From Gammaproteobacteria bacterium (lineage in GTDB: Bacteria; Pseudomonadota; Gammaproteobacteria; Xanthomonadales; SZUA-36): DNA of 64,000 nucleotides. The stretch's first letter is position 1; every line of letters starts with the position of its first letter. Below the pieces are notes generated by a model. That model was not told where the DNA came from, did not search any database, and was given only the letters and a program-made list of their open reading frames with translations. Position numbers and translations under genes: made by a program. This document shows, piece after piece, positions 1 to 64,000 of the stretch. Location: assembly GCA_021772915.1 (NCBI GenBank), contig JAJFLB010000056.1:83240-147239 (forward strand). The letters are read 5' to 3'.

Positions 1-315
1 AGTCGTGAGTGACAATATTGACTTGTGCGAGGCATTATCTGGCGAATGATGATGCTCAATACCCAGACCATGCCTGACGCGCACAAACTTCGTATCCGGC
101 GGTGCGTTTCTGCGGTTGAAGATAGCCACTGCGGGGTTGTGGTTTAACGGGCGATTACTGCCAGGCACTGATTTGATAAGTAAAAACCTGATACTTGGTC
201 TGTTAAGCAGATTGACAGCGATAAAACCGGAAGGATAAATCCTGACTCGGAGTTGACTGGTTTCTTCAATCGAACAAACCCATCGGCAGACTCGGAAAAG
301 CCCTGCTATCCGGTA
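1..315 (-). CDS. Unidentified open frame running off the left edge (partial)
   Basis: Reading the minus strand from just after a stop at 316-318 down to base 1 gives about 105 codons without a stop. The predicted peptide includes the stretches 'RIYPSGFIAVNLLNRPSI' and 'TKFVRVRHGLGIEHHHSP', which look more protein-like than random shadow. No convincing start codon is visible; an internal GTG lies about half-way. I recognise no domain. It could be the tail of a gene truncated by the neighbouring transposase relic, or chance. The plus strand here shows nothing better. Confidence 0.2.
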
Positions 316-352
316 TCAGGGTCGTTTCTGAAGAAATTGCCGGGTTATCCAG

Positions 353-622
353 ATGAGCACGTATTTTCTGAGTAACAACCGGAAGATGCGTGGCAAGCGA
401 TGTATTCGAGGCGGGCGGTCTCAGGTGCGCACCGTATTGTTTATGACCACACCAAGCGCTATTCAACACAACCCTTTCATTAAGCTGTTTTATCAACATC
501 TGTTGGCTAACGGCAAACACAAAAAAGTCGCCATCGAAGCCTGCATGCGCAAAATGATCGTGTTGCTCAACGCCATGGTCAGAGACGAAACCTGCTGGGG
601 AGTAATGAAACACGTAGCCTAA
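353..622 (+). pseudogene. IS110-family transposase, C-terminal remnant
   Basis: The 89-residue frame ends with the hallmark tail of IS110/IS116/IS902 transposases: 'KMRGKRCIRGGRSQVRTVLF', then 'SAIQHNPFIKLFYQHLLANG' and 'KKVAIEACMRKMIVLLNAMV'. In the family this is the end of the C-terminal transposase domain with its invariant RGGR. Full-length members are roughly 300-400 residues. The N-terminal DEDD domain is absent and no matching upstream frame is visible, so this is a dead fragment. It sits beside an integron-integrase relic and marks past mobile-element activity. Confidence 0.8.
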
Positions 623-920
623 TTCTTGACTTGGGATCACAGTCGCTTGTTATAAATATTGGCCGTGACCAAGCATGATGCTCTAGATGCCAAATGAATC
701 CCTTTCGTTTCCCGCCTCTTTTGTGCCTCGATGGCACTCCTGATTTCGACTGTTTCTACGCTGTGACTCTCTGAGGGCACACCTTTAGTTTCTTACCCCG
801 AGAATTCGTTGATGACAATGCTGACAGAAAGAATCAGCTCCATTGCAATTTTTCACGTCTTTTAGCGACAACCTCTCAAAACGATCTGCAAGGCGTCTCA
901 AGATCTGCTTGAGTCGTTTG
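623..920. other. Gene-free stretch with an attC-like folded inverted repeat at 877-920
   Basis: No supported gene. At its right end, directly abutting the stop of the cassette-like gene at 921, lies a nested inverted repeat. The outer arms are caaaacga (877-884) and tcgtttg (914-920). The inner arms are ctcaag (898-903) and cttgag (908-913). A folded imperfect palindrome just beyond the stop codon of a small gene is where an integron attC recombination site would lie, and an integron-integrase relic lies on the other side of that gene. The canonical R'/R'' core (GTTRRRY/RYYYAAC) is not cleanly present, so this is suggestive only. Confidence 0.3.
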
Positions 921-1430
921 TTACGGATATTCATATTCAGGGAGTTTTAGAAAATCCATATATTGCTCTTTTGTAACCAGACTCGGATTTATAACTCCAG
1001 TCCTTATATTATCAAGAACATCTAATTCCATTTTTTTTTGATCGATTTTGCCAGAATGGCCACACTTCGAAATCCTGTTTATTTTACTGCCACTCTTTGA
1101 TATGTAAATCAAGTATTCCTTCCCTTGTTCAACCGAAAATCCACACACACAACATTCGACATTGGTTTCAGTATTAAACTCTGTTCCAACATCTCCTTTC
1201 CATGAATCCAACACCTTAAAATTGACAGATTGAGTTCCCTTCCCAATGTCAGTTGGAATTTTTTTAACATTCAATACAACTTGAGCCTTCCCTTTAAAAA
1301 CGAACTTGGCAGTCTGAAATGCTCTAATTACATGATATTCAGGCGCAATGTTATCTTCTTCTCTATGACAGGAACAAGAAAAAGCATTGCTAGACATTAA
1401 GAATATGATGCAAAAATAGAAATATCGCAT
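921..1430 (-). CDS. Small secreted Cys-rich protein, TIMP/NTR-like
   Basis: About 169 residues from the ATG at 1430; a longer frame to 1469 exists, but the hydrophobic signal begins at MRYFYFCIIFLMSS. Cleavage near 'SNAFS' would leave Cys-Ser-Cys at or next to the mature N-terminus. This is followed by 'AFQTAKFVFKGKAQVV', a later CCVCG with 'GKEYLIYISKSG', and 'ISKCGHSGK'. That arrangement (N-terminal C-x-C, an Ala-x-x-VFxG strand, G-x-x-YLIY, late S-x-C) resembles bacterial netrin/TIMP-like domains; function is unknown. The gene is clearly AT-richer than its surroundings and lies between an integron-integrase relic (divergent) and an attC-like palindrome, as a gene cassette would. Confidence 0.6.
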   Translation of the reverse strand: MRYFYFCIIFLMSSNAFSCSCHREEDNIAPEYHVIRAFQTAKFVFKGKAQVVLNVKKIPTDIGKGTQSVNFKVLDSWKGDVGTEFNTETNVECCVCGFSVEQGKEYLIYISKSGSKINRISKCGHSGKIDQKKMELDVLDNIRTGVINPSLVTKEQYMDFLKLPEYEYP

Positions 1431-1573
1431 AATGCTACGTCCCGACGGTTTGCATGAGGTCAGGTTCACGTTGCATATAACTACAATTAGGTGGAAAAAG
1501 TGTAGCTTGTGGGTCTTTTGGTGAATATTTGCATTTCCTTTTCTTTAACCTCTTCATTAATTTTTATATTCAA

Positions 1574-1598
1574 GCGGTTACGACCGGCCGTTAACCGC
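1574..1598. repeat. Inverted repeat upstream of the integrase relic
   Basis: gcggtta (1574-1580) and taaccgc (1592-1598) are perfect inverted arms. The stem extends inward with one bulged T (cg...cgt) around a GC-rich centre. No T-run follows, so it does not look like a terminator. It lies in the intergenic space between the cassette-like gene and the integrase relic, where an integron attI or promoter region would be. It could equally be an operator. Confidence 0.35.
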
Positions 1599-1660
1599 AC
1601 AAATCCGTGCTAAAACAACAAATTCTTACCTAACTGCACTGAAATAACCCCTACCATTCT

Positions 1661-1918
1661 TTGCGTTTGTGGCAAAGCTTGTCAAATGTGAAATTCAAAC
1701 CTCCCCAACCACGATTATTGGATCAAATGCGGAACGTCTTTCGTTTACATCAGTATAGTTTGGATACTGAGCGTTCATATACTCAATGGGTCACGCGGTT
1801 TGTCCTTTTTCATGACAAAAAGCACCCTGAAACCATGGGTAAAGATGTAAAGCAACCATGACCTACACCCATGTCGTTGAGCGTGGTGCATAGGGTGCCA
1901 GTTCGCCACTGGATCTCT
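1661..1918 (+). pseudogene. Integron-type tyrosine integrase (IntI-like), internally deleted
   Basis: The first part (1661-about 1850) reads as the N-terminal SAM-like core-binding domain of integron integrases: 'PPQPRLLDQMRNVFRLHQYS', 'LDTERSYTQWVTRFVLFHDK' and 'KHPETMG'. After a frame change the sequence at 1858 jumps directly to the family's extreme C-terminus, 'MTYTHVVERGA', then a stop, then 'GASSPLDL'. Everything between, including the catalytic R-H-R region, is missing, although the Tyr of TYTHV remains. The gene is therefore a relic with an internal deletion of well over 200 codons and at least one stop. Orientation is divergent from the gene at 921-1430, as in a real integron. Confidence 0.75.
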
Positions 1919-2046
1919 AACCCTGGTTAAAGCGCAGCGAATAACTCAACTGTGTCTGGCCCTGCTAAGGGATGGGGTTGCTGTTCTGGTATCATCTGCT
2001 GCCGCGCCGCCAGGTCACCCTGCACCGCTCCTTCAGTGTTTCCCCT

Positions 2047-4155
2047 CTAGTCCTTTAAATCCACCAGAAAAAGATCAGACCGGGTCCGGTCCGTGCGCAC
2101 CATCAGAATGTTGTCCGAACCGGGCTGAACATCGAGGTTAGGCCCGAGCGCTGTCGGGATCTCATCGCTGATTTTTTCCGTCCGACCACCCTCCACCGGT
2201 TTTCTCATTAATGCAACTCCCGGTGGCTCGGTAATCACCGGAAAATAAATCCATTGGTCGGTGCCGGTCCAGTCGTTCCAGGCCGAACGCGGCAAGTCCA
2301 GTAGAAAAACCTTCTCCTCCGATGGTCCCGCCAGTGGGGCACGGAATAACCCCTGCTGGTTGTGTTTTGTATAAAAAACCCATTGACTCGCCACGATGTG
2401 AAAATTATTGACTGGTCGGTCGAATAACACGATCGCCTCTCCGCCGTTATCAGAGGCCTGGCGCCACAGGCGCGTGCCCACTTCGCCTGCTCCTGCAACG
2501 TAATATAACCAACGCCCATCGGCTGAATAAGTCCCGCCATAAGGCCGCTCACCGGCAGTGGGAATGATCACGACCTCTCTTTGATTCAACGCGATTTTGA
2601 CCAGGTTTTGACCTCCGCGGCTATACTGGGTGGCAATCAAAAACGTGCCGTCAGGCGACCATGACGGCCATACCACGCGGCCATCGGGTGGTGCATACAC
2701 CAGACGTTCACGCGTACCATCGGCAGACGCGATCCAGATCGAGCCGGTGTCGGTGCGGTTGGATGAAAAGGCAATTTCCTGACCGTCGGGCGACCAAACG
2801 GGGTTCGAGTCGTACTTGTTTGAGGCGATCAACGGTTGTTGATCGAGCTTCCCCGTTTTCTTGTTCAAACGCCAGATATTGGCTTCGTATTGTGAGATCC
2901 TAAACACCAGGCGGTTACCGGCGAGCGAGGGTGTATCGGCGTCGCGTGCACCCAGCAAGGTCCATTTCCCTTCGAGGTCCAGCAGCCACAGTGCCCGGTG
3001 CCCACTGCGTTCGGAATCGAGTAGCAAAGCCTGACCGTCGGGCATCCAATCATGGCTGGTGGTGTACTGGTGATCGAATGACAGCTGGCGTGGCTCCGGC
3101 AACTGTTGCTCATTTGTGAGAACTGGGGGTAAATCCAGCACCCAGATTTCCCTGGCCGCCCGCGTACCGCGTGAGAAACTCAATTTCGAAGCGTCCGGAC
3201 TAAAGCGGGGACGGGTGTCAAAGCTATAGGCATCGGGAGGCGCTGTGACCCGGGTGCGTTCACCATCGGCCAGCGTCATGACCCAGATGGCAGCGCTATT
3301 GCTGGTGGGGTCGGTATCAACATAGGCCAGCATCGAACCGTTGCTGGACCAGTCCAGAATCGGTAATAGATTTCGTACACTACACGGACCCAGCGGAACG
3401 GGTTCACCACCGTTGATGGAATATCGCATTACCTGGCAACCCTGGTCATTAACGGCGGCAACAGCCAGTTGGCTGCTGGTCGGGTCAAACACGGGTGATA
3501 ATATTGAGAATTCACTCTCGATCTCCCATCTCTCGGTCGGGCTCGCTGTCGACACGATGACCAGTTGGCCGTTACCATCGCGAGCGCGAACATAGGCCAA
3601 CCAGTGCCCATCGGGGGAAATTTCTGGATGATGTTTGATGATCGAATCTGCACTTAGACGGGTTGCACTGGCCAGTACCGCGGGGTTGATAAGTGGTCTT
3701 GTTTCGCCGGCATTAAAGTAAACCACGACCGCAACCGTCAGTATTACAACGACTGCCAGACCTCGACGCAAAGTCGACGTTGAAGCCTGTGTGAGAGAAA
3801 AGCCTCGTCCGGGATCCTGGACTTGAGCATTTTCCAGACTGACCGTAGCCACCAGGCGGTAGCCCTGCTTCGGGATGGTCTCAATAAAGCTTGGCCGCCG
3901 GGCGTCGTCTCCCAAGTGTTGGCGTAGTTCCGCAACCGCCCGCGACAAAGCCTCTTCGTTTACAAAGCCCCGCGGCCAAAGCGTGTTGATTAGTGCCTCC
4001 CTCGCAACCGTGGCACCGCCCGCATCCTTTAAGAGGCATAACAGCTTCATCAGCCGCATAGGCAGACGCTGTACACCCGTCTCCGTGGTGAGCGTGCAGC
4101 CGTCGGCGTCGACACTGATCTTATTCAGCTTGAATCGTCTGCTCGTGCCGCTCAT
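2047..4155 (-). CDS. Winged-helix regulator with membrane span and TolB-like beta-propeller
   Basis: 702 residues. Residues about 8-105 form an OmpR/PhoB-type DNA-binding winged helix ('ALINTLWPRGFVNEEALSRA', 'FIETIPKQGYRLVATV'), as in CadC/ToxR-like one-component regulators. Residues about 132-147 are a single membrane span. The rest is a string of PD40/WD40-like blades with the repeating pattern 'SPDG..iaf.s......iw', as in TolB. Known relatives are membrane-anchored regulators whose propeller faces the periplasm and binds a ligand or partner. No phosphoacceptor domain is present. It is divergent from the secreted propeller gene at 4329 with about 170 bp between them, so that gene is a natural candidate target. 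This role is an inference from position only. Confidence 0.85.
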   Translation of the reverse strand: MSGTSRRFKLNKISVDADGCTLTTETGVQRLPMRLMKLLCLLKDAGGATVAREALINTLWPRGFVNEEALSRAVAELRQHLGDDARRPSFIETIPKQGYRLVATVSLENAQVQDPGRGFSLTQASTSTLRRGLAVVVILTVAVVVYFNAGETRPLINPAVLASATRLSADSIIKHHPEISPDGHWLAYVRARDGNGQLVIVSTASPTERWEIESEFSILSPVFDPTSSQLAVAAVNDQGCQVMRYSINGGEPVPLGPCSVRNLLPILDWSSNGSMLAYVDTDPTSNSAAIWVMTLADGERTRVTAPPDAYSFDTRPRFSPDASKLSFSRGTRAAREIWVLDLPPVLTNEQQLPEPRQLSFDHQYTTSHDWMPDGQALLLDSERSGHRALWLLDLEGKWTLLGARDADTPSLAGNRLVFRISQYEANIWRLNKKTGKLDQQPLIASNKYDSNPVWSPDGQEIAFSSNRTDTGSIWIASADGTRERLVYAPPDGRVVWPSWSPDGTFLIATQYSRGGQNLVKIALNQREVVIIPTAGERPYGGTYSADGRWLYYVAGAGEVGTRLWRQASDNGGEAIVLFDRPVNNFHIVASQWVFYTKHNQQGLFRAPLAGPSEEKVFLLDLPRSAWNDWTGTDQWIYFPVITEPPGVALMRKPVEGGRTEKISDEIPTALGPNLDVQPGSDNILMVRTDRTRSDLFLVDLKD

Positions 4156-4328
4156 CCATCACTCACATCAGGGGATTTGGGAAACTGTCTGTCACTGCGT
4201 GGTATCAAGCCAATTTATCCAGGCCCGGTCAAGTTCAAATGCAAAACTGGAGAAAAAATGGAGGTTTCCATCAGGACTTGTACCGACCCCAGGGCCAACA
4301 TTCGGCTGATAAAAAGGAGATTTGAACC

Positions 4329-5699
4329 ATGCGAACACCCCACAAGTCATTGGCCAACTGGATCTGCCTTGCGGCCCTCGCCCTGCCCTGGAGCCTGCAG
4401 GCACAGGACATGGGCGACCCCGCGTGCCCAAAACTGCTGCTGATTTCGGCTTTCAATTCCAATAATGTCAAGATCCACAATGCCTGTGACGGCAGTTTTA
4501 TACGCAATCTGGATACTAACAACTACCTGCGCGGTCCACAGGCGATCGCCATTGATCCCCGGGGCGACCTGGTGGTCGTGAGTGAGAGCAACGGCAGACT
4601 GGTGCGTTACCACCGCGACTCCCTGACCTACGATACCGTGGTGGCCGGCGACCGCCCCGAGACTCAGGGGATAGAGACTACACCCGTCGCAAATCCCACC
4701 GGTTTGGCGATTACACCGGCTGGCCGGATGCTGGTTGGCTCTTTCAGTGGCGATACCGTCACCGAGGTCGACCCCGCAGATGGCTCGGTCATCGGCCACC
4801 TGGCAAGCTTCGGCAATTCCCAGATCCGCGGCCCGGATACGGGTATGAGTCTCGACGGCAACCGCCTGGTGGTGCCGGGCTTTAACAGCAGTACATTGAT
4901 TGAAGTGGATATCACCAGACCAGGCTCTGATCGGGTATTGGTCAGCAGCGGGTCCGGTGGGATCAACGCGCCACGCACCGTGGTCAAACAGGCATCGGGC
5001 GACTTGCTGGTGACCAGTTGGAGAGGGAACAGTGTTTTGCAATACTCGGCTACCGGCGTCTTCAAGCGGGTGGTCAGTACCAACGTCAGACGACCCACGG
5101 GTATGGCTCTTGAATCCAACGGCGTCATGTTGGTTGCCAGCGATTCCACCAACGCCATTTATCGCGTGCGCATCAGTGACGGGGTGGTTCTCGAAACCCT
5201 TATTTCCGCCAGCAATGGAAGTCTGCAGGGGCCGACATTTATTCTGCTGCTGGAAAAGCGCCCGTCCAAATTGGCGGGGAACAATCCCTTCTGGCTGATC
5301 GGGGTGGGAAAAGTGCTGGGAAAATCCATTCAGGTCGATGAAATGATTTTCACCACCGGCGGTCAGTTTGGTGCGGCCTTCGACCCCGATACTGTCGCCA
5401 ATATCCCCTGGGGCAGCATCATCATCGAATTTCTGACCTGCAACAGTGGGTTCATGACCTGGAGCACCGATGACCCCCTGTTTGGCTCGGGCGGTTATGA
5501 GATCTTTCGTCTTGCAAGTGATCACTTCGGTGATCTGTGTGCCGAGGTGGGTCTGGAGCTGGTGGATAATGACTTCTGGATAGCCGGTACCTGGTACGGT
5601 GGTGTAACGCGCAACGGTGAAGGTTTTTTAATCAACCTGATCAACGACGGCCGGGTTGTTGTCTCGTGGTACACCTATCTGCCAACGGCACCCGGTTGA
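4329..5699 (+). CDS. Secreted NHL/SMP-30-like beta-propeller protein with a C-terminal 'WYTY' domain
   Basis: 456 residues; a good Shine-Dalgarno (aaaaggag) lies just upstream of the ATG. The signal peptide occupies residues 1-26 (LPWSLQAQ). Residues about 35-305 contain repeated NHL-like strands ('GPQAIAIDPRGDLVVV', 'NPTGLAITPAGRMLVGS', 'RPTGMALESNGVMLVAS') typical of an extracellular six-bladed propeller; the ligand is unknown. Residues about 315-456 match the C-terminal domain of the protein at 5850-7907 ('GGQFGAAFDPDTVANIPWG', 'CNSGFMTW', 'GTWYGGVTRNGEGFL', 'WYTY'), but the two halves occur in the opposite order and the protein stops right after the WYTY strand. Exported to periplasm or surface. 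Confidence 0.75.
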   Translation: MRTPHKSLANWICLAALALPWSLQAQDMGDPACPKLLLISAFNSNNVKIHNACDGSFIRNLDTNNYLRGPQAIAIDPRGDLVVVSESNGRLVRYHRDSLTYDTVVAGDRPETQGIETTPVANPTGLAITPAGRMLVGSFSGDTVTEVDPADGSVIGHLASFGNSQIRGPDTGMSLDGNRLVVPGFNSSTLIEVDITRPGSDRVLVSSGSGGINAPRTVVKQASGDLLVTSWRGNSVLQYSATGVFKRVVSTNVRRPTGMALESNGVMLVASDSTNAIYRVRISDGVVLETLISASNGSLQGPTFILLLEKRPSKLAGNNPFWLIGVGKVLGKSIQVDEMIFTTGGQFGAAFDPDTVANIPWGSIIIEFLTCNSGFMTWSTDDPLFGSGGYEIFRLASDHFGDLCAEVGLELVDNDFWIAGTWYGGVTRNGEGFLINLINDGRVVVSWYTYLPTAPG

Positions 5700-5849
5700 A
5701 GCCATCCTCCAAAGTCGTCCGCTTGACCGATTTCCGGGGCTCTGCTACCCGCTCCAATCTAGACGTGGCAAAAACCACCTTAAGTAGCAATGGTGCGATA
5801 AACAATGGCCAACACCCTGGTCATCACCTTACTCAACTCTTGCGGCTTG

Positions 5850-7907
5850 TCATTTGAGGAAAAATGACACACACGTAAACCCACTCGGTCCAAGAAACTG
5901 ATCGGTAGGTTGAATTTCGAAACTGCCGCTAATGACACCATCAATTTCGTATTCGACCGTGCCGTGGTCACACTTATCAAAATTGATCGTCAGTTGCCCG
6001 GCCGTGAAGGTCGCTTCGAAATCATTGGGTGGGGAGTCAAAGGCACCACCATGCCGGGCCTGTAATGGCCCAGAGAGCGTTTGCCCATTCAGCGTCATCG
6101 GTGAAATCATCCAGCGTTGCCCGAGCGCACCTACATCCGTAGGAGGAAGCGTGGATGGCGTTTCGGCCTCCAGCTTGTAAGTGAACCAGGCCGCAAAATA
6201 TACACCCGGACCGGGCAGATAATCGAGGAGGATTCCCTCACCAACAGTTTCCGCGTTGATCCAGCTTCCTTCGATCAGGATCAACAGGGGATCGCCCTCG
6301 CCCTCAACCAGTTTATTCACGGAATTGGTAGCGAGACCTCTGAAGACCTCACTACCACCCGCCGGCCATCGCACAAGCACCCCGTCAACAGCGGGTCGGG
6401 TACCGAGACCAAAAATAAGCCGGCTTGATTCGGTGCTTAAGTGACTCGAACCGGCGTACACCTCTTTTGACTGGCTCAGGTCTTGCGCATGGACCGTAAC
6501 CCGTGCGCCCACTGCATTATAATTACTCTGGGTACCTTGCAGGTCGAAGGCGACCCAGTTGTTTTCATTGCCCTGGTTTTTTAATAACACCGGACGACCC
6601 GAAGTCATGGCACGGCCATTGTGGGCTGGTACCTCTTCACGAATGATCAGCAGGTCAGCAAATCCATTGCCATCAAAGTCACCGTGAGCGACACCCGAGC
6701 TGAAGTCATTACTCAGGTCGATCTGCAATGCGTCGCTGAACTCCTGGAATTTGCCCTCCCGGTCGGAGAACAGGAGTGTTCCCGGGTTCCCACGACCGGG
6801 TCCAATGGTATCCAGGTCGGGGCATCCAGCAACACCTGGCTGGCACACCGTATCCAGGGCCCCGGTAAAAAACAGGTCATCCCAGCCGTCGTTGTCCAGA
6901 TCGGTAAAGCTGCAACCCCAGGCGAATTCATGTGCCGCAACGCCTGCCTCGGGCGCGACGTCGTCAAAGGTGCCGTCGCCGTTATTTTGGTACAGCGCAT
7001 GGCGCAAATCGGTCCTGGTCGAGGAGTAATTGGTGGCAAAAATATCAGTGTCGCCGTCATGATCATAATCGGCACCACACAGCCCCATATAAAGTGCCTG
7101 GGTTGTAAAACCTGCAGCAGCCGTCACATCGCTAAAGCGTCCCTGCCCGTCATTGCGAAACAGGTTAAGTGGTATTTCCGTGGTACAGCCAACGGTGAAA
7201 AAATCCTGGTCACCATCATTGTCGTAATCCGAAAAAAGAGACGCACAGGAGCTTTGCAGCCGGCCCAGACCGGCGCTTGAAGTGATATCCTCAAAACGCA
7301 GTCCGCCAAGATTCCGGTAGACGCGGTTGGGTTGGATGCTGGTGCTTGTATTACCCGCAATGACCAGGTCGAGCAAACCATCGTTGTCAATGTCCGCCGC
7401 CGATGCCGTCCGATGCGCTGCCGGACCGACGATCCCCGATGCAGAAGTTACATCTTGGAAAGTTCCCGTACCGGTATTCCGATACAGTTTTACTGCTTGC
7501 TGGACCCAACCTTTGCCACGACCCTGATCACCGGTCAAGAACAGGTCTGTCCTGCCATCATTGTCAAAATCCGCCGCGACGACCGCGGCATTCCCCAAAC
7601 CATTGCTGACGCCTGCCAGCTCAGCAACATTGCTGAACGAGCCATTGCCATCGTTACGGAACAGGCCATTGTCATGCCCCAAGCCGTTGGGAATGAAGGC
7701 GTCGAGATCGCCATCGCTGTCGTAGTCAAACCAGGCTGCTCCCGATAACCCGTTTCCGCCGTTGTCATTTGACGCATGGACAAAGTCCAGTGCACTCGAT
7801 TCATCGGAAAAATTCACTGGCGAGGTTTGCGCAACGGCCACAGAAGTGATCAGTAACAACAGGATAGACGCTGAAAACTGGCAAAACAATCTGGCTGCCT
7901 TAATCAT
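5850..7907 (-). CDS. Secreted FG-GAP/VCBS repeat protein with ASPIC/UnbV domain
   Basis: 685 residues with a clear signal peptide (residues 1-26, LLLITSVAVAQ). Residues about 35-420 hold many FG-GAP/VCBS repeats with Ca-binding loops of the type D-x-D-x-D-G ('FDYDSDGDLDAF', 'DFDNDGRTDLFL', 'DYDHDGDTDIF'), predicting an integrin-like propeller. Residues about 435-520 are an ASPIC/UnbV module ('YNAVGARVTVHAQ', 'LIFGLGTRPAVDGVLVRWPA'). The last ~140 residues form the same 'G.W.....GEG.L......FTY' plus 'GGAF...FEATF..C..G' domain seen in the 4329 gene. Such proteins are usually exported and surface-associated in gammaproteobacteria and related marine bacteria; no enzymatic role is assigned. It is convergent with the 4329 gene (about 150 bp apart). 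Confidence 0.85.
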   Translation of the reverse strand: MIKAARLFCQFSASILLLLITSVAVAQTSPVNFSDESSALDFVHASNDNGGNGLSGAAWFDYDSDGDLDAFIPNGLGHDNGLFRNDGNGSFSNVAELAGVSNGLGNAAVVAADFDNDGRTDLFLTGDQGRGKGWVQQAVKLYRNTGTGTFQDVTSASGIVGPAAHRTASAADIDNDGLLDLVIAGNTSTSIQPNRVYRNLGGLRFEDITSSAGLGRLQSSCASLFSDYDNDGDQDFFTVGCTTEIPLNLFRNDGQGRFSDVTAAAGFTTQALYMGLCGADYDHDGDTDIFATNYSSTRTDLRHALYQNNGDGTFDDVAPEAGVAAHEFAWGCSFTDLDNDGWDDLFFTGALDTVCQPGVAGCPDLDTIGPGRGNPGTLLFSDREGKFQEFSDALQIDLSNDFSSGVAHGDFDGNGFADLLIIREEVPAHNGRAMTSGRPVLLKNQGNENNWVAFDLQGTQSNYNAVGARVTVHAQDLSQSKEVYAGSSHLSTESSRLIFGLGTRPAVDGVLVRWPAGGSEVFRGLATNSVNKLVEGEGDPLLILIEGSWINAETVGEGILLDYLPGPGVYFAAWFTYKLEAETPSTLPPTDVGALGQRWMISPMTLNGQTLSGPLQARHGGAFDSPPNDFEATFTAGQLTINFDKCDHGTVEYEIDGVISGSFEIQPTDQFLGPSGFTCVSFFLK

Positions 7908-8008
7908 GAAGACTACTCCCTCTAATTCAGGTGACTGCTCTTTTCAGACAAAAACAATTCTCATCCAAGAGAATGGAAAGGCTGCAACAGCTTTTTCATT
8001 CACAAAAA

Positions 8009-8131
8009 TTTTATGCGCTCACCTGCCACCTTGTGCATGCGGGTGTAGCCACCAAAGCCAGTGATCGTGCAAAACTGGAACGCTTGTGCCGTTATAGTAC
8101 GAGGCCGGCGGTATCCACAAAACGTCTGTCA
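8009..8131 (+). pseudogene. IS91-family (Y2) transposase fragment
   Basis: The frame reads 'CHLVHAGVATKASDRAKLER', then 'LCRYSTRPAVSTKRLS'. This corresponds to the conserved block of IS91/IS801/ISCR transposases (a 'HAG' motif, 'LERLCRYI.RPA...RLS'). Only about 40 codons remain and they run straight into a fragment of another transposase, so it is a non-functional relic. IS91-like elements move by rolling circle and are known to mobilise adjacent DNA. That fits its position at the edge of the glycosylation island, but causality is inference. Confidence 0.65.
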
Positions 8132-8268
8132 GAATTAAGGAAAATACCGAAGAACGGATAAAAACTTACAACGACTACCGACCACACAGGGCATTGGGGC
8201 GGATACTTCCGGCGATATATGTGCGCAATTTAAAGCTGGAGAACTCTAGTTTAGAACTGTGTACTTGA
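8128..8268 (+). pseudogene. IS3-family OrfB (DDE) transposase, C-terminal fragment
   Basis: In the frame beginning at 8128 the sequence reads 'EERIKTYNDYRPHRALG', then 'LPAIYV' and 'KLENSSLEL' before a TGA at 8266. 'YN.YRPH.ALG..P' is the signature end of IS3-family integrase-core transposases. The catalytic DDE residues are not present upstream, where a frame for the IS91 fragment is found instead. It is a tail relic about 46 codons long. The two relics are fused end to end, as repeated insertion followed by deletion would leave them. Confidence 0.65.
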
Positions 8269-8322
8269 CGGGGAAGCTTACGATTGCAACGCCTGCAGGT
8301 CACACCTGTAACGAGGCCGGTA

Positions 8323-8488
8323 AGTCAGCAGTGAACATCCTCACGAATTGGATCGTGTTAAGTATAGACCGAAACCCAGGGATGATTGGTACCTAACTCT
8401 GGTAACGTTCCCACCAGTCCATGGGCGAGGCGATCCAAAGATAATGACCCTATGCCGGTGAATAGTGGATGAACATACCAACGTGGCT
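8323..8488. repeat. Diverged direct duplication of 9196-9355
   Basis: Bases 8323-8488 and 9196-9355 align over their whole length in the same orientation. Shared runs include 'atcgtgttaag', 'gttcccaccagtccatggg', 'cgaggcgatcca', 'tgccggtgaata' and 'tggatgaacatacc'. The right copy is the last ~33 codons plus 3' flank of the dioxygenase gene at 9261. The left copy therefore lies downstream of the inserted methyltransferase gene (8509-9162), so the two copies bracket it. Confidence 0.85.
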
Positions 8489-8490
8489 AC
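8393..8490 (-). pseudogene. Duplicated 3' end of the 2OG-Fe(II) dioxygenase gene
   Basis: Translated on the minus strand this reads 'HVGMFIHYSPA', then a stop (TAG), then 'GHYLWIASPMDWWERYQS' and a stop. That is nearly identical to the C-terminus of the protein at 9261-10907, which reads HVGMFIHYSPAQDHDLWIAS and onward. The in-frame TAG and the missing upstream portion show it is a dead remnant. It lies immediately downstream of the methyltransferase gene at 8509, which probably inserted into, or was duplicated along with, the end of the dioxygenase gene. Confidence 0.85.
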
Positions 8491-8508
8491 CGGAACAGGA
8501 ACTGCAAA

Positions 8509-9162
8509 TCACCGCCGGTTTTTAAGGCGCCAGAAGTCACCGTTCGTGGTAATACCCAGTTTGTTCATTCGGGCAAACGATTCGACTTCGCGCCGAACAG
8601 GTGCTTCTTTCCCCCACCAATTCCAGTCATCGCCACAGATCACTCCATCGGTGGAGATCATCCTCATCGAATGAGTGAGATCGTGCAAAACAGACTCCCT
8701 GTCATGCGCGGCGTCCACGTAGATGAGGTCAAACGTTCCCTGCAGACCTTTTCGACGAAACAGTTCGAAGGCTGCAGAAGTGCTCATCTTCAACGGAAGT
8801 ATTTTGTTGGATTTCGGCCTGCAATTCGACATGAACTGTTGGTACAGAGTAGGCAGCCGGATCACGACATCTTCTCTTGACGTGTCTTGGTGTTCGGCTG
8901 AACCTTGCCAGTGGTCTACTGCGACCACCAGCTCAGATATGTCTGCCAGGAACCGAGTGGACTTTCCAATCCACGAACCCAACTCCAGGATAAACTTGAT
9001 GTTCACCAATTCCTCTCTTGCCTCGAGTAATCCCTGTATGCTGCATTCGTCAAACCAGCCATGCTTGTCAAAAGGAAGTATTTCCAGGCCGTCTTGCCAG
9101 GGATTAGCTATTCCCAGTTTTCTGCACATGTGATCCAGGTGATTCATATCGTCGTGAAGCAT
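8509..9162 (-). CDS. Class I SAM-dependent methyltransferase
   Basis: 217 residues. A Rossmann motif I with variant glycine is visible as 'FILELGSWIGKSTRFLADI', followed by 'VVAVDHWQGS' (acidic motif), 'FDLIYVDAAHDRESVLHDL' and 'GVICGDDWNWWG'. This layout (E-x-G-S-x-x-G-x-S, then D-A-x-H, then D-D-W-x-W) belongs to the Methyltransf_24-like sugar/antibiotic O-methyltransferases. The same 'DDWNWW' signature closes the C-terminal domain of the 2288-residue protein at 36034-42900, so the two are likely paralogues. It is bracketed by a direct duplication of the dioxygenase 3' end. The acceptor is unknown; a glycan hydroxyl is likely from context. Confidence 0.75.
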   Translation of the reverse strand: MLHDDMNHLDHMCRKLGIANPWQDGLEILPFDKHGWFDECSIQGLLEAREELVNIKFILELGSWIGKSTRFLADISELVVAVDHWQGSAEHQDTSREDVVIRLPTLYQQFMSNCRPKSNKILPLKMSTSAAFELFRRKGLQGTFDLIYVDAAHDRESVLHDLTHSMRMISTDGVICGDDWNWWGKEAPVRREVESFARMNKLGITTNGDFWRLKNRR

Positions 9163-9260
9163 ACCTCATAGCACCAATGACCTTGCAATGCGAAAGTCCT
9201 GAACTTCCTCTCGGGTCGAATCGTGTTAAGCATAAACCGCGATCCCTGGAACCGTGACAC

Positions 9261-10907
9261 CTAACTTCGGTATCGTTCCCACCAGTCCATGGGCGAGGCG
9301 ATCCAGAGATCATGATCCTGTGCCGGTGAATAATGGATGAACATACCGACGTGGTACCTGCCATTGAGTGGGACGGGTCTGCCATGGGAGATCAGCGCAC
9401 TTTCATAAAGGACATGTTCACCGGGGCGGCAATCCACGTCGTGTGCCGTGCCATCAACATCAATCGCATGTAGATACCAGGGTGAGTAGGTGTCACTGGC
9501 GACACAAAGCGTTGAACTGATGACATGTGTATCACCCGTGTCGACGTGATTGTGCAGATAGGCGCCGGGCAGGTAGGCGCGGAAACCGTAGCAGGCCGCG
9601 GATTTCAACTCGAAACCACACCACTCTTCATGCAATGGCTTGAGCAGTTCAAGAACCCGGGCACTGAATTGCTTGTCTTCCATGAAAAGTGCGGGTGGAA
9701 ATTCATAACTCACGGTATCGACGAACGATCCGATGGCTTCGTTGTCCTCAGCTTGCATGAGTGGTTGCAGTGCCTGATACTTGGCCAGAATCTCGGCATA
9801 GATTTCTGGGTCCATCTTGCGTTTTTCGAAGCCTCTGCAGTTTGGGCCACCCGATTCCAGATACGGGATTTTGGCCTGTTGTGTGCGGGTCTGTTCGACA
9901 ATCCACCCCGGAGCCGCTATTGAACGTGGGTTGTTGATCCAGTCGACGTAGCTGATCGCCCTGGCTGTCTGATGTGGTTGCTGCGGTGGTGTGTCCAGGT
10001 ACGCTGATTCCCTGACCCAGATTACCAGGGCCCATTTCTCCCCCTGTTTGACGGGGTGAGCCGTATGCAGGCTATTGTGGTATACCTCACCATCCACGTG
10101 GTTGCACCAGAACCCGGCCCGGCCCGGTGCGGGTGAGATCGTCACCTGTTGGCGTGGAAACTCGGTCTCACCACCCTCATCGACCTCGTTCAGGTAGACA
10201 ATAAAAGTGTAAAGTCTCTCACCACCCCGGGTGAGTTCCCACCTGGAATATTCGCTGTCCGGGGTAAATGAATCCGTATGGGGCAGAAACTCCTCACCTA
10301 CATCGTAATGCAGCACCTGGCAAGGTTCCTGATGCTCCGGTGGAAGCAGGGTCAACTCGGCAACGATTTGTCTCAATTTCTCGATAACACCGTCAAATTC
10401 CGGTGAAACCTGTTCATTCGGCTCAAAGCTTGCAACCGTATTGGTGCGGTCATCTCCTACTCCTGAACCTGCTGCTCCATACACACCGTTGTCAACACTG
10501 ACCGTGGCGGGCTCCAGACGCGATCGTGAGGCCTCAATAATGGCTGTGCATTCGTCCGCTGACAGAATATCATCCAGCCCCCACAGATAGGGTGCAAGTT
10601 CCCTGATTGAACCGATGTGTGGATTTCCGGGTATCGACATGGACAAACCAGGTGTTTCCACCAGGACTGGGGGCGAGGTGGCCACAGATACGACCTGCGA
10701 GGCACGGAAAGTGCAGGCTGTCCGACCATGATCAACCGGTAGCTGAATAAGCTCTTGGGCGTTGTTTGGTGAAGCAAGTGTGGAGAAAAGCGTACGCAGT
10801 TCGGGTGTGTTTTCGGGCAAAGTCACATTGTGAGTGTGTCCACCAAGAAGGCTTATGCTCAAGTCAATATTACGTGTGTCTGCCGGTTGCCTGTCATTGT
10901 GACCCAT
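9261..10907 (-). CDS. Tandem 2OG-Fe(II) dioxygenase: prolyl-4-hydroxylase-like plus second oxygenase domain
   Basis: About 548 residues. I start at the ATG at 10907 because 'caggagaaaaat' lies just upstream; an in-frame TTG at 10922 would contain this Shine-Dalgarno. Residues about 14-84 are a beta-rich module also found at 32983 and inside the 36034 protein ('LIQLPVDHGRTACTF'). Residues about 105-300 form a prolyl-4-hydroxylase domain with Fe ligands H210-x-D212 and H281 ('HNSLHTAHPVKQGEKW') and 2OG-binding K291. Residues about 400-540 form a second oxygenase domain with H454-x-D456 ('LHNHVDTGDTHVISSTLCVA') and H508-G-R ('ISHGRPV'), closely resembling the stand-alone enzyme at 30324. Predicted to hydroxylate prolines or related residues in a peptide substrate. 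Confidence 0.85.
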   Translation of the reverse strand: MGHNDRQPADTRNIDLSISLLGGHTHNVTLPENTPELRTLFSTLASPNNAQELIQLPVDHGRTACTFRASQVVSVATSPPVLVETPGLSMSIPGNPHIGSIRELAPYLWGLDDILSADECTAIIEASRSRLEPATVSVDNGVYGAAGSGVGDDRTNTVASFEPNEQVSPEFDGVIEKLRQIVAELTLLPPEHQEPCQVLHYDVGEEFLPHTDSFTPDSEYSRWELTRGGERLYTFIVYLNEVDEGGETEFPRQQVTISPAPGRAGFWCNHVDGEVYHNSLHTAHPVKQGEKWALVIWVRESAYLDTPPQQPHQTARAISYVDWINNPRSIAAPGWIVEQTRTQQAKIPYLESGGPNCRGFEKRKMDPEIYAEILAKYQALQPLMQAEDNEAIGSFVDTVSYEFPPALFMEDKQFSARVLELLKPLHEEWCGFELKSAACYGFRAYLPGAYLHNHVDTGDTHVISSTLCVASDTYSPWYLHAIDVDGTAHDVDCRPGEHVLYESALISHGRPVPLNGRYHVGMFIHYSPAQDHDLWIASPMDWWERYRS

Positions 10908-10916
10908 ATTTTTCTC

Positions 10917-10932
10917 CTGCAAAACTTTGCAG
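10917..10932. promoter_or_regulatory. Perfect 7-bp inverted repeat beside the dioxygenase ribosome-binding site
   Basis: ctgcaaa (10917-10923) and tttgcag (10926-10932) are separated by only two bases and abut the Shine-Dalgarno of the gene starting at 10907. The loop is too short for a stable RNA hairpin, so a protein-binding operator is the more likely reading if it is functional at all. Confidence 0.25.
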
Positions 10933-11027
10933 GATTATACTTGCAATACTTCAACCTCCTCGTGATCTAAGTCAACTCCCCGTGACCGAACGCCTCGGGC
11001 TTGTTGGCACCGTGCTACTTATGGTCT

Positions 11028-11405
11028 TTAAGCCTGGTCGTCGTAAATTCCGGATTTCTCTTCCACGATCCTGGAGTTCTCGTTGAGCTGACTTTTCAGC
11101 CGAAACCGCTCACGGTTACAGGCGTTCGAGGCCCTGGTTACCATGATGTACTCGGCGTCGAAACAGTCTTCCCGCTCAAGTTCATTCCAACGCTCCACCA
11201 GGTCCCAGTTTTTTCGATGAAGTTCGAGTAGTTGCTGAAAACTCTCACTTTGCTGGTCAACGCCAATTCTCAGCATGGCCGCACTGATTTGTCGATACTC
11301 GCGATCGACATTCTCTATTCTGGACTTGTCGGAAAGACGCTCCAGCTTAACCTTGAGGACCACGGCCTTGTCCACGAGTTCACCTCTCGACACCTCGATT
11401 TTCAA
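11028..11405 (-). CDS. DUF6165-like small helical protein
   Basis: 125 residues, TTG start at 11405 preceded by GGAG. The N-terminus 'KIEVSRGELVDKAVVLKVKL' and the end 'NSRIVEEKSGIYD' match the pattern of the DUF6165 family (start 'V..GEL.DK..iL.iK...', central helices with E-L-W-like stretch 'KNWDLVERWNELE', C-terminal 'EEKSY'). The family has no known activity but is frequently next to glycosyltransferase genes. Here it sits between a dioxygenase and a STELLO-like glycosyltransferase. Predicted all-alpha and cytoplasmic, with no signal or membrane span. Confidence 0.7.
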   Translation of the reverse strand: MKIEVSRGELVDKAVVLKVKLERLSDKSRIENVDREYRQISAAMLRIGVDQQSESFQQLLELHRKNWDLVERWNELEREDCFDAEYIMVTRASNACNRERFRLKSQLNENSRIVEEKSGIYDDQA

Positions 11406-11572
11406 CCTGTTTCTCCATTAAGATACGCCATTAGATGCTGGCTTTCGTCTTTGCTGATTGACACGCAAATTCCCAATTGAAAGACACGATATTCAATATC
11501 CACAGGGGCCCGCATCTCGTCAGGTATCATGTGCCAGTTTATTCAAGAAAAGGAACAGGGGCAACCGTCCAC

Positions 11573-12613
11573 ATGGCAGGCAAGCGCTTAGGAATTGTAT
11601 CGACAACCATCAATGATGAAGCAGGCTATCTGCCGTTTGACCGGCTTGCCGCCAAAAGTGGTTTTGACGAAGTGTTTTTCTGTATTGCCGGGGATTTAAA
11701 AACGCCTGACTTCGATACATCGGTCTTTGCATGCCCGGTTCACTTCCTGTCACCAAGTGACCAGCAACAGTTTGAGTGCTCGGAAGAAATTGGCTGGAAC
11801 AAAGTGATGCGGCGCAATACCGCCCTGTTGAGATGCATCGCGGAACAACCGGATTTTATTCTGATGATCGATGATGACAATGTGCCGCCCGATAATTACT
11901 TTCAACGCTGGTTCGAAATTATCGGGCAACCGGCGACCAGGCGAGTTGTACCCGTATCAACTGAATCAAGAAGTTGGCACAACTACTTACGCAGTGCCGA
12001 TTCAAAGTCGGAGATCTGGCCTCGGGGATTTCCGCGCGAGGAACGCGGCAGGCATGAGACGCGGATTTTATCCCTTGGCGATAACCAGATCCGCGCCGAA
12101 GACATCTTGATGTACCAGGGCATCTCCCTGGGAGACCCCGATATTGGCGCATGCACGCGAGAACAACTGGCGCCCGAGCTAACTCTTATCGACGAGTCCA
12201 ACTACGTGTTACAGGATGTCTGGAGTCCTTACAATACCCAGAACACACTGTTCAGGCAGCCGTTGTTTCCACTGGCCTGTGTGTGGCCATTTTGCGGTCG
12301 CTTCGACGACATATTTTCGTCTTTCACCTGGCAAAATTTTGCCTTCACCCAGGGCAAATATATCCACGTTGGAGAGCCGTTAAATACGCAGTCCCGCAGA
12401 CCACGTGATATTGCACGTGATATGGCGGCAGAAAAGGAAGGCTATGCTCACTGGCGGAGCGTGCTCCGGGCCATTACCAGTTGCGCCGCTCTCACCGCGG
12501 ACGACTTCATCGATGCACTCATCTATCTCGACGGGCCAGAGATACTGACCCGTCACCACGGTTTCTTCAGGGCCTGGAAAAACGATTTGCGAAACTGTCT
12601 GGGGGCTGGTTAA
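11573..12613 (+). CDS. STELLO/DUF288-like glycosyltransferase
   Basis: About 346 residues from the ATG at 11573 (MAGKRLGIVSTTIND); a TTG at 11477 would add 32 unremarkable residues. Features are 'LGIVSTTIND', 'EVFFCIAGDLKTPDFDTSVF' (the G-D-x-K-T-P motif), 'GWNKVMRRNTALLRCIAEQP' (N-x-x-x-R-R-N) and 'FILMIDDDNVPPDNYF' with the D-D-D-N nucleotide-sugar/metal motif. This order is that of STELLO (DUF288) proteins, known in plants as Golgi proteins tied to cellulose synthesis and in bacteria as putative glycosyltransferases. Cytoplasmic and soluble. Substrate unknown. Confidence 0.7.
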   Translation: MAGKRLGIVSTTINDEAGYLPFDRLAAKSGFDEVFFCIAGDLKTPDFDTSVFACPVHFLSPSDQQQFECSEEIGWNKVMRRNTALLRCIAEQPDFILMIDDDNVPPDNYFQRWFEIIGQPATRRVVPVSTESRSWHNYLRSADSKSEIWPRGFPREERGRHETRILSLGDNQIRAEDILMYQGISLGDPDIGACTREQLAPELTLIDESNYVLQDVWSPYNTQNTLFRQPLFPLACVWPFCGRFDDIFSSFTWQNFAFTQGKYIHVGEPLNTQSRRPRDIARDMAAEKEGYAHWRSVLRAITSCAALTADDFIDALIYLDGPEILTRHHGFFRAWKNDLRNCLGAG

Positions 12614-12636
12614 TTGAACGTTGCTCTTGGAAAGGG

Positions 12637-13096
12637 CTAACGCGCCACCGAATCATCCGGCCATTCGTCGGTGATGGCCCAAGTGTCGGGATTCGTTGTC
12701 GATCTCGCTTCCTCCTGATTGGTAATGAAAGGCCAGGGGTACCAGGTGAGCAGTTCGTAGTCATTGTATTTCGTAATAAACTTGTCAGTTGAAATGGCAT
12801 CTGCAGCATTTGCCCCCGGTCCGGAAACATATCCACGGACTCCACCACACAACCGAGCTTGCCGGCAGGAACCAGGTCGAGCAGGTTTGGGCAATCCGGT
12901 GCAATGATGCAGGTATCATCCATGTAAATAAAGCGGTCGAATCGATCAAAGAAGGGCAACAGTTTGAGCCGCTCGCATTGCAGCACGTCCGGAACCAGGG
13001 GTTTGCCGAGATCGTAGATGCGTACCAACTCCAATCCGTGTCGATCACAGTATTGTTGCACGGAGGGCGCGGTTACAATGCAGAGCCTTTTACATA
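12637..13096 (-). pseudogene. Frameshifted and shortened glycosyltransferase (GT-A, GT34/GT77-like)
   Basis: From about 13096 the frame reads 'LCIVTAPSVQQYCDRHGLEL', then 'CERLKLLPFFDRFDRFIYMD', 'DTCIIAPDCPNLLDLVPAGK' and 'LGCVVESVDMFPDRG', a typical GT-A core in which 'YMDDT' replaces D-x-D. Near 12795-12830 the sense switches frame to 'ISTDKFITKYNDYELLTWYP', 'WPFITNQEEARSTTN' and 'DTWAITDEWPDDSVAR', then a stop. No ATG is in frame at the 5' end (a GTG at 13061 is the first candidate). The two parts together total about 160 codons, short for the family, so I infer a frameshift, probably with an internal deletion. Confidence 0.6.
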
Positions 13097-13136
13097 AGCC
13101 CCCTATTTCACCGTCCCGTGATATCCTGCTGCGGTC

Positions 13137-13892
13137 ATGGATTCAACCCACACGACAGGGTTTTCGACACACGATGGGGGAACCTCAATCTCCCTGGTGG
13201 TGCCGTGTATTGCAGAAGATACGGTTTTTGTTTCCCGCCTGCTGCGCTCGGTGAACTACCAGACCAAACTGCCCGCTGAAGTCATCATTGCGATATCGGG
13301 TATTGAACCGGAAAGTGCGCGTCAATTGAAGCAACAATGGCGAGCAGAACTGGATGGAAGCCTGCCGCTTATCATACTGGACACTGTGGTACCGGCTTTT
13401 GCCGGACCAAACCGGCAACGGGGTGGCGAGATTGCCCGTGGTGAAGTGATCTCCTACTTCGACGTGGATGACGTCCAGGCACCCACCCGGCTGGAGAAAA
13501 TAGCCGAAGCGTTCACCGCGACGCATATCAAAGCCGCATTTCACCGATTCTCGATACAGGACGTGCCGGATTACCCCGAGACCAATGAACACGCCTGGTA
13601 CGCAGGGGCACCCAAAATGTACCACCGTGGGTGGATAAGCATCAGGCGGCCAGTGGTACACAAAATAGCCTGGGGCAACGAGCCACGGGCACAGGAATTC
13701 ATCTATCTGGAAAGATTCATAGATGAGTTTGGAAAGCAGGCAATCGCCTTTCTGCCGGAGTTCCTGGGACATTACATATTCACCGGCTTCAAACAACAGG
13801 AACAATACGTCACGTTCAAAACCAAGGCCATGGACAGGAAATTGATGGAATGGACCCGCGGTGAAATCCGGGAACCCGTGCGGTTTCCATGA
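13137..13892 (+). CDS. Glycosyltransferase family 2-like (GT-A)
   Basis: 251 residues. N-terminal 'ISLVVPCIAEDTVFVSRLLR' and 'SVNYQTKLPAEVIIAISG' form the nucleotide-binding half of a GT2 fold. 'ARGEVISYFDVDDVQAPTRL' carries the D-V-D-D metal/UDP motif, preceded by 'GPNRQRGGEIA'. The C-terminal half lacks transmembrane segments, so it is probably a soluble cytoplasmic enzyme. It overlaps the next gene by four bases (ATGA at 13889), indicating translational coupling with the GT23-like gene and a shared product. The divergent neighbour upstream is a pseudogene. Confidence 0.75.
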   Translation: MDSTHTTGFSTHDGGTSISLVVPCIAEDTVFVSRLLRSVNYQTKLPAEVIIAISGIEPESARQLKQQWRAELDGSLPLIILDTVVPAFAGPNRQRGGEIARGEVISYFDVDDVQAPTRLEKIAEAFTATHIKAAFHRFSIQDVPDYPETNEHAWYAGAPKMYHRGWISIRRPVVHKIAWGNEPRAQEFIYLERFIDEFGKQAIAFLPEFLGHYIFTGFKQQEQYVTFKTKAMDRKLMEWTRGEIREPVRFP

Positions 13893-14875
13893 ACGAATCA
13901 ATGGAAAGGATTGATAGACGCTTCTCAATCGAACGCAACAGTTCCCTGGCCTACCAGGAGGAGAACCTCCGCAGAAACCGGATTCTGGTCCACGAGCCCG
14001 GAATCCGCGGGTTTTACGCGGAGTTCTCGACAGTTGCACATGCGATGGTCTACGCGTGGACCAATAATCTGCAGTTTGTTATCGACTCCAGCAGCTGGGG
14101 CTTTCGTTGCCAACAGGGATGGTCTGACTACTTCACGCCAATCTTCACCGAGTACGAACCCGAGATGGATAGTCGGGTCGAATTTCGCACCTCCGGCCGT
14201 GTCCATCCGTCCGCAACGGGACAACACGTCCACTACCGCAACATTCTCTTCTCGCGCCCTGAGCGTGTAACTATCGGTGATCACGTTGTCCTGGGCGATC
14301 ATCCGATCAATATCCACTTTTTACGTATGCTCTTTGTTCCCAACCCGAGAGTGCGACGGCTTATCAACGAGTGTATCGAGCAACTTGGAGTGCCCGATCA
14401 CTACGTCGCCCTCCACCTACGCAGAGGCGATAAGATTGGCGACCAGGACATCCTGTATCCCGCGCAGGCTTATCTCAAACGCGTTACCGGGAAACAGCGA
14501 GAACTTGCTGTATTCGCTATGAGCGACGATTATGCAGCCATCAAAGAGGTTGCAGAGGCCCTCGCTAAAGACGGATCAAAGCGGCCGCTCATTTCCATCA
14601 CGGAAGCAAGCCAAACCGGGTTCGACGCTGACAGGCTCGGCGAGGGAAAACTCTTTCTGCGTGGCGATTTTTTACCCGACTCCGATGCAGAAAGAAGTAC
14701 TTATACCGACACCGAGGTAGTACGCCTGCTTACCGAAACCGTTATCGCAGCGCAGTCCGAGAGGTTTATCGGCAGCTACTTTTCAAACGTCGGCAAGGTT
14801 ATTCGCGACCTGCATCACCTACCCGGCCAGGTCACCCTGATGCAGGAACATCACCTGGACTCCGAACAGGAATAG
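13889..14875 (+). CDS. GT23-like (alpha-1,6-fucosyltransferase/NodZ-type) glycosyltransferase
   Basis: 328 residues, ATG overlapping the previous stop. Key motif: H176-L-R-R-G-D-K182-I-G in 'VALHLRRGDKIGDQDILYP', followed by 'PAQAYLKRV', 'LAVFAMSDDYAAIKE' and, near residues 296-309, 'RFIGSYFSNVGKV'. The same order (H-V-R-R-x-D-K-V-G, then PIEEYM, then TDD, then a late F..T..S.V.RV) marks FUT8/NodZ GT23 enzymes, which transfer L-fucose from GDP-fucose. The N-terminal 'GFYAEFSTVAHAMVYAW' recurs in the proteins at 36034 (twice, varied) and 55840. Donor here could be GDP-fucose or, given the epimerase at 24841, GDP-L-galactose (inference). Confidence 0.75.
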   Translation: MNESMERIDRRFSIERNSSLAYQEENLRRNRILVHEPGIRGFYAEFSTVAHAMVYAWTNNLQFVIDSSSWGFRCQQGWSDYFTPIFTEYEPEMDSRVEFRTSGRVHPSATGQHVHYRNILFSRPERVTIGDHVVLGDHPINIHFLRMLFVPNPRVRRLINECIEQLGVPDHYVALHLRRGDKIGDQDILYPAQAYLKRVTGKQRELAVFAMSDDYAAIKEVAEALAKDGSKRPLISITEASQTGFDADRLGEGKLFLRGDFLPDSDAERSTYTDTEVVRLLTETVIAAQSERFIGSYFSNVGKVIRDLHHLPGQVTLMQEHHLDSEQE

Positions 14876-14967
14876 CGGACAGAGCCCCAAATCTCCGGTG
14901 AGCCGGTCGTCATGGAATGACTCGTTCTCCTTGTACGAATGAAAGACTGCCTTTTTAAAGGTGAAAC

Positions 14968-16032
14968 TCAAGAGTGCCGGTTATTTTGTCCCACATGCCG
15001 GCTTGTCCACGGGTCCAAATGTACTGGATCCACTATGGGACTGCTGCGGTTTTGTCCCGAATAACGATAAAAATGAAGGAAGAAATGTTCACAGGCATAC
15101 TCAACTGAATTATTCAGCTGACAATGAGGTTTGATTTGGTGCAGTTTACATAGCGCGACATTTTCAGTATTTACGATCATTTTAGCCTGTTGGTACAAAG
15201 GCAGTGCCTCTTCACTGCAGACGATATCGGCTTGGTAGAAAGACTCTGGTTCAACATGCAGGTAATCGTACCCTGGCATGTCCGCCCAACGATTACGAAA
15301 AGTCAAGTGGCTGGTCTGGGCCCGGGGAACACCTGACAGGTAGTTCTGCAGGTCATCAATGACCAGAAACTCATCAAGATCGAAATAGGCCATCCATGTC
15401 GTTCTGCGCTTAGCCCGGTACAGACATGAATTCATCGCCATGGTTTGGGCAGACCTGATATTGTGTCTCAGCGACTCATTCCTCAAAGTACTGTATTCAA
15501 TTTCATAGGGGTAATCCCAGGCGCAGAACGTCACATCCCGTGCCTGAAAGCTGAACTTGTCGAGTTCATCCTGGTTACCGTTGTAGTAAAGGTAGAAATG
15601 CTCCACACCTATGGTTCGATAGTGATCTAACCAAACCGGCAACAGATAATGATCATGCTTGAAAAGCGTAAACAGGGATAGGTTTTGGCGCGGACCAGGG
15701 GTGGGTTTACCCAGTTGGTAAGTACGTGACGCGCCCGCGTAAGTAATGTCGATCTCGACCGGCCCAACTGCAGACCTGACAAATGCTCTGACTTCCGGGT
15801 GCTCAAGCTTGCAGGCCACGGCCGCCTCATGCCACCAGCAATTGGCAGTGACGGTAAACTTGTAAACCCGACCATTTGGCAACCTGCATTCGACCGCTTC
15901 GTGTTCAAGTTCAATATCAGGGTAGACCGTGGAGATGTAAACGAGGTCGTGGTCATCGTCAATAAACAGGTCCGAAAATAAATAACGGTCTTCGGCTAAA
16001 GCAAAAGCATTGACCTGTAGCATGTCAGTCAT
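14968..16032 (-). CDS. Glycosyltransferase family 92 (DUF23-like)
   Basis: About 354 residues from the ATG at 16032, eight bases after the upstream stop. The frame extends further, but those codons lie inside the upstream gene. Features are 'NLSLFTLFKHDHYLLPVWLD', 'HYRTIGVEHFYLYYNGNQDE', then 'AQTMAMNSCLYRAK' and 'WMAYFDLDEFLVIDDL' with the D-L-D-E-F motif of GT92, and a C-terminal His-rich block 'CEHFFLHFYRYSG'. GT92 members transfer hexoses such as galactose; the acceptor here is unknown. It resembles residues 1715-2060 of the large protein at 36034. Probably co-transcribed with 16808 and 16040. Confidence 0.75.
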   Translation of the reverse strand: MTDMLQVNAFALAEDRYLFSDLFIDDDHDLVYISTVYPDIELEHEAVECRLPNGRVYKFTVTANCWWHEAAVACKLEHPEVRAFVRSAVGPVEIDITYAGASRTYQLGKPTPGPRQNLSLFTLFKHDHYLLPVWLDHYRTIGVEHFYLYYNGNQDELDKFSFQARDVTFCAWDYPYEIEYSTLRNESLRHNIRSAQTMAMNSCLYRAKRRTTWMAYFDLDEFLVIDDLQNYLSGVPRAQTSHLTFRNRWADMPGYDYLHVEPESFYQADIVCSEEALPLYQQAKMIVNTENVALCKLHQIKPHCQLNNSVEYACEHFFLHFYRYSGQNRSSPIVDPVHLDPWTSRHVGQNNRHS

Positions 16033-16039
16033 GTGCGTT

Positions 16040-16756
16040 TTACATGAGGTCTGCATATATTGCATCCCAGCTTTCCAGACTTTTCACACCTCCGCGCCGC
16101 AGGACCTGCCGCCAGGAGATGCGCCCGGTGTCGTCTAGTTCGTTAACAAATTGATCAACGGCAGTGTTGACCCGATCAATTTTCACATGGGGTGCCATAA
16201 AGCAACTGACTACTCGAAATTCCAGTGACGGGTATGGCCCCGAGATTGCCCGAACAAAGCGCTCGGTTTCCTCACGCCAGTAGTGAAGTTTTCCATCGAT
16301 GTCGTAATCCGGTTGATTAATGTATTGACCATTAATTGGGCCGTGATACTGCCGGTAATATATGAAAACGAGAGGGACATCCCCCGTCAGCAAACGCATA
16401 AACCGTCTTGCCTTGCGCTGAAACTTTTCAACCATCTCTGTACCGGGTTGGTAATGCAGTAGTGCAATGTTCCGGTAGTGTTTGTGACAGAGCTGTTCGG
16501 CCTGAAGATCGCCACACGCAATCCTCAAGCGGCCGGAAACTTCGGGCGTATTCCACTCGGGATGACGAATACGAATGAAGTTGTCCATTGAATCAAAACC
16601 GGCAAATTGTCTTGCGATGATGTCGGTAACATTGCCCAGGCCACCGTCAAGATTCCACAGGTAATCAAAGAAATGAGAGGTGGTTGCCAACCCACGTCGT
16701 TGTAACAACTCAGTGGCCACGTCACAAGCGCCTCCCAGTGACACCGGGACCGCATT
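16040..16756 (-). CDS. DUF1796 putative papain-like cysteine peptidase-fold protein
   Basis: About 238 residues from the ATG at 16756, which is preceded by 'gagga'; a TTG at 16792 could add 12 residues. The N-terminus 'VPVSLGGACDVATELLQRRG' followed by 'SHFFDYLWNLDGGL' fits the DUF1796 pattern (isLGs.CdvA..Lr..gl....FDwl), in which the early Cys is the presumed nucleophile (here C in GGACD). A late 'VVSCFMAPH' closes the domain. Members of this family commonly appear in glycan and capsule gene clusters; no activity is established. It lies in a run of three minus-strand genes between an FkbM methyltransferase and a GT92 enzyme. Confidence 0.65.
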   Translation of the reverse strand, partial: NAVPVSLGGACDVATELLQRRGLATTSHFFDYLWNLDGGLGNVTDIIARQFAGFDSMDNFIRIRHPEWNTPEVSGRLRIACGDLQAEQLCHKHYRNIALLHYQPGTEMVEKFQRKARRFMRLLTGDVPLVFIYYRQYHGPINGQYINQPDYDIDGKLHYWREETERFVRAISGPYPSLEFRVVSCFMAPHVKIDRVNTAVDQFVNELDDTGRISWRQVLRRGGVKSLESWDAIYADLM

Positions 16757-16807
16757 CATACCGCGATCCTCGATCGAGTATCGGTCATGCAAGCCATTAA
16801 GTTCACA

Positions 16808-17413
16808 CTAGCGCACTGATTCCTCATCGGCCTGTTTCAAGATATCAACACAAGACATTTGACTGGACAGAAACCGGGCATACTGGCTGGCTGACACAAA
16901 CTTCGTATTGACCCACCAATCCTCCATGGGCAAACCATTGCCACCATCGACATCGGCGGCCACCAGGACATAGCCAAGCCTTGACAGCAGCCTGCGTTGG
17001 GGTTGCTGCTCCGCTTCCCGATAGCCCTTCTTGTAAACATCGTGCTCAAGGGTAATTACCTTGAAGTGATAATCCGTACTCGTAAGCCGCTCAATCGCCT
17101 TAAAACGACTTCCCTTCCCATCCAGGTCAACGCTGAGGTAGTCAATAATAATCGGTAAATCAAAGGATTGGAAAATATCGGAGAATTCACAATCAAGGGC
17201 ATTGGCCAGAATAAATGGTGTTTTTCTGGCGCTCCACTCATGGGAATAATCAACGATATCCATGGCGATCCCGGTCCAGCCTTTTTCTTCCAACAGTAGG
17301 GTATTACTGATTTCAAAAGGACGGTGACAACCGATATCGACAAAAGTCCCGGTCCTAGGTTGATTGAGAACAGAGATTACGAACTGGTCTTGTTGAATTT
17401 GGGAATACTTCAC
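16808..17413 (-). CDS. FkbM-family SAM-dependent methyltransferase
   Basis: 201 residues, GTG start at 17413 with 'ggaga' upstream. 'QIQQDQFVISVLNQPRTGTF' and 'VDIGCHRPFEISNTLLLEEK' are FkbM motif I, followed by 'GWTGIAMDIVDYS', 'IDYLSVDLDGKGSRFKAIER' and 'FKVITLEHD'. The family methylates hydroxyls of sugars and secondary metabolites. No signal peptide or membrane span. It is the first gene of the minus-strand run 17413-14968, so it likely finishes a glycan made by the following GT92 enzyme (inference from position). Confidence 0.8.
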   Translation of the reverse strand: MKYSQIQQDQFVISVLNQPRTGTFVDIGCHRPFEISNTLLLEEKGWTGIAMDIVDYSHEWSARKTPFILANALDCEFSDIFQSFDLPIIIDYLSVDLDGKGSRFKAIERLTSTDYHFKVITLEHDVYKKGYREAEQQPQRRLLSRLGYVLVAADVDGGNGLPMEDWWVNTKFVSASQYARFLSSQMSCVDILKQADEESVR

Positions 17414-17554
17414 AGAAGCAGTCTCCTAAACCGGGTGACCAGAGTAAAGATCCAGAGACTGATCAAGCGGTCTATCCCGGTTGCCGGCAAGTGGCCTCCT
17501 GGAACTTGAATACTTACAACAACCCCTTGTTTAACGAACTGCTATGCCTAGCCG

Positions 17555-18418
17555 TCAGACATAACGCCTTAAGCCAATGGCCATACCCAGCATCAAAAGG
17601 ACCAATAACAATTTGCTGAATAGCCCAAGTGTGGGAATGGGCACAGCGTTGTTAGCAGCAACTGCTTGATAGTTGATAGTGCAAACCTTTACCCCGGCCG
17701 CCAGCCCTGGATTACATGTAGTACCTGCCGCCGCAAATCCTGGTGGGGGCGTTGCCGCCGATTGGGTGGCGGTGCATTGCAGGCCTGGCAGGAAATTGAT
17801 CACCTTGAACTTGGCAACGCCGCCGGTGGTCGTTTTAGTAGCCATCAGACTCCCCAGGGGTGGAGCGTTAACATTGCCGTTATTGCAGGTTAGTTTGATA
17901 TCTACTTCAACGGGGGCTCCCCCGGAAAACGATAAGTTCACCGTAAATTCCAGATCATCATCGTTGATGGCGACATTACCCGCTGCTACTGCCTGAGTAC
18001 CATTTTTTGCGCCCACTTGCTGTTGTGTTACCGGCGCGGATATGATCGTTGCTTCGAGAGAAAACGATTCCGGAACCTCGACTATGAGGTCGTTGGTAAT
18101 CTTCACATTAACAGTCTGTGCCACATTGAACTGGGTGAATTGAAACGTTCCCGCTGCGGCCTCGTAGTCCCCGCTGCCGTTCTCGTCCTCTGCTGTACCG
18201 TCTACTGTCGTGTAATCGACGCGAACGGCGGCAATGCTTGCAGGCGGAGTGGGGTTTGTGGTTTTTAACGTGACGTCTGCACCTATGGTACCGGCATTCT
18301 CACTCACTGCAAAAGAATCTACCTCAACAAACGCTTGCAGCTGAACACAGTAAATTGTGCTTAGCACAAGAAAAAACTGCCGAATTTTTCTCAAGTTGAC
18401 GCCCCCAGATTGGTCCAT
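17555..18418 (-). CDS. Secreted Calx-beta protein with IPTL-CTERM sorting signal
   Basis: About 287 residues from the ATG at 18418; upstream codons in the frame do not look like a signal. Signal peptide 'RQFFLVLSTIYCVQLQAF'. Residues about 35-145 form a Calx-beta domain ('FAVSENAGTIGADVTL', 'VDYTTVDGTAEDENGSGDYE', 'NDLIVEVPESFSLEATI'). The extreme C-terminus is 'VPIPTLGLFSKLLLVLLMLG' followed by 'LRRYV': the IPTL motif, a hydrophobic span and a basic tail, the tripartite IPTL-CTERM signal thought to be processed by a dedicated sorting machinery. No sorting enzyme is in the window. A surface protein of this kind could be an acceptor for the nearby glycosyltransferases. Confidence 0.8.
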   Translation of the reverse strand: MDQSGGVNLRKIRQFFLVLSTIYCVQLQAFVEVDSFAVSENAGTIGADVTLKTTNPTPPASIAAVRVDYTTVDGTAEDENGSGDYEAAAGTFQFTQFNVAQTVNVKITNDLIVEVPESFSLEATIISAPVTQQQVGAKNGTQAVAAGNVAINDDDLEFTVNLSFSGGAPVEVDIKLTCNNGNVNAPPLGSLMATKTTTGGVAKFKVINFLPGLQCTATQSAATPPPGFAAAGTTCNPGLAAGVKVCTINYQAVAANNAVPIPTLGLFSKLLLVLLMLGMAIGLRRYV

Positions 18419-18495
18419 ATTCCTTGCTGAAGTCCACCGCTCCAAACCTGCGTGAGCTTGTAACAGATAAGTACTGACACTTGTTAGGGTAATCA

Positions 18496-19461
18496 TTACT
18501 TCAATAAATTGCCATCATTTTTTTCTGCTGACTTACTGCAACTGGCTTGGAATTGAGTCGGAAAGGCAGGTCGTTCAACGGCTCCGGTCACCTTATTTTT
18601 TCCTGACTTAGCGGTAACTGGCTTAATGTAAGTTCGGAAAAGCAGATCGTCTGCCGACTCCAGTTGTTTGACCATCTCGAGATTTTCCCGGATGGCAGGA
18701 AGCATACTCTCGTATCGCTCCTCGCTCAGATTCCCGAGGTTAAAACTCTCGTCCAAAACAATCACCCCTTCGGTATTGCACATTTCGCTGATACAATCCG
18801 AGCCCCAGTAAATGGGCACGGTACCCGTGGCGAAGCAATCTGTGAGCTTCTCGGTATAGTAGAATGCGGTCTGACAGTTTTCCATGACCACGGAAAATCG
18901 GTATGGCAGTAGTCCTTCTCGCTTGTCGGGGTGCGGCCCTGAACCTCCGATTCGTGGGCTTCCACAGGCGCCACCAAACAGATCCAGATGATCCTTTAGT
19001 TTCTCAGCTACCTGGCTCCTGTAGAGGTGGCCATCCGTCATCTTCTTGTTGGAAGCAAACATTGAACACATTTTGGTTTTTGCAGGAATGGCGTATTGGG
19101 CTTCGGGGATCCAGGGCAGATTGCTGCCAGCGGCGTGATAGACAAAGCCTGGATGGATTTCGCATTCGGAACGATCAGAGGTCAGAATAATTTCGTAAGC
19201 GTCCATGTAGTGGTCAAGATCCGAGTGAATGATGCCGTGAATGTTTTGCCATTTTGTAATGGCGGGTGATTCGTTCAGCCAACCAATTTTCCTGCCTGGT
19301 ATATCGACGGCCCGGAGAATTCCCTTCTGGATGCACACGAAGGTATCGACAGTCGCTTCCGCCGGGTCATGAGTCCAGTCAAAATAGACCGGCTTGCGGC
19401 TGGAGTTGGAAGAAAATTTCAGTCGGAAAGACTCACCGATACCCAGTACCTTGTCACGCAA
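18496..19461 (-). CDS. GT10-like alpha-1,3/4-fucosyltransferase
   Basis: 321 residues, apparently TTG start at 19461 with a GGGG tract upstream; no nearby ATG. The family core lies at residues about 157-225: 'LKDHLDLFGGACG', 'LPYRFSVVMENCQTAFYYTE', 'KLTDCFATGTVPIYWGS'. GT10 enzymes use 'Y.F.l..EN....Y.TEK...a...G.VP...G' to bind GDP-L-fucose. Paralogues lie at 21518 and 58031. Soluble, with no membrane anchor. As with the others here, the natural donor could be GDP-L-fucose or GDP-L-galactose. Confidence 0.85.
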   Translation of the reverse strand: MRDKVLGIGESFRLKFSSNSSRKPVYFDWTHDPAEATVDTFVCIQKGILRAVDIPGRKIGWLNESPAITKWQNIHGIIHSDLDHYMDAYEIILTSDRSECEIHPGFVYHAAGSNLPWIPEAQYAIPAKTKMCSMFASNKKMTDGHLYRSQVAEKLKDHLDLFGGACGSPRIGGSGPHPDKREGLLPYRFSVVMENCQTAFYYTEKLTDCFATGTVPIYWGSDCISEMCNTEGVIVLDESFNLGNLSEERYESMLPAIRENLEMVKQLESADDLLFRTYIKPVTAKSGKNKVTGAVERPAFPTQFQASCSKSAEKNDGNLLK

Positions 19462-19671
19462 TTGTTAGTACCCCTGCGTCTTTCATCGATTGAGATCCAG
19501 AACACCCTTCACCGGACCTGGAACCGGGAGGTATTTCAATTCCGCCTGGAGGGTGTAGTTGCAGTGATTCGAGTACACGCTTCACTCGCAATAGTGTATA
19601 TGATCGTGGCCACCTTTACGCAGAGCCGCGACCCCATTTTTAATCATTGAAGTCTACGGTAGACTGGGTAC

Positions 19672-20388
19672 ATGAAATCAGGCGACATTACAGTTGTGAT
19701 TCCTTCCTGCAACCGTGGTGCTCTTTTGGGTCAAACCCTGGCTTCACTTGCACCTCATGTTATACGCCACAAGATGTCGGTCCTGATCGGTGAAAACTGC
19801 AAATGCACGATGGATATCGAGAAGACGGTCGCCGAGCAGGTCAGCCTGCTTACCCTTGAGAACGTCAGATTGTTGGACCTGACCAGCCCCCGGTTTCCGG
19901 AACCTTCAGTCACCAATCAACTCCGCGCCATTGACCTGCTGTATGCAGAGGTTGAAACCCCCTATATCTTTCACTGTGAAGATGACTGGTGGCTGGATGA
20001 TTACGACTTCATCACACCTTCACGGATTATTCTGCAATCCCACCCGGAAGTGACGATCATTCGAATCACGGGTGACCTGTATCACCCCCATGCTGACCTG
20101 ACCACCCGGCAAACGATCGTTCGGAATGATGTACCGAATGTTTCCTTTTGCTATTCGAACTACGGGGGGCCGGCGGGGCTGTACGGTGCATTTAGTTTTC
20201 ACCCGGGCTTGCGAAGAACCTCAGACTACGTGGAATACTATCGGCCCTTTAGCCGGTTTGGGCATGAGAGCCAGATTTCCACTTTTGGCAAGACCCTGGG
20301 GCACCGTGAAGCCATCCTGGAAGGCGCCCATGCGCGGCATATCGGGTTTGAGCAAAGTACAGGCCTTGATTCCAGTAACGACACCTGA
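19672..20388 (+). CDS. Glycosyltransferase family 2-like (GT-A)
   Basis: 238 residues with ATG start. 'ITVVIPSCNRGALLGQTLAS' is a typical GT2 first strand, and 'TPYIFHCEDDWWLDDYDFI' carries an E-D-D motif in place of D-x-D. 'SFHPGLRRTSDYVEYYRPFS' and a late 'HIGFEQS' follow. No transmembrane region, so probably a soluble enzyme. It ends 24 bases before the convergent end of the GT61-like gene at 20413. Acceptor and donor are not predictable. Confidence 0.7.
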   Translation: MKSGDITVVIPSCNRGALLGQTLASLAPHVIRHKMSVLIGENCKCTMDIEKTVAEQVSLLTLENVRLLDLTSPRFPEPSVTNQLRAIDLLYAEVETPYIFHCEDDWWLDDYDFITPSRIILQSHPEVTIIRITGDLYHPHADLTTRQTIVRNDVPNVSFCYSNYGGPAGLYGAFSFHPGLRRTSDYVEYYRPFSRFGHESQISTFGKTLGHREAILEGAHARHIGFEQSTGLDSSNDT

Positions 20389-20412
20389 CCAAGAAGCCAT
20401 CGGCCTGCAGCA

Positions 20413-21495
20413 TCAGCAACGGGACTCAATTAATTTCCTGATCTCGTCAGGCGGCACCTCAAAATGTGCCGGGTAGTGGTCAACCAGCGATGCGGTCTTG
20501 TGAATAACATGTTCCATACCAAGGCGGGCGCAAAAATGAAACCAGCCCCACGGAAGCGCCGATGTTGCAAACTCGATAACCCGGGTGCCGGGCCGGCAGA
20601 AGATGAGATTGGCAAGCGCGCCACCATGTGGCGTGATGATGAGACTGGATTGGTTAAACAACCGGGCCTGTTCAGACGGCTTCAGTGTTCCATAGTCCTC
20701 CGACAGGAAACTGATGTTCGAGACCCTATCCGCAAATTCTTTCTGGATCAGTGACAGGGCGTCAATGGCGTTCGACCAGCGTCGACGATGCATATCACCA
20801 CGGTCGTAGATCAGTATCGAGTTGTCATCGTGGGTCTGGTCCGGTTCGCTGTCGAAACAATTTCCGAACAGCCTGCGGCGCATTTCAAGCAACACGTCAA
20901 GTGGATACAGCGGGTCTGACTGATCTATATAGCGAAAATCCCGAAACGGCGCCAGAGACGGCCAGTCGGCGGCAAAACGATGACGCATGTACTTTGGCAT
21001 CATCAGGTGTGGGAAGAAGAACAGCTTGTTCCTCTTGTCCATCCCGCGGAAAAGCTCAGATTCGGGACTTACGATGCCCAGTTGATGATGAACGTACTGG
21101 TTCCAGTTGCTATTCCCGAAATGTCCATCAACGGGCTGGCTGTTAGCCAGGAAGTAGTGATCGAAACAGTAGCCTGTCTCTCCTCGTTTGCAAAGATTAT
21201 CCAGGACAACGGAAAACAGGGCATCGTTCAACGCATGGGCAGGGTTGTCCATGGGCAGGATGAACAACACAGCAGCACTGGTGTTAGCCTCGAACATTGC
21301 TGGTTCGGGTTCCTTGCAGGTTGCTTCAAATTGTATCCACGTTCCCGTCGCCTTGTCCGCCGCTAATACAGCAGGTACAGTTGCGCTCTCATTGAAAAAC
21401 AGCAAAGTGGGGTTTGTACCCTGGATGCGAACGGCGACGTTGTACAGGTGGTACAGTCCCCGGTCGCTATCACTATCTATGTGTGAACGTGTCAT
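20413..21495 (-). CDS. GT61 (DUF563) glycosyltransferase
   Basis: 360 residues. The C-terminal half has the GT61 signature 'QSSLIITPHGGALANLIFCR' followed by 'PGTRVIEFA', and earlier 'ILIYDRGDMHRRRWSN' and 'EDYGTLKPSEQARLFNQ'. Known GT61 enzymes include plant beta-xylosyl/arabinosyltransferases and EOGT; bacterial members are unassigned. The start at 21495 lies only 22 bp from the start of the divergent gene at 21518, leaving almost no room for two promoters. The true start could be internal, but the N-terminal region contains no obvious alternative. Confidence 0.75.
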   Translation of the reverse strand: MTRSHIDSDSDRGLYHLYNVAVRIQGTNPTLLFFNESATVPAVLAADKATGTWIQFEATCKEPEPAMFEANTSAAVLFILPMDNPAHALNDALFSVVLDNLCKRGETGYCFDHYFLANSQPVDGHFGNSNWNQYVHHQLGIVSPESELFRGMDKRNKLFFFPHLMMPKYMRHRFAADWPSLAPFRDFRYIDQSDPLYPLDVLLEMRRRLFGNCFDSEPDQTHDDNSILIYDRGDMHRRRWSNAIDALSLIQKEFADRVSNISFLSEDYGTLKPSEQARLFNQSSLIITPHGGALANLIFCRPGTRVIEFATSALPWGWFHFCARLGMEHVIHKTASLVDHYPAHFEVPPDEIRKLIESRC

Positions 21496-21517
21496 TAGAT
21501 GAATAATAAATGCAAAC

Positions 21518-22483
21518 TTGAATTTAGTCTTGTACTCGTGGTCCTCCGACAGGGGTTTCGGACCGATGGCTCACTTGGGAATCAGCATGAGTGAGCCAAA
21601 GAAATCAATCAAAATGGTCAATGACACCTTTGGTGGTGGCTACACTGGCCCTATGTACAAGTGCAAGCAATTGCAATGGAACAAAGTTCGGCACGAGGAC
21701 GTCGCTGCGGATGACCTGGTGGTTTACACCAACCTGGAACTGGAGAAAAGTCTGCAGTACAAGGTGCGAAAACGCATCGCCTGGCTACTGGAATCACGTG
21801 GTATCTCCTGGAGCACCTACAGCTTTGTCGAGGATAACCTGGAGGCCTTTGATACGGTCTTTACCTGTGATGACAGCATTGTCGACCTGGACCCGCAACG
21901 CTGTATCTTTATTCCGCGTGGGGGGTGCTGGATCAAAATCGAAGATCACAGAATCTACCCGAAATCACGTCTCGTTTCGTTCATGTCCTCTTCCAAAAGT
22001 TTCAATTCCTGGTCCGCCGTCGGCCACCGGATCAGACCGGACCTGTACTATATTTTGACCCAGATGGGTGGTTGCCTGGGGACACGGCTGGAACGCGCCG
22101 GCATCAAGGAGAAGATTGGCCTGTTTGGCAACATTACCGGTAACAATATCCCGTACAAGCTGCCTGCCCTGCAAGACTACATGTTTCATATTGCGATCGA
22201 GAACATGATCCACGACACCTACTTCACCGAAAAGCTAACCGACTGCTTCGCCACCGGTACCGTGCCGATATTCCGTGGCTCGTATAAAATTGACCGCTTT
22301 TTCAATCCCGATGGCATCATATTTTTCGACTCACTTGAGGAGTTAACCGATATCCTCATCGATTTGCGTGAAGATGACTACTACTCTCGCATGGACGCCA
22401 TTCGTGACAATTTTGAGCGGGTAAGGGAATTTCTATTACCGGAGGACTGGATGTGTCGACACACTGGCCTGCTCAGCTGGTAA
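21518..22483 (+). CDS. GT10-like alpha-1,3/4-fucosyltransferase
   Basis: 321 residues from a TTG at 21518. Residues about 219-254 read 'DYMFHIAIENMIHDTYFTEK' and 'LTDCFATGTVPIFRGS', the GT10 donor-binding core, and 'FFNPDGIIFFDSLEELTDI' follows. The N-terminal half has 'DLVVYTNLELEKSLQ', also seen in the paralogue at 58031 ('RVVFYTNSELEHAVK'). The two are more alike than either is to the copy at 18496. It ends 12 bp before the convergent gene at 22495. Confidence 0.8.
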   Translation: MNLVLYSWSSDRGFGPMAHLGISMSEPKKSIKMVNDTFGGGYTGPMYKCKQLQWNKVRHEDVAADDLVVYTNLELEKSLQYKVRKRIAWLLESRGISWSTYSFVEDNLEAFDTVFTCDDSIVDLDPQRCIFIPRGGCWIKIEDHRIYPKSRLVSFMSSSKSFNSWSAVGHRIRPDLYYILTQMGGCLGTRLERAGIKEKIGLFGNITGNNIPYKLPALQDYMFHIAIENMIHDTYFTEKLTDCFATGTVPIFRGSYKIDRFFNPDGIIFFDSLEELTDILIDLREDDYYSRMDAIRDNFERVREFLLPEDWMCRHTGLLSW

Positions 22484-22494
22484 TCAGGGTTTTC

Positions 22495-23460
22495 TTACAG
22501 GTACCAAATATTCGCCATCCGGTATTTTTTCATCTTCTGTTCGAGATTGCTGGTCCAGCTACAGTGGATGACGTAGGGGTCCGTGGGTAAACCGCTCATG
22601 TCATCCCACGTGAACAGGTGGCCATTGGCAAAATCTGCCTCGGCCAGCAGATCCAGTTTAAGACCACGGAAATACCGGTGCGTCAGTACCTTGTTGACCA
22701 CTCGCTGCTGGCTTCCATAGTGGTACACCTTGTCAAAACTGTCATGGACAAGTTGCCACAACCTGCGGCACTGGGCCGTGTTGCGCAAGTGGAAAAAACC
22801 ACTGTTGGCGTATAACGGTGCATACAACCAGTTGGGACCGTCATACATGAATTGCGCGTCCAGTAGTTGGCGGTCTGGATCCAGGAGGAAATCACCCGGG
22901 TCTTTGAGCCAGACCAGATCGACATCCTGGAACAGCACGTCGTAGCCGAGACTTAACAGGTCCTGTACGACTGCGTTCTTGGGAAACATCATATCCTGGA
23001 AGGCCTTATCGCCATACTCGTCAACCGGGTCATCACCATGACTGCCATAATCTGTGCCGGGGTAATAGACGGCAAACCCCAGCCGTTCAAACTGCTGTGC
23101 CGTGGTTTCATCCAGTGCCACTATCAGGGTCCAGGAGCGCACCTCTATATTGTGGAGGTCACAGGATTTCACCCAATTAAGCAACAACTCTGAAAACCCG
23201 CTATTCAGAGTCATCGCCAATACGGTGTTCTGACGGTTGCAGTGTCGCAATATGCCAGCCAGCTCCCGCTCCCTTTTTTCACGGCCTGCTTCAAAAGCAC
23301 CAAGACATATCCGGGCCCGATTGATCTCCCAGGCTCGTTGTGGATGATCATTGATGTACATCTCGTGGTCGAGCATTTCGCCGCAGGTGAACAGGACCTG
23401 CTCTTCATTGCACCTGGGGAAACCGGAAAACGGAAATTTTTGGGAATACCGGTCGTTCAT
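22495..23460 (-). CDS. Nucleotide-diphospho-sugar transferase (PF03407/GT77-like)
   Basis: 321 residues. 'TVLAMTLNSGFSELLLNWVK' and 'SLGYDVLFQDVDLVWLKDPG' with the D-V-D motif, then 'NWLYAPLYANSGFFHLRNT', form the recognisable Nucleotid_trans core. In plants and algae this family contains arabinosyl/galactosyltransferases that act on extensins and hydroxyproline-rich proteins (RRA and XEG113 type, GT77) as well as xylosyltransferases. That is notable here because other genes also resemble Hyp-glycosylation enzymes. Soluble, with ATG start at 23460. Confidence 0.75.
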   Translation of the reverse strand: MNDRYSQKFPFSGFPRCNEEQVLFTCGEMLDHEMYINDHPQRAWEINRARICLGAFEAGREKRERELAGILRHCNRQNTVLAMTLNSGFSELLLNWVKSCDLHNIEVRSWTLIVALDETTAQQFERLGFAVYYPGTDYGSHGDDPVDEYGDKAFQDMMFPKNAVVQDLLSLGYDVLFQDVDLVWLKDPGDFLLDPDRQLLDAQFMYDGPNWLYAPLYANSGFFHLRNTAQCRRLWQLVHDSFDKVYHYGSQQRVVNKVLTHRYFRGLKLDLLAEADFANGHLFTWDDMSGLPTDPYVIHCSWTSNLEQKMKKYRMANIWYL

Positions 23461-23617
23461 CTGCCTTTATTCAATACTCCGGGTGTGGTTCCACAAGCAG
23501 GAGGGACTCGATACCGTAGTGTATCGGTTACCCGGTGGGAAATCAGTGACAATTCCCGTAGTTCCGAGATAGCCAGGCTCACCACACTACCCACCACTCG
23601 ATGTTTCCTGCTTCAAT

Positions 23618-24796
23618 TCAATCGTCCAGAACGTACTCGACAATCGCGACCATCTCCTCGACGTCTATCAGCATTCCATCCGGTTCTTCATATGCGAAGT
23701 TGTCAGGTTCAATCGTCCAGTACTCCAGACCGGCGGCTTGTGCCAGACCCCAAAACATGGCACGGGAATCCGATCCTTCCTCGTACAGCCTGTAAATAGG
23801 TAGAAACTCGACTACGTGCGTCCCGGGCTGAGCGAACACGATATTGGCCATCGCGCCGCCGTGGGGTCCAAAAATGATCCTGGCACGTCTGAACCGTTCC
23901 AGGTCGTCTTGTGTATCCTGCATTGGACCGGTAAATACTTCCAGTTCGAGCCCGGTGCCCACCAGGCTCTGTCTGACGTGCTCCAGTAGTGCTTCCTCGT
24001 TGGCAACCGTACGGGGGAAATAATCCGGACGCTGCAGATAGATCACCCGGTCCTGGGGCACCGGCTTCAGTAGTCCAAGACGACGTTGAACGGGTCTTAA
24101 CAGATGACGCGGGTAAATACCGATTTCCCCAACAGTCGGCATGAATTGTGAATACAACACCTGATCGGCATGGATTACGAATCCTTCCTTAGCATTGATG
24201 GGTTTTTGTACGACGCGGTCCGACAGACCGAGTTGCTGCCAGAACCATGGTGCCATGCGAGCCCCCTTCAGGTGGCTGACGATCTTGACGTGCTCATACC
24301 CGGGAGATTCCAGCAGATCGATTACCCCTGCCAGAGTAGGCAAGACATCCATAATGAAGTGCTGAAACGCTTCGCCACCCCAGGCGCCAAGACAGATACC
24401 GGCATCGATATGCCGGATAGACCGGGTCTCAGCATACAGATCCCAGTTATACCCCATCCACCAGCGACCAAACGCATAATAGTGCTCGGCGTCAAAAACC
24501 ACATTATCCCCTATGAATCCACCCGGGAGCCGTAGCAGAAAAGCCTTGTTCAATTGGGGAAACCAACTCAAGTGCTCTACACTCTGACTAATCGACCTGG
24601 GCCGTCGCATGCTACTCAAGATATCGCGCGTACTGAGTAATTCGGCTGGTACCTCATCCAGTGAGTTGATGGTACTTTTTTCCTTCTGCGTGACCAGCTG
24701 CAGTAAATCCTCGTGCTTTCTCGGTGTGGGGGGCCACGTCTGTTTGCCCGGAACCAATCCCCACGACGCGAATGGCAGGTCAGATGAAGTCGTCAT
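23618..24796 (-). CDS. GT61 (DUF563) glycosyltransferase
   Basis: 392 residues. Signature 'RARIIFGPHGGAMANIVFAQ' and 'PGTHVVEFLPIYRLYEEG' near residues 310-350, with an upstream central block 'GICLGAWGGEAFQHFIMDVL' and 'DRVIYLQRPDYFPRTVANEE'. This is a second GT61 member, only distantly similar to the one at 20413. It is likely co-transcribed behind the epimerase at 24841 (44 bp gap, same strand), so it may use a product of that pathway. Confidence 0.8.
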   Translation of the reverse strand: MTTSSDLPFASWGLVPGKQTWPPTPRKHEDLLQLVTQKEKSTINSLDEVPAELLSTRDILSSMRRPRSISQSVEHLSWFPQLNKAFLLRLPGGFIGDNVVFDAEHYYAFGRWWMGYNWDLYAETRSIRHIDAGICLGAWGGEAFQHFIMDVLPTLAGVIDLLESPGYEHVKIVSHLKGARMAPWFWQQLGLSDRVVQKPINAKEGFVIHADQVLYSQFMPTVGEIGIYPRHLLRPVQRRLGLLKPVPQDRVIYLQRPDYFPRTVANEEALLEHVRQSLVGTGLELEVFTGPMQDTQDDLERFRRARIIFGPHGGAMANIVFAQPGTHVVEFLPIYRLYEEGSDSRAMFWGLAQAAGLEYWTIEPDNFAYEEPDGMLIDVEEMVAIVEYVLDD

Positions 24797-24840
24797 TTAC
24801 CCGGTTCCCTACGGTCTGGCCGGCGACAATCAGCATTGCG

Positions 24841-25812
24841 TCAGGCAGGTCTCCCCGCATTAACCTGTGCTTCTATCCACGCATAGGTTTTCTCCAGGCC
24901 CTTGCTTACGGGTTGCGAGGGTGACCAAGCCAATTTCTCCGCGATGAGCCGGTTGTCAGAATTGCGGCCCCGCACCCCCAGCGGACCAGGAATGTTGTTA
25001 ATGCTCAGCCGCTTACCCGCGATCTGCATGGTGAACTCCGCCAACTGGTTGATGGAAACCATTTCATCGGAGCCAATATTGACCGGGCCGGTCCAATCCG
25101 AACGCATCAGCCGCGTGCTGCCTTCAAGGCATTCGTCGATGAACAGGAAAGAGCGGGTCTGCAGACCATCACCCCAGATTTCTATTTCACCCCCGTCAGG
25201 GGCCTCGGCCACCTTGCGACAAATGGCCGCCGGAGCTTTTTCCTTGCCGTCATTCCACGCCCCTTCCGGCCCAAAAACATTGTGGTAGCGTGCAACCCTC
25301 ACCTCCATACCATGGTTGCGCCGGTAGGCCAGGTACATACGCTCGCTGAAGAGTTTTTCCCAACCATATTCGCTATCCGGGGCAGCGGGATAGACCGTAC
25401 TCTCTTCCAGGTTAGGGCTGTCAGGTTCCAACTGGTTGTATTCGGGATAAACACAGGCTGAGGATGAGTAGAAAATCCGTTTGATAAATCGCTGCCGACA
25501 GGCTTCCAGCACATTCAGGTTGATCTGTGCGGAGTTATGCATCACCTCAGCGTCATTCTCACCTGTAAAGATGTACCCTGCACCACCCATGTCTGCTGCA
25601 AGTTGCCATACCTCGTCGAAACGGCGGTCGACTGCCCGTTGGCAAACCCCCATTTCGCGCAGGTCACCCTGCAGGAAATCATCCGCCTGTGTTTCAGAAA
25701 ATGGTGGGAATTTCAGGTCGACACCACGTACCCAGAACCCCTCTTTTTTTAGTCTTTTGACCAGATGCGCACCGATAAACCCGCCTGCGCCACATACCAG
25801 AGCTGACCGCAT
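24841..25812 (-). CDS. GDP-mannose 3,5-epimerase-like SDR (GDP-L-galactose forming)
   Basis: 323 residues from the ATG at 25812; the frame continues upstream but without homology. Rossmann G-A-G-G-F-I-G at residues 8-14. The SDR catalytic Y149-x-x-x-K153 lies in 'SEYGWEKLF', and C120 in 'FYSSSACVYPEYNQLE'. Also present are 'LAADMGGAGYI', 'KEKAPAAICRK', 'WGDGLQTRSFLFIDECLEG', 'PVNIGSDEMVSINQLAEF' and 'IPGPLGVRGRNSDN'. These are near-diagnostic of plant-type GDP-mannose 3,5-epimerase, including the S-S-A-C and K-A-P-A-A active-site segments. It converts GDP-D-mannose to GDP-L-galactose (and GDP-L-gulose). It is the only sugar-nucleotide gene in the window, so GDP-L-galactose is a plausible donor for the many fucosyltransferase-like enzymes. 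Confidence 0.85.
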   Translation of the reverse strand: MRSALVCGAGGFIGAHLVKRLKKEGFWVRGVDLKFPPFSETQADDFLQGDLREMGVCQRAVDRRFDEVWQLAADMGGAGYIFTGENDAEVMHNSAQINLNVLEACRQRFIKRIFYSSSACVYPEYNQLEPDSPNLEESTVYPAAPDSEYGWEKLFSERMYLAYRRNHGMEVRVARYHNVFGPEGAWNDGKEKAPAAICRKVAEAPDGGEIEIWGDGLQTRSFLFIDECLEGSTRLMRSDWTGPVNIGSDEMVSINQLAEFTMQIAGKRLSINNIPGPLGVRGRNSDNRLIAEKLAWSPSQPVSKGLEKTYAWIEAQVNAGRPA

Positions 25813-25946
25813 ACATTGTCTCCACGTTGAGACTGCTTTCCAAGGCGCACATTTTGCTCGCGGACAGACATAAAGGTCAACCACTGAATGCGTGACTCGT
25901 GGCCATATTGCCGGTATCGTACTTGCTCTTGATGCGATAACACCCA

Positions 25947-26978
25947 GTGAGACCAAGGCACTTGAGTTTACCCGTGAAAGCAAAACCGAATATTTTCGTC
26001 ACGATCGCATCCTATGCCGATCCGGAGTTACCGCGCACCCTCAGGGATTGCATGGAGATGGCACGCCACCCTGAACGCCTGAGCTTTGGTCTCTGCTGGC
26101 AACAGGATCCCGATGATCCGATAGACATAGAAGAGTTCCGTCAGGATACCCGTTTTCGAATCATAGACCGTACCGTGCAGGAGAGCCGTGGCGGGCCCTG
26201 GGCGCGTAATCTTGCGCAGTCACTATGGCGTGGTGAGCCCTATACCTTGCAGGTTGATTCGCACATGAAATTCGAACCCGACTGGGACTCTAAGCTGGTC
26301 GGGATGTTGGAATCCCTGCCCGCTGAAAAACCCATTATCAGCATGAACGCACCGTTGTTTCACTACGATGACCAGGGCAAATTGCACTGCCAGTCAGAGA
26401 TGGGTGTGCCCACGACCCGGGTCAGTGGTTGGGAGGAAAACAGTGGCTGGTCACCCTGGTTCGATTTTGGCCCTCCCAACCAACAACAGCCAGGGCGCAC
26501 ACGATTCGTGAACGGCAATTTTGCGTTCAGCCGCGGCCAGTGGTGCGCCGAGGTGCCACAGGACCCCGACCACTATTACTGGGGCGAGGAATTCAATGTC
26601 ACGGTGCGTTCCTTCACCTGGGGTTACGATTTATTCCTGCCCAGCGAGGTGGTGGCATGGCATATGCTGCATACTGATGCACCACCGCGTCGGCACTGGG
26701 AGCACGGTGAGGAGGTCATACAACAACGCAACAAGGTTGCTTACGAACGCCTGCATCGCCTGATCTACTCCGCAGGTGGACATGACCTGGGTCCCTACAG
26801 CCTGGGCCGGGCACGGAGTGTACATGATTACGAAATCTACGCTGGTTTTAGTTTTCAATCCAAGCGAGCACACCCAGACGTGTTCACCGGAGCCAACCCG
26901 GACCCGGTGACCATCCACTCTGAAGCGGACTGGGCGAAGTGCATCACCTGGGATGAGGCCGCCAGGCAGAGGCAATGA
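25947..26978 (+). CDS. GT60-like polypeptide N-acetylglucosaminyltransferase
   Basis: 343 residues from a GTG at 25947. A second GTG at 25974 would place the start just before 'KPNIFVTIASYADPELPRTL', which is where family members begin. Other marks are 'HPERLSFGLCWQQD', 'GGPWARNLAQSLWRGEPYTL', the D-x-H motif in 'LQVDSHMKFEPDWD', and 'FVNGNFAFSRGQWCAEVPQD'. The family (PF11397) includes Dictyostelium Gnt1, which adds GlcNAc to hydroxyproline of Skp1, and bacterial homologues. A second copy lies in the operon at 35116. Together with the prolyl-hydroxylase-like enzymes this supports protein hydroxyproline or Ser/Thr glycosylation (inference). Confidence 0.75.
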   Translation: MRPRHLSLPVKAKPNIFVTIASYADPELPRTLRDCMEMARHPERLSFGLCWQQDPDDPIDIEEFRQDTRFRIIDRTVQESRGGPWARNLAQSLWRGEPYTLQVDSHMKFEPDWDSKLVGMLESLPAEKPIISMNAPLFHYDDQGKLHCQSEMGVPTTRVSGWEENSGWSPWFDFGPPNQQQPGRTRFVNGNFAFSRGQWCAEVPQDPDHYYWGEEFNVTVRSFTWGYDLFLPSEVVAWHMLHTDAPPRRHWEHGEEVIQQRNKVAYERLHRLIYSAGGHDLGPYSLGRARSVHDYEIYAGFSFQSKRAHPDVFTGANPDPVTIHSEADWAKCITWDEAARQRQ

Positions 26979-27047
26979 TCCGCAATGGCCCTCAGCACTT
27001 CGAAACTGTCATAATGCTACAGCACAAAATGTGTGGTACGGGTTGAC

Positions 27048-27755
27048 ATGGCTTTTTACTTTCGCGTCAACGAAGAACTCAACCTGGTCGCGGTGTTTAG
27101 TCCCAAGTGTGCCTGCACGAGCATCAAAAAGTGGATGGATGCACTCGCACAAGCAAGTGCCCGGCGGGCCGATCTTAACGCCAATCATGCCTACAATATC
27201 GGAGCAGACCAGTTTGCCGCCTACACGGGATACCGTACCGTATTGTTCCTGCGCGATCCGTTACGGAGGCTGGCCAGCTTTTACGCGCACTGGGTGGTCA
27301 AGCGGCCCGGGCGCTGGGATTTTGCGGACGCTGAGCGACGATTCTGGCTCCGTGGCAAATCGTTTCGCAGGTTCCTCTTTGTGCTTGACCACCTGGCGCG
27401 CCACGATCTGGCTTTCCAACATCATCTGGAGTCACAGCTCGGAAACCTGCCGGGGTTTGAATTCCAACATCTGGTTTTGGTCGAAAACCTGTTGGAGGGA
27501 ATACAAATGCTGAACACCGTGCTCGGTTACAAGGTCTTACCCGCAAAACGCTACAATTGCATTCGCAAGAACAAACAGTTGACGGAATTTGTGGGTGACC
27601 GTACCCCCCGGTGGCTGGCCGAAAACGGTATACCAGATTACTCCTGGTTTTACGATTCTGAAATGGTGGCCATGGCCAAGCATATCTACACGCAGGATGT
27701 GGATCTTTACCAACGGCAAGGCGGCCAACTCCTCAACCCGGCAGAACCCTGCTGA
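27048..27755 (+). CDS. Sulfotransferase (Sulfotransfer_2-like)
   Basis: About 235 residues from the ATG at 27048; a GTG at 27033 is also in frame. The 5'-phosphosulfate-binding loop is 'LVAVFSPKCACTSIKKWMD' and the 3'-phosphate-binding motif is 'YRTVLFLRDPLRRLASFYAH'. These are the PAPS-binding pair of carbohydrate sulfotransferases. Soluble, with no signal peptide. It precedes the PT-repeat operon by about 180 bp and is separated from it by a hairpin, so it is probably a separate unit. Likely role: sulfation of the glycan or of tyrosine/serine; substrate unknown. Confidence 0.75.
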   Translation: MAFYFRVNEELNLVAVFSPKCACTSIKKWMDALAQASARRADLNANHAYNIGADQFAAYTGYRTVLFLRDPLRRLASFYAHWVVKRPGRWDFADAERRFWLRGKSFRRFLFVLDHLARHDLAFQHHLESQLGNLPGFEFQHLVLVENLLEGIQMLNTVLGYKVLPAKRYNCIRKNKQLTEFVGDRTPRWLAENGIPDYSWFYDSEMVAMAKHIYTQDVDLYQRQGGQLLNPAEPC

Positions 27756-27777
27756 GGTAGGCCAATCCCAGACTGGC

Positions 27778-27799
27778 AGCAGGTATGCTTTTACCTGCT
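27778..27799 (+). terminator. Hairpin between the sulfotransferase and the operon
   Basis: agcaggta (27778-27785) and tacctgct (27792-27799) form an 8-bp stem with a six-base loop about 23 bases after the stop at 27755. Only two T's follow, so it is a weak intrinsic terminator at best. It does mark the boundary before the operon promoter region. Confidence 0.4.
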
Positions 27800-27849
27800 T
27801 CCGGATAATTCAGCAGAGGTAGTTCCACCGACCCGGGTCAACCAGTGAT

Positions 27850-27878
27850 TTATCATTTTCAGATCGCGTGCTATTATT
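27850..27878 (+). promoter_or_regulatory. Possible operon promoter
   Basis: A tattat hexamer at 27873-27878 lies 17 bases after tttatc (27850-27855), in the AT-rich gap upstream of the repeat-protein gene. The -35 match is poor. This is the only sizeable gap before a 15-kb run of overlapping genes, so a promoter is expected hereabouts. The exact site is uncertain. Confidence 0.25.
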
Positions 27879-27933
27879 AATGGGACTACCGGATGTTAAT
27901 CAGCAATCGACGAAATAGTCGTCAGGGACTAGT

Positions 27934-28929
27934 ATGAGCGATAAGCGCAAAACCAAGAAAGAACTTATTGAGGAACTGGAGGCATTACGCAGCAAGGTCG
28001 ACAATGCCTCCGATGATGCTTCGCAGGGTGATAAAGGTGGGGAAGAGGAATCAACTGGTGGTCTGACCCGCCGCGAAGTTCTAAGCGGCTGGATCGCACC
28101 TGTAATCCTGACTGTGCCCGTGGTACCACGCGCCGCTGTGGCCCAGCAGGGTGGTGAGGGTCTTGAATTCGTGGCCTTTCCAACCGCGCTCGAAGTAGAC
28201 CTGCAAAAAGCCGTGGTACCTACAACGGTCGCATTTATTGAGGCAGTTACCGCCAGCCCGACCAATAACCCAACCAACAACCCGACCAACAACCCAACCA
28301 ACAACCCGACCAACAACCCGACCAACGAGCCGACTACCGAGCCGACCAATGTCCCAACCAATAGCCCGACCGGCAGTCCGACCACGGCTAACCCGACCAA
28401 CAACCCGACAGTTCCAACCAGTAGCCCGACAGGCAGTCCGACCACGGCTAACCCGACCAACAGCCCGACGACGAGACCGACCACGGCTAACCCGACGCAG
28501 AGTCCAGTTACTGCCAGCCCGACGCTGAGCCCGACCGCAGTCGCTACAACATTAAGTCCGACCGGTAGTCCGACCACGGCTAACCCAACGCAGAGCCCGG
28601 TTACGGCTAACCCGACCAATAGTCCAACCGCAGCAACACCGACCACGGCTAACCCGACATTAAGTCCAACCTCCGCGGCACCGACCAAGAGCCCAACCCG
28701 GCGCCCAACCCGGAGCCCAACCTTTGCCCCGGGTGTGACTGCGGCGCCAACACAGAGCCCAACCTCGGCAGCACCCACCAAGAGCCCAACCGCATTCCCC
28801 ACGCAAAGTCCAACTACGGCAACGCCAACAACGGCGAGCCCTACCAGCGTGGCGCCAACGGCGAGCCCAACGGCTGCACCAACGGTTATCATTCCAGTTG
28901 AACTGACAGATTTCGAGGTTGACGGATGA
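27934..28929 (+). CDS. Pro-Thr repeat protein with charged helical leader and twin-arginine signal; likely modification substrate
   Basis: 331 residues; 'aggga' precedes the ATG. Residues 1-25 are a Lys/Glu-rich amphipathic helix ('KKELIEELEALRSKV'), followed by an acidic linker to about 43. Residues 44-70 form a Tat-type signal ('TRREVLSGWIAPVILTVPVV' plus PRAAVA, R46-R47) with likely cleavage at AVA/Q. Residues about 108-318 are a low-complexity array with about 45 Pro-Thr dipeptides, opening with five perfect PTNN units and grading into PT(N/Q/L/K)S and PTTAN units. The tail is 'IPVELTDFEVDG'. N-P-T is not an N-glycosylation sequon, so the array suits Hyp or Thr O-modification. The gene heads an operon of dioxygenases and glycosyltransferases and is the obvious candidate substrate. 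The leader before the Tat signal could bind the PqqD domains encoded next (inference). Confidence 0.85.
   Translation: MSDKRKTKKELIEELEALRSKVDNASDDASQGDKGGEEESTGGLTRREVLSGWIAPVILTVPVVPRAAVAQQGGEGLEFVAFPTALEVDLQKAVVPTTVAFIEAVTASPTNNPTNNPTNNPTNNPTNNPTNEPTTEPTNVPTNSPTGSPTTANPTNNPTVPTSSPTGSPTTANPTNSPTTRPTTANPTQSPVTASPTLSPTAVATTLSPTGSPTTANPTQSPVTANPTNSPTAATPTTANPTLSPTSAAPTKSPTRRPTRSPTFAPGVTAAPTQSPTSAAPTKSPTAFPTQSPTTATPTTASPTSVAPTASPTAAPTVIIPVELTDFEVDG
28258..28329 (+). repeat. 12-bp tandem repeat encoding PTNN units
   Basis: Six consecutive near-perfect 12-base units (consensus ccgaccaacaac with ccg/cca and aat/aac third-base variants; the last unit ends in gag) encode PTNN x5 and PTNE. Strong unit identity means this end of the array can change length by slipped-strand replication, unlike the more diverged distal repeats. 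Confidence 0.9.
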
Positions 28930-28930
28930 C

Positions 28931-30343
28931 ATGAGCCGGTCCAGGGCAGCCGGTAAGAGTGCCGGAAACAAGAAAAAGACAAGTAAGCAACCGGCCACTG
29001 GCAGAAAAAAACGCCAAAAAAGGGCTCCCAGGCAAGCAGAGACTTACCCATTGAGGCCACTCAAATTGGGTGGTCCGGAGTTGTACAGTGTCGCCGACGA
29101 GGCTGTGCTGGTGCCGGAGCAGGGTACGGACATATTTGCCCTCAATGCTACCGGTGCCCGGGTCTGGGAAATGTGTGACGGGCGTCATTCATTGCTTGAT
29201 ATGCATGACAAGCTGTGTGCACGTTTCGATGGTGACAAGGTGCAGGTGATGGCTGACATGGCCACTGCCCTGTTCCGCTTCCGCTCCCTGGATTTATTGG
29301 AACCACAATCACTCGTTGACCCACGGATCGCGAGAACCGGCACCATTGTGCTGGCACCCGGCGAAGACCCCCGCCCCAAGGTGCATATTGTGCACGGTAT
29401 AGAAGACAATCATTATTTCCGTTGGCAACTGGCCATCATGTTTGAATCACTGGTGGGCAAGATGCCGGCCGGTTGGGAAATCAAGGTTGTCGTGTGCAAT
29501 GACCATCGTTCGATATCAGCGGATTTAAAACACATCCTTGACACCTACGATGTGCAGCATTTTACCGGCGAGAGCCACGCGGATAATCATCATATTGACT
29601 TCGCCGGCGGTGGTGACCGGTACGTACCCATGAACCGTGTCGAGGCTTTGAATATTGTCAGTCATCACGTGGCACCGGATGATCTGGTGTGCCTGATGGA
29701 TACCGATATATTTCTCTACGGCGAACTCCGGCCGGAGCTGTTTCCCCGGCACAATGCCATGGCCAGCAACTGGATCATAGCGCAGGAAAAGTACTTCCAG
29801 TTTGCCGCCAATGACACCAAGGGTCTCCAGTTGCCCAAGCTACTGGAAGCACTGGGTTGTGAGCAGGAATTCAAACCTGGTGGCGTTATGGTTTTCCTTA
29901 CCGGCGAAACACTCCAGCGCAATGACCGTAAAGTCATCCGCGACTGCTTCAGGTTTCTGCAGATTCACTTCCTGGCAGGTAAAATCCTGGATATGCCGCA
30001 CCACGGTGTTTGGGTCGCCGAGATGGCTTGTTTTGCCATGGCCATGTACCCCAACGGGATCGATTACGAACTGCTGGAAATTGAACAATTCGCAGTCCAG
30101 GAGCAACATGCGGATGACCTGCCCGAAGGGACGTTTTTCCACTACTACACGGACATCAACGATGAAGGCAGCCTTGGGCCGTTCTTTGAGTCCCAATGGC
30201 ACAAGCAGCTGTTCTCCAACCAGGATTTCCTCAAGTCTGACATTGACAGTTTTCTGGATGTCGCAAAGGGTAAGGCAGAAATACAATTCATGACACTGGC
30301 CAAGCAGGCTCGAGACAGGTTATATGGAAAAGCAGATGACTGA
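28931..30343 (+). CDS. PqqD domain fused to a Hyp/Ser-glycosyltransferase-like GT-A domain
   Basis: 470 residues from the ATG at 28931, one base after the upstream stop region (TTG at 28919 also in frame). Residues 1-35 are strongly basic. Residues about 50-126 are a PqqD-type winged domain ('FALNATGARVWEMCDGRHSL', 'RFRSLDLLEPQ'); PqqD is the prototype RiPP recognition element that binds leader peptides. Residues 150-450 are a GT-A enzyme: 'VHIVHGIEDNHYFRWQLAIM', 'RYVPMNRVEALNIV', 'DDLVCLMDTDIFLYGEL' (D257-x-D259), 'FKPGGVMVFLTG', 'EMACFAMAMYPNGIDYELLE'. The order resembles plant hydroxyproline O-arabinosyltransferase and peptidyl-serine galactosyltransferase. A similar pair, with the domains in reverse order, lies at 33996. 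Predicted to glycosylate the repeat protein in the cytoplasm. Confidence 0.75.
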   Translation: MSRSRAAGKSAGNKKKTSKQPATGRKKRQKRAPRQAETYPLRPLKLGGPELYSVADEAVLVPEQGTDIFALNATGARVWEMCDGRHSLLDMHDKLCARFDGDKVQVMADMATALFRFRSLDLLEPQSLVDPRIARTGTIVLAPGEDPRPKVHIVHGIEDNHYFRWQLAIMFESLVGKMPAGWEIKVVVCNDHRSISADLKHILDTYDVQHFTGESHADNHHIDFAGGGDRYVPMNRVEALNIVSHHVAPDDLVCLMDTDIFLYGELRPELFPRHNAMASNWIIAQEKYFQFAANDTKGLQLPKLLEALGCEQEFKPGGVMVFLTGETLQRNDRKVIRDCFRFLQIHFLAGKILDMPHHGVWVAEMACFAMAMYPNGIDYELLEIEQFAVQEQHADDLPEGTFFHYYTDINDEGSLGPFFESQWHKQLFSNQDFLKSDIDSFLDVAKGKAEIQFMTLAKQARDRLYGKADD

Positions 30344-30971
30344 CAGCAAGTTGACCAGGAACCTGTTTGACATGCCCGAATGGCTCAAGCAACAAACCCT
30401 TGAACAGCAGGAAAACGCACCCTATTGCGGCTTGGGTTTTAAAAAAGGCCGACTGGAGCCGGATCTGCATGCCCGCATGTTGAAAAACATTGAAGAAAAT
30501 GTTTCGCTGTTCCGGCCTGAGCATAATGTCAGAGAAATTGAATCTGTTGAACCCGGTGTCATACCGGTGTTGTTTCACGAGGACCGCGAGTTCAACCAAT
30601 CCATAATGGAGGCGCTCAAACCCGTGCATACAACCTGGTCGGGGATGCGTCTGGAGGAATCCGCCTGCTATGGTTTCCGAATCTACCAGCGTGGTTCGTA
30701 CCTGTACAATCATGTAGACCGTACCCAGACCCACATTATCAGCTCCACCATCTGCGTGGACCACCGTCTCGAAAAGCCCTGGCCACTTTACATCGAAGAC
30801 ATTGATGGCAACCCTTACCAGGTGGATATGGAACCGGGTGAGTTTGTGTTTTATGAGGGGGCACGGCTCATTCACGGTCGCCCCTGGGCACTTGATGGGG
30901 ATTACTACATTGGTATGTTCGTCCATTATCGTCCTCAAGACATTGCCTCCCACCAGGCGCTACAACGATGA
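30324..30971 (+). CDS. 2OG-Fe(II) dioxygenase-like protein
   Basis: 215 residues from 30324 (ATG at 30336 also possible); the gene overlaps the previous stop by 20 bases. 'SACYGFRIYQRGSYLYNHVD' gives the facial triad start H130-x-D132; 'RTQTHIISSTICVD' follows, and 'VFYEGARLIHGRPW' gives H184 with R186. The cupin-like strand order is that of 2OG dioxygenases that hydroxylate peptide side chains. It is the single-domain counterpart of the second domain of the protein at 9261-10907 and of similar sequence throughout. Position between the two PqqD-GT fusions supports action on the same substrate, possibly as an Asn, Thr or Pro hydroxylase (inference). Confidence 0.75.
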   Translation: MEKQMTDSKLTRNLFDMPEWLKQQTLEQQENAPYCGLGFKKGRLEPDLHARMLKNIEENVSLFRPEHNVREIESVEPGVIPVLFHEDREFNQSIMEALKPVHTTWSGMRLEESACYGFRIYQRGSYLYNHVDRTQTHIISSTICVDHRLEKPWPLYIEDIDGNPYQVDMEPGEFVFYEGARLIHGRPWALDGDYYIGMFVHYRPQDIASHQALQR

Positions 30972-32983
30972 GACAGCTGTACTACACCAACTACGAATCG
31001 GGCCAATCCGGTCTGAGTAACGCGATTATGTCGATCGAAATTGGCGTGGTACTTGCGTTCCTGACCAATCGCTTCCTGTTGCTGGATGGCAACGTATCGC
31101 CGCCTGCCAACGTGGTGGCCTATGACGGACGTATTGACAACAAAGTCATGAGCAAAGTGACTGACCTGCTCGACATTCCGGTGGCATGGAGCGAACCGGA
31201 TAGCAAATCGTTGGCGAGAATAGATAGTCAGGAATTGACCGACCACCACCTGATGGATTCTGTTTTTTACGTGCCCGGCAGCGTCGATATCGACTCCGAT
31301 GATGCCGGTCAGTTCGCGCGTGGCCGCGAGAACTGGCTGTGCGAAACCGAAGAATTGTTCGACGTACCATTGCTAAGGGTTTCAGAAAAACCTAAGGCCA
31401 AAAACGAAAAGCGGCATCGGAATAACCTGGGATTCTATTCCTATTTCTTCTATTTCAATGACGAAACCCGGCGCGCCGTCTACAAGGTGCTGGAGCGTAT
31501 GCGGGCCAAGGCGCCTTTCGCAGAGCTGGCGCAGCAGGTGGCCAGGGATCTTGGCAAATTCAACGCCGTGCACATGCGACGTGGGGACTTCAAGGTGACC
31601 TACGGTGTGACCGTACTCGACCGCCATCCATGGGAAGCCATCGATGCACTGGACAAACATTTCAAACACGACGACCGGCTGTTGATCTGCACGGATGAAC
31701 GGGATGATCCATTCTTCAAGGATCTGAAGGCCACTTGGAAAAATCACGTTTTCATAGACCACCATATCCTTGATAACTATGGCAAGGAATTTTTCGACTT
31801 GCCACGACACGACAGCATTGCCCTGGCCTACCTTTCACAACTGGTCGCTGCAGAGTCACAGGATTTTATCGGTACAATGACCAGCACTTATACATCCATT
31901 ATCCAGCGTCTGAGAGGTAATCGCGGCGCAGATGAGCCGTTCAAGTTCCTCTGGAACGAGCTGCCAGAACCGGATGACCGTTACGAACGCGGCCGTCATC
32001 CGGTCAGCGAGTGTGTACCACTGGAAAACGGTATCATGGTCGAGGAACTGGAAGGACCGTATTCCTGGAATCGCTACAATCAACGAATCAACCCCGCCTG
32101 GATGCGTGAATGGCCGGAAAGCTTCCTTACTGACGCGGCCCTGGAGTCGGGAACCCTGCTTGCGGATGTGAAAACCAGGGTTGTTCCCCTTTCAGGCACT
32201 ACTGCCCGCACCAAAGCACACTTACATTTCGAGGGGGTTCGGGTGCGGGTCAAAAGCTCAATTCCGGGACTGGCATTCAGACTGTCAGAAGTGTTCAACC
32301 AGGGTGAACGCGGGGAGCAGAGCGCTATCATTGCCGACATTTCAGTCGAATCGAGTCAGGATCAGTTTGTGATGTCTGCCGGCGGTCGTGAACTGGCTAA
32401 CAGTGGAACACAAAAGAAAATCATCGGTGAGTTGATCAGGCACGTGGTCCGCGTTTTGACGGATGCCCGGCGCTATCACTGCTGGCTGATTGGCATACTG
32501 TTCAGAAAAAAGGAAAACACGATCGTCTACATAGGCGACCTGGGGGCGTCTGGCAAATCCATTGCCGACGCCATGTGCACCTCCGGTTGGGAAATGCTGG
32601 CGGATGAAGTCATCCCGGTGCGTGTAAAGACCGCTGAGGCCATACCATTTGTACGCATGTCCTGGCCAAAAGGCGCTGCCGCGCGGTTAGAGTGGAATAA
32701 GACCAAGTTAGCCGCAGTCGTCCACGGGAGCGCTCGCCTGCATGGCAAGGACACGGTCACCCGGCTTACACCAGCTGTCGGCGCAGCCGAAATGCTGCAG
32801 CAATGTTTTGATTTTCGCTTTGACCGAAAACGTGCCACGGAGCGACTGTGCAAGGTTGCCTCTGTATTGCCGATCTACGCACTCTCTTTCAGTGAGTCAT
32901 CCAGGGTACCTGGCGTGCTTGAGTTTTTGGCCTCACACGGCGACGCTGGTGAGAAAACTGCCATCGCATCGGGAGGTGGATAA
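30968..32983 (+). CDS. O-fucosyltransferase-like domain fused to an HprK-related kinase-like domain
   Basis: 671 residues, ATGA overlap with the previous gene. Residues about 1-330: 'FNAVHMRRGDFKVTYGVTVL' (H202-M-R-R-G-D207), 'LLICTDERDDPFFKDLKA' and 'ESQDFIGTMTSTYTSIIQRL' match GDP-fucose protein O-fucosyltransferase-type GT-B enzymes. Residues about 410-660 resemble HprK-related kinase A: a P-loop-like 'GDLGASGKSIADAMCTSG' (K530-S531) followed by 'WEMLADEVIPVRV' with an acidic D546-E547 pair. The loop is unusual: the first Walker-A Gly is Asp, so ATP binding is not assured. HprK-related kinases and PqqD proteins are known to co-occur in predicted peptide-modification loci; a fusion to a glycosyltransferase is atypical. 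Confidence 0.7.
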   Translation: MRQLYYTNYESGQSGLSNAIMSIEIGVVLAFLTNRFLLLDGNVSPPANVVAYDGRIDNKVMSKVTDLLDIPVAWSEPDSKSLARIDSQELTDHHLMDSVFYVPGSVDIDSDDAGQFARGRENWLCETEELFDVPLLRVSEKPKAKNEKRHRNNLGFYSYFFYFNDETRRAVYKVLERMRAKAPFAELAQQVARDLGKFNAVHMRRGDFKVTYGVTVLDRHPWEAIDALDKHFKHDDRLLICTDERDDPFFKDLKATWKNHVFIDHHILDNYGKEFFDLPRHDSIALAYLSQLVAAESQDFIGTMTSTYTSIIQRLRGNRGADEPFKFLWNELPEPDDRYERGRHPVSECVPLENGIMVEELEGPYSWNRYNQRINPAWMREWPESFLTDAALESGTLLADVKTRVVPLSGTTARTKAHLHFEGVRVRVKSSIPGLAFRLSEVFNQGERGEQSAIIADISVESSQDQFVMSAGGRELANSGTQKKIIGELIRHVVRVLTDARRYHCWLIGILFRKKENTIVYIGDLGASGKSIADAMCTSGWEMLADEVIPVRVKTAEAIPFVRMSWPKGAAARLEWNKTKLAAVVHGSARLHGKDTVTRLTPAVGAAEMLQQCFDFRFDRKRATERLCKVASVLPIYALSFSESSRVPGVLEFLASHGDAGEKTAIASGGG

Positions 32984-33999
32984 TGGCCAGCCATGAGGAT
33001 ACCCAAGCAGGCGGGCGCATGATCTCGGTCCAGTTGCAGCTGGAGAGTGGTCATGAACTGAAACTTACCCTGGGCGAGCAGTCCCCGGAACTGGTGACCC
33101 TGTTCCGCATTCTGGCCAGCAGAAATTCCGACACCGTGACGCCGGCCGAACAGTTCCTGCAATTACCGCTGAATAATGGCGCCGCTGCGTGTTCATTCCA
33201 TTCCCGTCAACTGGTCTCCATCATCACGGAACCCCCGGTGGTGGTCCAGTTGGAGCAGGCCGAGACACCCGAGACAGCACCGGTCGCAACAGCTGTGCCA
33301 CCCACTGTCGTGGTGAATACACCGCGTTACCTGATCATTGATGATTTCCTGGGACACGACGAACACCGGGACATGCTGGCTTTTGCAATGAACCACGAGG
33401 ATCAGTTTGAAGCTGGAACGGTGGTGGGACATGAAACACCACATCGAAAGAATCAGGTTATCCTGAGTTTTGCTGAGACGGCCCATGCCAAGTTATTGTC
33501 TAACCGACTGCTGACCTGGCTACCCATGTTGACTGAAGAACTCCAGATGGAACTGTTTCCTGTCCGCTTTGTTGAATCGCAGCTGACAGCCAGCAACGAT
33601 GGACATTACTACCGCGTACACTGCGATACCGGCGCCGACGAGGCTGACTTTCGCGCCATCACGTGTGTGTACTACTTCTTTCGTGAGCCACGTCCTTTCA
33701 ACGGCGGAACCTTGCGACTGTATGACAGCATAAATCAGGGTGACCGGCGCGAGGCCAGCGGAAGTTACCGGGAAATCGAGGCAGTCTCCAACCGACTGGT
33801 GGTATTCCCAAGTTCCGCGCACCATGAACTCATGCGCATCCGCTGCCCATCGGGGAAATTCGGTGACAGTCGCTTCGCCATAACCAACTGGATCCAGATC
33901 AGCCCTGAACCACGACCGGATGACACCTTTGGTTGGGGTCACCTGCGTTGTGGCGTCCTGCCTGCACAATACGGTGACCTCGCAGGAAGTTCACAGTGA
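32983..33999 (+). CDS. Prolyl-hydroxylase-like 2OG-Fe(II) dioxygenase with N-terminal shared module
   Basis: 338 residues; ATG overlaps the previous stop (TAATG). Residues about 14-88 are the beta-rich module shared with 9261 and 36034 ('LQLPLNNGAAACSF', 'LVSIITEPPVVVQ'). Residues 115-310 are an SM-20/P4H-like dioxygenase: 'YLIIDDFLGHDEHRDML', 'GHYYRVHCDTGADEADFRAI' with H213-x-D215, 'VVFPSSAHHELMRIRCPSGK' with distal H281 (or H280), and 'GDSRFAITNWI' with 2OG-binding R297. Such enzymes hydroxylate proline in peptides. It sits between the kinase fusion and the second PqqD-GT in the same coupled operon, making the Pro-rich repeat protein its likely target. Confidence 0.85.
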   Translation: MASHEDTQAGGRMISVQLQLESGHELKLTLGEQSPELVTLFRILASRNSDTVTPAEQFLQLPLNNGAAACSFHSRQLVSIITEPPVVVQLEQAETPETAPVATAVPPTVVVNTPRYLIIDDFLGHDEHRDMLAFAMNHEDQFEAGTVVGHETPHRKNQVILSFAETAHAKLLSNRLLTWLPMLTEELQMELFPVRFVESQLTASNDGHYYRVHCDTGADEADFRAITCVYYFFREPRPFNGGTLRLYDSINQGDRREASGSYREIEAVSNRLVVFPSSAHHELMRIRCPSGKFGDSRFAITNWIQISPEPRPDDTFGWGHLRCGVLPAQYGDLAGSSQ

Positions 34000-35126
34000 T
34001 CATCACCGTATTTGTAACCACTGCCGATGAGAGCGATCAGTGGCGGGCTGAATTGCTCGAGCACTCCTGGATGCAGACGCAACAACCCGGTGAGTTGGTT
34101 CGGCTGGTAGCCAGTTCATCCGCTACGCCGCTGCCGATGCACAGTCTGGCTCGAGTGGTACGTACCCGGCCTTACAGTCCACACCCGTATATTGATGACC
34201 GTTTTCCCGGTTACAATCAACCAGGTGCACTGCTGGAATGGCTGTTCCATGAACGGATCGATGCAACGTTGCTGTTACTGGACAGTGACTGCCTGATGCT
34301 GAAATCCGTGACGGAGGAGCTTGCACCGGGCGAAGCCATCGGCAACCCATGGCGCGAATGGCCGAAGGGCGAAGGACCATTCGGATTATCCGAGGACTAT
34401 CAAAATCTGCAGGCTTTTTGTGTCAATCGTGATTTAAAGCCATCCAAAATCAGGTTTCCCTTGCTCATCCATTCCCGGGACCTGAAGAAAATGGCGGCCC
34501 GCTGGCTGGAACTGACAGCACTGATCCGCTGTGAGGTTAACTACACGGCAGGCAAAGTCCCCGAGGCACACCAGGTGGCCTACACCATCGCGGCTTCTGA
34601 ATACCGGATTCCCCACAAGGTTCAAAAATTGGCCGTGATCCCCAGCGACCGAAAGATCGACCGGCCATTGTTAAGCTACCAACAAGCAGTGGAGTCCCCA
34701 AGAGGGGAAATTGTCTGGAGTTCAGAGACATACTCGCCGTGGTCGAAATGCAAGCCTGAAAAAGCAAAGGCCGGCGTCGGACGTCAATTCCTCGAGAGAC
34801 TCAACAAATACGTGTCCCTGGTCGATGCGGGCGAACAACTGCGATTTCACCGGCCGTTGCGCTGTCATGGCGTACGTGAAGCGCGCTTGCCTGGAAAGAT
34901 GTTGCTGGAAATACCCGACGCGGAGCGGCCCGTGACTCTCAATGCCTCGGCTGCCGCCATCTGGGATCTGTGCGACAACCAGCGTACACTTTCGGAGATC
35001 GCGGATGTGCTCGAGAAGCGATTCGATGTAGCACGTAGCATACTGTGTCGGGACATCGATTCGACAATGAAGCATTTACACACTGACGGCGCCGTCGTTT
35101 TGGAACCTGCCACCCATGACCACTGA
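33996..35126 (+). CDS. Hyp/Ser-glycosyltransferase-like GT-A domain fused to a C-terminal PqqD domain
   Basis: 376 residues from a GTG overlapping the previous stop (GTGA). Residues 1-270 have the hydroxyproline-arabinosyl/peptidyl-serine-galactosyltransferase layout: 'ITVFVTTADESDQWRAELLE', 'HSWMQTQQPGELVRLV', 'RFPGYNQPGALLEWL', 'DATLLLLDSDCLML' (D96-S-D98) and 'HQVAYTIAASEYRIPHKV'. Residues about 290-372 are a PqqD domain ('VTLNASAAAIWDLCDNQRTL', 'MKHLHTDGAVVLE'). This is the same pair of domains as at 28931 but in inverted order, which argues that the PqqD part acts as an independent substrate-recruiting unit. Confidence 0.75.
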   Translation: MIITVFVTTADESDQWRAELLEHSWMQTQQPGELVRLVASSSATPLPMHSLARVVRTRPYSPHPYIDDRFPGYNQPGALLEWLFHERIDATLLLLDSDCLMLKSVTEELAPGEAIGNPWREWPKGEGPFGLSEDYQNLQAFCVNRDLKPSKIRFPLLIHSRDLKKMAARWLELTALIRCEVNYTAGKVPEAHQVAYTIAASEYRIPHKVQKLAVIPSDRKIDRPLLSYQQAVESPRGEIVWSSETYSPWSKCKPEKAKAGVGRQFLERLNKYVSLVDAGEQLRFHRPLRCHGVREARLPGKMLLEIPDAERPVTLNASAAAIWDLCDNQRTLSEIADVLEKRFDVARSILCRDIDSTMKHLHTDGAVVLEPATHDH

Positions 35127-36033
35127 TCAAGCCAAGGCCAGCATTTTCGTTTCAATTGCCTCCTACCGGGATGAGTTTCTTCCTTTTACCATCAGGTCTG
35201 CCCTGGAACAGGCCGCCCATCCTGAACGTCTGACCTTTGGTATTTGCTGGCAGGCTGACGAGACAGAAAATCTCGATGAGTGGCTGGAAGACCCGCGTTT
35301 TCGCATACGACGCTACCCCTACCAGGCCAGCCTTGGCTATGGCTGGTCACGTACTGAGATCCAGAAGCTGTACGCCGACGAAAAGTACCATCTGTTGATC
35401 GATTCCCACACCTGGTTTGCCAAGGGCTGGGACGACAACCTCATTGGGCAACTGGAAAGCAAACCCGGCAAAAAGCCGTTGTTAACCACCAGTTCTCCAC
35501 CGTTCACTTTTGACGGTGCAGGTGAAGTTGTCATTCCATGGGCCGGTACAGACATGGATGGCGTCCCCCTGATGACCTGCGAGGTGATTCCACCGGTCGG
35601 TTGGATTGATATCCAGATGTCGCCGCAACGCAAATCCAGGAAGCACGAACTTACGGCACTGGTGTGTTGTAATTTCGTATTCACACATGGAAGCTGGATC
35701 CGCGAGGTTCCGGAAGATCCCGCCATGATCAACGCCGGCCACGAGGCCGCACTATCGGTCAGGACCTACACGCACGGCTATGACATCTACCTGCCTGACG
35801 AATTGCAGATCTGGCACCTGGATTACGACAATTACCCAGATGGCGAGCGCCACAAGGTGTGGGAGGCAAAGACGGACCGCTGGCAGGCTGAGCATACCGA
35901 TGGCATGATTCGTCGGCTGCACGCATTGTTCTACGGCAAAGAATCCCCGTCGATTCTGGGTCGGTATACCCTGGGTGAGGTACGCAGCCTGGATGAGTGG
36001 GCGGAACTTGCGGGTCTGAAGCTGGAAATCTAA
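35116..36033 (+). CDS. GT60-like polypeptide N-acetylglucosaminyltransferase
   Basis: 305 residues, ATG inside the end of the preceding gene (11-base overlap). 'ASIFVSIASYRDEFLPFTIR', 'HPERLTFGICWQAD', 'YHLLIDSHTWFAKGWDDNLI' with D-S-H, and 'CCNFVFTHGSWIREVPEDP' define the PF11397/GT60 family. The paralogue at 25947 shares all of these. GT60 members act on proteins; the best known glycosylates hydroxyproline in Skp1, directly after a 2OG-dependent prolyl hydroxylase. Here the dioxygenases and the GT60 gene are in one operon. Confidence 0.8.
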   Translation: MTTDQAKASIFVSIASYRDEFLPFTIRSALEQAAHPERLTFGICWQADETENLDEWLEDPRFRIRRYPYQASLGYGWSRTEIQKLYADEKYHLLIDSHTWFAKGWDDNLIGQLESKPGKKPLLTTSSPPFTFDGAGEVVIPWAGTDMDGVPLMTCEVIPPVGWIDIQMSPQRKSRKHELTALVCCNFVFTHGSWIREVPEDPAMINAGHEAALSVRTYTHGYDIYLPDELQIWHLDYDNYPDGERHKVWEAKTDRWQAEHTDGMIRRLHALFYGKESPSILGRYTLGEVRSLDEWAELAGLKLEI

Positions 36034-39000
36034 GTGCCGGAACGGCAACTTCAGCCCAGGGATAGACCCGAAACCCCGGTATGGTGTGAGGATGCGGAGA
36101 CCGCACCGCTGGATATCATCGTGTTCAGCAAAGACCGGGCTTGCCAACTCGACGCTTTACTCCGCAGTATGCGTGAGTTCTTTGACCTACCGCACCGACT
36201 GCACGTGCTTTACACAACCTCCAGCTCCGAATTTGAGCTGGGGTATGACTTGCTGCGCATATGGCACCGTGGTGTACGCTGGGTCGGCGATGGGGGTGTA
36301 TTTGGTCTGACCATGCAGAAACTGATGGCCGCCATTGACCGCGGTCCTGGCCGCTACCTCATGTTCCTGGTTGACGACATGATGTTTACACGGACTTTTA
36401 CCGCCGGGAAACTCATGGAATCCCTGAGTGATGACGACGATATTCTCGCGGTCTCCTTACGCATGGGTGAAGACATTACCTATTGCTACGTGCGTGATAT
36501 CCAGACCACCCCTCCTGACTTCAGCAAGGGTTATCGGTGGAGTTGGAAAGACGCCAGTACGGGGTACTGGAACTACCCCATGTCACAGGACGCACATATA
36601 TTTCGGACAAGCGATTTTGCCGAGCTTCTGCCCCGGTTACGTTTTGTCAACCCCAATACACTGGAGGCTACGCAGTCCGGTCATCCGTTTCCGCGCCCCG
36701 ACATGGTCTGCGAGGCGACTTCCTGTGTCATCAATATCGCAGCCAATCGGGTACAGTCCATCTATAAAAACCGCTGCGGAAACATCAGTGCAGAGTTTTT
36801 GAACGAATCTTTTCTGGCCGGTCTGGCCATTGATGTTGTGCCCTTTACCGGCAGGGTTTATAACTCCTGCCATATCGATGAAGACCTCGCTTTAATCGAT
36901 GATAAACGGGACCGGTCTCCGCATGGTTTTGAGAAGTTCGAGCGCAACGGCCGGCAGTACTTTCGTGTCGATCTGCGCAAAATACCCACCTTTGTGCTGA
37001 ATTGTGAAGACGACACTGAAAAACGCTGGTTAATGCAGGAGCAATTGACTGAGTTGGGGTTGAACTTTGAGTTCATACCCACGTTGAAGGTCAAGCCGGG
37101 CTGGGTCGGCGTCGCGCTCGCACACCTGAAGGCTCTGCGTCTTTCGCGTGCGGTCCCTCCTTTTCTTGTGCTGGAAGATGACTGTGTTTTCAATACACAC
37201 TTCCAGCCGGTAATCGAAATTCCAGCCGAGGCCGAAGCTGTTTACCTCGGTGTCTCCATCTTTGGGCTTGAAAAACCGGGCAAAATGAGCTGGGGCAAAC
37301 CCGACAAGGTCTTGTGGGAGCATTTCGATGAAGGCTATTTACGCGTCCACAACATGCTGGCCCGACATGCTCTGCTCTACCTTGACGAAGACTTTCAGTC
37401 AGCAGTAATTGGTTCACAAGTCGAGGCACTCACCAACCGCCAGCTGTCACACATGGGTGATATCGGGGTGGCAATGCTCCACCATTCACACACGGTGCTG
37501 GCTTTGGATCGTAACGTTTGCCGGCAAAGGAACCGAAATACCACCGACAAAGACCTTGCCGAAGCATTACCCGGTAACGAAATCCGGCCTGCTGGCAGCG
37601 AAGCGGTAAAACCTGCCCATTCCGTTCCACAAACTGGAAACAAGAGCAGGTTACCCAGAGGGCGCCACCTGGTGTCGCACAAGTACCGATTCATCTATTT
37701 TTCAATTGCCAAGAATGCCAGTAGTACTCTGCGAACAGAACTAGGCAAACCTCATTATCAGTGCGAGGACATCCGCTTCACCCAACAGGATGAAGCGATT
37801 GTGAAAGAATATTTCAAATTCACTTTTCTGCGTGATCCTGTATCCCGGTTTGTATCCGCCTACCAGGAAGTTTCTCTTCGGGGTGAAATGGATGATTCCG
37901 GTGTGCAGAAAAAACCATTTATGGAACTCGAAGACAACTCTGAAAGATTCGAAGCTTTTTTAACACAGGTCGAAGCAGAAAAGTGGGACACGCATGTGCG
38001 TACTCAAAGCGACGCAATCGGCCATTTCCACATGGATTTCTATGGCCGGATTGAGTCCCTGGAAAATGATTTGCAGCTGTTGTTTGACACATTGGGGCTT
38101 CCTGATTGCCCCCCATTACCCATGCGCCGCTCACGTGCCGGTCGCAAGAGTGATTACGACTACGACCGCTTTAATATCGACCACAATCAATTACCACAGG
38201 AGCAAATTGACCGGATTCGCGAACTGTACAAGGACGATGTCGCACTGATGCAAGCTTTCTGTCCCGAAGCGACGGGCCCAAACGGTGATTCGATTGCCAG
38301 AATATCCAGCCGGGTCAGGGCCCTAAAAATTGAAGAACAGGGTAAATTACCACCGATCGAGTTGTTCAAACGCGTCAACACGGAACACGAGCAATGCATG
38401 GTCTATGTTTTAGGTGACCGGGGTTTTTACGCCGAAGTCACCACGGTTGCACGTGCCATGATTTACGCCTGGGTACATGGTTATCAGTTATTGTTAGCCT
38501 CCAACGCCTCTTCCTGGGCGCATGAGAAAGGCTGGGCCGACTATTTCGAACCCTTTTGCCCGGAACCAGACGAGGTTGACGCCAAAAGGATCGTAGAAAG
38601 TATCGAGTTCCGGCACGACGGAGACAAAACAGACTTCAATCGTCTGCGGGGTTTCATGCCTGAAGTACTGTCATTCGGCCAAACTCACCTGCGAGGTTTC
38701 CAGGAAATTCTGGCGTTTTTTACGACCATGATCTTTCGGCCCACACCTGACTGCCAGGTCATGATTGATGAATTGACAGCCTCACTTAATCTTCCCGATG
38801 AGTATGACGCCATTCACGTGCGCCGGGGTGACAAGGTGGGCGATGAAGACGTCTACTATCCTGTCGAGGAATACCTGGACGGCCTGGGGCCGCTGAGCGC
38901 TGGCCGTACAGTGTTTGTTATGAGTGATGCCTGGGAGGCCGTGCAGCAAGTGCGTGACCATCTCGATGAGTTGGGCACCTCAGTCCGCGTTGTAACATTG

Positions 39001-42000
39001 GTCCAGCCTGATCGCACCGGCTTCGACGTCTGGAAACTCCGTCGTGGCGAGCCCTTCATTGGAGAAGGAAAGCAACAGTCGGATAAACAGCTCGAAAAAT
39101 ACTATGTCCGCGACAACACCCGCATGCTGATCGCTGAAACCCTGATTGCTGCAGGTGCAAAACGATTCGTTTCCACCTGGCTGTCCAACGTAGGGCGTAC
39201 CGTGTGGTTCCTGCACCCACAAAGGCAAAACTGCAAGCTGCTGCAGAGTACCGGCAGTACGGACTCGGATCAAGCCCAATCCTCATCTGCTACCACCACT
39301 CACCATTGGGCCAGCTTGCGCGACCAGAGAAGCCTTCAGAGACGTCGTAAACAGTACTCCAACACAAACCGCGGATTTCGGCACGCAGTCGTGTACCAAC
39401 TGTCCGGACAGGACCTGTTTGAAGAACTTTCAGGCCTGGCGCGGGCCATGATTTATGCCTGGTCCCATCAGCGGCAGCTGCGACTGGAGGACGATAGCCT
39501 GGTCAGGAACGGCGGTAGTCACTGGCACGAACTGTTCCAGGCCCTGGTGCCTGAATGTGGGGGTTTCAAAACAACGAGGATTAAGGAACGGTTTTCGATC
39601 ACAGATAAAGATGGGTTCGGCAAACTCTCCGGTTTTCAACCAGAACGTCTGAGTTTTGGATCGACCGCACTTCAAGGATTCCGGGAGATTCTGGCCTTTT
39701 TCATGCAAATGCTCTTCTGGCCCACATCAGCCAGTCAGGGCCGCATAGACCTATTGCTGCAAGAATTACCCTTATCCGATAACTATGACGCTCTGTACTT
39801 TGGGCCCGGCGAAGCAACTGACAATATCAGCGTGGTAAGCCAATCTTTGCAACGTCTGCAACCAATACCGGAAGACCGTTCAGTGTGCGTGATCACCGGC
39901 AATGATGAAGTATTTTCCGAGGTTGGCAGAGGTCTGGCTGCAGGTGGTTACAAGACCCGTTCCAGCATCCTGCGGCAAGCAAAAAATGAAGATCAGCTCG
40001 CGCAGGAAACCCGGTCCCTCGCCGAACTCACACTTGCCCTGCGTGCCCGGTGTTTCGTGGCATTGGCGGACTCACGTTTTGGCCAGGCGGCCTGGTTGCT
40101 GCACCCAAGAAAAGCCGGCTGCCACCTGCTGGACAGGATAGGGAGTACCAAGCCCGCAGAAAACGGTGCCATGGTTTGCGCGGAACTGCAATTGCGTGAT
40201 GGCCGCTTGTTCGAGCTGGATCTCCCGGCCAATTCCCAACATCTCGCACGACTGCGAGACCTCTCCAGCTACGCCACGCAAACTGCCAGTATGGTGCAAC
40301 TACCGCTTAATGGTGGGCATTCAGCACTGGCCTTCTCCACCAGTGACCTGGTCCATCTGAAGTTAGAGCCCGTTTCGTCCCATGCTCCAGATCTGCTGAA
40401 TCTGACCACCCCCCACCCACAGCCCGTGTCCAAACACAATGGGCCGGTATTCATGAACACCGATGAGGGACATCTGGGTGGCTACGTACGTGCCGCTCAC
40501 CCGGTCTCGGTGCAGAGAGGGTGGCACAACGGAGACCCGAAGTGCTGGAACCCCAAACTCTGGGACTGGGCCTGCAAAGCTCTCAAGGTTCGCTCGGTGA
40601 TGGATGTTGGCTGTGGTGAGGGTCACTCCGCTAAGTACTTTCAAGATCTGGGGTGCCGGGTGCTGGCCATCGATGGCAGCGTCCAGGCGCAACGAGACAG
40701 CGTGATTCCTGACCGGCACGTGCGGCATGATTTCATCAATGGGCCCTACATCCCGGCCAGAACCTTCGACATGGTGTGGTGCTGCGAATTCGTCGAGCAC
40801 GTGGAAGAAAAATACTCACATCATTATCTCACCACGTTTTCACTTGCCCGGAAATACATTTTTTTGACCTATGCAGTACCCGGGCAACCTGGCTGGCATC
40901 ACGTAAATTGCAAACCCGAGGGCTATTGGGTGAGTAAACTCGAAAGACTGGGGTTTGAGCTAGACAATGATCTCACCAGCCAGGCCCGGGAGATCGCTGA
41001 ACCTGGCCATTTCAAGCCGCGGGGACTGGTCTTTGTACGTGTGGATGGAACTCGTCTTGCATTACCCGAAACTGCGGCTGGTGAAGCATCGACAGTTGGT
41101 CCCGCACGGGGCCTGATCGCAGCATCGCGACAGGCCTTGCCAGTGAAAAACATGCTGATCACGACCATACATGATCGTCGTTTTTTTCTGTTCCTGGACA
41201 TTTTTGTACACCCGGACCGGGAAAAAATTGTTGCGGTTATGCCCTGGTATAACGAGGACTGGGACCCGCGATCGGAGGGCATAGACTTTAGCAAAGTGGA
41301 GTTGCTCTACCGCGGTAAACGAATCAGGGGCACGTATATTCCTCACCGACTTGATTCATGGGAACCTTGTGCGTTGCTGGACTTTGAAGACCCGCTGTTG
41401 GCGAAGTGGCTCAAAAAACGTAAATCCGTCAGCATTCAGATCAAAGCCGGACCACATTCCAGGAAATTCAAGCTCTCGACCCAACCACAGCCCGCCTACA
41501 ACGTACTGATGAGTCTGGTAATCAAGAATGAAAACCGCTGGGTGCGTCACTTCCTGGAGTACTACCTGGAATGCCTGCAAGTCGATCACGTGCTGGTCTA
41601 CGATAACTTCACCAAGGACCGTGACGCATTGCTCGAGATACTGAATCCCTACCGCAAGACCGGCAAGGTCACTTACATCCCCTGGAGTTATCGCTGGCGC
41701 AACATGGGTAGCCCAAAGAAGATGATCGCCCAACCGCAGCAGGAGGCCCATTCCCTGAATCGTTTTGCGAATTCACGCTGGATCGGCTTTCTTGACGTGG
41801 ATGAATTCCTGCGTCTGCCCGGCACAACCCTGCCGCGGTTCCTGGGGTCTTACCAGGGCGCCAATGTGGATGGCTTGTCATTCGGATTACGCTGGTTCCA
41901 CTACCAGGGGGCGTTGGAATTTAATGAAATCATTGATGTCCCGCTTACCTTCCGTCGCTCACGTCGCTCCAGGCTGGGCAGGAAACGGCAAAAATTCCTG

Positions 42001-42900
42001 GTTTCACCACATCAGGTTCGTTTCCTGCGTCTGCATACATTGGAAGAGGGTGGACGTGAACTGCAAATCGATGACACGGACATCTATTTCCACCACTACT
42101 GCCAACGCGATTACCGCTTCAAACAGGAAGAAACAGAGCAGTACCAGTACGACGACTACATGATGCAGTTCGCCGATCGCCTAACGCTGGACGGTACAGG
42201 CGATGCGCGCCCGGAAAAACCCTCCAGCCCTGAAGCGTGGATCGGCCATATTAGCCGTGCTATCGCCGAAGCGGAGTGTGGCCGCTCGAAACTCAACCGT
42301 GAAGGGCTGGCAGTGAAAGGCTACTGCGGGGTTCAGACCCGGCATTTTTACAACAATATCTGTAACTTCAATGGCTGTCGCTACCTGGAAATCGGGTCAT
42401 TGCATGGCGCCAGCACCGTGGCCGTCATGGCCGGCAACCAACTGGATCTAACTTGCATCGATAACTTTTCCCAGTTCCACGGCAGTCAACAGGAATTCGA
42501 GGCCAATATTCAACCGTTCAGGGGCGATAATCATCTCAGCCTGCTTACCGAGGATTGCTTCGCTATGGACACGGCCGGAATGGGTCCATTCGATGTCTAC
42601 CTGTACGACGGCGCCCATAGCTACGAAAGCCAGTACAATGCCATCAAGCACTATTTCAACACATTGGCGCCACTGGCAGTCGTCATTGTTGATGACTGGA
42701 ATTGGTGGCGGGTACAGAAGGGTACTCAGGAAGCGCTGGACGAATTCAACATCCCGGTTCTTTATCGCAAGGAAATACTACTTCCGGAGGTCAATGACGA
42801 GAAAAATGACAGCTTCGAACCAGGCCAGGAGAGTTGGTGGAATGGCATTTGCATCATGTTGATTGGCCGGAACGAACCGACTGAGTCCCGGGCGGATTAA
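36034..42900 (+). CDS. Giant multidomain glycan-modifying enzyme (GTs, sulfotransferase, two methyltransferases)
   Basis: 2288 residues; GTG follows the previous TAA directly. Domains by residue: about 20-290 GT2-like (LVDDM, D114-D115); 305-500 GT25-like ('FVLNCEDDTEKRWLMQ', LEDD 380-383); 540-765 sulfotransferase ('IAKNASSTL' K560; 'FLRDPVSRFVSAY' R600); 785-1075 GT23-like (H928-V-R-R-G-D-K934); 1110-1370 second GT23-like copy whose motif has become 'YFGPGEA' (Y1255 replaces His), hence probably inactive; 1380-1450 the shared beta-rich module ('MVQLPLNGGHSALAF'); 1480-1700 class I methyltransferase ('VMDVGCGEGHSAKYF'); 1715-2060 GT92-like (D1921-V-D-E-F); 2075-2288 methyltransferase (E-I-G-S 2119-2122, 'VIVDDWNWW'). 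The last operon gene; probably adds, caps, methylates and sulfates glycans on one scaffold. Confidence 0.85.
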   Translation: MPERQLQPRDRPETPVWCEDAETAPLDIIVFSKDRACQLDALLRSMREFFDLPHRLHVLYTTSSSEFELGYDLLRIWHRGVRWVGDGGVFGLTMQKLMAAIDRGPGRYLMFLVDDMMFTRTFTAGKLMESLSDDDDILAVSLRMGEDITYCYVRDIQTTPPDFSKGYRWSWKDASTGYWNYPMSQDAHIFRTSDFAELLPRLRFVNPNTLEATQSGHPFPRPDMVCEATSCVINIAANRVQSIYKNRCGNISAEFLNESFLAGLAIDVVPFTGRVYNSCHIDEDLALIDDKRDRSPHGFEKFERNGRQYFRVDLRKIPTFVLNCEDDTEKRWLMQEQLTELGLNFEFIPTLKVKPGWVGVALAHLKALRLSRAVPPFLVLEDDCVFNTHFQPVIEIPAEAEAVYLGVSIFGLEKPGKMSWGKPDKVLWEHFDEGYLRVHNMLARHALLYLDEDFQSAVIGSQVEALTNRQLSHMGDIGVAMLHHSHTVLALDRNVCRQRNRNTTDKDLAEALPGNEIRPAGSEAVKPAHSVPQTGNKSRLPRGRHLVSHKYRFIYFSIAKNASSTLRTELGKPHYQCEDIRFTQQDEAIVKEYFKFTFLRDPVSRFVSAYQEVSLRGEMDDSGVQKKPFMELEDNSERFEAFLTQVEAEKWDTHVRTQSDAIGHFHMDFYGRIESLENDLQLLFDTLGLPDCPPLPMRRSRAGRKSDYDYDRFNIDHNQLPQEQIDRIRELYKDDVALMQAFCPEATGPNGDSIARISSRVRALKIEEQGKLPPIELFKRVNTEHEQCMVYVLGDRGFYAEVTTVARAMIYAWVHGYQLLLASNASSWAHEKGWADYFEPFCPEPDEVDAKRIVESIEFRHDGDKTDFNRLRGFMPEVLSFGQTHLRGFQEILAFFTTMIFRPTPDCQVMIDELTASLNLPDEYDAIHVRRGDKVGDEDVYYPVEEYLDGLGPLSAGRTVFVMSDAWEAVQQVRDHLDELGTSVRVVTLVQPDRTGFDVWKLRRGEPFIGEGKQQSDKQLEKYYVRDNTRMLIAETLIAAGAKRFVSTWLSNVGRTVWFLHPQRQNCKLLQSTGSTDSDQAQSSSATTTHHWASLRDQRSLQRRRKQYSNTNRGFRHAVVYQLSGQDLFEELSGLARAMIYAWSHQRQLRLEDDSLVRNGGSHWHELFQALVPECGGFKTTRIKERFSITDKDGFGKLSGFQPERLSFGSTALQGFREILAFFMQMLFWPTSASQGRIDLLLQELPLSDNYDALYFGPGEATDNISVVSQSLQRLQPIPEDRSVCVITGNDEVFSEVGRGLAAGGYKTRSSILRQAKNEDQLAQETRSLAELTLALRARCFVALADSRFGQAAWLLHPRKAGCHLLDRIGSTKPAENGAMVCAELQLRDGRLFELDLPANSQHLARLRDLSSYATQTASMVQLPLNGGHSALAFSTSDLVHLKLEPVSSHAPDLLNLTTPHPQPVSKHNGPVFMNTDEGHLGGYVRAAHPVSVQRGWHNGDPKCWNPKLWDWACKALKVRSVMDVGCGEGHSAKYFQDLGCRVLAIDGSVQAQRDSVIPDRHVRHDFINGPYIPARTFDMVWCCEFVEHVEEKYSHHYLTTFSLARKYIFLTYAVPGQPGWHHVNCKPEGYWVSKLERLGFELDNDLTSQAREIAEPGHFKPRGLVFVRVDGTRLALPETAAGEASTVGPARGLIAASRQALPVKNMLITTIHDRRFFLFLDIFVHPDREKIVAVMPWYNEDWDPRSEGIDFSKVELLYRGKRIRGTYIPHRLDSWEPCALLDFEDPLLAKWLKKRKSVSIQIKAGPHSRKFKLSTQPQPAYNVLMSLVIKNENRWVRHFLEYYLECLQVDHVLVYDNFTKDRDALLEILNPYRKTGKVTYIPWSYRWRNMGSPKKMIAQPQQEAHSLNRFANSRWIGFLDVDEFLRLPGTTLPRFLGSYQGANVDGLSFGLRWFHYQGALEFNEIIDVPLTFRRSRRSRLGRKRQKFLVSPHQVRFLRLHTLEEGGRELQIDDTDIYFHHYCQRDYRFKQEETEQYQYDDYMMQFADRLTLDGTGDARPEKPSSPEAWIGHISRAIAEAECGRSKLNREGLAVKGYCGVQTRHFYNNICNFNGCRYLEIGSLHGASTVAVMAGNQLDLTCIDNFSQFHGSQQEFEANIQPFRGDNHLSLLTEDCFAMDTAGMGPFDVYLYDGAHSYESQYNAIKHYFNTLAPLAVVIVDDWNWWRVQKGTQEALDEFNIPVLYRKEILLPEVNDEKNDSFEPGQESWWNGICIMLIGRNEPTESRAD

Positions 42901-42904
42901 TCCT

Positions 42905-43429
42905 TCAGACCGGGCCCCGATCCTCACCCACAACGTTCCTCAAACGCTTCTTAAATTTTCTCGCCAGCCATTTTACCGGATTGTGTTCAGCCTGGCGCGA
43001 CATATTTAGAACCCGGATCTGAAGGGACTTGATGAGTTGCAGGTACTCGTGTTCACGATCTAATTCCAGTGCGTCATCCAACATTTTCTGGGCCCTGGAT
43101 GGTTGCAGGTCGGCCAACAGCATATTAACGGTAAGCAACCTGGCCATCACCGACTCGGGCGCAATTTCGACCGAGCGCAGGGCGGTCTCCACCGCCTGCG
43201 CGCTGTGTTGCATATCGGCTAGCACATTGGCACGAACGCGGTAATAGTTAACGTTTGACGGGTCTAGCTCAAGACAGGCATCGATCCATTCAATGGCTTC
43301 CTGAAATCCCCCGCTCCGCCAGCAATGCAGTGCTAGACGTGCACGTGTTTGGGCCGCACGCGGGTTTTGCCTGGCTTCGGACCGCAATCGTGCTTCCTCA
43401 TCAGGGGTGAGTAATTGACGGTGTGGCAT
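42905..43429 (-). CDS. Small TPR-type repeat protein
   Basis: About 174 residues from the ATG at 43429; the longer frame to 43486 runs into the upstream gene. Two or three TPR-like helix pairs are visible ('AARLALHCWRSGGFQEAIEW' type pattern, 'CLELDPSNVNYYRVRANVL', 'SVEIAPESVMARLLTVNML'), with a basic C-terminal tail ('WLARKFKKRLRNV'). No signal peptide. It is 13 bp downstream of the SGNH lipoprotein gene on the same strand and converges with the giant gene with a 4-bp gap. Probably a protein-protein adaptor; partner unknown. Confidence 0.65.
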   Translation of the reverse strand: MPHRQLLTPDEEARLRSEARQNPRAAQTRARLALHCWRSGGFQEAIEWIDACLELDPSNVNYYRVRANVLADMQHSAQAVETALRSVEIAPESVMARLLTVNMLLADLQPSRAQKMLDDALELDREHEYLQLIKSLQIRVLNMSRQAEHNPVKWLARKFKKRLRNVVGEDRGPV

Positions 43430-43442
43430 TGCGGAAAAAACC

Positions 43443-45008
43443 TTAAAGACCAAACACGTGGGTAATGGCTGGAGGAGGCTTTCCAAGTGCCGGCTGGGTC
43501 ACATCCAATCGCAGTGTACGCTCTACAGAAGATTCCTGCCCGCGTGCAGATACCGGAAAACGGGCCTGAACCTGCACACATTTGTCGGCCCACATCTGCT
43601 CCGGAGGACTCTCCGGGACTTGATTATCAAGCAGAAACGTCACACCAGCTTCAAGCATCTTCTTTCCACATCCTTTGGACGCGCAACACACGGCCACCAT
43701 GCCGACTCTCAGGTCCGGAAGACTGAATGACAGGGCTCCGACCTGTTGGTTGGGTGGAACGCGCCAGCCGGAACAACGATTGGGATGCAGGCACTGTGGC
43801 AGGTCTTTTTCCTCTTTTGGAATAACATATTGTATGAGTGGTTCACCCTCCTCAAATACCCAACCCTGGTCCGTTGTATCCAGCAGCTCAACCCCCGGTT
43901 GACCAAAAACCGGCTGCTCGAAGTTAACACACACAGGAAGTCCAGTCGCATTGCACCACTCCTCTGGACACACCTTGTTCTCCGGCAGGTCAGCCAGTTC
44001 CAATTTCACAGGTTTGCGAGGCCAACGAGCCTTCGGATCCGACTCATCCCTAATCCACTCCAGTGCCTTTAACAGAGCCTCGCTATAACGCCAGGCCAAT
44101 ACATCTGCTGTGGTCTGGAACAACAGTGGTCCCGGATGCCAGTTGCGGTACATGACAGACAGGGAATTCTTGCGCAGCTCGGAGGTGCCCGGTGCGGCAC
44201 CCTCTCGGCTGGTTTCGTGCAGGGGGTGCCCCATCTCGCCCCACTCACGGCGTTTATAACCCAACTCTTCCAGCCCACGAGTCATGCAGAGGATATCTGT
44301 TCCGAACGCCGCGTAGTTGTCCAGCAGTTCCAGGTCGCGTCGGGGAAGTCCCTTGCAGCCACCGGCGTAAATTAACTGCGGTACCGGTGCATGGTCCATC
44401 AGCAACGACCAGCGGTAAAACATTTCGTGCGCCATCGTTGCCTTTTCAGGCATGCCTGACTCGAAATAAGTCCATGAATAATGTGCAATGTCGATGTCCT
44501 TTCCCGCCAACATGGGCAGGCACCAGATCTGATTATCAAAAGAGTCTCCGCAATTTCCACCCTGACCGGTATTACGCACCTCAAGTCGGCTACCGGCTGT
44601 TGCCAGCACCGGCCCCAGCAAGCGCGTGAGTTGCTGCTGGTAGCAGTCATAACGGCAATTGTCATGCCCAGCCAAAACCGAACTGCCAATGGTGCCGATA
44701 ACCAGGGGCTCCTCCCACACGATGGACCTGGCGAATTTTGCGGCGAGAAAGTGGATGCCCTGATTACGTAAGGGGTGATCTAGTGGCAACATCCAGCTAT
44801 GTTCCAGAACCAGCGGCCCGGCATAGTAATCCAGTAGCATAGCCCGCATCTGGTTTACAGCGTCAGCCAACTCACCCATACGTACGCGATCGGCATGGGT
44901 CCAGGCGGGCGCCTGGGGAGACCTCAATTCCTGGATAGACGAGCACCCAAACAGGCCAGTTAACACAATAGCAAGCAAACACAACATGCCGGTCGGTCTG
45001 GAAGTCAT
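43443..45008 (-). CDS. Lipoprotein with SGNH-hydrolase-like fold
   Basis: 521 residues. Lipobox 'LTGLFGC' with Cys22. The core begins 'PLVIGTIGSSVLAGHDNCRY' (block I Ser at about 109-110), continues 'LEVRNTGQGGNCGDSFDNQI' with G/N blocks II-III, and has 'YRNWHPGPL' as a late His. A Cys-rich C-terminal domain follows ('CPEEWCNATGLPVCVNFEQ', 'AVCCASKGCGKKML'), probably disulfide-bonded and therefore extracytoplasmic. Typical SGNH enzymes hydrolyse or transfer acyl groups on carbohydrates. Membrane-anchored, likely outer membrane. Co-directional with the TPR gene. Confidence 0.65.
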   Translation of the reverse strand: MTSRPTGMLCLLAIVLTGLFGCSSIQELRSPQAPAWTHADRVRMGELADAVNQMRAMLLDYYAGPLVLEHSWMLPLDHPLRNQGIHFLAAKFARSIVWEEPLVIGTIGSSVLAGHDNCRYDCYQQQLTRLLGPVLATAGSRLEVRNTGQGGNCGDSFDNQIWCLPMLAGKDIDIAHYSWTYFESGMPEKATMAHEMFYRWSLLMDHAPVPQLIYAGGCKGLPRRDLELLDNYAAFGTDILCMTRGLEELGYKRREWGEMGHPLHETSREGAAPGTSELRKNSLSVMYRNWHPGPLLFQTTADVLAWRYSEALLKALEWIRDESDPKARWPRKPVKLELADLPENKVCPEEWCNATGLPVCVNFEQPVFGQPGVELLDTTDQGWVFEEGEPLIQYVIPKEEKDLPQCLHPNRCSGWRVPPNQQVGALSFSLPDLRVGMVAVCCASKGCGKKMLEAGVTFLLDNQVPESPPEQMWADKCVQVQARFPVSARGQESSVERTLRLDVTQPALGKPPPAITHVFGL

Positions 45009-45080
45009 CGATGCATTGAGTCCTTTCGATTTGGGGTGCTATAGTCAACGGCTTATGGGTGACAAGTCAAGCAGCTGTTT

Positions 45081-45800
45081 ATGAGCCGAATCCTCCATTG
45101 CCAGGTACTTGGGCCATTCAATTCCGGCACCACGCTAATGCAAATGTATGTTGGCAATCTGTTTCAGAATATCGAGCCAGACTGCTTTCCATACTGGAAG
45201 CATTCATTGCCGCCAGCCCTTTACTCTTACCCCAGGATTTCCGCTGACGAACCCGTACAATCACAGCCGCAGGGCTTTCCAGGGGTGTTGTTTGTGTGCA
45301 TGGTCAGGTCCCCCTACTTCTGGGTGGGTTCAAGTTGCAGACACCCCTACGACCTGAGCTTCCATACCCGGACCAAGGACCTCGGTACTCGCCTTAGAAG
45401 TCCCGTGGTGCTAAATGGGCGACAGCGGTTCAAGAACATCATGCAGGTTTGGAATCAGTACTATCACCAGTACGAAGCCTTTTTGGAACCAGATAATGAG
45501 GTCGTATACATCCGCCTTGAGGATCTTGTCAGAACTCCAGAAAGCGTGATCAAAAACCTGGATTTGTTTTTGGAGCGGAAGCCCCGTATTGAGCTGAAAC
45601 ATGTCATCGACAAGGTGACCGCAGTACCGACCAAACCCCAAAATGCCTACGGTGAGGTGTGGGAGGAAAAAAATCGCATGGCGTACCTATCCAGATCAAT
45701 CAGCCACAGCGATCTGGCGTATATCTCTCACCAGGCAGATCAACAGTTGATGCAAAAGTACGCCTACCCACTGGTCTGGCCATCACCTGAGATCTGCTGA
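45081..45800 (+). CDS. Sulfotransferase-superfamily protein
   Basis: 239 residues. N-terminal P-loop-like 'LGPFNSGTTLMQMYVGNLF' (sulfotransferase 5'-PSB region) and a central 'GVLFVCMVRSPYFWVGSSCR' equivalent to the 3'-phosphate-binding R...S motif, then 'NEVVYIRLEDLVRTPESVIK', the common helix-strand of P-loop sulfotransferases. No signal peptide. It stands alone on the plus strand between convergent and divergent neighbours. Substrate unknown. Confidence 0.65.
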   Translation: MSRILHCQVLGPFNSGTTLMQMYVGNLFQNIEPDCFPYWKHSLPPALYSYPRISADEPVQSQPQGFPGVLFVCMVRSPYFWVGSSCRHPYDLSFHTRTKDLGTRLRSPVVLNGRQRFKNIMQVWNQYYHQYEAFLEPDNEVVYIRLEDLVRTPESVIKNLDLFLERKPRIELKHVIDKVTAVPTKPQNAYGEVWEEKNRMAYLSRSISHSDLAYISHQADQQLMQKYAYPLVWPSPEIC

Positions 45801-45803
45801 CCC

Positions 45804-46223
45804 CTAATCGAATGTCCACTGTGCGCTACGCCACTGGTCACCAACTTCTCCCGCCTCGAGTGATCCCTCTTCGCAATTTATGTAAAACTTGTCTTGCCAA
45901 CGATTGCGAAAGCGAATGAAGCGGGTACCCTTGATCCGTTCCAGGTACCACTGGGCGCTGAGCCAGCCAGGTTCGATTGGGCTACACGACAGGCTCATCT
46001 TCTGTACATGCAGAAACTGATTGTCATGCCAGTGATTGCGGATGAGTACAAAGGGCGTCTCTGGTACCTGTAGCATCGCCCACTCGGCGCTCATCCAGCC
46101 TGGCTCGATAACACAGGCATCCAGTGCGTCGTGCTCAATATTAATGTAGTGGTCATCATGCCAACGACTACGTATCCGGACATAACCCGCAGGTGGTTTA
46201 ATAAACCTGGTTGATGTGCCCAT
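45804..46223 (-). CDS. Three-repeat beta-trefoil-like protein
   Basis: 139 residues built of three internal repeats with an exact 44-residue period. 'YVRIRSRW' (W21), 'FVLIRNHW' (W65) and 'FIRFRNRW' (W109) each precede 'H/F..H/N', and each repeat ends 'IEPGWMSAEW' (W48), 'IEPGWLSAQW' (W92) and 'VGDQWRSAQW' (W136). Three such units predict a closed beta-trefoil similar to ricin-B/fascin-type carbohydrate- or protein-binding domains. No signal peptide, membrane segment or catalytic motif. Possibly a lectin for the local glycan (inference). Confidence 0.6.
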   Translation of the reverse strand: MGTSTRFIKPPAGYVRIRSRWHDDHYINIEHDALDACVIEPGWMSAEWAMLQVPETPFVLIRNHWHDNQFLHVQKMSLSCSPIEPGWLSAQWYLERIKGTRFIRFRNRWQDKFYINCEEGSLEAGEVGDQWRSAQWTFD

Positions 46224-46305
46224 TCAATGCACTCCCTCAATTCAAACTTAAAACACTCTGCCCTGGCCCGGGGGGGTAAATCCGGGCTGGTCATAAATGG
46301 AGAAA

Positions 46306-47283
46306 TTACTCAAGACTGAGTTTAACGCGAACTGACTCCAATGCCACGAATTGCTGCCAAAAATCGGCGGAAAGGCGCAAAGCACTGTTTCGTTCGAGAT
46401 GCGAACCGTCCGCCGTTAACATACCGTTGAAGGAGGGCAGAATATAGGGCACACCCAGTTCCCGTGACAGGTAGGGCAGATGACCAATCCGGGTGTCGAG
46501 ATAGGGAACAATGGTAAGTACCAGTAATGCACCCCGGCTATCCAGTTCCTGTTTCAATTCCCGGGCCAGTGGCAGTGTATGTCGATAGCTCTTGCGCTCT
46601 GGCTGAAGACTTACAGGAAATCGCCCCGGTGGCTCAAGTGCATTGCGCCACCAGCCCGTCGTTTCAGAGCGGTAATGAATCCACGGGAAACCCGGGCCGA
46701 GATTGAAAAAATCCAGACGCGGCAAATACCTGTGCAATCTTGACTTGACCAACCAGGCTGCCGACCGCTCGTGGAAACGCTTGTTTGCCTCCCAGCGGTT
46801 CATGTGCATCACTTCCCGCGCCCAGGGTGAAAGGCCCTCCGTAAACACAAATGGTCCCCCGCTGGCAATCACCACTCGCGGATTCAAATCATGTTTGCGG
46901 ATCAGTTCCAAGGCAAAACGCGTCTTGTCGGCGTGACCGGTGGCAATGGTAAATGCTTTAAGTCCGAGTTTACGGGCCTCTTCGCTGATTACCGCTTCAC
47001 GCAAACCTGTCTGCACCCGGGAATTACCGATCAACAGGATATCGGCACGGCGGGCATGCTCGATCGAGGATCCAATCTCGTGGTACAGGGCAATGTGGGA
47101 GAGCTCTTCACTACCATTACTCACAAAGAGAGCATCATCGCCCTGGTCACTATAGGGTGGGATTTCAACTGCTCGTGGCAATGAGCCGTCCCGTAGTGGC
47201 AGCCGGGGTATCAGCACTGAGACCACGGCAAATGAGAAAGCGAACAGTACGAAAGAAAACAATCTTGTTTGCAGCTTGCTCAT
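46306..47283 (-). CDS. Membrane-anchored SGNH-like acetyltransferase partner of the MBOAT protein
   Basis: About 325 residues from the ATG at 47283, 20 bp after the MBOAT stop; the longer frame reads into that gene. The N-terminal span 'LFSFVLFAFSFAVVSVLIP' acts as signal anchor. 'ADILLIGNSRVQTGLREAVI' has the G-N-S block I nucleophile and 'GMLTADGSHLERNSALRLSA' the D-x-x-H block V pair, as in AlgX/AlgJ/PatB/DltD-like proteins that pass acetyl groups from an MBOAT to periplasmic glycan. The order MBOAT then SGNH is the classical pair. Confidence 0.75.
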   Translation of the reverse strand: MSKLQTRLFSFVLFAFSFAVVSVLIPRLPLRDGSLPRAVEIPPYSDQGDDALFVSNGSEELSHIALYHEIGSSIEHARRADILLIGNSRVQTGLREAVISEEARKLGLKAFTIATGHADKTRFALELIRKHDLNPRVVIASGGPFVFTEGLSPWAREVMHMNRWEANKRFHERSAAWLVKSRLHRYLPRLDFFNLGPGFPWIHYRSETTGWWRNALEPPGRFPVSLQPERKSYRHTLPLARELKQELDSRGALLVLTIVPYLDTRIGHLPYLSRELGVPYILPSFNGMLTADGSHLERNSALRLSADFWQQFVALESVRVKLSLE

Positions 47284-47303
47284 GTATTCATCTCGTTCCC
47301 TTA

Positions 47304-48743
47304 TCAAAACTGAAAATATATGAATGGCTGACTGCTGTTGTACAGTACCAACAGGACCGCCAGCATGGCACCGGCAACAAACGAGCGCTCGTAGGTTGAT
47401 GGATCCCCCCATCCCCATCGTTCTGACAGCAACGAACGTACATGTAGCAACCAGACTGGCAACGTGAACCACCAACCCAGTACGATCATGCCATCGGTGC
47501 CAATGTAATCCAGCCTGCTCATGGGAAGTGTCATCAACCCCTGCAGCGCGTTGTGCGTAACAGCCCAGCCTTCTTCGATACCCGCGGCACGGAACAAGCC
47601 CATGCTAAAGATCCAGGTGAGCTGTACTACCAGAAACCAGGTGAGTGTACCCATCCACCCACGTGGTGCTTTACCAATGCTCAGGAGTCGCTCCAGGCCG
47701 AGCGCCAACCCCAGCACCCCACCCCAGGCTACGAAGTTCCAATTGGCGCCGTGCCACAAGCCACTGATCAACATTACCAGCATTAGGTTCAGAAACGCCC
47801 GGCCCCGGCCCTTGCGGTTACCACCCAGCGGAATGTAGAGATAGTCCCGCATCCACTGCGAAAGCGTTATATGCCAGCGCCCCCAGAACCCGGAAAACGT
47901 GGTGGCAATATAAGGTGCGTTGAAATTGAGCGGGAGGCGAAAGCCAAGCTGGTAAGCTATACCACGTGCTATGTCTACGTAACCGGCAAAGTCACAAAAT
48001 AACTGGCAGGCAAAAAACACCAGCATAGCCAGTGCCAACGGTCCCTGCCCGGTCTGGGACGCCTGCGCCCAATGCTGATCAATAATTATACCCAGGTTGT
48101 CGGCCACCACCATCTTCAGAAACAACCCCCGCAGCACGAGGTAACCCCCAGCCATGAATACGTGCAGGTGAAAATGGCGCTTGCGGCCAAACTGATAGAG
48201 TAGTTCAGTGGCGCGCACGATGGGCCCGGCCACCAGCTGGGGAAAAAACGCAATGTAACAGGCGACACGCAGGAAACTTTGCTCAGCTGCGATACGTCCG
48301 CGGTAAACATCAATCGTGTAACTCATCGACTGGAAGGTATAGAAGGAAATGCCGATGGGCAGCAGTATTTCCGGCACTGTCAATCCCGTGCCGGCCGTTT
48401 CATTGACAGCAGATACCAGGAAGTCGGCGTACTTGAAATAACCCAGCAGGCCAAGGTTGGTCAGCAATGAGATGGTGAGTATTGCCTTCCGGCGACCCGT
48501 GTGGGCCACAGGTGTAGAGTGGATACCACGCGCGGCGAGGTAGTCGACCCCGGTGCTGACCAGGATTAACAGAATGTACCAGGGTACGTGCCAGGCGTAG
48601 AAAACCCAGCTGAGTACCAGCAATGAGAGAACTCGGAGGCCGGTCCCACCACCATGACTTCGCCTGAAAACAAGCGGCCCGCCCCAGCGTGCTAACAATG
48701 CGAAGAAGTAGAGCCCCACAAATGAAAATGAAATAAAACTCAC
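47304..48743 (-). CDS. MBOAT O-acyltransferase (AlgI-like)
   Basis: 479 residues with about ten membrane segments. Signature 'LPIGISFYTFQSMSYTIDVY', 'FFPQLVAGPIVRATELLYQF', 'APYIATTFSGFWGRWHITLS', 'QWMRDYLYIPLGGNRKGRGR' and 'MLISGLWHGANWNFVAWG'; the second to last block contains the conserved MBOAT region and the last the invariant catalytic His (LWHG). Moves acyl groups across the inner membrane to acylate exported polysaccharides or lipids. Operon partner is the SGNH protein at 46306. Confidence 0.9.
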   Translation of the reverse strand: MSFISFSFVGLYFFALLARWGGPLVFRRSHGGGTGLRVLSLLVLSWVFYAWHVPWYILLILVSTGVDYLAARGIHSTPVAHTGRRKAILTISLLTNLGLLGYFKYADFLVSAVNETAGTGLTVPEILLPIGISFYTFQSMSYTIDVYRGRIAAEQSFLRVACYIAFFPQLVAGPIVRATELLYQFGRKRHFHLHVFMAGGYLVLRGLFLKMVVADNLGIIIDQHWAQASQTGQGPLALAMLVFFACQLFCDFAGYVDIARGIAYQLGFRLPLNFNAPYIATTFSGFWGRWHITLSQWMRDYLYIPLGGNRKGRGRAFLNLMLVMLISGLWHGANWNFVAWGGVLGLALGLERLLSIGKAPRGWMGTLTWFLVVQLTWIFSMGLFRAAGIEEGWAVTHNALQGLMTLPMSRLDYIGTDGMIVLGWWFTLPVWLLHVRSLLSERWGWGDPSTYERSFVAGAMLAVLLVLYNSSQPFIYFQF

Positions 48744-48791
48744 CGGATTCTCAGGCTGTATTGGTCCTGAAACCCGATCGCAGTAACATCT

Positions 48792-49163
48792 TCAGTCCTC
48801 AATGACTGCGGGTTTGGACTTACTTGGATAAATGGGTGTGATCCGTCTGCGATCACCATTGAGTGATATGCTTTCAACGTAGTACCAATAGACCGTGTCC
48901 GCACCAGCAGACTCATCCGAGTACTCGTAAACATGCGGCATGTCGGTGGTTCCGGCGCCCTGAATCGGATCGGTATTGACCTGGACAAATGGCCCGTTCT
49001 CGGACAAACCCCGGTATACGTTAAATCCGAAGTTGGCGTGTTCACTGACAGTACGCCAACGAATGACCTTGGGTGTTGTTGTGCCTGACTGTTCACCTTG
49101 TTCCTGCTCTTGCAGACAAGATGTCAGGCTGAACAAAACCAGTATCCAAAACACATACCTCAA
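48792..49163 (-). CDS. Small FnIII-like lipoprotein
   Basis: About 123 residues. I choose the TTG at 49163 because aaggagg lies six bases upstream; the GTG at 49187 would include this Shine-Dalgarno within the coding sequence. Lipobox 'LFSLTSC'. The mature part is a fibronectin-III-like sandwich: 'KVIRWRTVSEHANFGFNVYR', 'GLSENGPFVQVN', 'DTVYWYYVESISLNGDRRRI'. No enzymatic residues. Probably anchored beside the C25 peptidase precursor encoded upstream on the same strand. Confidence 0.6.
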   Translation of the reverse strand: MRYVFWILVLFSLTSCLQEQEQGEQSGTTTPKVIRWRTVSEHANFGFNVYRGLSENGPFVQVNTDPIQGAGTTDMPHVYEYSDESAGADTVYWYYVESISLNGDRRRITPIYPSKSKPAVIED

Positions 49164-49256
49164 AGCAATCCTCCTTCGTTGCACCACATCGAACCGTCCC
49201 CATCCACTTGCGTGACCTCACGATACAGTTTTTCTACTGGGGATTCAGGAGTCAAG

Positions 49257-51314
49257 TCAGGGGGTTGTCGGGCCGAAATCAGGGATATGCAGGCTGAGTG
49301 CAGGGTCGCCGAGCAGATTGTATGATTCCACCAACGAACGGTTGGTTTCCCCTTGTCTGGCCTTGGCTCTCATGACCGCTTCGCCTACACTCTGGCCGCC
49401 CGCGGTTAACTCCTCAAACAGCAATGCACTAAAGGATTGTGAGGCCTTTACCCGCCAGGATGCAGCCAACACCCCCACTGCACCTCTACCGGGCGACATG
49501 AGAAACGCCTCGGCGATCGACCCGACCTCGGGGTGGTCAAATGGTCCGGAGGAGCAAGTCATGCTCAGCACCAGTGGTAACTTGCCCTGATTTTCCAACT
49601 GCTTGATATTTTCCAGCGAAAACATATCACTCCGGTTACGGTAGTCTGGCGGACCGGTACGCCAGGCAAAACGACTGCCGTGGCCCAGAAAATGTAACAT
49701 TAACTGGCCCTCATTGAAGGCATCAACCAGGTCCTGTTGATCCTGGGCCGCAGTCACTTCTCCTTTCCTTGGGAAGATAGGGGTGGCGGAGAACCCGGCA
49801 GAATCAAGTTTGGCAGCAAGCTGACTACTGATGTCCTGAAAACTGGCCGTGGTATCGGCAACCCACCCAATCCGCCGCTGCCATTCTCCCCCGGTTGGGT
49901 TTTCTACATAATCAATGATTTTACGCACAACTGCTTTGAGCTCTCCTGCACTCACCGCTGGAATTCGTCCGATCGCCAGATCCGGCCGCCAGTCATCACC
50001 AACAAGAGTTACAAAACCGTTGTCGCTCGCTGCCAGTTCATCATGCGCCTGAACCTGCATGGAGGGCACCAGGTTTCTGCGAGCCCCGGCTTCAGTATGC
50101 ACATCCCAGGAAGCATCACCCGCAAGAAGCACATATCGCAAAGCCGGGGCGGTCCTTTTGAGCAAGCTGTGACGGATAAATTCCCGTATCGCGTAAGGGG
50201 ATGCAATACCGTGGTTGAATTCATCGTAGATATCTTCAACATCCACCACCGTGACGGTCAGACCGCGCCGACGATGCATTTTTGCAAGTGACTCAACCGC
50301 ATTCAGTAGCGAGTTGTGAGCAATCATCAGGTAATCCGCTTGATTTGTGTCGACCCGCAGCAAGCTGCGACGGGCGGGCTTGATCCAAAGCGGAGATAGA
50401 TAGCGGCCTTCCACCAGTAGGCGCCGCTTGGCCGCACCGTCCGAAATGGTGAACCTCCCGGCGACGGCATCGGTAGCGTATTCGATTTCCACCCAGTTCA
50501 TCAACACAAGATCAATTACGGCAGACGAGCTGTCGGGGATCCCCCTTTTCGGAACCCTGATTTCAAATAACGGGGATTGCCCTTTCCGGTTTGCGAGCGC
50601 ACCCTCAATAGCGCCATCACCCACCTCAACGACAACCTCCTCTTGCCCGTCCCAGGCCGCACGCCCGATAAGTGTTCCGTCCAGCATCAATTCGGCCACA
50701 TGTTGTGGTAAGCCTGCAGCCCGTGGGGCCTTGTCCACGGAAAGGCCGGCAAGCGACACACGAATCCCTTTCGGCTTCAGACCTTCAGTGAGAGACAAGG
50801 TAAAGGGCTGGGCATCCAGGTAACTCAGACGCTTCCAGTACCAGGTTTCAATGGTTTCATCACTGGACTCAGGCAGGGCGACGCGTAACAGTTCCCTTTC
50901 GAAGTGCTCGACAACCGGTGACGGGTGTTGCTGCCCCTTGCCAGAGGGTGCCTCGTTACCACTGCTCCCAGGGTTACTGCCTTTTCCCAGTCCGAGGTGG
51001 TAGATATTCTCATTCGAATACTCATTGAACCAGGAATGCTTGCCAGCCAGATGTCTACCGTCGAATGTAAAGCTGTCACCTGAACCGAAAAAACCGTCAC
51101 CGCCATCGACAAACTCCAAACCAACGGACGTCCCCATCGCTGAGAGGATTAGCTCGGAAGCTCTGGGCGGAATTCCCTCATAACCCAGATCCTCGAACCT
51201 GACCCGGTACACACCGTCGTCCCGCACCGCAATCTTAAAACCGAATTCAACCACGGATGCCGGTGCAATATTTGACAGGAGGATACCCATCAGCAAGCAA
51301 GCTGCTGACTTCAT
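49257..51314 (-). CDS. Gingipain-type (C25) cysteine peptidase, secreted
   Basis: About 685 residues from the ATG at 51314 (MKSAACLLMGILL, signal peptide; upstream MKPG start adds 14 residues). Residues about 15-300 are beta-rich pro/adhesion domain; 'YVLLAGDASWDVHTEAGARR' and 'VTLVGDDWRPDLAIGRIPAV' open the C25 domain. The catalytic dyad is His545 in 'MLHFLGHGSRFAW' and Cys587 in 'PLVLSMTCSSGPFDHPEVG'. 'GGQSVGEAVMRAKAR' and 'SYNLLGDPALSLHIP' close it. In C25 proteins the dyad cleaves at Arg or Lys and often processes cell-surface proteins. No PorSS-type or PEP-CTERM tail is visible. Could mature surface proteins of the island. Confidence 0.85.
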   Translation of the reverse strand: MKSAACLLMGILLSNIAPASVVEFGFKIAVRDDGVYRVRFEDLGYEGIPPRASELILSAMGTSVGLEFVDGGDGFFGSGDSFTFDGRHLAGKHSWFNEYSNENIYHLGLGKGSNPGSSGNEAPSGKGQQHPSPVVEHFERELLRVALPESSDETIETWYWKRLSYLDAQPFTLSLTEGLKPKGIRVSLAGLSVDKAPRAAGLPQHVAELMLDGTLIGRAAWDGQEEVVVEVGDGAIEGALANRKGQSPLFEIRVPKRGIPDSSSAVIDLVLMNWVEIEYATDAVAGRFTISDGAAKRRLLVEGRYLSPLWIKPARRSLLRVDTNQADYLMIAHNSLLNAVESLAKMHRRRGLTVTVVDVEDIYDEFNHGIASPYAIREFIRHSLLKRTAPALRYVLLAGDASWDVHTEAGARRNLVPSMQVQAHDELAASDNGFVTLVGDDWRPDLAIGRIPAVSAGELKAVVRKIIDYVENPTGGEWQRRIGWVADTTASFQDISSQLAAKLDSAGFSATPIFPRKGEVTAAQDQQDLVDAFNEGQLMLHFLGHGSRFAWRTGPPDYRNRSDMFSLENIKQLENQGKLPLVLSMTCSSGPFDHPEVGSIAEAFLMSPGRGAVGVLAASWRVKASQSFSALLFEELTAGGQSVGEAVMRAKARQGETNRSLVESYNLLGDPALSLHIPDFGPTTP

Positions 51315-51488
51315 TACTTGTACACGGTAGTGGCGACCTGTAACTCCCGGCTTCAACGTCTAAACATCCTGGTACATTGATCAAACAAGAAAATCAGGTG
51401 AGTGGTGGCTTTGCTGGCTGAAATTCAGCACCTCAGGACGGCTCGAATAAGTCGAACCACTGTAACTCTTTAACCCCGGAATCAGTTT

Positions 51489-51728
51489 CTAGTCTTGGTC
51501 TGAGCTGGATATCGACTCATTTTTCCGCTGCGGATCAGCAGACTCTGATTCTTCCGTGGACAGCTTCTCAGGCTCAGTGCCACCGTTATCATCTTCGATG
51601 CCTTTTCGGAATCCTTTCAAGGCGCCCCCCAAATCTGAACCAATGCCGCGTAGGCGCTTGGTTCCAAAGATCAAAACTATTATCACTAGCAAAATCACCA
51701 ATTGCCAGGTACTTATTCCACCAATCAT
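51489..51728 (-). CDS. tatA: Twin-arginine translocase subunit TatA/E
   Basis: 79 residues. Short N-terminus, one span '[20 protein letters not shown]', followed by the amphipathic hinge '[17 protein letters not shown]' and a charged tail, which is the family layout. TatB and TatC are not adjacent. It exports folded proteins with RR signals; the PT-repeat protein at 27934 has such a signal. The other Tat genes are presumably elsewhere in the genome. Confidence 0.9.
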
Positions 51729-51985
51729 AGAAACTTACCCCACCGTTATTGGATGCACCAAGTTTAACCTAATCAAGATTGCGCCGCCTTGAAAATGGTG
51801 ATCGGTATTTGTGGTAAATATAAACCGTAAACTGTTACAGCGCCTGGAACGCAGGTATTTGGCAGATAGTCATGACCTAATTCGTGGGAAACTGGACATC
51901 CAAAAGAGAGTCGACTAACCGCTTATTTGTGTATTGTGCTCAGGTAATTCTCTTCATAGCCGAAAATTCTGAAAATCAGACTATC

Positions 51986-52660
51986 CTACTGATAAATGGA
52001 TTTTTGTTGTTCGTTCGACACGGTGACCAGATCAGGGCTACGGTTTGGGGAAGCATCGATCTGTTGTAATTGTAGCCGGTTCTCCTTATCCCCTATCAGG
52101 TCCAGAAAATCATCACTTAGGTGTTCAGTCCTAAACACATACGCCTGACCAACCAATGACAGGTCTTCAGAGTTTCCAACTATTTCATCGACACTGTATT
52201 TGAAAACATCACTGACAAAAACACGAGAAAGTAAAATGAACGAATACAAACCAACATCCAGTGAGCAATGTTCAAAATCCAGAACCATATTTTCGAATAA
52301 ATCTTTGGGTCTGAAAAATTTACGGTGTTTTTTGCTGAACCCCGCTGTTTTGGTGGGGCTTAGTACCAGATCAACAAAGTTCTCCCAGTCCAGTCTGGCC
52401 AAAATTCCACAAGCACATTCCCCAAAATTGCGTCTTACAAGGTACTGATACAAAGACTTATACCAGTCAAACGGGTTTCTAATTGCAGTAGAGACAATAT
52501 AACCTCTGTCCGGGTTGTTTGAGCTTTGACCGGCTGAAATCAATGATGTCACCTCACTTATACTCTCCTGCCCCAGTGACGATTCTGCATTGCCCAAAGA
52601 CCTGCACAATAACGCCCGCTTATTTGGGTCACAAATGTCATGCAGACTGAATCTGACTTT
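51986..52660 (-). pseudogene. Sulfotransferase-like gene, N-terminally truncated
   Basis: The frame with sense runs from a stop at about 52661 to 51986, giving some 220 codons, with no ATG near its start (only TTG). 'GYIVSTAIRNPFDWYKSLYQ' is the 3'-phosphate-binding motif of Sulfotransfer_1/2 proteins, but the 5' PAPS loop that should precede it by 50-100 residues is missing. The rest shows 'DWENFVDLVLSPTK', 'DLFENMVLDFEHC' and 'VFRTEHLSDDFLDLI', also seen in bacterial sulfotransferase relatives. AT-richer than the island core. A truncated, likely inactive gene. Confidence 0.6.
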
Positions 52661-52668
52661 CTAGCGTT

Positions 52669-53298
52669 TTAACTACTTACACCGCTTGTCTTGGGAAACC
52701 AAATAAATTGATCGTTTTTTTCGCTGAATGTATAGGCAGAGTTTTCGTTGTTGTTTATCACCGAGTAACCCGGCTTCATGAGGTCCAAAACCTTTTCTTC
52801 AGTCACTTGTATCCAATCAAATCTAAATGGCACCCAGGCATGATGATCTGGAAAGGGAGTTTCGGGCTCTTCGCCTCCTGATACCCCCAGGAAATCAGTA
52901 TCATCGATGACAATAATGTCGTCATACTTCCTGCCTTTCAGGAAGGTCAACTCCTCCAAGAGAACCGTATCGCTGTTAGTGCTGGCAGAATTCTCTGTAG
53001 ACCCTCCGCAATAATGAGCGTCTAAGAAAACAATCACTGGTTTATGTATGTCATTTAGTATTTCTGGCAGCTTATCTATGGAATCGCCGTGGTGAAGATG
53101 AATATTGGAGTTATTCTTGAACTTAATCCGACAGAAACGAAACCATTTTTCTGACAACTCAATACTATGAATAGCCTTGTAGTCATCACATATTAACTCA
53201 GTAGTAAATCCCCTATAAGTTCCGGTTTCTACTACGGTGTCATAGGTGTTTTCTTGCAGATTTGATTCTTCCCAAAATTTAGGTTTTAGTAGCTTCAT
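52669..53298 (-). CDS. SAM-dependent methyltransferase-like protein
   Basis: 209 residues, ATG at 53298. 'YDTVVETGTYRGFTTELICD' is the glycine-rich motif I variant; 'AIHSIELSEKWFRFCR' motif II; 'HKPVIVFLDAHYCGGSTENS' with D-A-H; 'YDDIIVIDDTDFLG' motif IV-like. This arrangement is found in small class I methyltransferases attached to glycan clusters. AT-rich compared with the island's core and situated amid gene remnants, so it may be a recent import. Substrate unknown. Confidence 0.6.
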   Translation of the reverse strand: MKLLKPKFWEESNLQENTYDTVVETGTYRGFTTELICDDYKAIHSIELSEKWFRFCRIKFKNNSNIHLHHGDSIDKLPEILNDIHKPVIVFLDAHYCGGSTENSASTNSDTVLLEELTFLKGRKYDDIIVIDDTDFLGVSGGEEPETPFPDHHAWVPFRFDWIQVTEEKVLDLMKPGYSVINNNENSAYTFSEKNDQFIWFPKTSGVSS

Positions 53299-53339
53299 TG
53301 GTTAAACCTTTACGCACTACAATCTGGAATTGCCCCTTG

Positions 53340-53510
53340 CTATTTGTAATCGTACATGAATTCAACATCGTAGATGGTGCGGCGAACGTCGTGATGAATA
53401 GACAATGGACGGCGAAACCATTTGGACCATAATCCATCCGATTGAAAAAAGTTTTCACCGGTCTCCGGATTACACCTTATGGTGTTTGGAGCGTAGTGGG
53501 AAAAACTGCG
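53340..53510 (-). pseudogene. Orphan C-terminal gene fragment
   Basis: After a stop at 53511-53513 the minus strand reads some 56 open codons: 'SHYAPNTIRCNPETGENFFQ', 'SDGLWSKWFRRPLSIHHDVR' and 'RTIYDVEFMYDYK', then TAG at 53340-53342. The composition (aromatic, charged, no low complexity) is that of a real protein C-terminus. No start codon or upstream homologous frame exists, so it is probably the tail of a lost gene. I do not recognise the family. It accounts for most of the otherwise gene-free 53299-53612 stretch; the remaining ~100 bases show only a small hairpin (acacc/ggtgt, 53472-53485). Confidence 0.45.
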
Positions 53511-53612
53511 TTATCGGACTAATCCACATCCATTGCTTGTGGAAATACAGTATTTAATCGTCTTATACTTCTGCAGCCCGCGGGTTTCTTATTGACTGAA
53601 GGAAGTTGACCT

Positions 53613-54932
53613 TTGCACATTCTTTCGATTTCACCTCATTTTTCGAGTAATGGCGTTACGCTCCACGTGGAGGAGCTGAACAAACGCCTACTGCGCGATG
53701 GACATAAGGTCACTTCAATCCCGCTGTCAATTGAAAGGCCCGTGGTTGAGCAACGGTACGGTCAACACCAACATACACATGCTTTTGCGGCTCCCGGCGG
53801 CGACTGGTTCGAGCAGAAAATTAGACTGATCGAGGTCGCAATCGATAATTTCCAACGGAATATTGTCGAGCCAATTGATCTGATTCACAGCCATGACTGG
53901 CTAGCGGGCCGGGCAGGTACAATGCTGTCACGGCAACTGGGCTGTCCGCACCTTGCGACGATTCACACCCTGACTGAACTGCAGCGCCAGGCAGTTGGAT
54001 CGCCGGGCATCCTGCCTGCTCATACAGGCCAGATCTGGCTTGAAAAAGAGCTATGCGGCAGTCCGGATGCCATTATCACGGTCAGTCATGACATGGTGCG
54101 GAAAATTCATGCCGCGGCACCCGGGCCCGTTCCCAATATCGATGTGATACCCAATGGAATAGCTCTCGGCCCCCACGGAACACCCAATCCGGCGAAATGC
54201 AGCGCCCTGCGTCAGAAGCTTGCCACTGGAGATGGGCCAGTTATATTGTTCGTGGGAAGGCTGGCCCCACAAAAAGGTGTGGACCTTCTGCTGGCTTCGA
54301 GCTTTGCCGTAAAGAATTCAATACCTGATGCCCGCTGGGCCATTGTCGGGGACCACATTGCGAGCTATATGATGCGGCCGGCCTACGAGCAGGCATTGCA
54401 GAATGGTGGCACCCGGGATCATATTCAGTTCCTCGGGGAAGTTCCGCACAAGGATATCGAGTGTTATTACGGAGCGGCGGATTGTCTCGTCGTGCCTTCA
54501 CTTTTCGAGGGTTGCCCTTATGTTGTGCTGGAAGCCATGAAGACTGGTGTCCCGATCATCGCTTCAGATATTCCGTGTATCCGGGAGATTCTGACCGATC
54601 GTGAGACGGCGCTGCTGGTGCCCTGTGACGAGCTCGCAAGTACACACGGCCCGGATGTTAATCTCCTGGCCCAAGCTCAACTTGAGATTCTCAGTAATCC
54701 ACGTTTTGCAAAAACCCTGGCCTCGGCCGCAGCTAACGCTGTCCGTGATCGGCACCCCCTTGAGCGTCAGCTCGAGCACACCTTCAAAACCTATCGGAAA
54801 ACCATTGAATCCAGGTCTGAAGCCGCAGATGCCCCTCAACCCGGGTTTGGGGATTTCACGGATAAGATTCGGCCAGGGATAGCCATAACAAGTGAGCAAT
54901 CCACATGGACGAAACGTCGAAACCCGGACTGA
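53613..54932 (+). CDS. GT4-family glycosyltransferase
   Basis: 439 residues, TTG start with gaaggaag nine bases upstream. N-terminal GT-B domain 'HILSISPHFSSNGVTLHVEE', 'LIHSHDWLAGRAGTMLSRQL'; the hinge 'IDVIPNGIALGP' precedes 'VILFVGRLAPQKGVDLLLAS', and the donor-binding E-x7-E motif lies in 'PSLFEGCPYVVLEAMKTGVP'. These are classic GT4 retaining glycosyltransferase marks. Cytoplasmic, peripheral. Followed after three bases by the GT-A gene at 54936, so probably one operon. Confidence 0.9.
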   Translation: MHILSISPHFSSNGVTLHVEELNKRLLRDGHKVTSIPLSIERPVVEQRYGQHQHTHAFAAPGGDWFEQKIRLIEVAIDNFQRNIVEPIDLIHSHDWLAGRAGTMLSRQLGCPHLATIHTLTELQRQAVGSPGILPAHTGQIWLEKELCGSPDAIITVSHDMVRKIHAAAPGPVPNIDVIPNGIALGPHGTPNPAKCSALRQKLATGDGPVILFVGRLAPQKGVDLLLASSFAVKNSIPDARWAIVGDHIASYMMRPAYEQALQNGGTRDHIQFLGEVPHKDIECYYGAADCLVVPSLFEGCPYVVLEAMKTGVPIIASDIPCIREILTDRETALLVPCDELASTHGPDVNLLAQAQLEILSNPRFAKTLASAAANAVRDRHPLERQLEHTFKTYRKTIESRSEAADAPQPGFGDFTDKIRPGIAITSEQSTWTKRRNPD

Positions 54933-54935
54933 CCC

Positions 54936-55796
54936 GTGGATAATTGCGATCGCTGGGTTGTCACCAGCTGCGATGCCAAATTCTGGCCATGGCTTGCAAC
55001 ATTCGTCGGATCATTGCGGGATGTGGCGGGTTTCACAGGACGTATCGCTATCATCGATTACGGGCTAAGCGGGCAACAACACGAGATACTGGATAGACTG
55101 GAGATCGTACGCCTGCAGGCACTGAATTGCCGTATCCAGGTGCTCGACCGTTATCTGACTGTCGCCAGTCACTTTGACCCTTCTATGCCGGCTTTGGTGG
55201 CGCACTTTGACGCCGATATCTGGTTTAACCGACCCATAAATGCGCTGTTTTCCAACCATGAACTGCTCTCAGGTCGCCTGGGTGCAACCATTGATGTGTT
55301 TAGCTGCGATTACTATTACAGCTGTACATCTTCGGCGAGGCACGCGGAAGTTGATCAACTTCTGGAGGACGTGAAAATCGCGTTTGGCGAACCGCTCCAG
55401 GCCGGCATGATCATTGCTGCCCCGTACATGTGGATACGCTTCGTGGCCATTCTGGAGGCTCTTATCGAGGAGGGTTACGCAAAAAACAGCTGGGGCGCGG
55501 ATGCGCTCGGTCTGAACATGTTTGCTCGCGACCGTCCCGAGTCATTCAGCCTGCTGCCAATCACTTATAATGCACCACCGCTCTGGAAGTTCCAGCGAGA
55601 GGGCTTGAATTTGTTCGCCACCGAACCGGGTGGTATGAGGAAGAGTCACCAGGAAGGTCTGCGGGTGCCCATTGCCGCAATACACCGTACCAGTGGGGCA
55701 CGCTGCTACGAGGACTACGACATAGCCTTGAGTGATCTTCATCCACAGGTAGCTGAACGCTGGGCGCGGAATTTCGGTATCACTGAGCTTCCCTGA
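54936..55796 (+). CDS. GT-A glycosyltransferase with D-x-D motif
   Basis: 286 residues, GTG start three bases after the GT4 stop. 'RWVVTSCDAKFWPWLATFVG' and 'ALVAHFDADIWFNRPINALF' with D-A-D define a GT8/GT77-type GT-A core; 'LQAGMIIAAPYMWIRFVAIL' and 'NSWGADALGLNMFARD' follow, and 'RVPIAAIHRTSG' gives a late His. No membrane segment. Linkage formed cannot be predicted. Coupled with the GT4 gene. Confidence 0.7.
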   Translation: MDNCDRWVVTSCDAKFWPWLATFVGSLRDVAGFTGRIAIIDYGLSGQQHEILDRLEIVRLQALNCRIQVLDRYLTVASHFDPSMPALVAHFDADIWFNRPINALFSNHELLSGRLGATIDVFSCDYYYSCTSSARHAEVDQLLEDVKIAFGEPLQAGMIIAAPYMWIRFVAILEALIEEGYAKNSWGADALGLNMFARDRPESFSLLPITYNAPPLWKFQREGLNLFATEPGGMRKSHQEGLRVPIAAIHRTSGARCYEDYDIALSDLHPQVAERWARNFGITELP

Positions 55797-55839
55797 AGAC
55801 AGTTCGAATCAGCGACTCACTTCACCTTCAACGCGTAGT

Positions 55840-57846
55840 TTAACTCTGGTATTCCACAACCGGTGTAACCCACGACTGCCGCCCAGGTGATCCGATGGAG
55901 TTTACGCTTTTCTCACCCACCACATCCCATGCATTTGGGTAGTCGCCATATCCGAGGCCAGCTACGGCGTAATCCTGGCCATTGAACTCGGTCCGGTGGT
56001 GATTGAGGTCAAGCGATTTAAGCATTGGCCAGAAGTAGTGCGCAAACTCCGACACGGCTGATGGGCACTTGAGCATGAAGGCACAACGCGAAAGCAGCAG
56101 CGTATCGACCAACACCTCCCGGCCCTGCTGTGCAGGTGAACGGTTCGCCAGCCACATCGGATTGCTCGCATCAGTTGATCGCAGGCAGTCGAGGTGTATG
56201 AGCCGGTCCTGATAGCGCTGCTCCAGGATATCGATGTACTGGCCTTGATCCGTAGCAACGAAAACCCTGTCAAATCCCTGGTCCAATTTGCGATCCATTG
56301 CTTCAATAAAGCGTTCCAGAGGCACGGGCGGAGCATAGCGCATGTCGGTTCCCCTGATATGCACTCCCAGCACACGGTGCCCCTTGAAGTGATGGTCAAC
56401 TAATGCATCGACCTCAGCCAGAATTGGCTCCTTGACCTTGATATATCCGGCTACGTATCGATGTCCTTTACGCCGCATGGCTGCATACCAGGCATCGGGA
56501 TCTGCAGGCGGATTATCCCGCCAGTAACCGTAGGTGTAATGAAAGATTGAATCAGGATCAAACTGGCAAAGGTCCATGATCTGTGCATCGGACAGTTGCT
56601 GTATGTGCTTGTCGGTCAGTGGGTCATTTGGGTCAGCCAGCATTCGGTCAATGTCTGCCTTGGTGTAACCCGCAACCGGCTCGAAGTAATAGTCCCAAAC
56701 GTCCTCTCCTGCGACCCTATCGTAAAAGTGGTTGGCGTGGGCACTGTCATAATGGACTACGGGCAAAAACTCGCGCCGTTCGCAGTATTGAATCTGATTA
56801 AGCGCGTATTGTACATAGGCAAAAAAACCAGCCCCGTAGTGGCCGATGCGTATCATGTACACACCTTTGTAGGCATCGAGGATATGGCGTTGGGGGGCAA
56901 GCTTTGAAGAGGTGAAATCCCTTGCCTGCTCGAACCCCAGTAATTGCACCGAATTGGGGTGTCTGCTCAGTGCCTTGAGTGCCTTGCCGACAAAAGATCG
57001 CTGTGTGCCAACGATGGACACGGCCTGGCTGGCAATGCACATTTCAGTCAGAAAACGCAGTGTCGACTCCTCCAGGTACTCCTTTCCAACGACAGACCGC
57101 TGCGAACTTTCACTCGCCATAAACTGCTGCCCCTCGCGCAACAAGTTGACATCAAAGCCCTTATCTTGCTCCAGAACCAGGCTCCTGACCCAACACTTTT
57201 TTCCGCGTCGCGCCAGGGCATACTCGACCTCGGCGATGGAATCAAATTCATCGCTCATGACGAAAATGGTATCACCGTCCTCCAGTTCGGGAAGCGCTTG
57301 CAGATACATTTCGGCGGGATAGTATAGATCCTCGTCCCCGATTTTGTCGCCGCGGCGAACATGAATTGCGTAATAGTCAACCGGTAGTGAGCTGGACGCA
57401 ATGCATCGCTCAAACTCATTACGAACAAATGCATTGGGTATGAAAATCATCTTCTGACAAAAATCCAGTATCTCGCTAAAACCGGTCAACTTGATGTCTC
57501 CCAGCTGCAGTTCTCGGGTGTGGAAAACCTGTAATTGCCTTACCGCCATTCGGTCAGGAGATTGCGGGTGAAATTCGAACCTCACTTTAATTCTTTCAGG
57601 GTCGACTTCGCTGGCATTCCGGCAAAAAGGCTCAAACCAGTCTTCCCATCCCTGCTCAATCCGGTAGGCAAAACGTGATGAGTCGATCAGGAGTTGCAGG
57701 TCGTTGTCGCAAGCGTAAATCACGGCACGTGCAAGATCGTTGAGTTCAGCGAACAGGCCGCGTGTACTAAGGTGGTAGACTACACAGTCCGGCAGGGTCT
57801 CATTGCGTGCCTTGAAAACATCAAGCGCTTTTTTGTGCGGCATCAT
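55840..57846 (-). CDS. Double glycosyltransferase: GT23-like plus O-fucosyltransferase/NodZ-like
   Basis: About 668 residues from the ATG at 57846 (adjacent ATG at 57843; longer frame unremarkable). First domain, residues about 10-320: 'GLFAELNDLARAVIYACD', 'YYAIHVRRGDKIGDEDLYYP' (H162 of the H-V-R-R-G-D-K motif), 'DTIFVMSDEFDSIAEVEYAL'. Second domain, residues about 330-640: 'YMIRIGHYGAGFFAYVQYAL', 'RVLGVHIRGTDMRYAPPVPL' (H496-I-R-G-T-D), 'RVFVATDQGQYIDILEQRY' and 'LVDTLLLSRCAFMLKCPSA'. Both are GDP-sugar-using fucosyltransferase relatives of different subfamilies in one chain, so it could add two sugars in sequence. The first domain matches copies at 13889 and 36034. Confidence 0.75.
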   Translation of the reverse strand: MMPHKKALDVFKARNETLPDCVVYHLSTRGLFAELNDLARAVIYACDNDLQLLIDSSRFAYRIEQGWEDWFEPFCRNASEVDPERIKVRFEFHPQSPDRMAVRQLQVFHTRELQLGDIKLTGFSEILDFCQKMIFIPNAFVRNEFERCIASSSLPVDYYAIHVRRGDKIGDEDLYYPAEMYLQALPELEDGDTIFVMSDEFDSIAEVEYALARRGKKCWVRSLVLEQDKGFDVNLLREGQQFMASESSQRSVVGKEYLEESTLRFLTEMCIASQAVSIVGTQRSFVGKALKALSRHPNSVQLLGFEQARDFTSSKLAPQRHILDAYKGVYMIRIGHYGAGFFAYVQYALNQIQYCERREFLPVVHYDSAHANHFYDRVAGEDVWDYYFEPVAGYTKADIDRMLADPNDPLTDKHIQQLSDAQIMDLCQFDPDSIFHYTYGYWRDNPPADPDAWYAAMRRKGHRYVAGYIKVKEPILAEVDALVDHHFKGHRVLGVHIRGTDMRYAPPVPLERFIEAMDRKLDQGFDRVFVATDQGQYIDILEQRYQDRLIHLDCLRSTDASNPMWLANRSPAQQGREVLVDTLLLSRCAFMLKCPSAVSEFAHYFWPMLKSLDLNHHRTEFNGQDYAVAGLGYGDYPNAWDVVGEKSVNSIGSPGRQSWVTPVVEYQS

Positions 57847-58030
57847 GGGGTTTAAATTATCCACAAATACGGGCGATACTATCACAGGGATTCGGACCTG
57901 TAACCGACCCGTGAAGAGGCCAAAGTTCAAAGGAATTAGAAGACTTGTTGTCCCACTATCCAAATCCGGGAGAGATCGTGTACAAGTGTAACTCTGTTAC
58001 CCCGCACGCAAGGGCCAAGGTGCCTCAGAG

Positions 58031-58924
58031 ATGATGAAAAAGCCCCTGCTCTACACCCATATCCACTGGCCGGGATTTTCTTCGTGGCACCAGGTGTCGC
58101 AGTACATGGAGTGGGAAGTGAGGAAATGTGATCACGGCGATCCGCACGCACCGCCGTTAGGCAACAGAGTCGTGTTTTACACCAACTCAGAATTAGAGCA
58201 CGCAGTAAAACACAAACCCCGGAAGAAGGTTGCATTCCTGCTGGAAACAAAATTCATCGCCTGGTGGACCTACGATTATGCCGAAGCGCATCTCGATGAT
58301 TTCGACACGGTTCTGACTTATGACGACGAAATGATCGCCAGGCATCCGGACAAGTGTCAGTTTTTCCCACATGGTGGCTGTTCGGTCCCGCCTGAAGAAC
58401 GCAAGGTATGGGAAAAGTCCAGGCTGGTTTCGTTCTGGGCTACCAATCGCAAGACTGCGCCTGGACACTATGCCAGACATGAGTTTTGTGAGCTCTACAA
58501 GGAGCGGGACAACAACTGGCTTAATCCATACATAAGAGATTTACAAATTGATTGCTACGGTCAGTTACCGGGTAACTATGCGGCCACCATGACGGATTGC
58601 CTGCGTGACTACATGTTTCAGGTCGTCATGGAAAACAACATTTCCGACACCTATTTCACCGAAAAACTGATCGACTGTCTGGTAACCGGAACCATCCCGA
58701 TCTATCGTGGTTCAAGGGGTACCAGCCGGTTTTTCGACCCCGATGGCATTCTTTACTTCAGCACTATGGAAGAACTCGTGGAAATCCTCTCCGGTTTGTC
58801 CCCGCAGGACTACATGGACCGGTTGCAGGCAGTGAAGGCAAATTATCACGCCGCCCGGGATTTCGTATTGGCTGAAGACTGGATTTTTAAAAACACCAAT
58901 CTCTTCGATGTCAATACTCCGTAG
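58031..58924 (+). CDS. GT10-like alpha-1,3/4-fucosyltransferase
   Basis: 297 residues, two ATGs in tandem at 58031/58034. Donor-binding block 'DYMFQVVMENNISDTYFTEK' and 'LIDCLVTGTIPIYRGS' near residues 193-228, then 'FFDPDGILYFSTMEELVEIL'. N-terminal 'NRVVFYTNSELEHAVK' and 'QFFPHGGCSVPPEERKVWEK' pair with the paralogue at 21518. Third GT10 member of the window and the last gene of the island on the right. Confidence 0.8.
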   Translation: MMKKPLLYTHIHWPGFSSWHQVSQYMEWEVRKCDHGDPHAPPLGNRVVFYTNSELEHAVKHKPRKKVAFLLETKFIAWWTYDYAEAHLDDFDTVLTYDDEMIARHPDKCQFFPHGGCSVPPEERKVWEKSRLVSFWATNRKTAPGHYARHEFCELYKERDNNWLNPYIRDLQIDCYGQLPGNYAATMTDCLRDYMFQVVMENNISDTYFTEKLIDCLVTGTIPIYRGSRGTSRFFDPDGILYFSTMEELVEILSGLSPQDYMDRLQAVKANYHAARDFVLAEDWIFKNTNLFDVNTP

Positions 58925-59021
58925 CGCTATTCCTGCAGCCACGTGGCTCCCGACCCTCATGGAAAGGAGCGTTCAGACGCCGTGACCCCCAGACCACAGA
59001 CAGCGGCTGCCGGGAGCTGAT

Positions 59022-60506
59022 ATGAATACGCGTGTCGAAATGCCAGAGCGCCATACGTTGAAAAAGACCATGACGTTTGGCAACTACATCTCCATCGGCC
59101 TGGGGTCGATTGTGGGCATTGCCTGGGTGATGTACACCGGTCAGTGGTTGCAAGACGGTGGCCCGGTTGGGGCAATGCTGGCTTTCATTCTCTGCGGGTT
59201 GCTTTTGCTGCCAATCGGCGCCTGTTACGCGGAGATGACCACCAGTATCCCGGTGGCCGGTGGAGCCCTGGCCTTTGTCTTTAAAGCCTTTGGTACCTTA
59301 CCCGCCTTTTTGACCGCCTGGGGGCTCGCTTTGCTCTATGTTTCTGTGCCGCCATTTGAAACCATCGCCATTGGCACTTTGATGGAGTCAATACTTCCGG
59401 GACTAATAACCGAACCTCTCTACTGGGTAGACGGTTACAAGGTAGGCTGGTCGACCATCATTCCGGGTCTCGTTGCCGGTGCTTTTTTGTTCTGGTTGAA
59501 TTTCCACGGGGCCAAAAGCTCCGCCCGGTTTCAGCTGTGGACTATATATCTGATGTTTGCATGTGTGCTGGGGTTTACCGCCACGGCATTTATGAACGGT
59601 GATGTCTCCAACCTGCTGCCGATGTTTGCCGGCGAAGGCAGCCTATGGGTGGCAGGGTCATCGTCCATTATAGCGGTACTCGTGACTGCACCCTTTTTCA
59701 TGGCGGGTTGGGACACCATTCCTCAGGCGGCGGAAGAGTCGGGGCTTGACATGAAGCCCAATCAGCTGGGAATAGCCATTTTGTCCAGCATTTCGCTGGG
59801 GGCCGTGTTCTATGTCGTGATAATTCTCGCAACAGGGATGAGTGTTTCCTCAGAGCAAATGGGCGAAATCATGGAGAACAAGGATGTGATGCCCACGGCG
59901 GAAGTTTTTCGCGTGGCGTTTGGTTTCGAATGGATGACCAAACTTGTTTTGATAACGGCATTGATGGGCTTGCTAACCACGTTAAATGCCGTAATTATCA
60001 GTGCTTCTCGCCTGCTGTTTTCATTGGCCCGGGGGGGCATGTTGCCCCATTGGCTGGCGGCAGTACACCCAAGGCACGGGACGCCGGGCAATGCGATTAT
60101 CATCGTGAGCAGTATTTCGCTGCTTGGGCCTTTTGTGGGTATGGCGGCCCTGGGGCCAATGGTCAACAGCGGCTCATTTGCAGTCACGTTCACCTTATTC
60201 ATGACAACGCTTTCGGCACTCAAATTGCGCAGTAGCGCCCCGGGTTTAGAGCGTCCCTACCGCACCCATGTCAGCACACTTTTTTTGGCCGTGACAATTG
60301 CCTTGATCCTGTTGTCTCTGATGCTGGTTCCACAAAGCCCCGGGCAACTGTCGATGCTGGAATTTGCTTATGTTGGTATTTGGATGTTGCTTGGAGTCAC
60401 AGGCTACATAATGCGTCTTTCCAGTGGTGATATGTCACCACAAGAGCGCAGTTACATGATATTGGGAGACTATCGAGGTCCGGAGTCGCAAGGGAATCTG
60501 AGTTAA
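59022..60506 (+). CDS. APC-superfamily amino acid permease
   Basis: 494 residues, about twelve transmembrane segments. Starts after a gggag ribosome-binding site. The first helix 'FGNYISIGLGSIVGIAWVMY' is the APC unwound helix 1 (G-S-x-V-G), and 'GGPVGAMLAFILCGLLLLPI' and 'YAEMTTSIPVAGGALAFVFK' are the family's helices 2-3. It likely imports or exchanges an amino acid or amine. The PLP-dependent decarboxylase next door suggests an amino acid/product exchange pair. Confidence 0.85.
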   Translation: MNTRVEMPERHTLKKTMTFGNYISIGLGSIVGIAWVMYTGQWLQDGGPVGAMLAFILCGLLLLPIGACYAEMTTSIPVAGGALAFVFKAFGTLPAFLTAWGLALLYVSVPPFETIAIGTLMESILPGLITEPLYWVDGYKVGWSTIIPGLVAGAFLFWLNFHGAKSSARFQLWTIYLMFACVLGFTATAFMNGDVSNLLPMFAGEGSLWVAGSSSIIAVLVTAPFFMAGWDTIPQAAEESGLDMKPNQLGIAILSSISLGAVFYVVIILATGMSVSSEQMGEIMENKDVMPTAEVFRVAFGFEWMTKLVLITALMGLLTTLNAVIISASRLLFSLARGGMLPHWLAAVHPRHGTPGNAIIIVSSISLLGPFVGMAALGPMVNSGSFAVTFTLFMTTLSALKLRSSAPGLERPYRTHVSTLFLAVTIALILLSLMLVPQSPGQLSMLEFAYVGIWMLLGVTGYIMRLSSGDMSPQERSYMILGDYRGPESQGNLS

Positions 60507-60604
60507 CGGGGATACGGGGACAAGATGAACCAATGCCGTATGATTATAATGAGGCCGTACTGATTTTTTTCTGACGCTGAGTTTTGTTGAAGGAGAGCAC
60601 ACGT

Positions 60605-61855
60605 ATGAACCAGGAATCGCAGCGGGCAAAGTTGCCTGCAAAAGGTTTGCCAATCGAGGAGATCGACCGTCACCTGGACACGATAGCGGTGGACAAAGTA
60701 CACGGGCACTGGTGGCGAGCGTTCCGGGGGGAGGACGATGTCCAGGAGGTGGGCTACAAGACCTTCAATCGCTTTATCTCCGACAACGGAATCCTCTCGT
60801 TAAGCGCTGGTTACATGAACGATATTCGCCAGGAACTTGTGGACATGTGTGTCGGTTTGATGAATCCCGATACTACGAGTACCGGCAGTGTCACTTCCGG
60901 CGGTTCAGAAAGCGTTTACAGCGCATTACACGCAATGCGGGAGTGGGCAAAGGATAATCGCCCGGAAGTGAAGGAACCAACCGTCGTTGCACCGGCCAAC
61001 GCCCACCCGTCCTTTTCCAAGGGCTGTCATTACTTCGGTTTGCATATGTTGCGGGTGCCATTGGGGCCTGATTACCGTGTCGATCTGGACGCAATGCGTG
61101 CGGCGATCACCGCTGACACCGTGTGCCTGGTGGGTTCTGCTCCAAACTGGTACCAGGCGTTTATCGATCCAATTGAAGATATCGCTGCAATGGCGGTGGA
61201 ACACGGCGCGTGGATGCACGTGGACGCCTGTGTAGGTGGTTACATGCTGCCCTTCCTTGAGAAACTCGGCCACCCGGTGCCGCTTTGGGATTTTCGCGTA
61301 CCGGGTGTGCAGTCGATATCCGCAGATCTGCACAAACTTGGCTATTGCCCAAAACCCTGCTCAACCATTCTCTGGCGTGACGAAGCCTTTCTTGATTACC
61401 ACAATATCCTGGTAACCGATGTCAGTGGCGGAAGTTACCGGACCGAAGGGTTTCTCGGTTCGCGGCCGGCGGGTTCCTATTTCGCTGCCTGGGCGGTATT
61501 GAAGTATTTGGGCGAATCCGGCTATCTGAACATGACGCGTAAACTGGTGGCCAACGTCGAAAAACTGACACACGGCATAAATGCCCTGGAAGGACTGGAG
61601 GTCTGGCCCGGCGATGTGCCCACACCATTGTCGTTCAGCTCGGAAGTGGCGCCGATTGATTTGGTCATGGGTGGTATGACCAAACGGTATTCCTGGATGA
61701 TGCTCGGTGTAGACCAACCACCCAGGATCGTATTGCCGGTCGATGTTGCCGCCAATGATGCCGTCATCGAACCTTATCTCGCGGACCTCGGAAAGGTCGT
61801 AGACGGCGTATTGAGTGGTAAGATTACCGACTCAGTGCCATTGCGTTACGGTTGA
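60605..61855 (+). CDS. PLP-dependent group II decarboxylase / lyase-like enzyme
   Basis: 416 residues from the ATG at 60605 (ggagag upstream). 'STGSVTSGGSESVYSALHAM' binds the PLP phosphate, 'PTVVAPANAHPSFSKGCHYF' contains the stacking His, 'HGAWMHVDACVGGYMLPFLE' the Asp that pairs with the pyridine N, and 'QSISADLHKLGYCPKPCSTI' the Schiff-base Lys (S-x-D-x-H-K). This is the fold-type I group of aromatic/glutamate decarboxylases and sphingosine-phosphate lyase. Substrate unclear; may be an amino acid brought in by the upstream permease. Confidence 0.85.
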   Translation: MNQESQRAKLPAKGLPIEEIDRHLDTIAVDKVHGHWWRAFRGEDDVQEVGYKTFNRFISDNGILSLSAGYMNDIRQELVDMCVGLMNPDTTSTGSVTSGGSESVYSALHAMREWAKDNRPEVKEPTVVAPANAHPSFSKGCHYFGLHMLRVPLGPDYRVDLDAMRAAITADTVCLVGSAPNWYQAFIDPIEDIAAMAVEHGAWMHVDACVGGYMLPFLEKLGHPVPLWDFRVPGVQSISADLHKLGYCPKPCSTILWRDEAFLDYHNILVTDVSGGSYRTEGFLGSRPAGSYFAAWAVLKYLGESGYLNMTRKLVANVEKLTHGINALEGLEVWPGDVPTPLSFSSEVAPIDLVMGGMTKRYSWMMLGVDQPPRIVLPVDVAANDAVIEPYLADLGKVVDGVLSGKITDSVPLRYG

Positions 61856-61858
61856 TAG

Positions 61859-61894
61859 CAAGCCTTTTCGAGGCTTGATTCAGGCAGATTTTTT
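61859..61894 (+). terminator. Intrinsic-terminator-like hairpin after the decarboxylase gene
   Basis: caagcct (61859-61865) and aggcttg (61871-61877) form a perfect 7-bp stem with a five-base loop immediately after the stop at 61855. A run of six T's occurs at 61889-61894, eleven bases past the stem, so it is a weak match to a Rho-independent terminator. Confidence 0.45.
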
Positions 61895-62025
61895 CGATCG
61901 CCAGACAAACAAATTAGCTTTGATACTTCAGGCCCATGCTGAAGAACAGCCATACACGTGTAACCGAAATCTGAACCTCTCCGTCAAACCCCTCATAGAC
62001 ATGCAAATTAAAGGAGCAAGACAAG

Positions 62026-62448
62026 ATGGATGATTCTGGAATGGCGTGGGCAGTTTTTGGCTCGATGTTTATCTTCGTTTTTATTCTGCTGGGAATCCTG
62101 GCCGATAGGCAGAGGCAAAAAGGCAAGCTGGCCAAGCGGGAAATGTTGCAAAAAGAAAGATTTATGGCCATGGAAAAGGGCCTGCCACTACCTGATTGGG
62201 ATGCTACCATGCTTGATGATGACGGTAACATAGTGGGTAGTGCCGAAGCCCACCAAAGGCGTAAGGAATGGTTTCAGATGGTTTCATTGTCTGTTGGTCT
62301 GGTGCTTTCATTTGCCGGGATCGGCATGCTGCTGGCATTTCACTTCAACAGTGATTTTCATGATATTAGTGCCATTGGAGCGATACCCCTGATGGCCGGA
62401 GTCGGGCTACTCCTGTTTTACTTCCTGACGCGGCAATCCAGGGCCTGA
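62026..62448 (+). CDS. Small membrane protein, DUF6249-like
   Basis: 140 residues, good Shine-Dalgarno (aaaggag). One N-terminal span 'WAVFGSMFIFVFILLGILAD', a basic cytoplasmic linker with 'REMLQKERFMAMEKGLPLPD', and two C-terminal spans ('VSLSVGLVLSFAGIGMLLAF', 'IPLMAGVGLLLFYFL'). The E-R-x-x-A-M-E-K-G-L-P-x-P linker is shared by DUF6249 proteins, commonly encoded beside ECF sigma factors, as here (8-bp gap). Function unknown. Confidence 0.7.
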   Translation: MDDSGMAWAVFGSMFIFVFILLGILADRQRQKGKLAKREMLQKERFMAMEKGLPLPDWDATMLDDDGNIVGSAEAHQRRKEWFQMVSLSVGLVLSFAGIGMLLAFHFNSDFHDISAIGAIPLMAGVGLLLFYFLTRQSRA

Positions 62449-62455
62449 AGTAGCG

Positions 62456-63127
62456 ATGAGCGCAACAACACTCGGGTTGCAAGCGAATGGCATTGTTACC
62501 ATGCTGCTGAATCAAATGGCGGTAACGCATGACCACGAAACTGCGAGCACGTCTGGGGATACAACTGGTGGAGATATCTGGTCTGACGAAGCCCTGCTTG
62601 ACGCCATTGTTAAACGGGGCAGTCAGCATCATTTCGGTACGCTGCTGGCCCGTTACAAGCTTAAAATTTATCACATCGCACTTTCCGTGCTCGGTCCCTC
62701 ACAGCAGGCCCAGGCAGAAGATGTCACCCAGGAAATATTTATCAAGCTGTATCATCGGCTGGAATCATTTCGGGGTGATTGCCGGTTTTCCACCTGGCTG
62801 TACCGGATGGCGGTCAACACCTCGATTGATTATCAACGCAAAAACAAAAAGTTTGACGCGGTGGATATCCATCAAATTGCCGAACAGGCTGCGGAGGGTA
62901 CTGCTGAATCGAATGTTGAAACAATGGATATGTCAGTTCATGTCAAGCAGTCTATTGAAACCTTGACTCAGTCTCAGCGGATGATGGTTTATCTTGTTTA
63001 TTGGCTGGGATTGAAAGTACGTGAAGTTGCCGAGGTCATGGATTGTCCTGAAGGTACCGTCAAAGTCTATCTTGCACGTGCCAAGAAGCTGCTCGCGATT
63101 CAACTGGAAGACTATATAAATGAATAA
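62456..63127 (+). CDS. ECF-type sigma-70 factor
   Basis: 223 residues. Region 2: 'HFGTLLARYKLKIYHIALSV', 'AEDVTQEIFIKLYHRLESFR' and 'FSTWLYRMAVNTSIDYQRK' (the -10-binding helix). Region 4: 'LTQSQRMMVYLVYWLGLKVR' and 'EVAEVMDCPEGTVKVYLARA' (HTH for -35). A non-conserved N-terminal ~50 residues precedes region 2. It overlaps the following membrane-protein gene by eight bases, a common arrangement for a sigma factor with its anti-sigma partner. Confidence 0.9.
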   Translation: MSATTLGLQANGIVTMLLNQMAVTHDHETASTSGDTTGGDIWSDEALLDAIVKRGSQHHFGTLLARYKLKIYHIALSVLGPSQQAQAEDVTQEIFIKLYHRLESFRGDCRFSTWLYRMAVNTSIDYQRKNKKFDAVDIHQIAEQAAEGTAESNVETMDMSVHVKQSIETLTQSQRMMVYLVYWLGLKVREVAEVMDCPEGTVKVYLARAKKLLAIQLEDYINE

Positions 63128-63503
63128 TTCAAAGCCCACCGCCCCAGATACCTTAAACCCCGCTGTTGACCAGAGACTGGATCAGTTACTGAAACAGTCG
63201 TTTGAGCCTGGCAAACCATTATCGCTGGAGTTCGATTCAAAGCTAATGTCTTCTATCCGACACCAGGTACCAAAGGCCCGTAACGGGCGTGGGGTACTGA
63301 TTGTGATGTTGTTGTACTGGGCTGCCGCAAGCTTGACAGGAGCCTGGTTCTTGCTTGGCGACTCACCTACTGGTGCCGGCGAGAGTGCCAGTAATATCAA
63401 GCTTCTGCTGCCGTTATTCGGCCTTATCGCTGCGGGCCTTCTATTTGTGGTTCACCAGGCAAAATTGAGGTTAAGTGACCTGTTCCTGCAAACCATTCGA
63501 TAG
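63120..63503 (+). CDS. Putative membrane-bound anti-sigma factor
   Basis: 127 residues, overlapping the sigma gene by eight bases. An N-terminal cytoplasmic part of about 55 residues ('AVDQRLDQLLKQSFEPGKPL') is followed by two spans ('GVLIVMLLYWAAASLTGAWF', 'LLLPLFGLIAAGLLFVVHQA'). No zinc-binding HxxxCxxC anti-sigma motif is visible. The role is inferred only from position next to the ECF sigma factor. Confidence 0.5.
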   Translation: MNNSKPTAPDTLNPAVDQRLDQLLKQSFEPGKPLSLEFDSKLMSSIRHQVPKARNGRGVLIVMLLYWAAASLTGAWFLLGDSPTGAGESASNIKLLLPLFGLIAAGLLFVVHQAKLRLSDLFLQTIR

Positions 63504-64000
63504 TAAGCCGAGTTGCGAATAGCGGCAAGCTACCGGCTCAACCTGGCTTTTTAACCAGTACTCGAAAGGGCCACTGTACGCTATTGACATTAATGGTGGG
63601 CCGTGTAGGAATCGAAGCTTACTGTGCATAACAATGCATAACTGATTCACGCAAAACTCACGCACTGCACTGGTGGGGAAGATTCAACTTTGACACTGCA
63701 ACCTGCAGTGAATGCGACGGGATTTAACTTGCCAACGCACTGAAATCTGGAATTTCGGAGCGATGGGAACCAGAGCTTGGTATTATTCTGAAAGAAACGG
63801 GGACAAAAACTGGATTGTCAGGTTACTGCATGCCGCTTGGTTTCTGAAAAATAGCTTTTATTCGTCTTCGTATAGACGCCCCCTATGTCAACCTGAATAT
63901 TGCATTCTGATCGCAGAGCGGGTTTGACCGTGGACTAACATCCTCGTATTCGCGTGCTGGTTAACGCATTAAGATTTGTCCGTTTTGGGGTTACCACAAC
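63504..64000. other. Right-hand stretch without a supported gene
   Basis: About 500 bases, AT-richer than the preceding genes. Short frames exist on both strands but none shows a domain, a signal peptide, a good ribosome-binding site or a recognisable C-terminus. A gene could begin beyond the right edge. I see no hairpin or repeat worth naming. Confidence 0.6.

What the first reader, a model, noticed from the sequence alone, without database searches (positions are those of the whole stretch)
27934..42900. Candidate bacterial hydroxyproline/threonine O-glycosylation operon acting on a Tat-exported PT-repeat protein
Seen: eight genes with overlapping or abutting stops and starts encode a Pro-Thr repeat protein with an RR signal, two PqqD/GT-A fusions resembling hydroxyproline arabinosyl- and peptidyl-serine galactosyltransferases, two 2OG-Fe(II) dioxygenases (one prolyl-hydroxylase-like), an O-fucosyltransferase/HprK-like fusion, a GT60-like enzyme and a nine-domain giant. 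Known: in eukaryotes prolyl 4-hydroxylase followed by GT60 acts on Skp1, and prolyl hydroxylase followed by HPAT acts on extensins. Inference: hydroxylation and stepwise glycosylation of the PT array occurs in the cytoplasm before export. I know of no described bacterial pathway with this set.
Basis: partly seen in the sequence, partly recalled or inferred. Interest (0 to 1): 0.95.

Follow-up and report, generated by a model that had tools for sequence, protein, structure and literature searches.

The report
Leader-guided bacterial hydroxyproline-glycoprotein pathway
A gene cluster found in several distant bacterial groups pairs a Pro-Thr repeat protein, predicted to be exported, with enzymes predicted to hydroxylate its prolines and coat it with sugars inside the cell, likely guided by a tag at its front end; this would be a bacterial counterpart of pathways known from plants and slime moulds.

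Summary
In detail: eight overlapping or abutting genes at 27934-42900, the first encoding an RR-signal protein with 47 of 51 array prolines followed by Thr. Of ten loci (window plus nine fetched by the PqqD-glycosyltransferase), all ten have the first dioxygenase and nine an RR-signal Pro/Thr-rich protein whose first 22 residues and signal are conserved while the linker is not. Among 369 genomes of the class only the window's own has the full substrate or that glycosyltransferase. One dioxygenase matches Dictyostelium PhyA, the Skp1 prolyl hydroxylase, best among solved structures; two GT60 enzymes accompany it. The PqqD domain folds like a leader-binding RiPP recognition element. A GDP-mannose 3,5-epimerase gene lies beside it. 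Best reading: leader-guided cytoplasmic prolyl hydroxylation and glycosylation before Tat export. Against parts of it: the HPAT-like enzyme keeps DxD in 3 of 7 members, the kinase P-loop in 1 of 6, the small dioxygenase mostly lacks the usual 2OG-binding arginine, and L010 has no such substrate. Nothing biochemical is shown.

The parts
24841..25983 (-). GDP-mannose 3,5-epimerase homologue (homology starts about 170 nt inside this longest ORF)
   Evidence: PDB 2c59 E=6.7e-99; catalytic Cys, Tyr-x3-Lys and Lys aligned by eye; near the cluster also in L003/L042, L005, L007
25947..26978 (+). GT60-type glycosyltransferase a
   Evidence: PF11397 3.6e-45; DSH motif; homologue in 8 of 10 loci
27033..27755 (+). 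sulfotransferase
   Evidence: PF03567 7.4e-10; homologues in L006 and L042
27934..28929 (+). candidate substrate: leader + RR signal + Pro-Thr array, 331 aa
27934..27999 (+). conserved N-terminal segment (candidate leader, residues 1-22)
   Evidence: mean pairwise column identity 0.51 against 0.14 in the linker that follows (on alignment A7)
28066..28149 (+). RR (Tat-like) signal with AxA site (read by eye), residues 45-72
   Evidence: R46 R47 W53 P56 V57 I58 L59 P62 invariant in 9 of 9
28144..28926 (+). Pro-Thr array: 47 of 51 Pro followed by Thr, commonest spacing 4 (28 of 46 intervals tabulated)
28931..30343 (+). PqqD (RRE-like) + GT-A glycosyltransferase, 470 aa
   Evidence: PF05402; AF2 model pLDDT 84.5; Foldseek RRE 5v1u and LgtC/glycogenin; DxD: D257 64/65, D259 65/65
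29099..29296 (+). PqqD/RRE-like domain of the above
30324..30971 (+). small double-stranded beta-helix dioxygenase (P4H-like fold)
   Evidence: HxD..H invariant in 53 of 53; pLDDT 93.4; top Foldseek hit Pseudomonas P4H
30968..32983 (+). O-fucosyltransferase-like domain with HxRRGD + degenerate HprK-like domain
32983..33999 (+). N-domain + PHD-type prolyl hydroxylase
   Evidence: PF13640 9.8e-17; profile best PDB match 6t8m DdPhyA 2.5e-11, then PPHD 4iw3 and EglN1; H213, D215, H281, R297 invariant in 5 of 5
33996..35126 (+). HPAT-like glycosyltransferase + C-terminal PqqD
   Evidence: PF23452 0.0018, below cut-off; PqqD 9.3e-12; DSD motif
34929..35093 (+). PqqD/RRE-like domain of the above
   Evidence: profile finds PqqD 5sxy (0.0022) and, weakly, TbiB1 5v1u (0.039)
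35116..36033 (+). GT60-type glycosyltransferase b
   Evidence: PF11397 1.5e-44; DSH motif
36034..42900 (+). giant decorating enzyme: N-terminal part without Pfam match, GT25-like (sub-threshold), sulfotransferase, FUT8-like (a second copy lacking HxRRGD seen by eye), N-domain, methyltransferase, GT92, methyltransferase
   Evidence: parts occur in separate genes in L003/L042, L005, L006, L010, L011

Best explanation
The cluster likely makes a leader-guided, prolyl-hydroxylated and O-glycosylated Pro-Thr repeat protein: it encodes a protein with a conserved N-terminal segment, an RR signal and a Pro-Thr array, together with two dioxygenases predicted to hydroxylate its prolines and several glycosyltransferases predicted to build sugar chains on it. 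Proposed steps, all inferred: (1) the N-terminal segment is held by the PqqD (RRE-like) domains of the two PqqD-fused enzymes, which brings the array to the active sites in the cytoplasm; (2) the PHD-type enzyme (32983-33999), and perhaps the small dioxygenase (30324-30971), hydroxylate prolines of the PT units; (3) the GT60 enzymes add alpha-GlcNAc to hydroxyproline, as Gnt1 does on Skp1, or to the neighbouring threonine; (4) the PqqD-GT, the FucT-like enzymes (donor GDP-L-galactose or GDP-L-fucose) and the giant extend, sulfate and methylate the chain; (5) the finished protein leaves by the Tat route and leader and signal are cut off at the AxA site. Shown by calls: gene order, families, predicted folds, conservation, co-occurrence. 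Not shown: any modification, binding or export.
For: With the PqqD-GT as bait (so its presence is by construction), the small dioxygenase is in 10 of 10 loci (partial in L004) and an RR-signal Pro/Thr-rich ORF in 9 of 10; record titles name Luminiphilus, Nitrotoga, Deltaproteobacteria, Binatia, Nitrospirales and unnamed bacteria. Substrate and PqqD-GT share their distribution: only the own genome among 369 of the class has either; 8 of 9 system genomes have the full substrate match, each beside the PqqD-GT's contig position, and G568 and G573 have a second copy, one between the giant and the sulfotransferase/GT60a genes, the other about 7 kb from the epimerase. Conserved-variable-conserved layout of leader, linker and signal. 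PHD-type enzyme closest to DdPhyA, then PPHD and EglN1; GT60 accompanies it as in the Skp1 pathway, where Gnt1 needs PhyA's hydroxyproline (passages of PMC6939170; PMC7864055). RRE fold match: TbiB1 with its leader, TM-score by target 0.82, rmsd 2.0. Fusions tie parts together: two dioxygenase types in one window gene (9261-10922) and FucT-like with dioxygenase in L010. Epimerase for GDP-L-galactose near the cluster in window, L003/L042, L005, L007.
Against: L010 (Nitrospirales) has the enzymes but no leader/PT protein in the stretches read, and none by profile in its genome at E<=1. Small dioxygenase: position H184+9, where PHD2 has its 2OG-binding Arg (recalled), is Asp in 46 of 53, and no sequence-level link to the PHD-type enzyme was found. 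HPAT-like DxD intact in 3 of 7; P-loop in 1 of 6. The Nitrotoga arrays are short: 4 and 6 PT, with shuffle maxima of 4 and 5; L005 has 6 with a maximum of 7. PT-rich proteins without this leader exist elsewhere in two system genomes, so PT repeats alone are not specific. The leader helix resembles the N-terminal helix of sensor-like (by eye PAS) proteins in control genomes. No Tat model of Pfam or NCBIfam matched. P0001 has no PP or SPPP, unlike extensins. In the class searches only the best 4 and 14 first-look candidates per genome were scored.
Confidence: 0.55

Rival explanations
1. The PT protein is glycosylated directly on threonine (mucin-like), with no hydroxyproline in the linkage; the dioxygenases hydroxylate something else, such as the sugars or another residue.
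For: GT60 also contains the Trypanosoma cruzi polypeptide alpha-GlcNAc-transferase (PMC6939170 passages; that it acts on Thr is recalled). Thr follows 47 of 51 Pro. The small dioxygenase mostly lacks the canonical Arg, and its fold search also lists small-molecule oxygenases such as AviO1 and EvdO1.
Against: The second dioxygenase matches prolyl hydroxylases by profile, and nearly all array prolines sit in PT, which a Thr-only acceptor would not need (inference).
Confidence: 0.25
2. The cluster makes a surface polysaccharide or LPS; the PT protein is an unmodified spacer or anchor that travels with it.
For: Window 8.5-58 kb is rich in glycosyltransferase, sulfotransferase and methyltransferase genes and has an MBOAT; a bacterial GDP-mannose 3,5-epimerase has been proposed to serve LPS (PMC6678494 passages).
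Against: PqqD/RRE domains fused to glycosyltransferases and a conserved segment ahead of the signal fit a peptide substrate; prolyl-hydroxylase-type enzymes have no evident role in polysaccharide (inference); the PT gene lies directly before the PqqD-GT (gap under 150 nt) in 8 of 10 loci.
Confidence: 0.12
3. The system is a RiPP-type pathway whose product is a small processed peptide or peptides cut from the array, not an exported full-length glycoprotein.
For: PqqD/RRE fold, leader-like segment; RRE-glycosyltransferase fusions were noted as putative new RiPP clusters (PMC7470986 passage). A C25 peptidase (49257-51356) and a DUF1796 putative peptidase gene (16040-16792) lie in the window outside the operon.
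Against: RR signal in all 9 aligned substrates and both second copies; 59 to 261 residues after the signal; hydrophobic C-terminal segments in several, by eye; no peptidase among the eight operon genes by Pfam.
Confidence: 0.08

Closest known systems
Skp1 prolyl hydroxylation/glycosylation pathway (PhyA, Gnt1 of GT60; Dictyostelium, Toxoplasma)
   Same: PHD-type hydroxylase whose best solved match is DdPhyA plus GT60 enzymes; cytoplasmic setting inferred
   Different: bacterial operon; substrate is a repetitive RR-signal protein, not folded Skp1; PqqD-fused glycosyltransferases and a leader; exported product inferred
Serine-rich repeat adhesin glycosylation with accessory Sec (GspB/Fap1 type; recalled, no call)
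   Same: operon with repeat protein and its own glycosyltransferases acting before export
   Different: Tat-like signal instead of SecA2/SecY2, Pro-Thr instead of Ser-rich repeats, dioxygenases, RRE-like domains
RRE-dependent RiPP pathways (PqqD, TbiB1)
   Same: PqqD/RRE fold fused to modifying enzymes; conserved N-terminal segment in the candidate substrate
   Different: substrate has an export signal between leader and core and a long repeat core; leader binding untested
Plant extensin/AGP glycosylation (P4H, HPAT of GT95)
   Same: hydroxylase plus HPAT-like enzyme; Pro-rich repeats
   Different: no PP or SPPP in P0001; HPAT-like gene below cut-off and often without DxD; cytoplasmic (inferred) rather than ER/Golgi

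Membership tests
Skp1-type Hyp glycosylation pathway | PHD-type prolyl hydroxylase with HxD...H...R | tested here: met
   6t8m 2.5e-11; residues invariant 5 of 5
Skp1-type Hyp glycosylation pathway | GT60 (PF11397) enzyme | tested here: met
   1.5e-44 and 3.6e-45, cut-off 21 bits; DSH or DAH in 11 of 11
Skp1-type Hyp glycosylation pathway | Skp1 as substrate | tested here: not met
   no Skp1 domain among the nine proteins scanned; candidate substrate is the PT protein
RRE-dependent RiPP pathway | RRE (PqqD-like) domain in the modifying enzymes | tested here: met
   PF05402 over cut-off; TbiB1 fold match
RRE-dependent RiPP pathway | conserved leader in the precursor | tested here: met
   identity 0.51 in leader, 0.14 in linker
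RRE-dependent RiPP pathway | leader binds the RRE | not testable with these tools
   no two-chain prediction available
Hydroxyproline O-arabinosyltransferase (PF23452, GT95) | match over the curated cut-off | tested here: not met
   P0006 18.2 bits against 23.9; both L010 relatives pass
Hydroxyproline O-arabinosyltransferase (PF23452, GT95) | metal-binding DxD | tested here: inconclusive
   present in P0006 and both L010 copies, absent or altered in 4 of 7
HprK-type kinase | P-loop GxxxxGKS/T | tested here: not met
   1 of 6 members, P0004 only, in a shortened form
Prolyl 4-hydroxylase (small dioxygenase 30324-30971) | HxD...H iron triad on a double-stranded beta-helix | tested here: met
   53 of 53; predicted fold
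Prolyl 4-hydroxylase (small dioxygenase 30324-30971) | basic 2OG-binding residue 9-10 after the second His | tested here: not met
   at H+9 Asp in 46 and Arg in 4 of 53, at H+10 Tyr, Phe or His in 53 of 53; R186, two after the His, is invariant and could serve (inference)
Tat substrate | twin arginine before a hydrophobic stretch and AxA | tested here: met
   RR invariant 9 of 9; AxA read by eye in the window protein
Tat substrate | match to a Tat signal model | tested here: inconclusive
   none in Pfam (9 members) or NCBIfam (P0001 only)
GDP-mannose 3,5-epimerase | catalytic Cys, Lys and YxxxK | tested here: met
   alignment to 2c59, residues picked by eye; their roles as in PMC6678494 passages

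The most novel reading that the evidence does not exclude
A bacterial hydroxyproline-rich glycoprotein pathway in which a RiPP-type leader, read by recognition domains fused to glycosyltransferases, directs PhyA-like prolyl hydroxylation and GT60 glycosylation (with L-galactose, sulfate and methyl decorations) of a Pro-Thr array, after which the Tat route exports the finished glycoprotein. It would place the Skp1 chemistry in bacteria and join RiPP logic to surface glycoproteins.
Probability: 0.45. Interest if true: 0.93.

Novelty: new variant of a known kind. Interest (0 to 1): 0.86.

Why it matters
Hyp-linked protein glycosylation is known from plants, algae, amoebae and some protists (papers listed; partly recalled); the listings showed no paper whose title or abstract start describes a bacterial pathway for it. 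A conserved bacterial operon with a PhyA-like hydroxylase, GT60 enzymes and its own candidate substrate would give a testable bacterial relative of the Skp1 chemistry, a genetic handle on Hyp-glycosylation in a cultured bacterium (Luminiphilus syltensis), and a leader-plus-recognition-domain way to aim hydroxylation and glycosylation at chosen repeats.

Tried and rejected
More members by genome search: PqqD-GT found in 1 of 200 (order), 1 of 39 (family), 1 of 369 (class), 1 of 140 (family of G569) and 2 of 158 (family of G570), each time only genomes already known; none in viral contigs (145 stretches matched a pattern). The protein search with the substrate N-terminus gave 1 hit of 12 candidates, L003's protein, so it does not measure abundance.

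Likeness of the PqqD-GT to HPAT or peptidyl-serine galactosyltransferase: hhalign aligned the PqqD part only. Homology of the two dioxygenases at sequence level: hhalign probability 0.2. GDP-fucose against GDP-L-galactose as donor: a gmd over the cut-off is present in 7 of 9 system genomes, so it could not be decided. GT60 against solved structures: no match. The small dioxygenase alone against solved structures: no useful match. Promoter scan: 5 sites found against 11.1 expected by chance, so the site before the PT gene (27850-27877) is not evidence. Contig-length matching of the two best-120 lists gave 34 shared lengths, a rough sign of co-location only. The name 'prolyl 4-hydroxylase' that some sources give to relatives of the small dioxygenase is annotation, not evidence.

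Rows not counted or weak: L004, L006, L008 and L011 end inside the cluster, so absence of later genes there is not counted; L004's genome was not. L003 and L004 substrates were found by reading upstream ORFs, not by the BLAST; L006's small dioxygenase by the table. In one search, 14 further matches at E 0.017 to 0.9 were not counted as substrates.


Full report
What is there. Eight + strand genes lie head to tail at 27934-42900. The first encodes 331 residues: an N-terminal segment MSDKRKTKKELIEELEALRSKV, a variable linker, an RR signal (TRREVLSGWIAPVILTVPVV...AVAQ) and a Pro-Thr array. In the 261 residues from residue 71 on, 47 of 51 prolines are followed by Thr, most often four residues apart (28 intervals of four, 11 of five); shuffling gives 12.9 on average and 23 at most in 2000 trials. 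Pro and Thr codons vary within the array, so it is not only a fresh DNA repeat. In the own genome the Pfam PT repeat occurs at this place only, though that model misses several of the other substrates.

Conservation. A scan of genome contigs with the PqqD-GT alignment gave nine loci, so that gene is present by construction. Around it recurs the order GT60a, PT protein, PqqD-GT, small dioxygenase, FucT-HprK, PHD-type dioxygenase, HPAT-PqqD, GT60b, as far as the contigs reach and with gaps. Small dioxygenase: 10 of 10 loci with the window (partial in L004; L006). PT protein: 9 of 10, directly before the PqqD-GT in 8. FucT-like: 8 of 10 (L004 ends before it; in L011 another gene follows and the contig ends). 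PHD-type: 6 of 10 (in the other four the contig ends before it could appear; in L010 it is fused to the FucT-like gene). HPAT-like: 6 of 10; GT60b: 5 of 10 (absent from L010). GT60a: 8 of 10, counting L003's continuation L042. All nine substrates share L11, E14, L18, R46, R47, W53, P56, V57, I58, L59 and P62. Pairwise identity is 0.51 in the leader, 0.14 in the linker, 0.53 in the signal and 0.11 after it. The profile of leader plus signal finds this protein in 8 of 9 system genomes, with second copies in G568 and G573, both with PT units. In 369 genomes of the class only the own genome matches in full; 12 others have partial matches (at most 57 of 80 positions, E 5.3e-5 or weaker). L010 is the exception: no such protein, but a separate PqqD and an HprK-like gene upstream.

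Donor sugar. The gene at 24841-25983 is a GDP-mannose 3,5-epimerase by homology (E 6.7e-99). A homologue at 51% or more identity is in 7 of 9 system genomes; it is near the cluster in the window, L003/L042, L005 and L007, on another contig than the PqqD-GT in the other three, and in G573 about 7 kb from the second substrate. G572 has only a 34% relative and G575 none. GDP-L-galactose is a plausible stand-in for GDP-L-fucose (inference), so the FucT-like enzymes may use it; a gmd is also present in 7 of 9.

Mechanism and its limits. The layout of leader, export signal and repeat core, with recognition domains on two enzymes, suggests that modification happens in the cytoplasm under the leader's guidance and that the Tat route is used because the protein must stay inside until it is finished. 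These are inferences. The strongest single link to hydroxyproline glycosylation is the pairing of a PhyA-like hydroxylase with GT60, since Gnt1 acts on PhyA's product in the Skp1 pathway (PMC6939170 passages). The main rival is direct threonine glycosylation by the same GT60 enzymes.

Literature. Library searches listed no paper whose title or abstract start describes a bacterial Hyp-glycosylation pathway; only listings were seen for most of these papers. RRE-glycosyltransferase fusions were already noted (PMC7470986 and PMC12710340, passages), and a bacterial GDP-mannose 3,5-epimerase is characterised (PMC6678494 passages). PMC3797821 (passages) discusses GT60 in algae. Serine-rich repeat adhesin systems are recalled as the nearest bacterial parallel. 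Hence 'new variant of a known kind': the families seriously considered each miss or leave open a defining feature, but the logic of glycosylating a repeat protein before export is known.

Noticed in passing
window 32983-33290, 40144-40383, 9261-10922 (N-terminal part); L003 6657-7880: A small N-terminal domain (by eye GGHxxxLxL...FxQLPLxxG...LVxIxTxPP), without Pfam match, is shared by the PHD-type dioxygenase, the giant, a fused double dioxygenase and a nucleotide-sugar transferase; perhaps a second recruiting module.
   Followed up: partly
window 9261-10922 (-): One gene fuses the N-domain, a 2OG-FeII_Oxy_3 dioxygenase and a relative of the small dioxygenase, linking the two hydroxylase types.
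   Followed up: partly
window 43443-48743 (-); L003 2231-6197; L011 3-3508: An MBOAT acyltransferase and two neighbouring genes recur beside the cluster in two other loci, where the two neighbours form one ORF; possibly O-acylation of the product.
   Followed up: no
window 49257-51356 (-); L005 18067-20274: A peptidase C25 protein near the cluster in window and Luminiphilus; could be a processing protease.
   Followed up: no
L042 1491-2075 (-); L057: Second substrates with the same leader and signal and, by eye, a hydrophobic C-terminal segment that suggests a membrane-anchored form.
   Followed up: partly
L074, L076: Small RR-signal proteins with related signals but no PT array in genomes without a PqqD-GT match.
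   Followed up: no
L007 2387-5428, L008 2473-6096: Large DUF1796 + glycosyltransferase proteins upstream of GT60a; the window has a DUF1796 gene at 16040-16792.
   Followed up: no
window 1-2000 and 52001-54000: GC drops to 0.43-0.44 against roughly 0.5-0.57 elsewhere; possible recent insertions.
   Followed up: no
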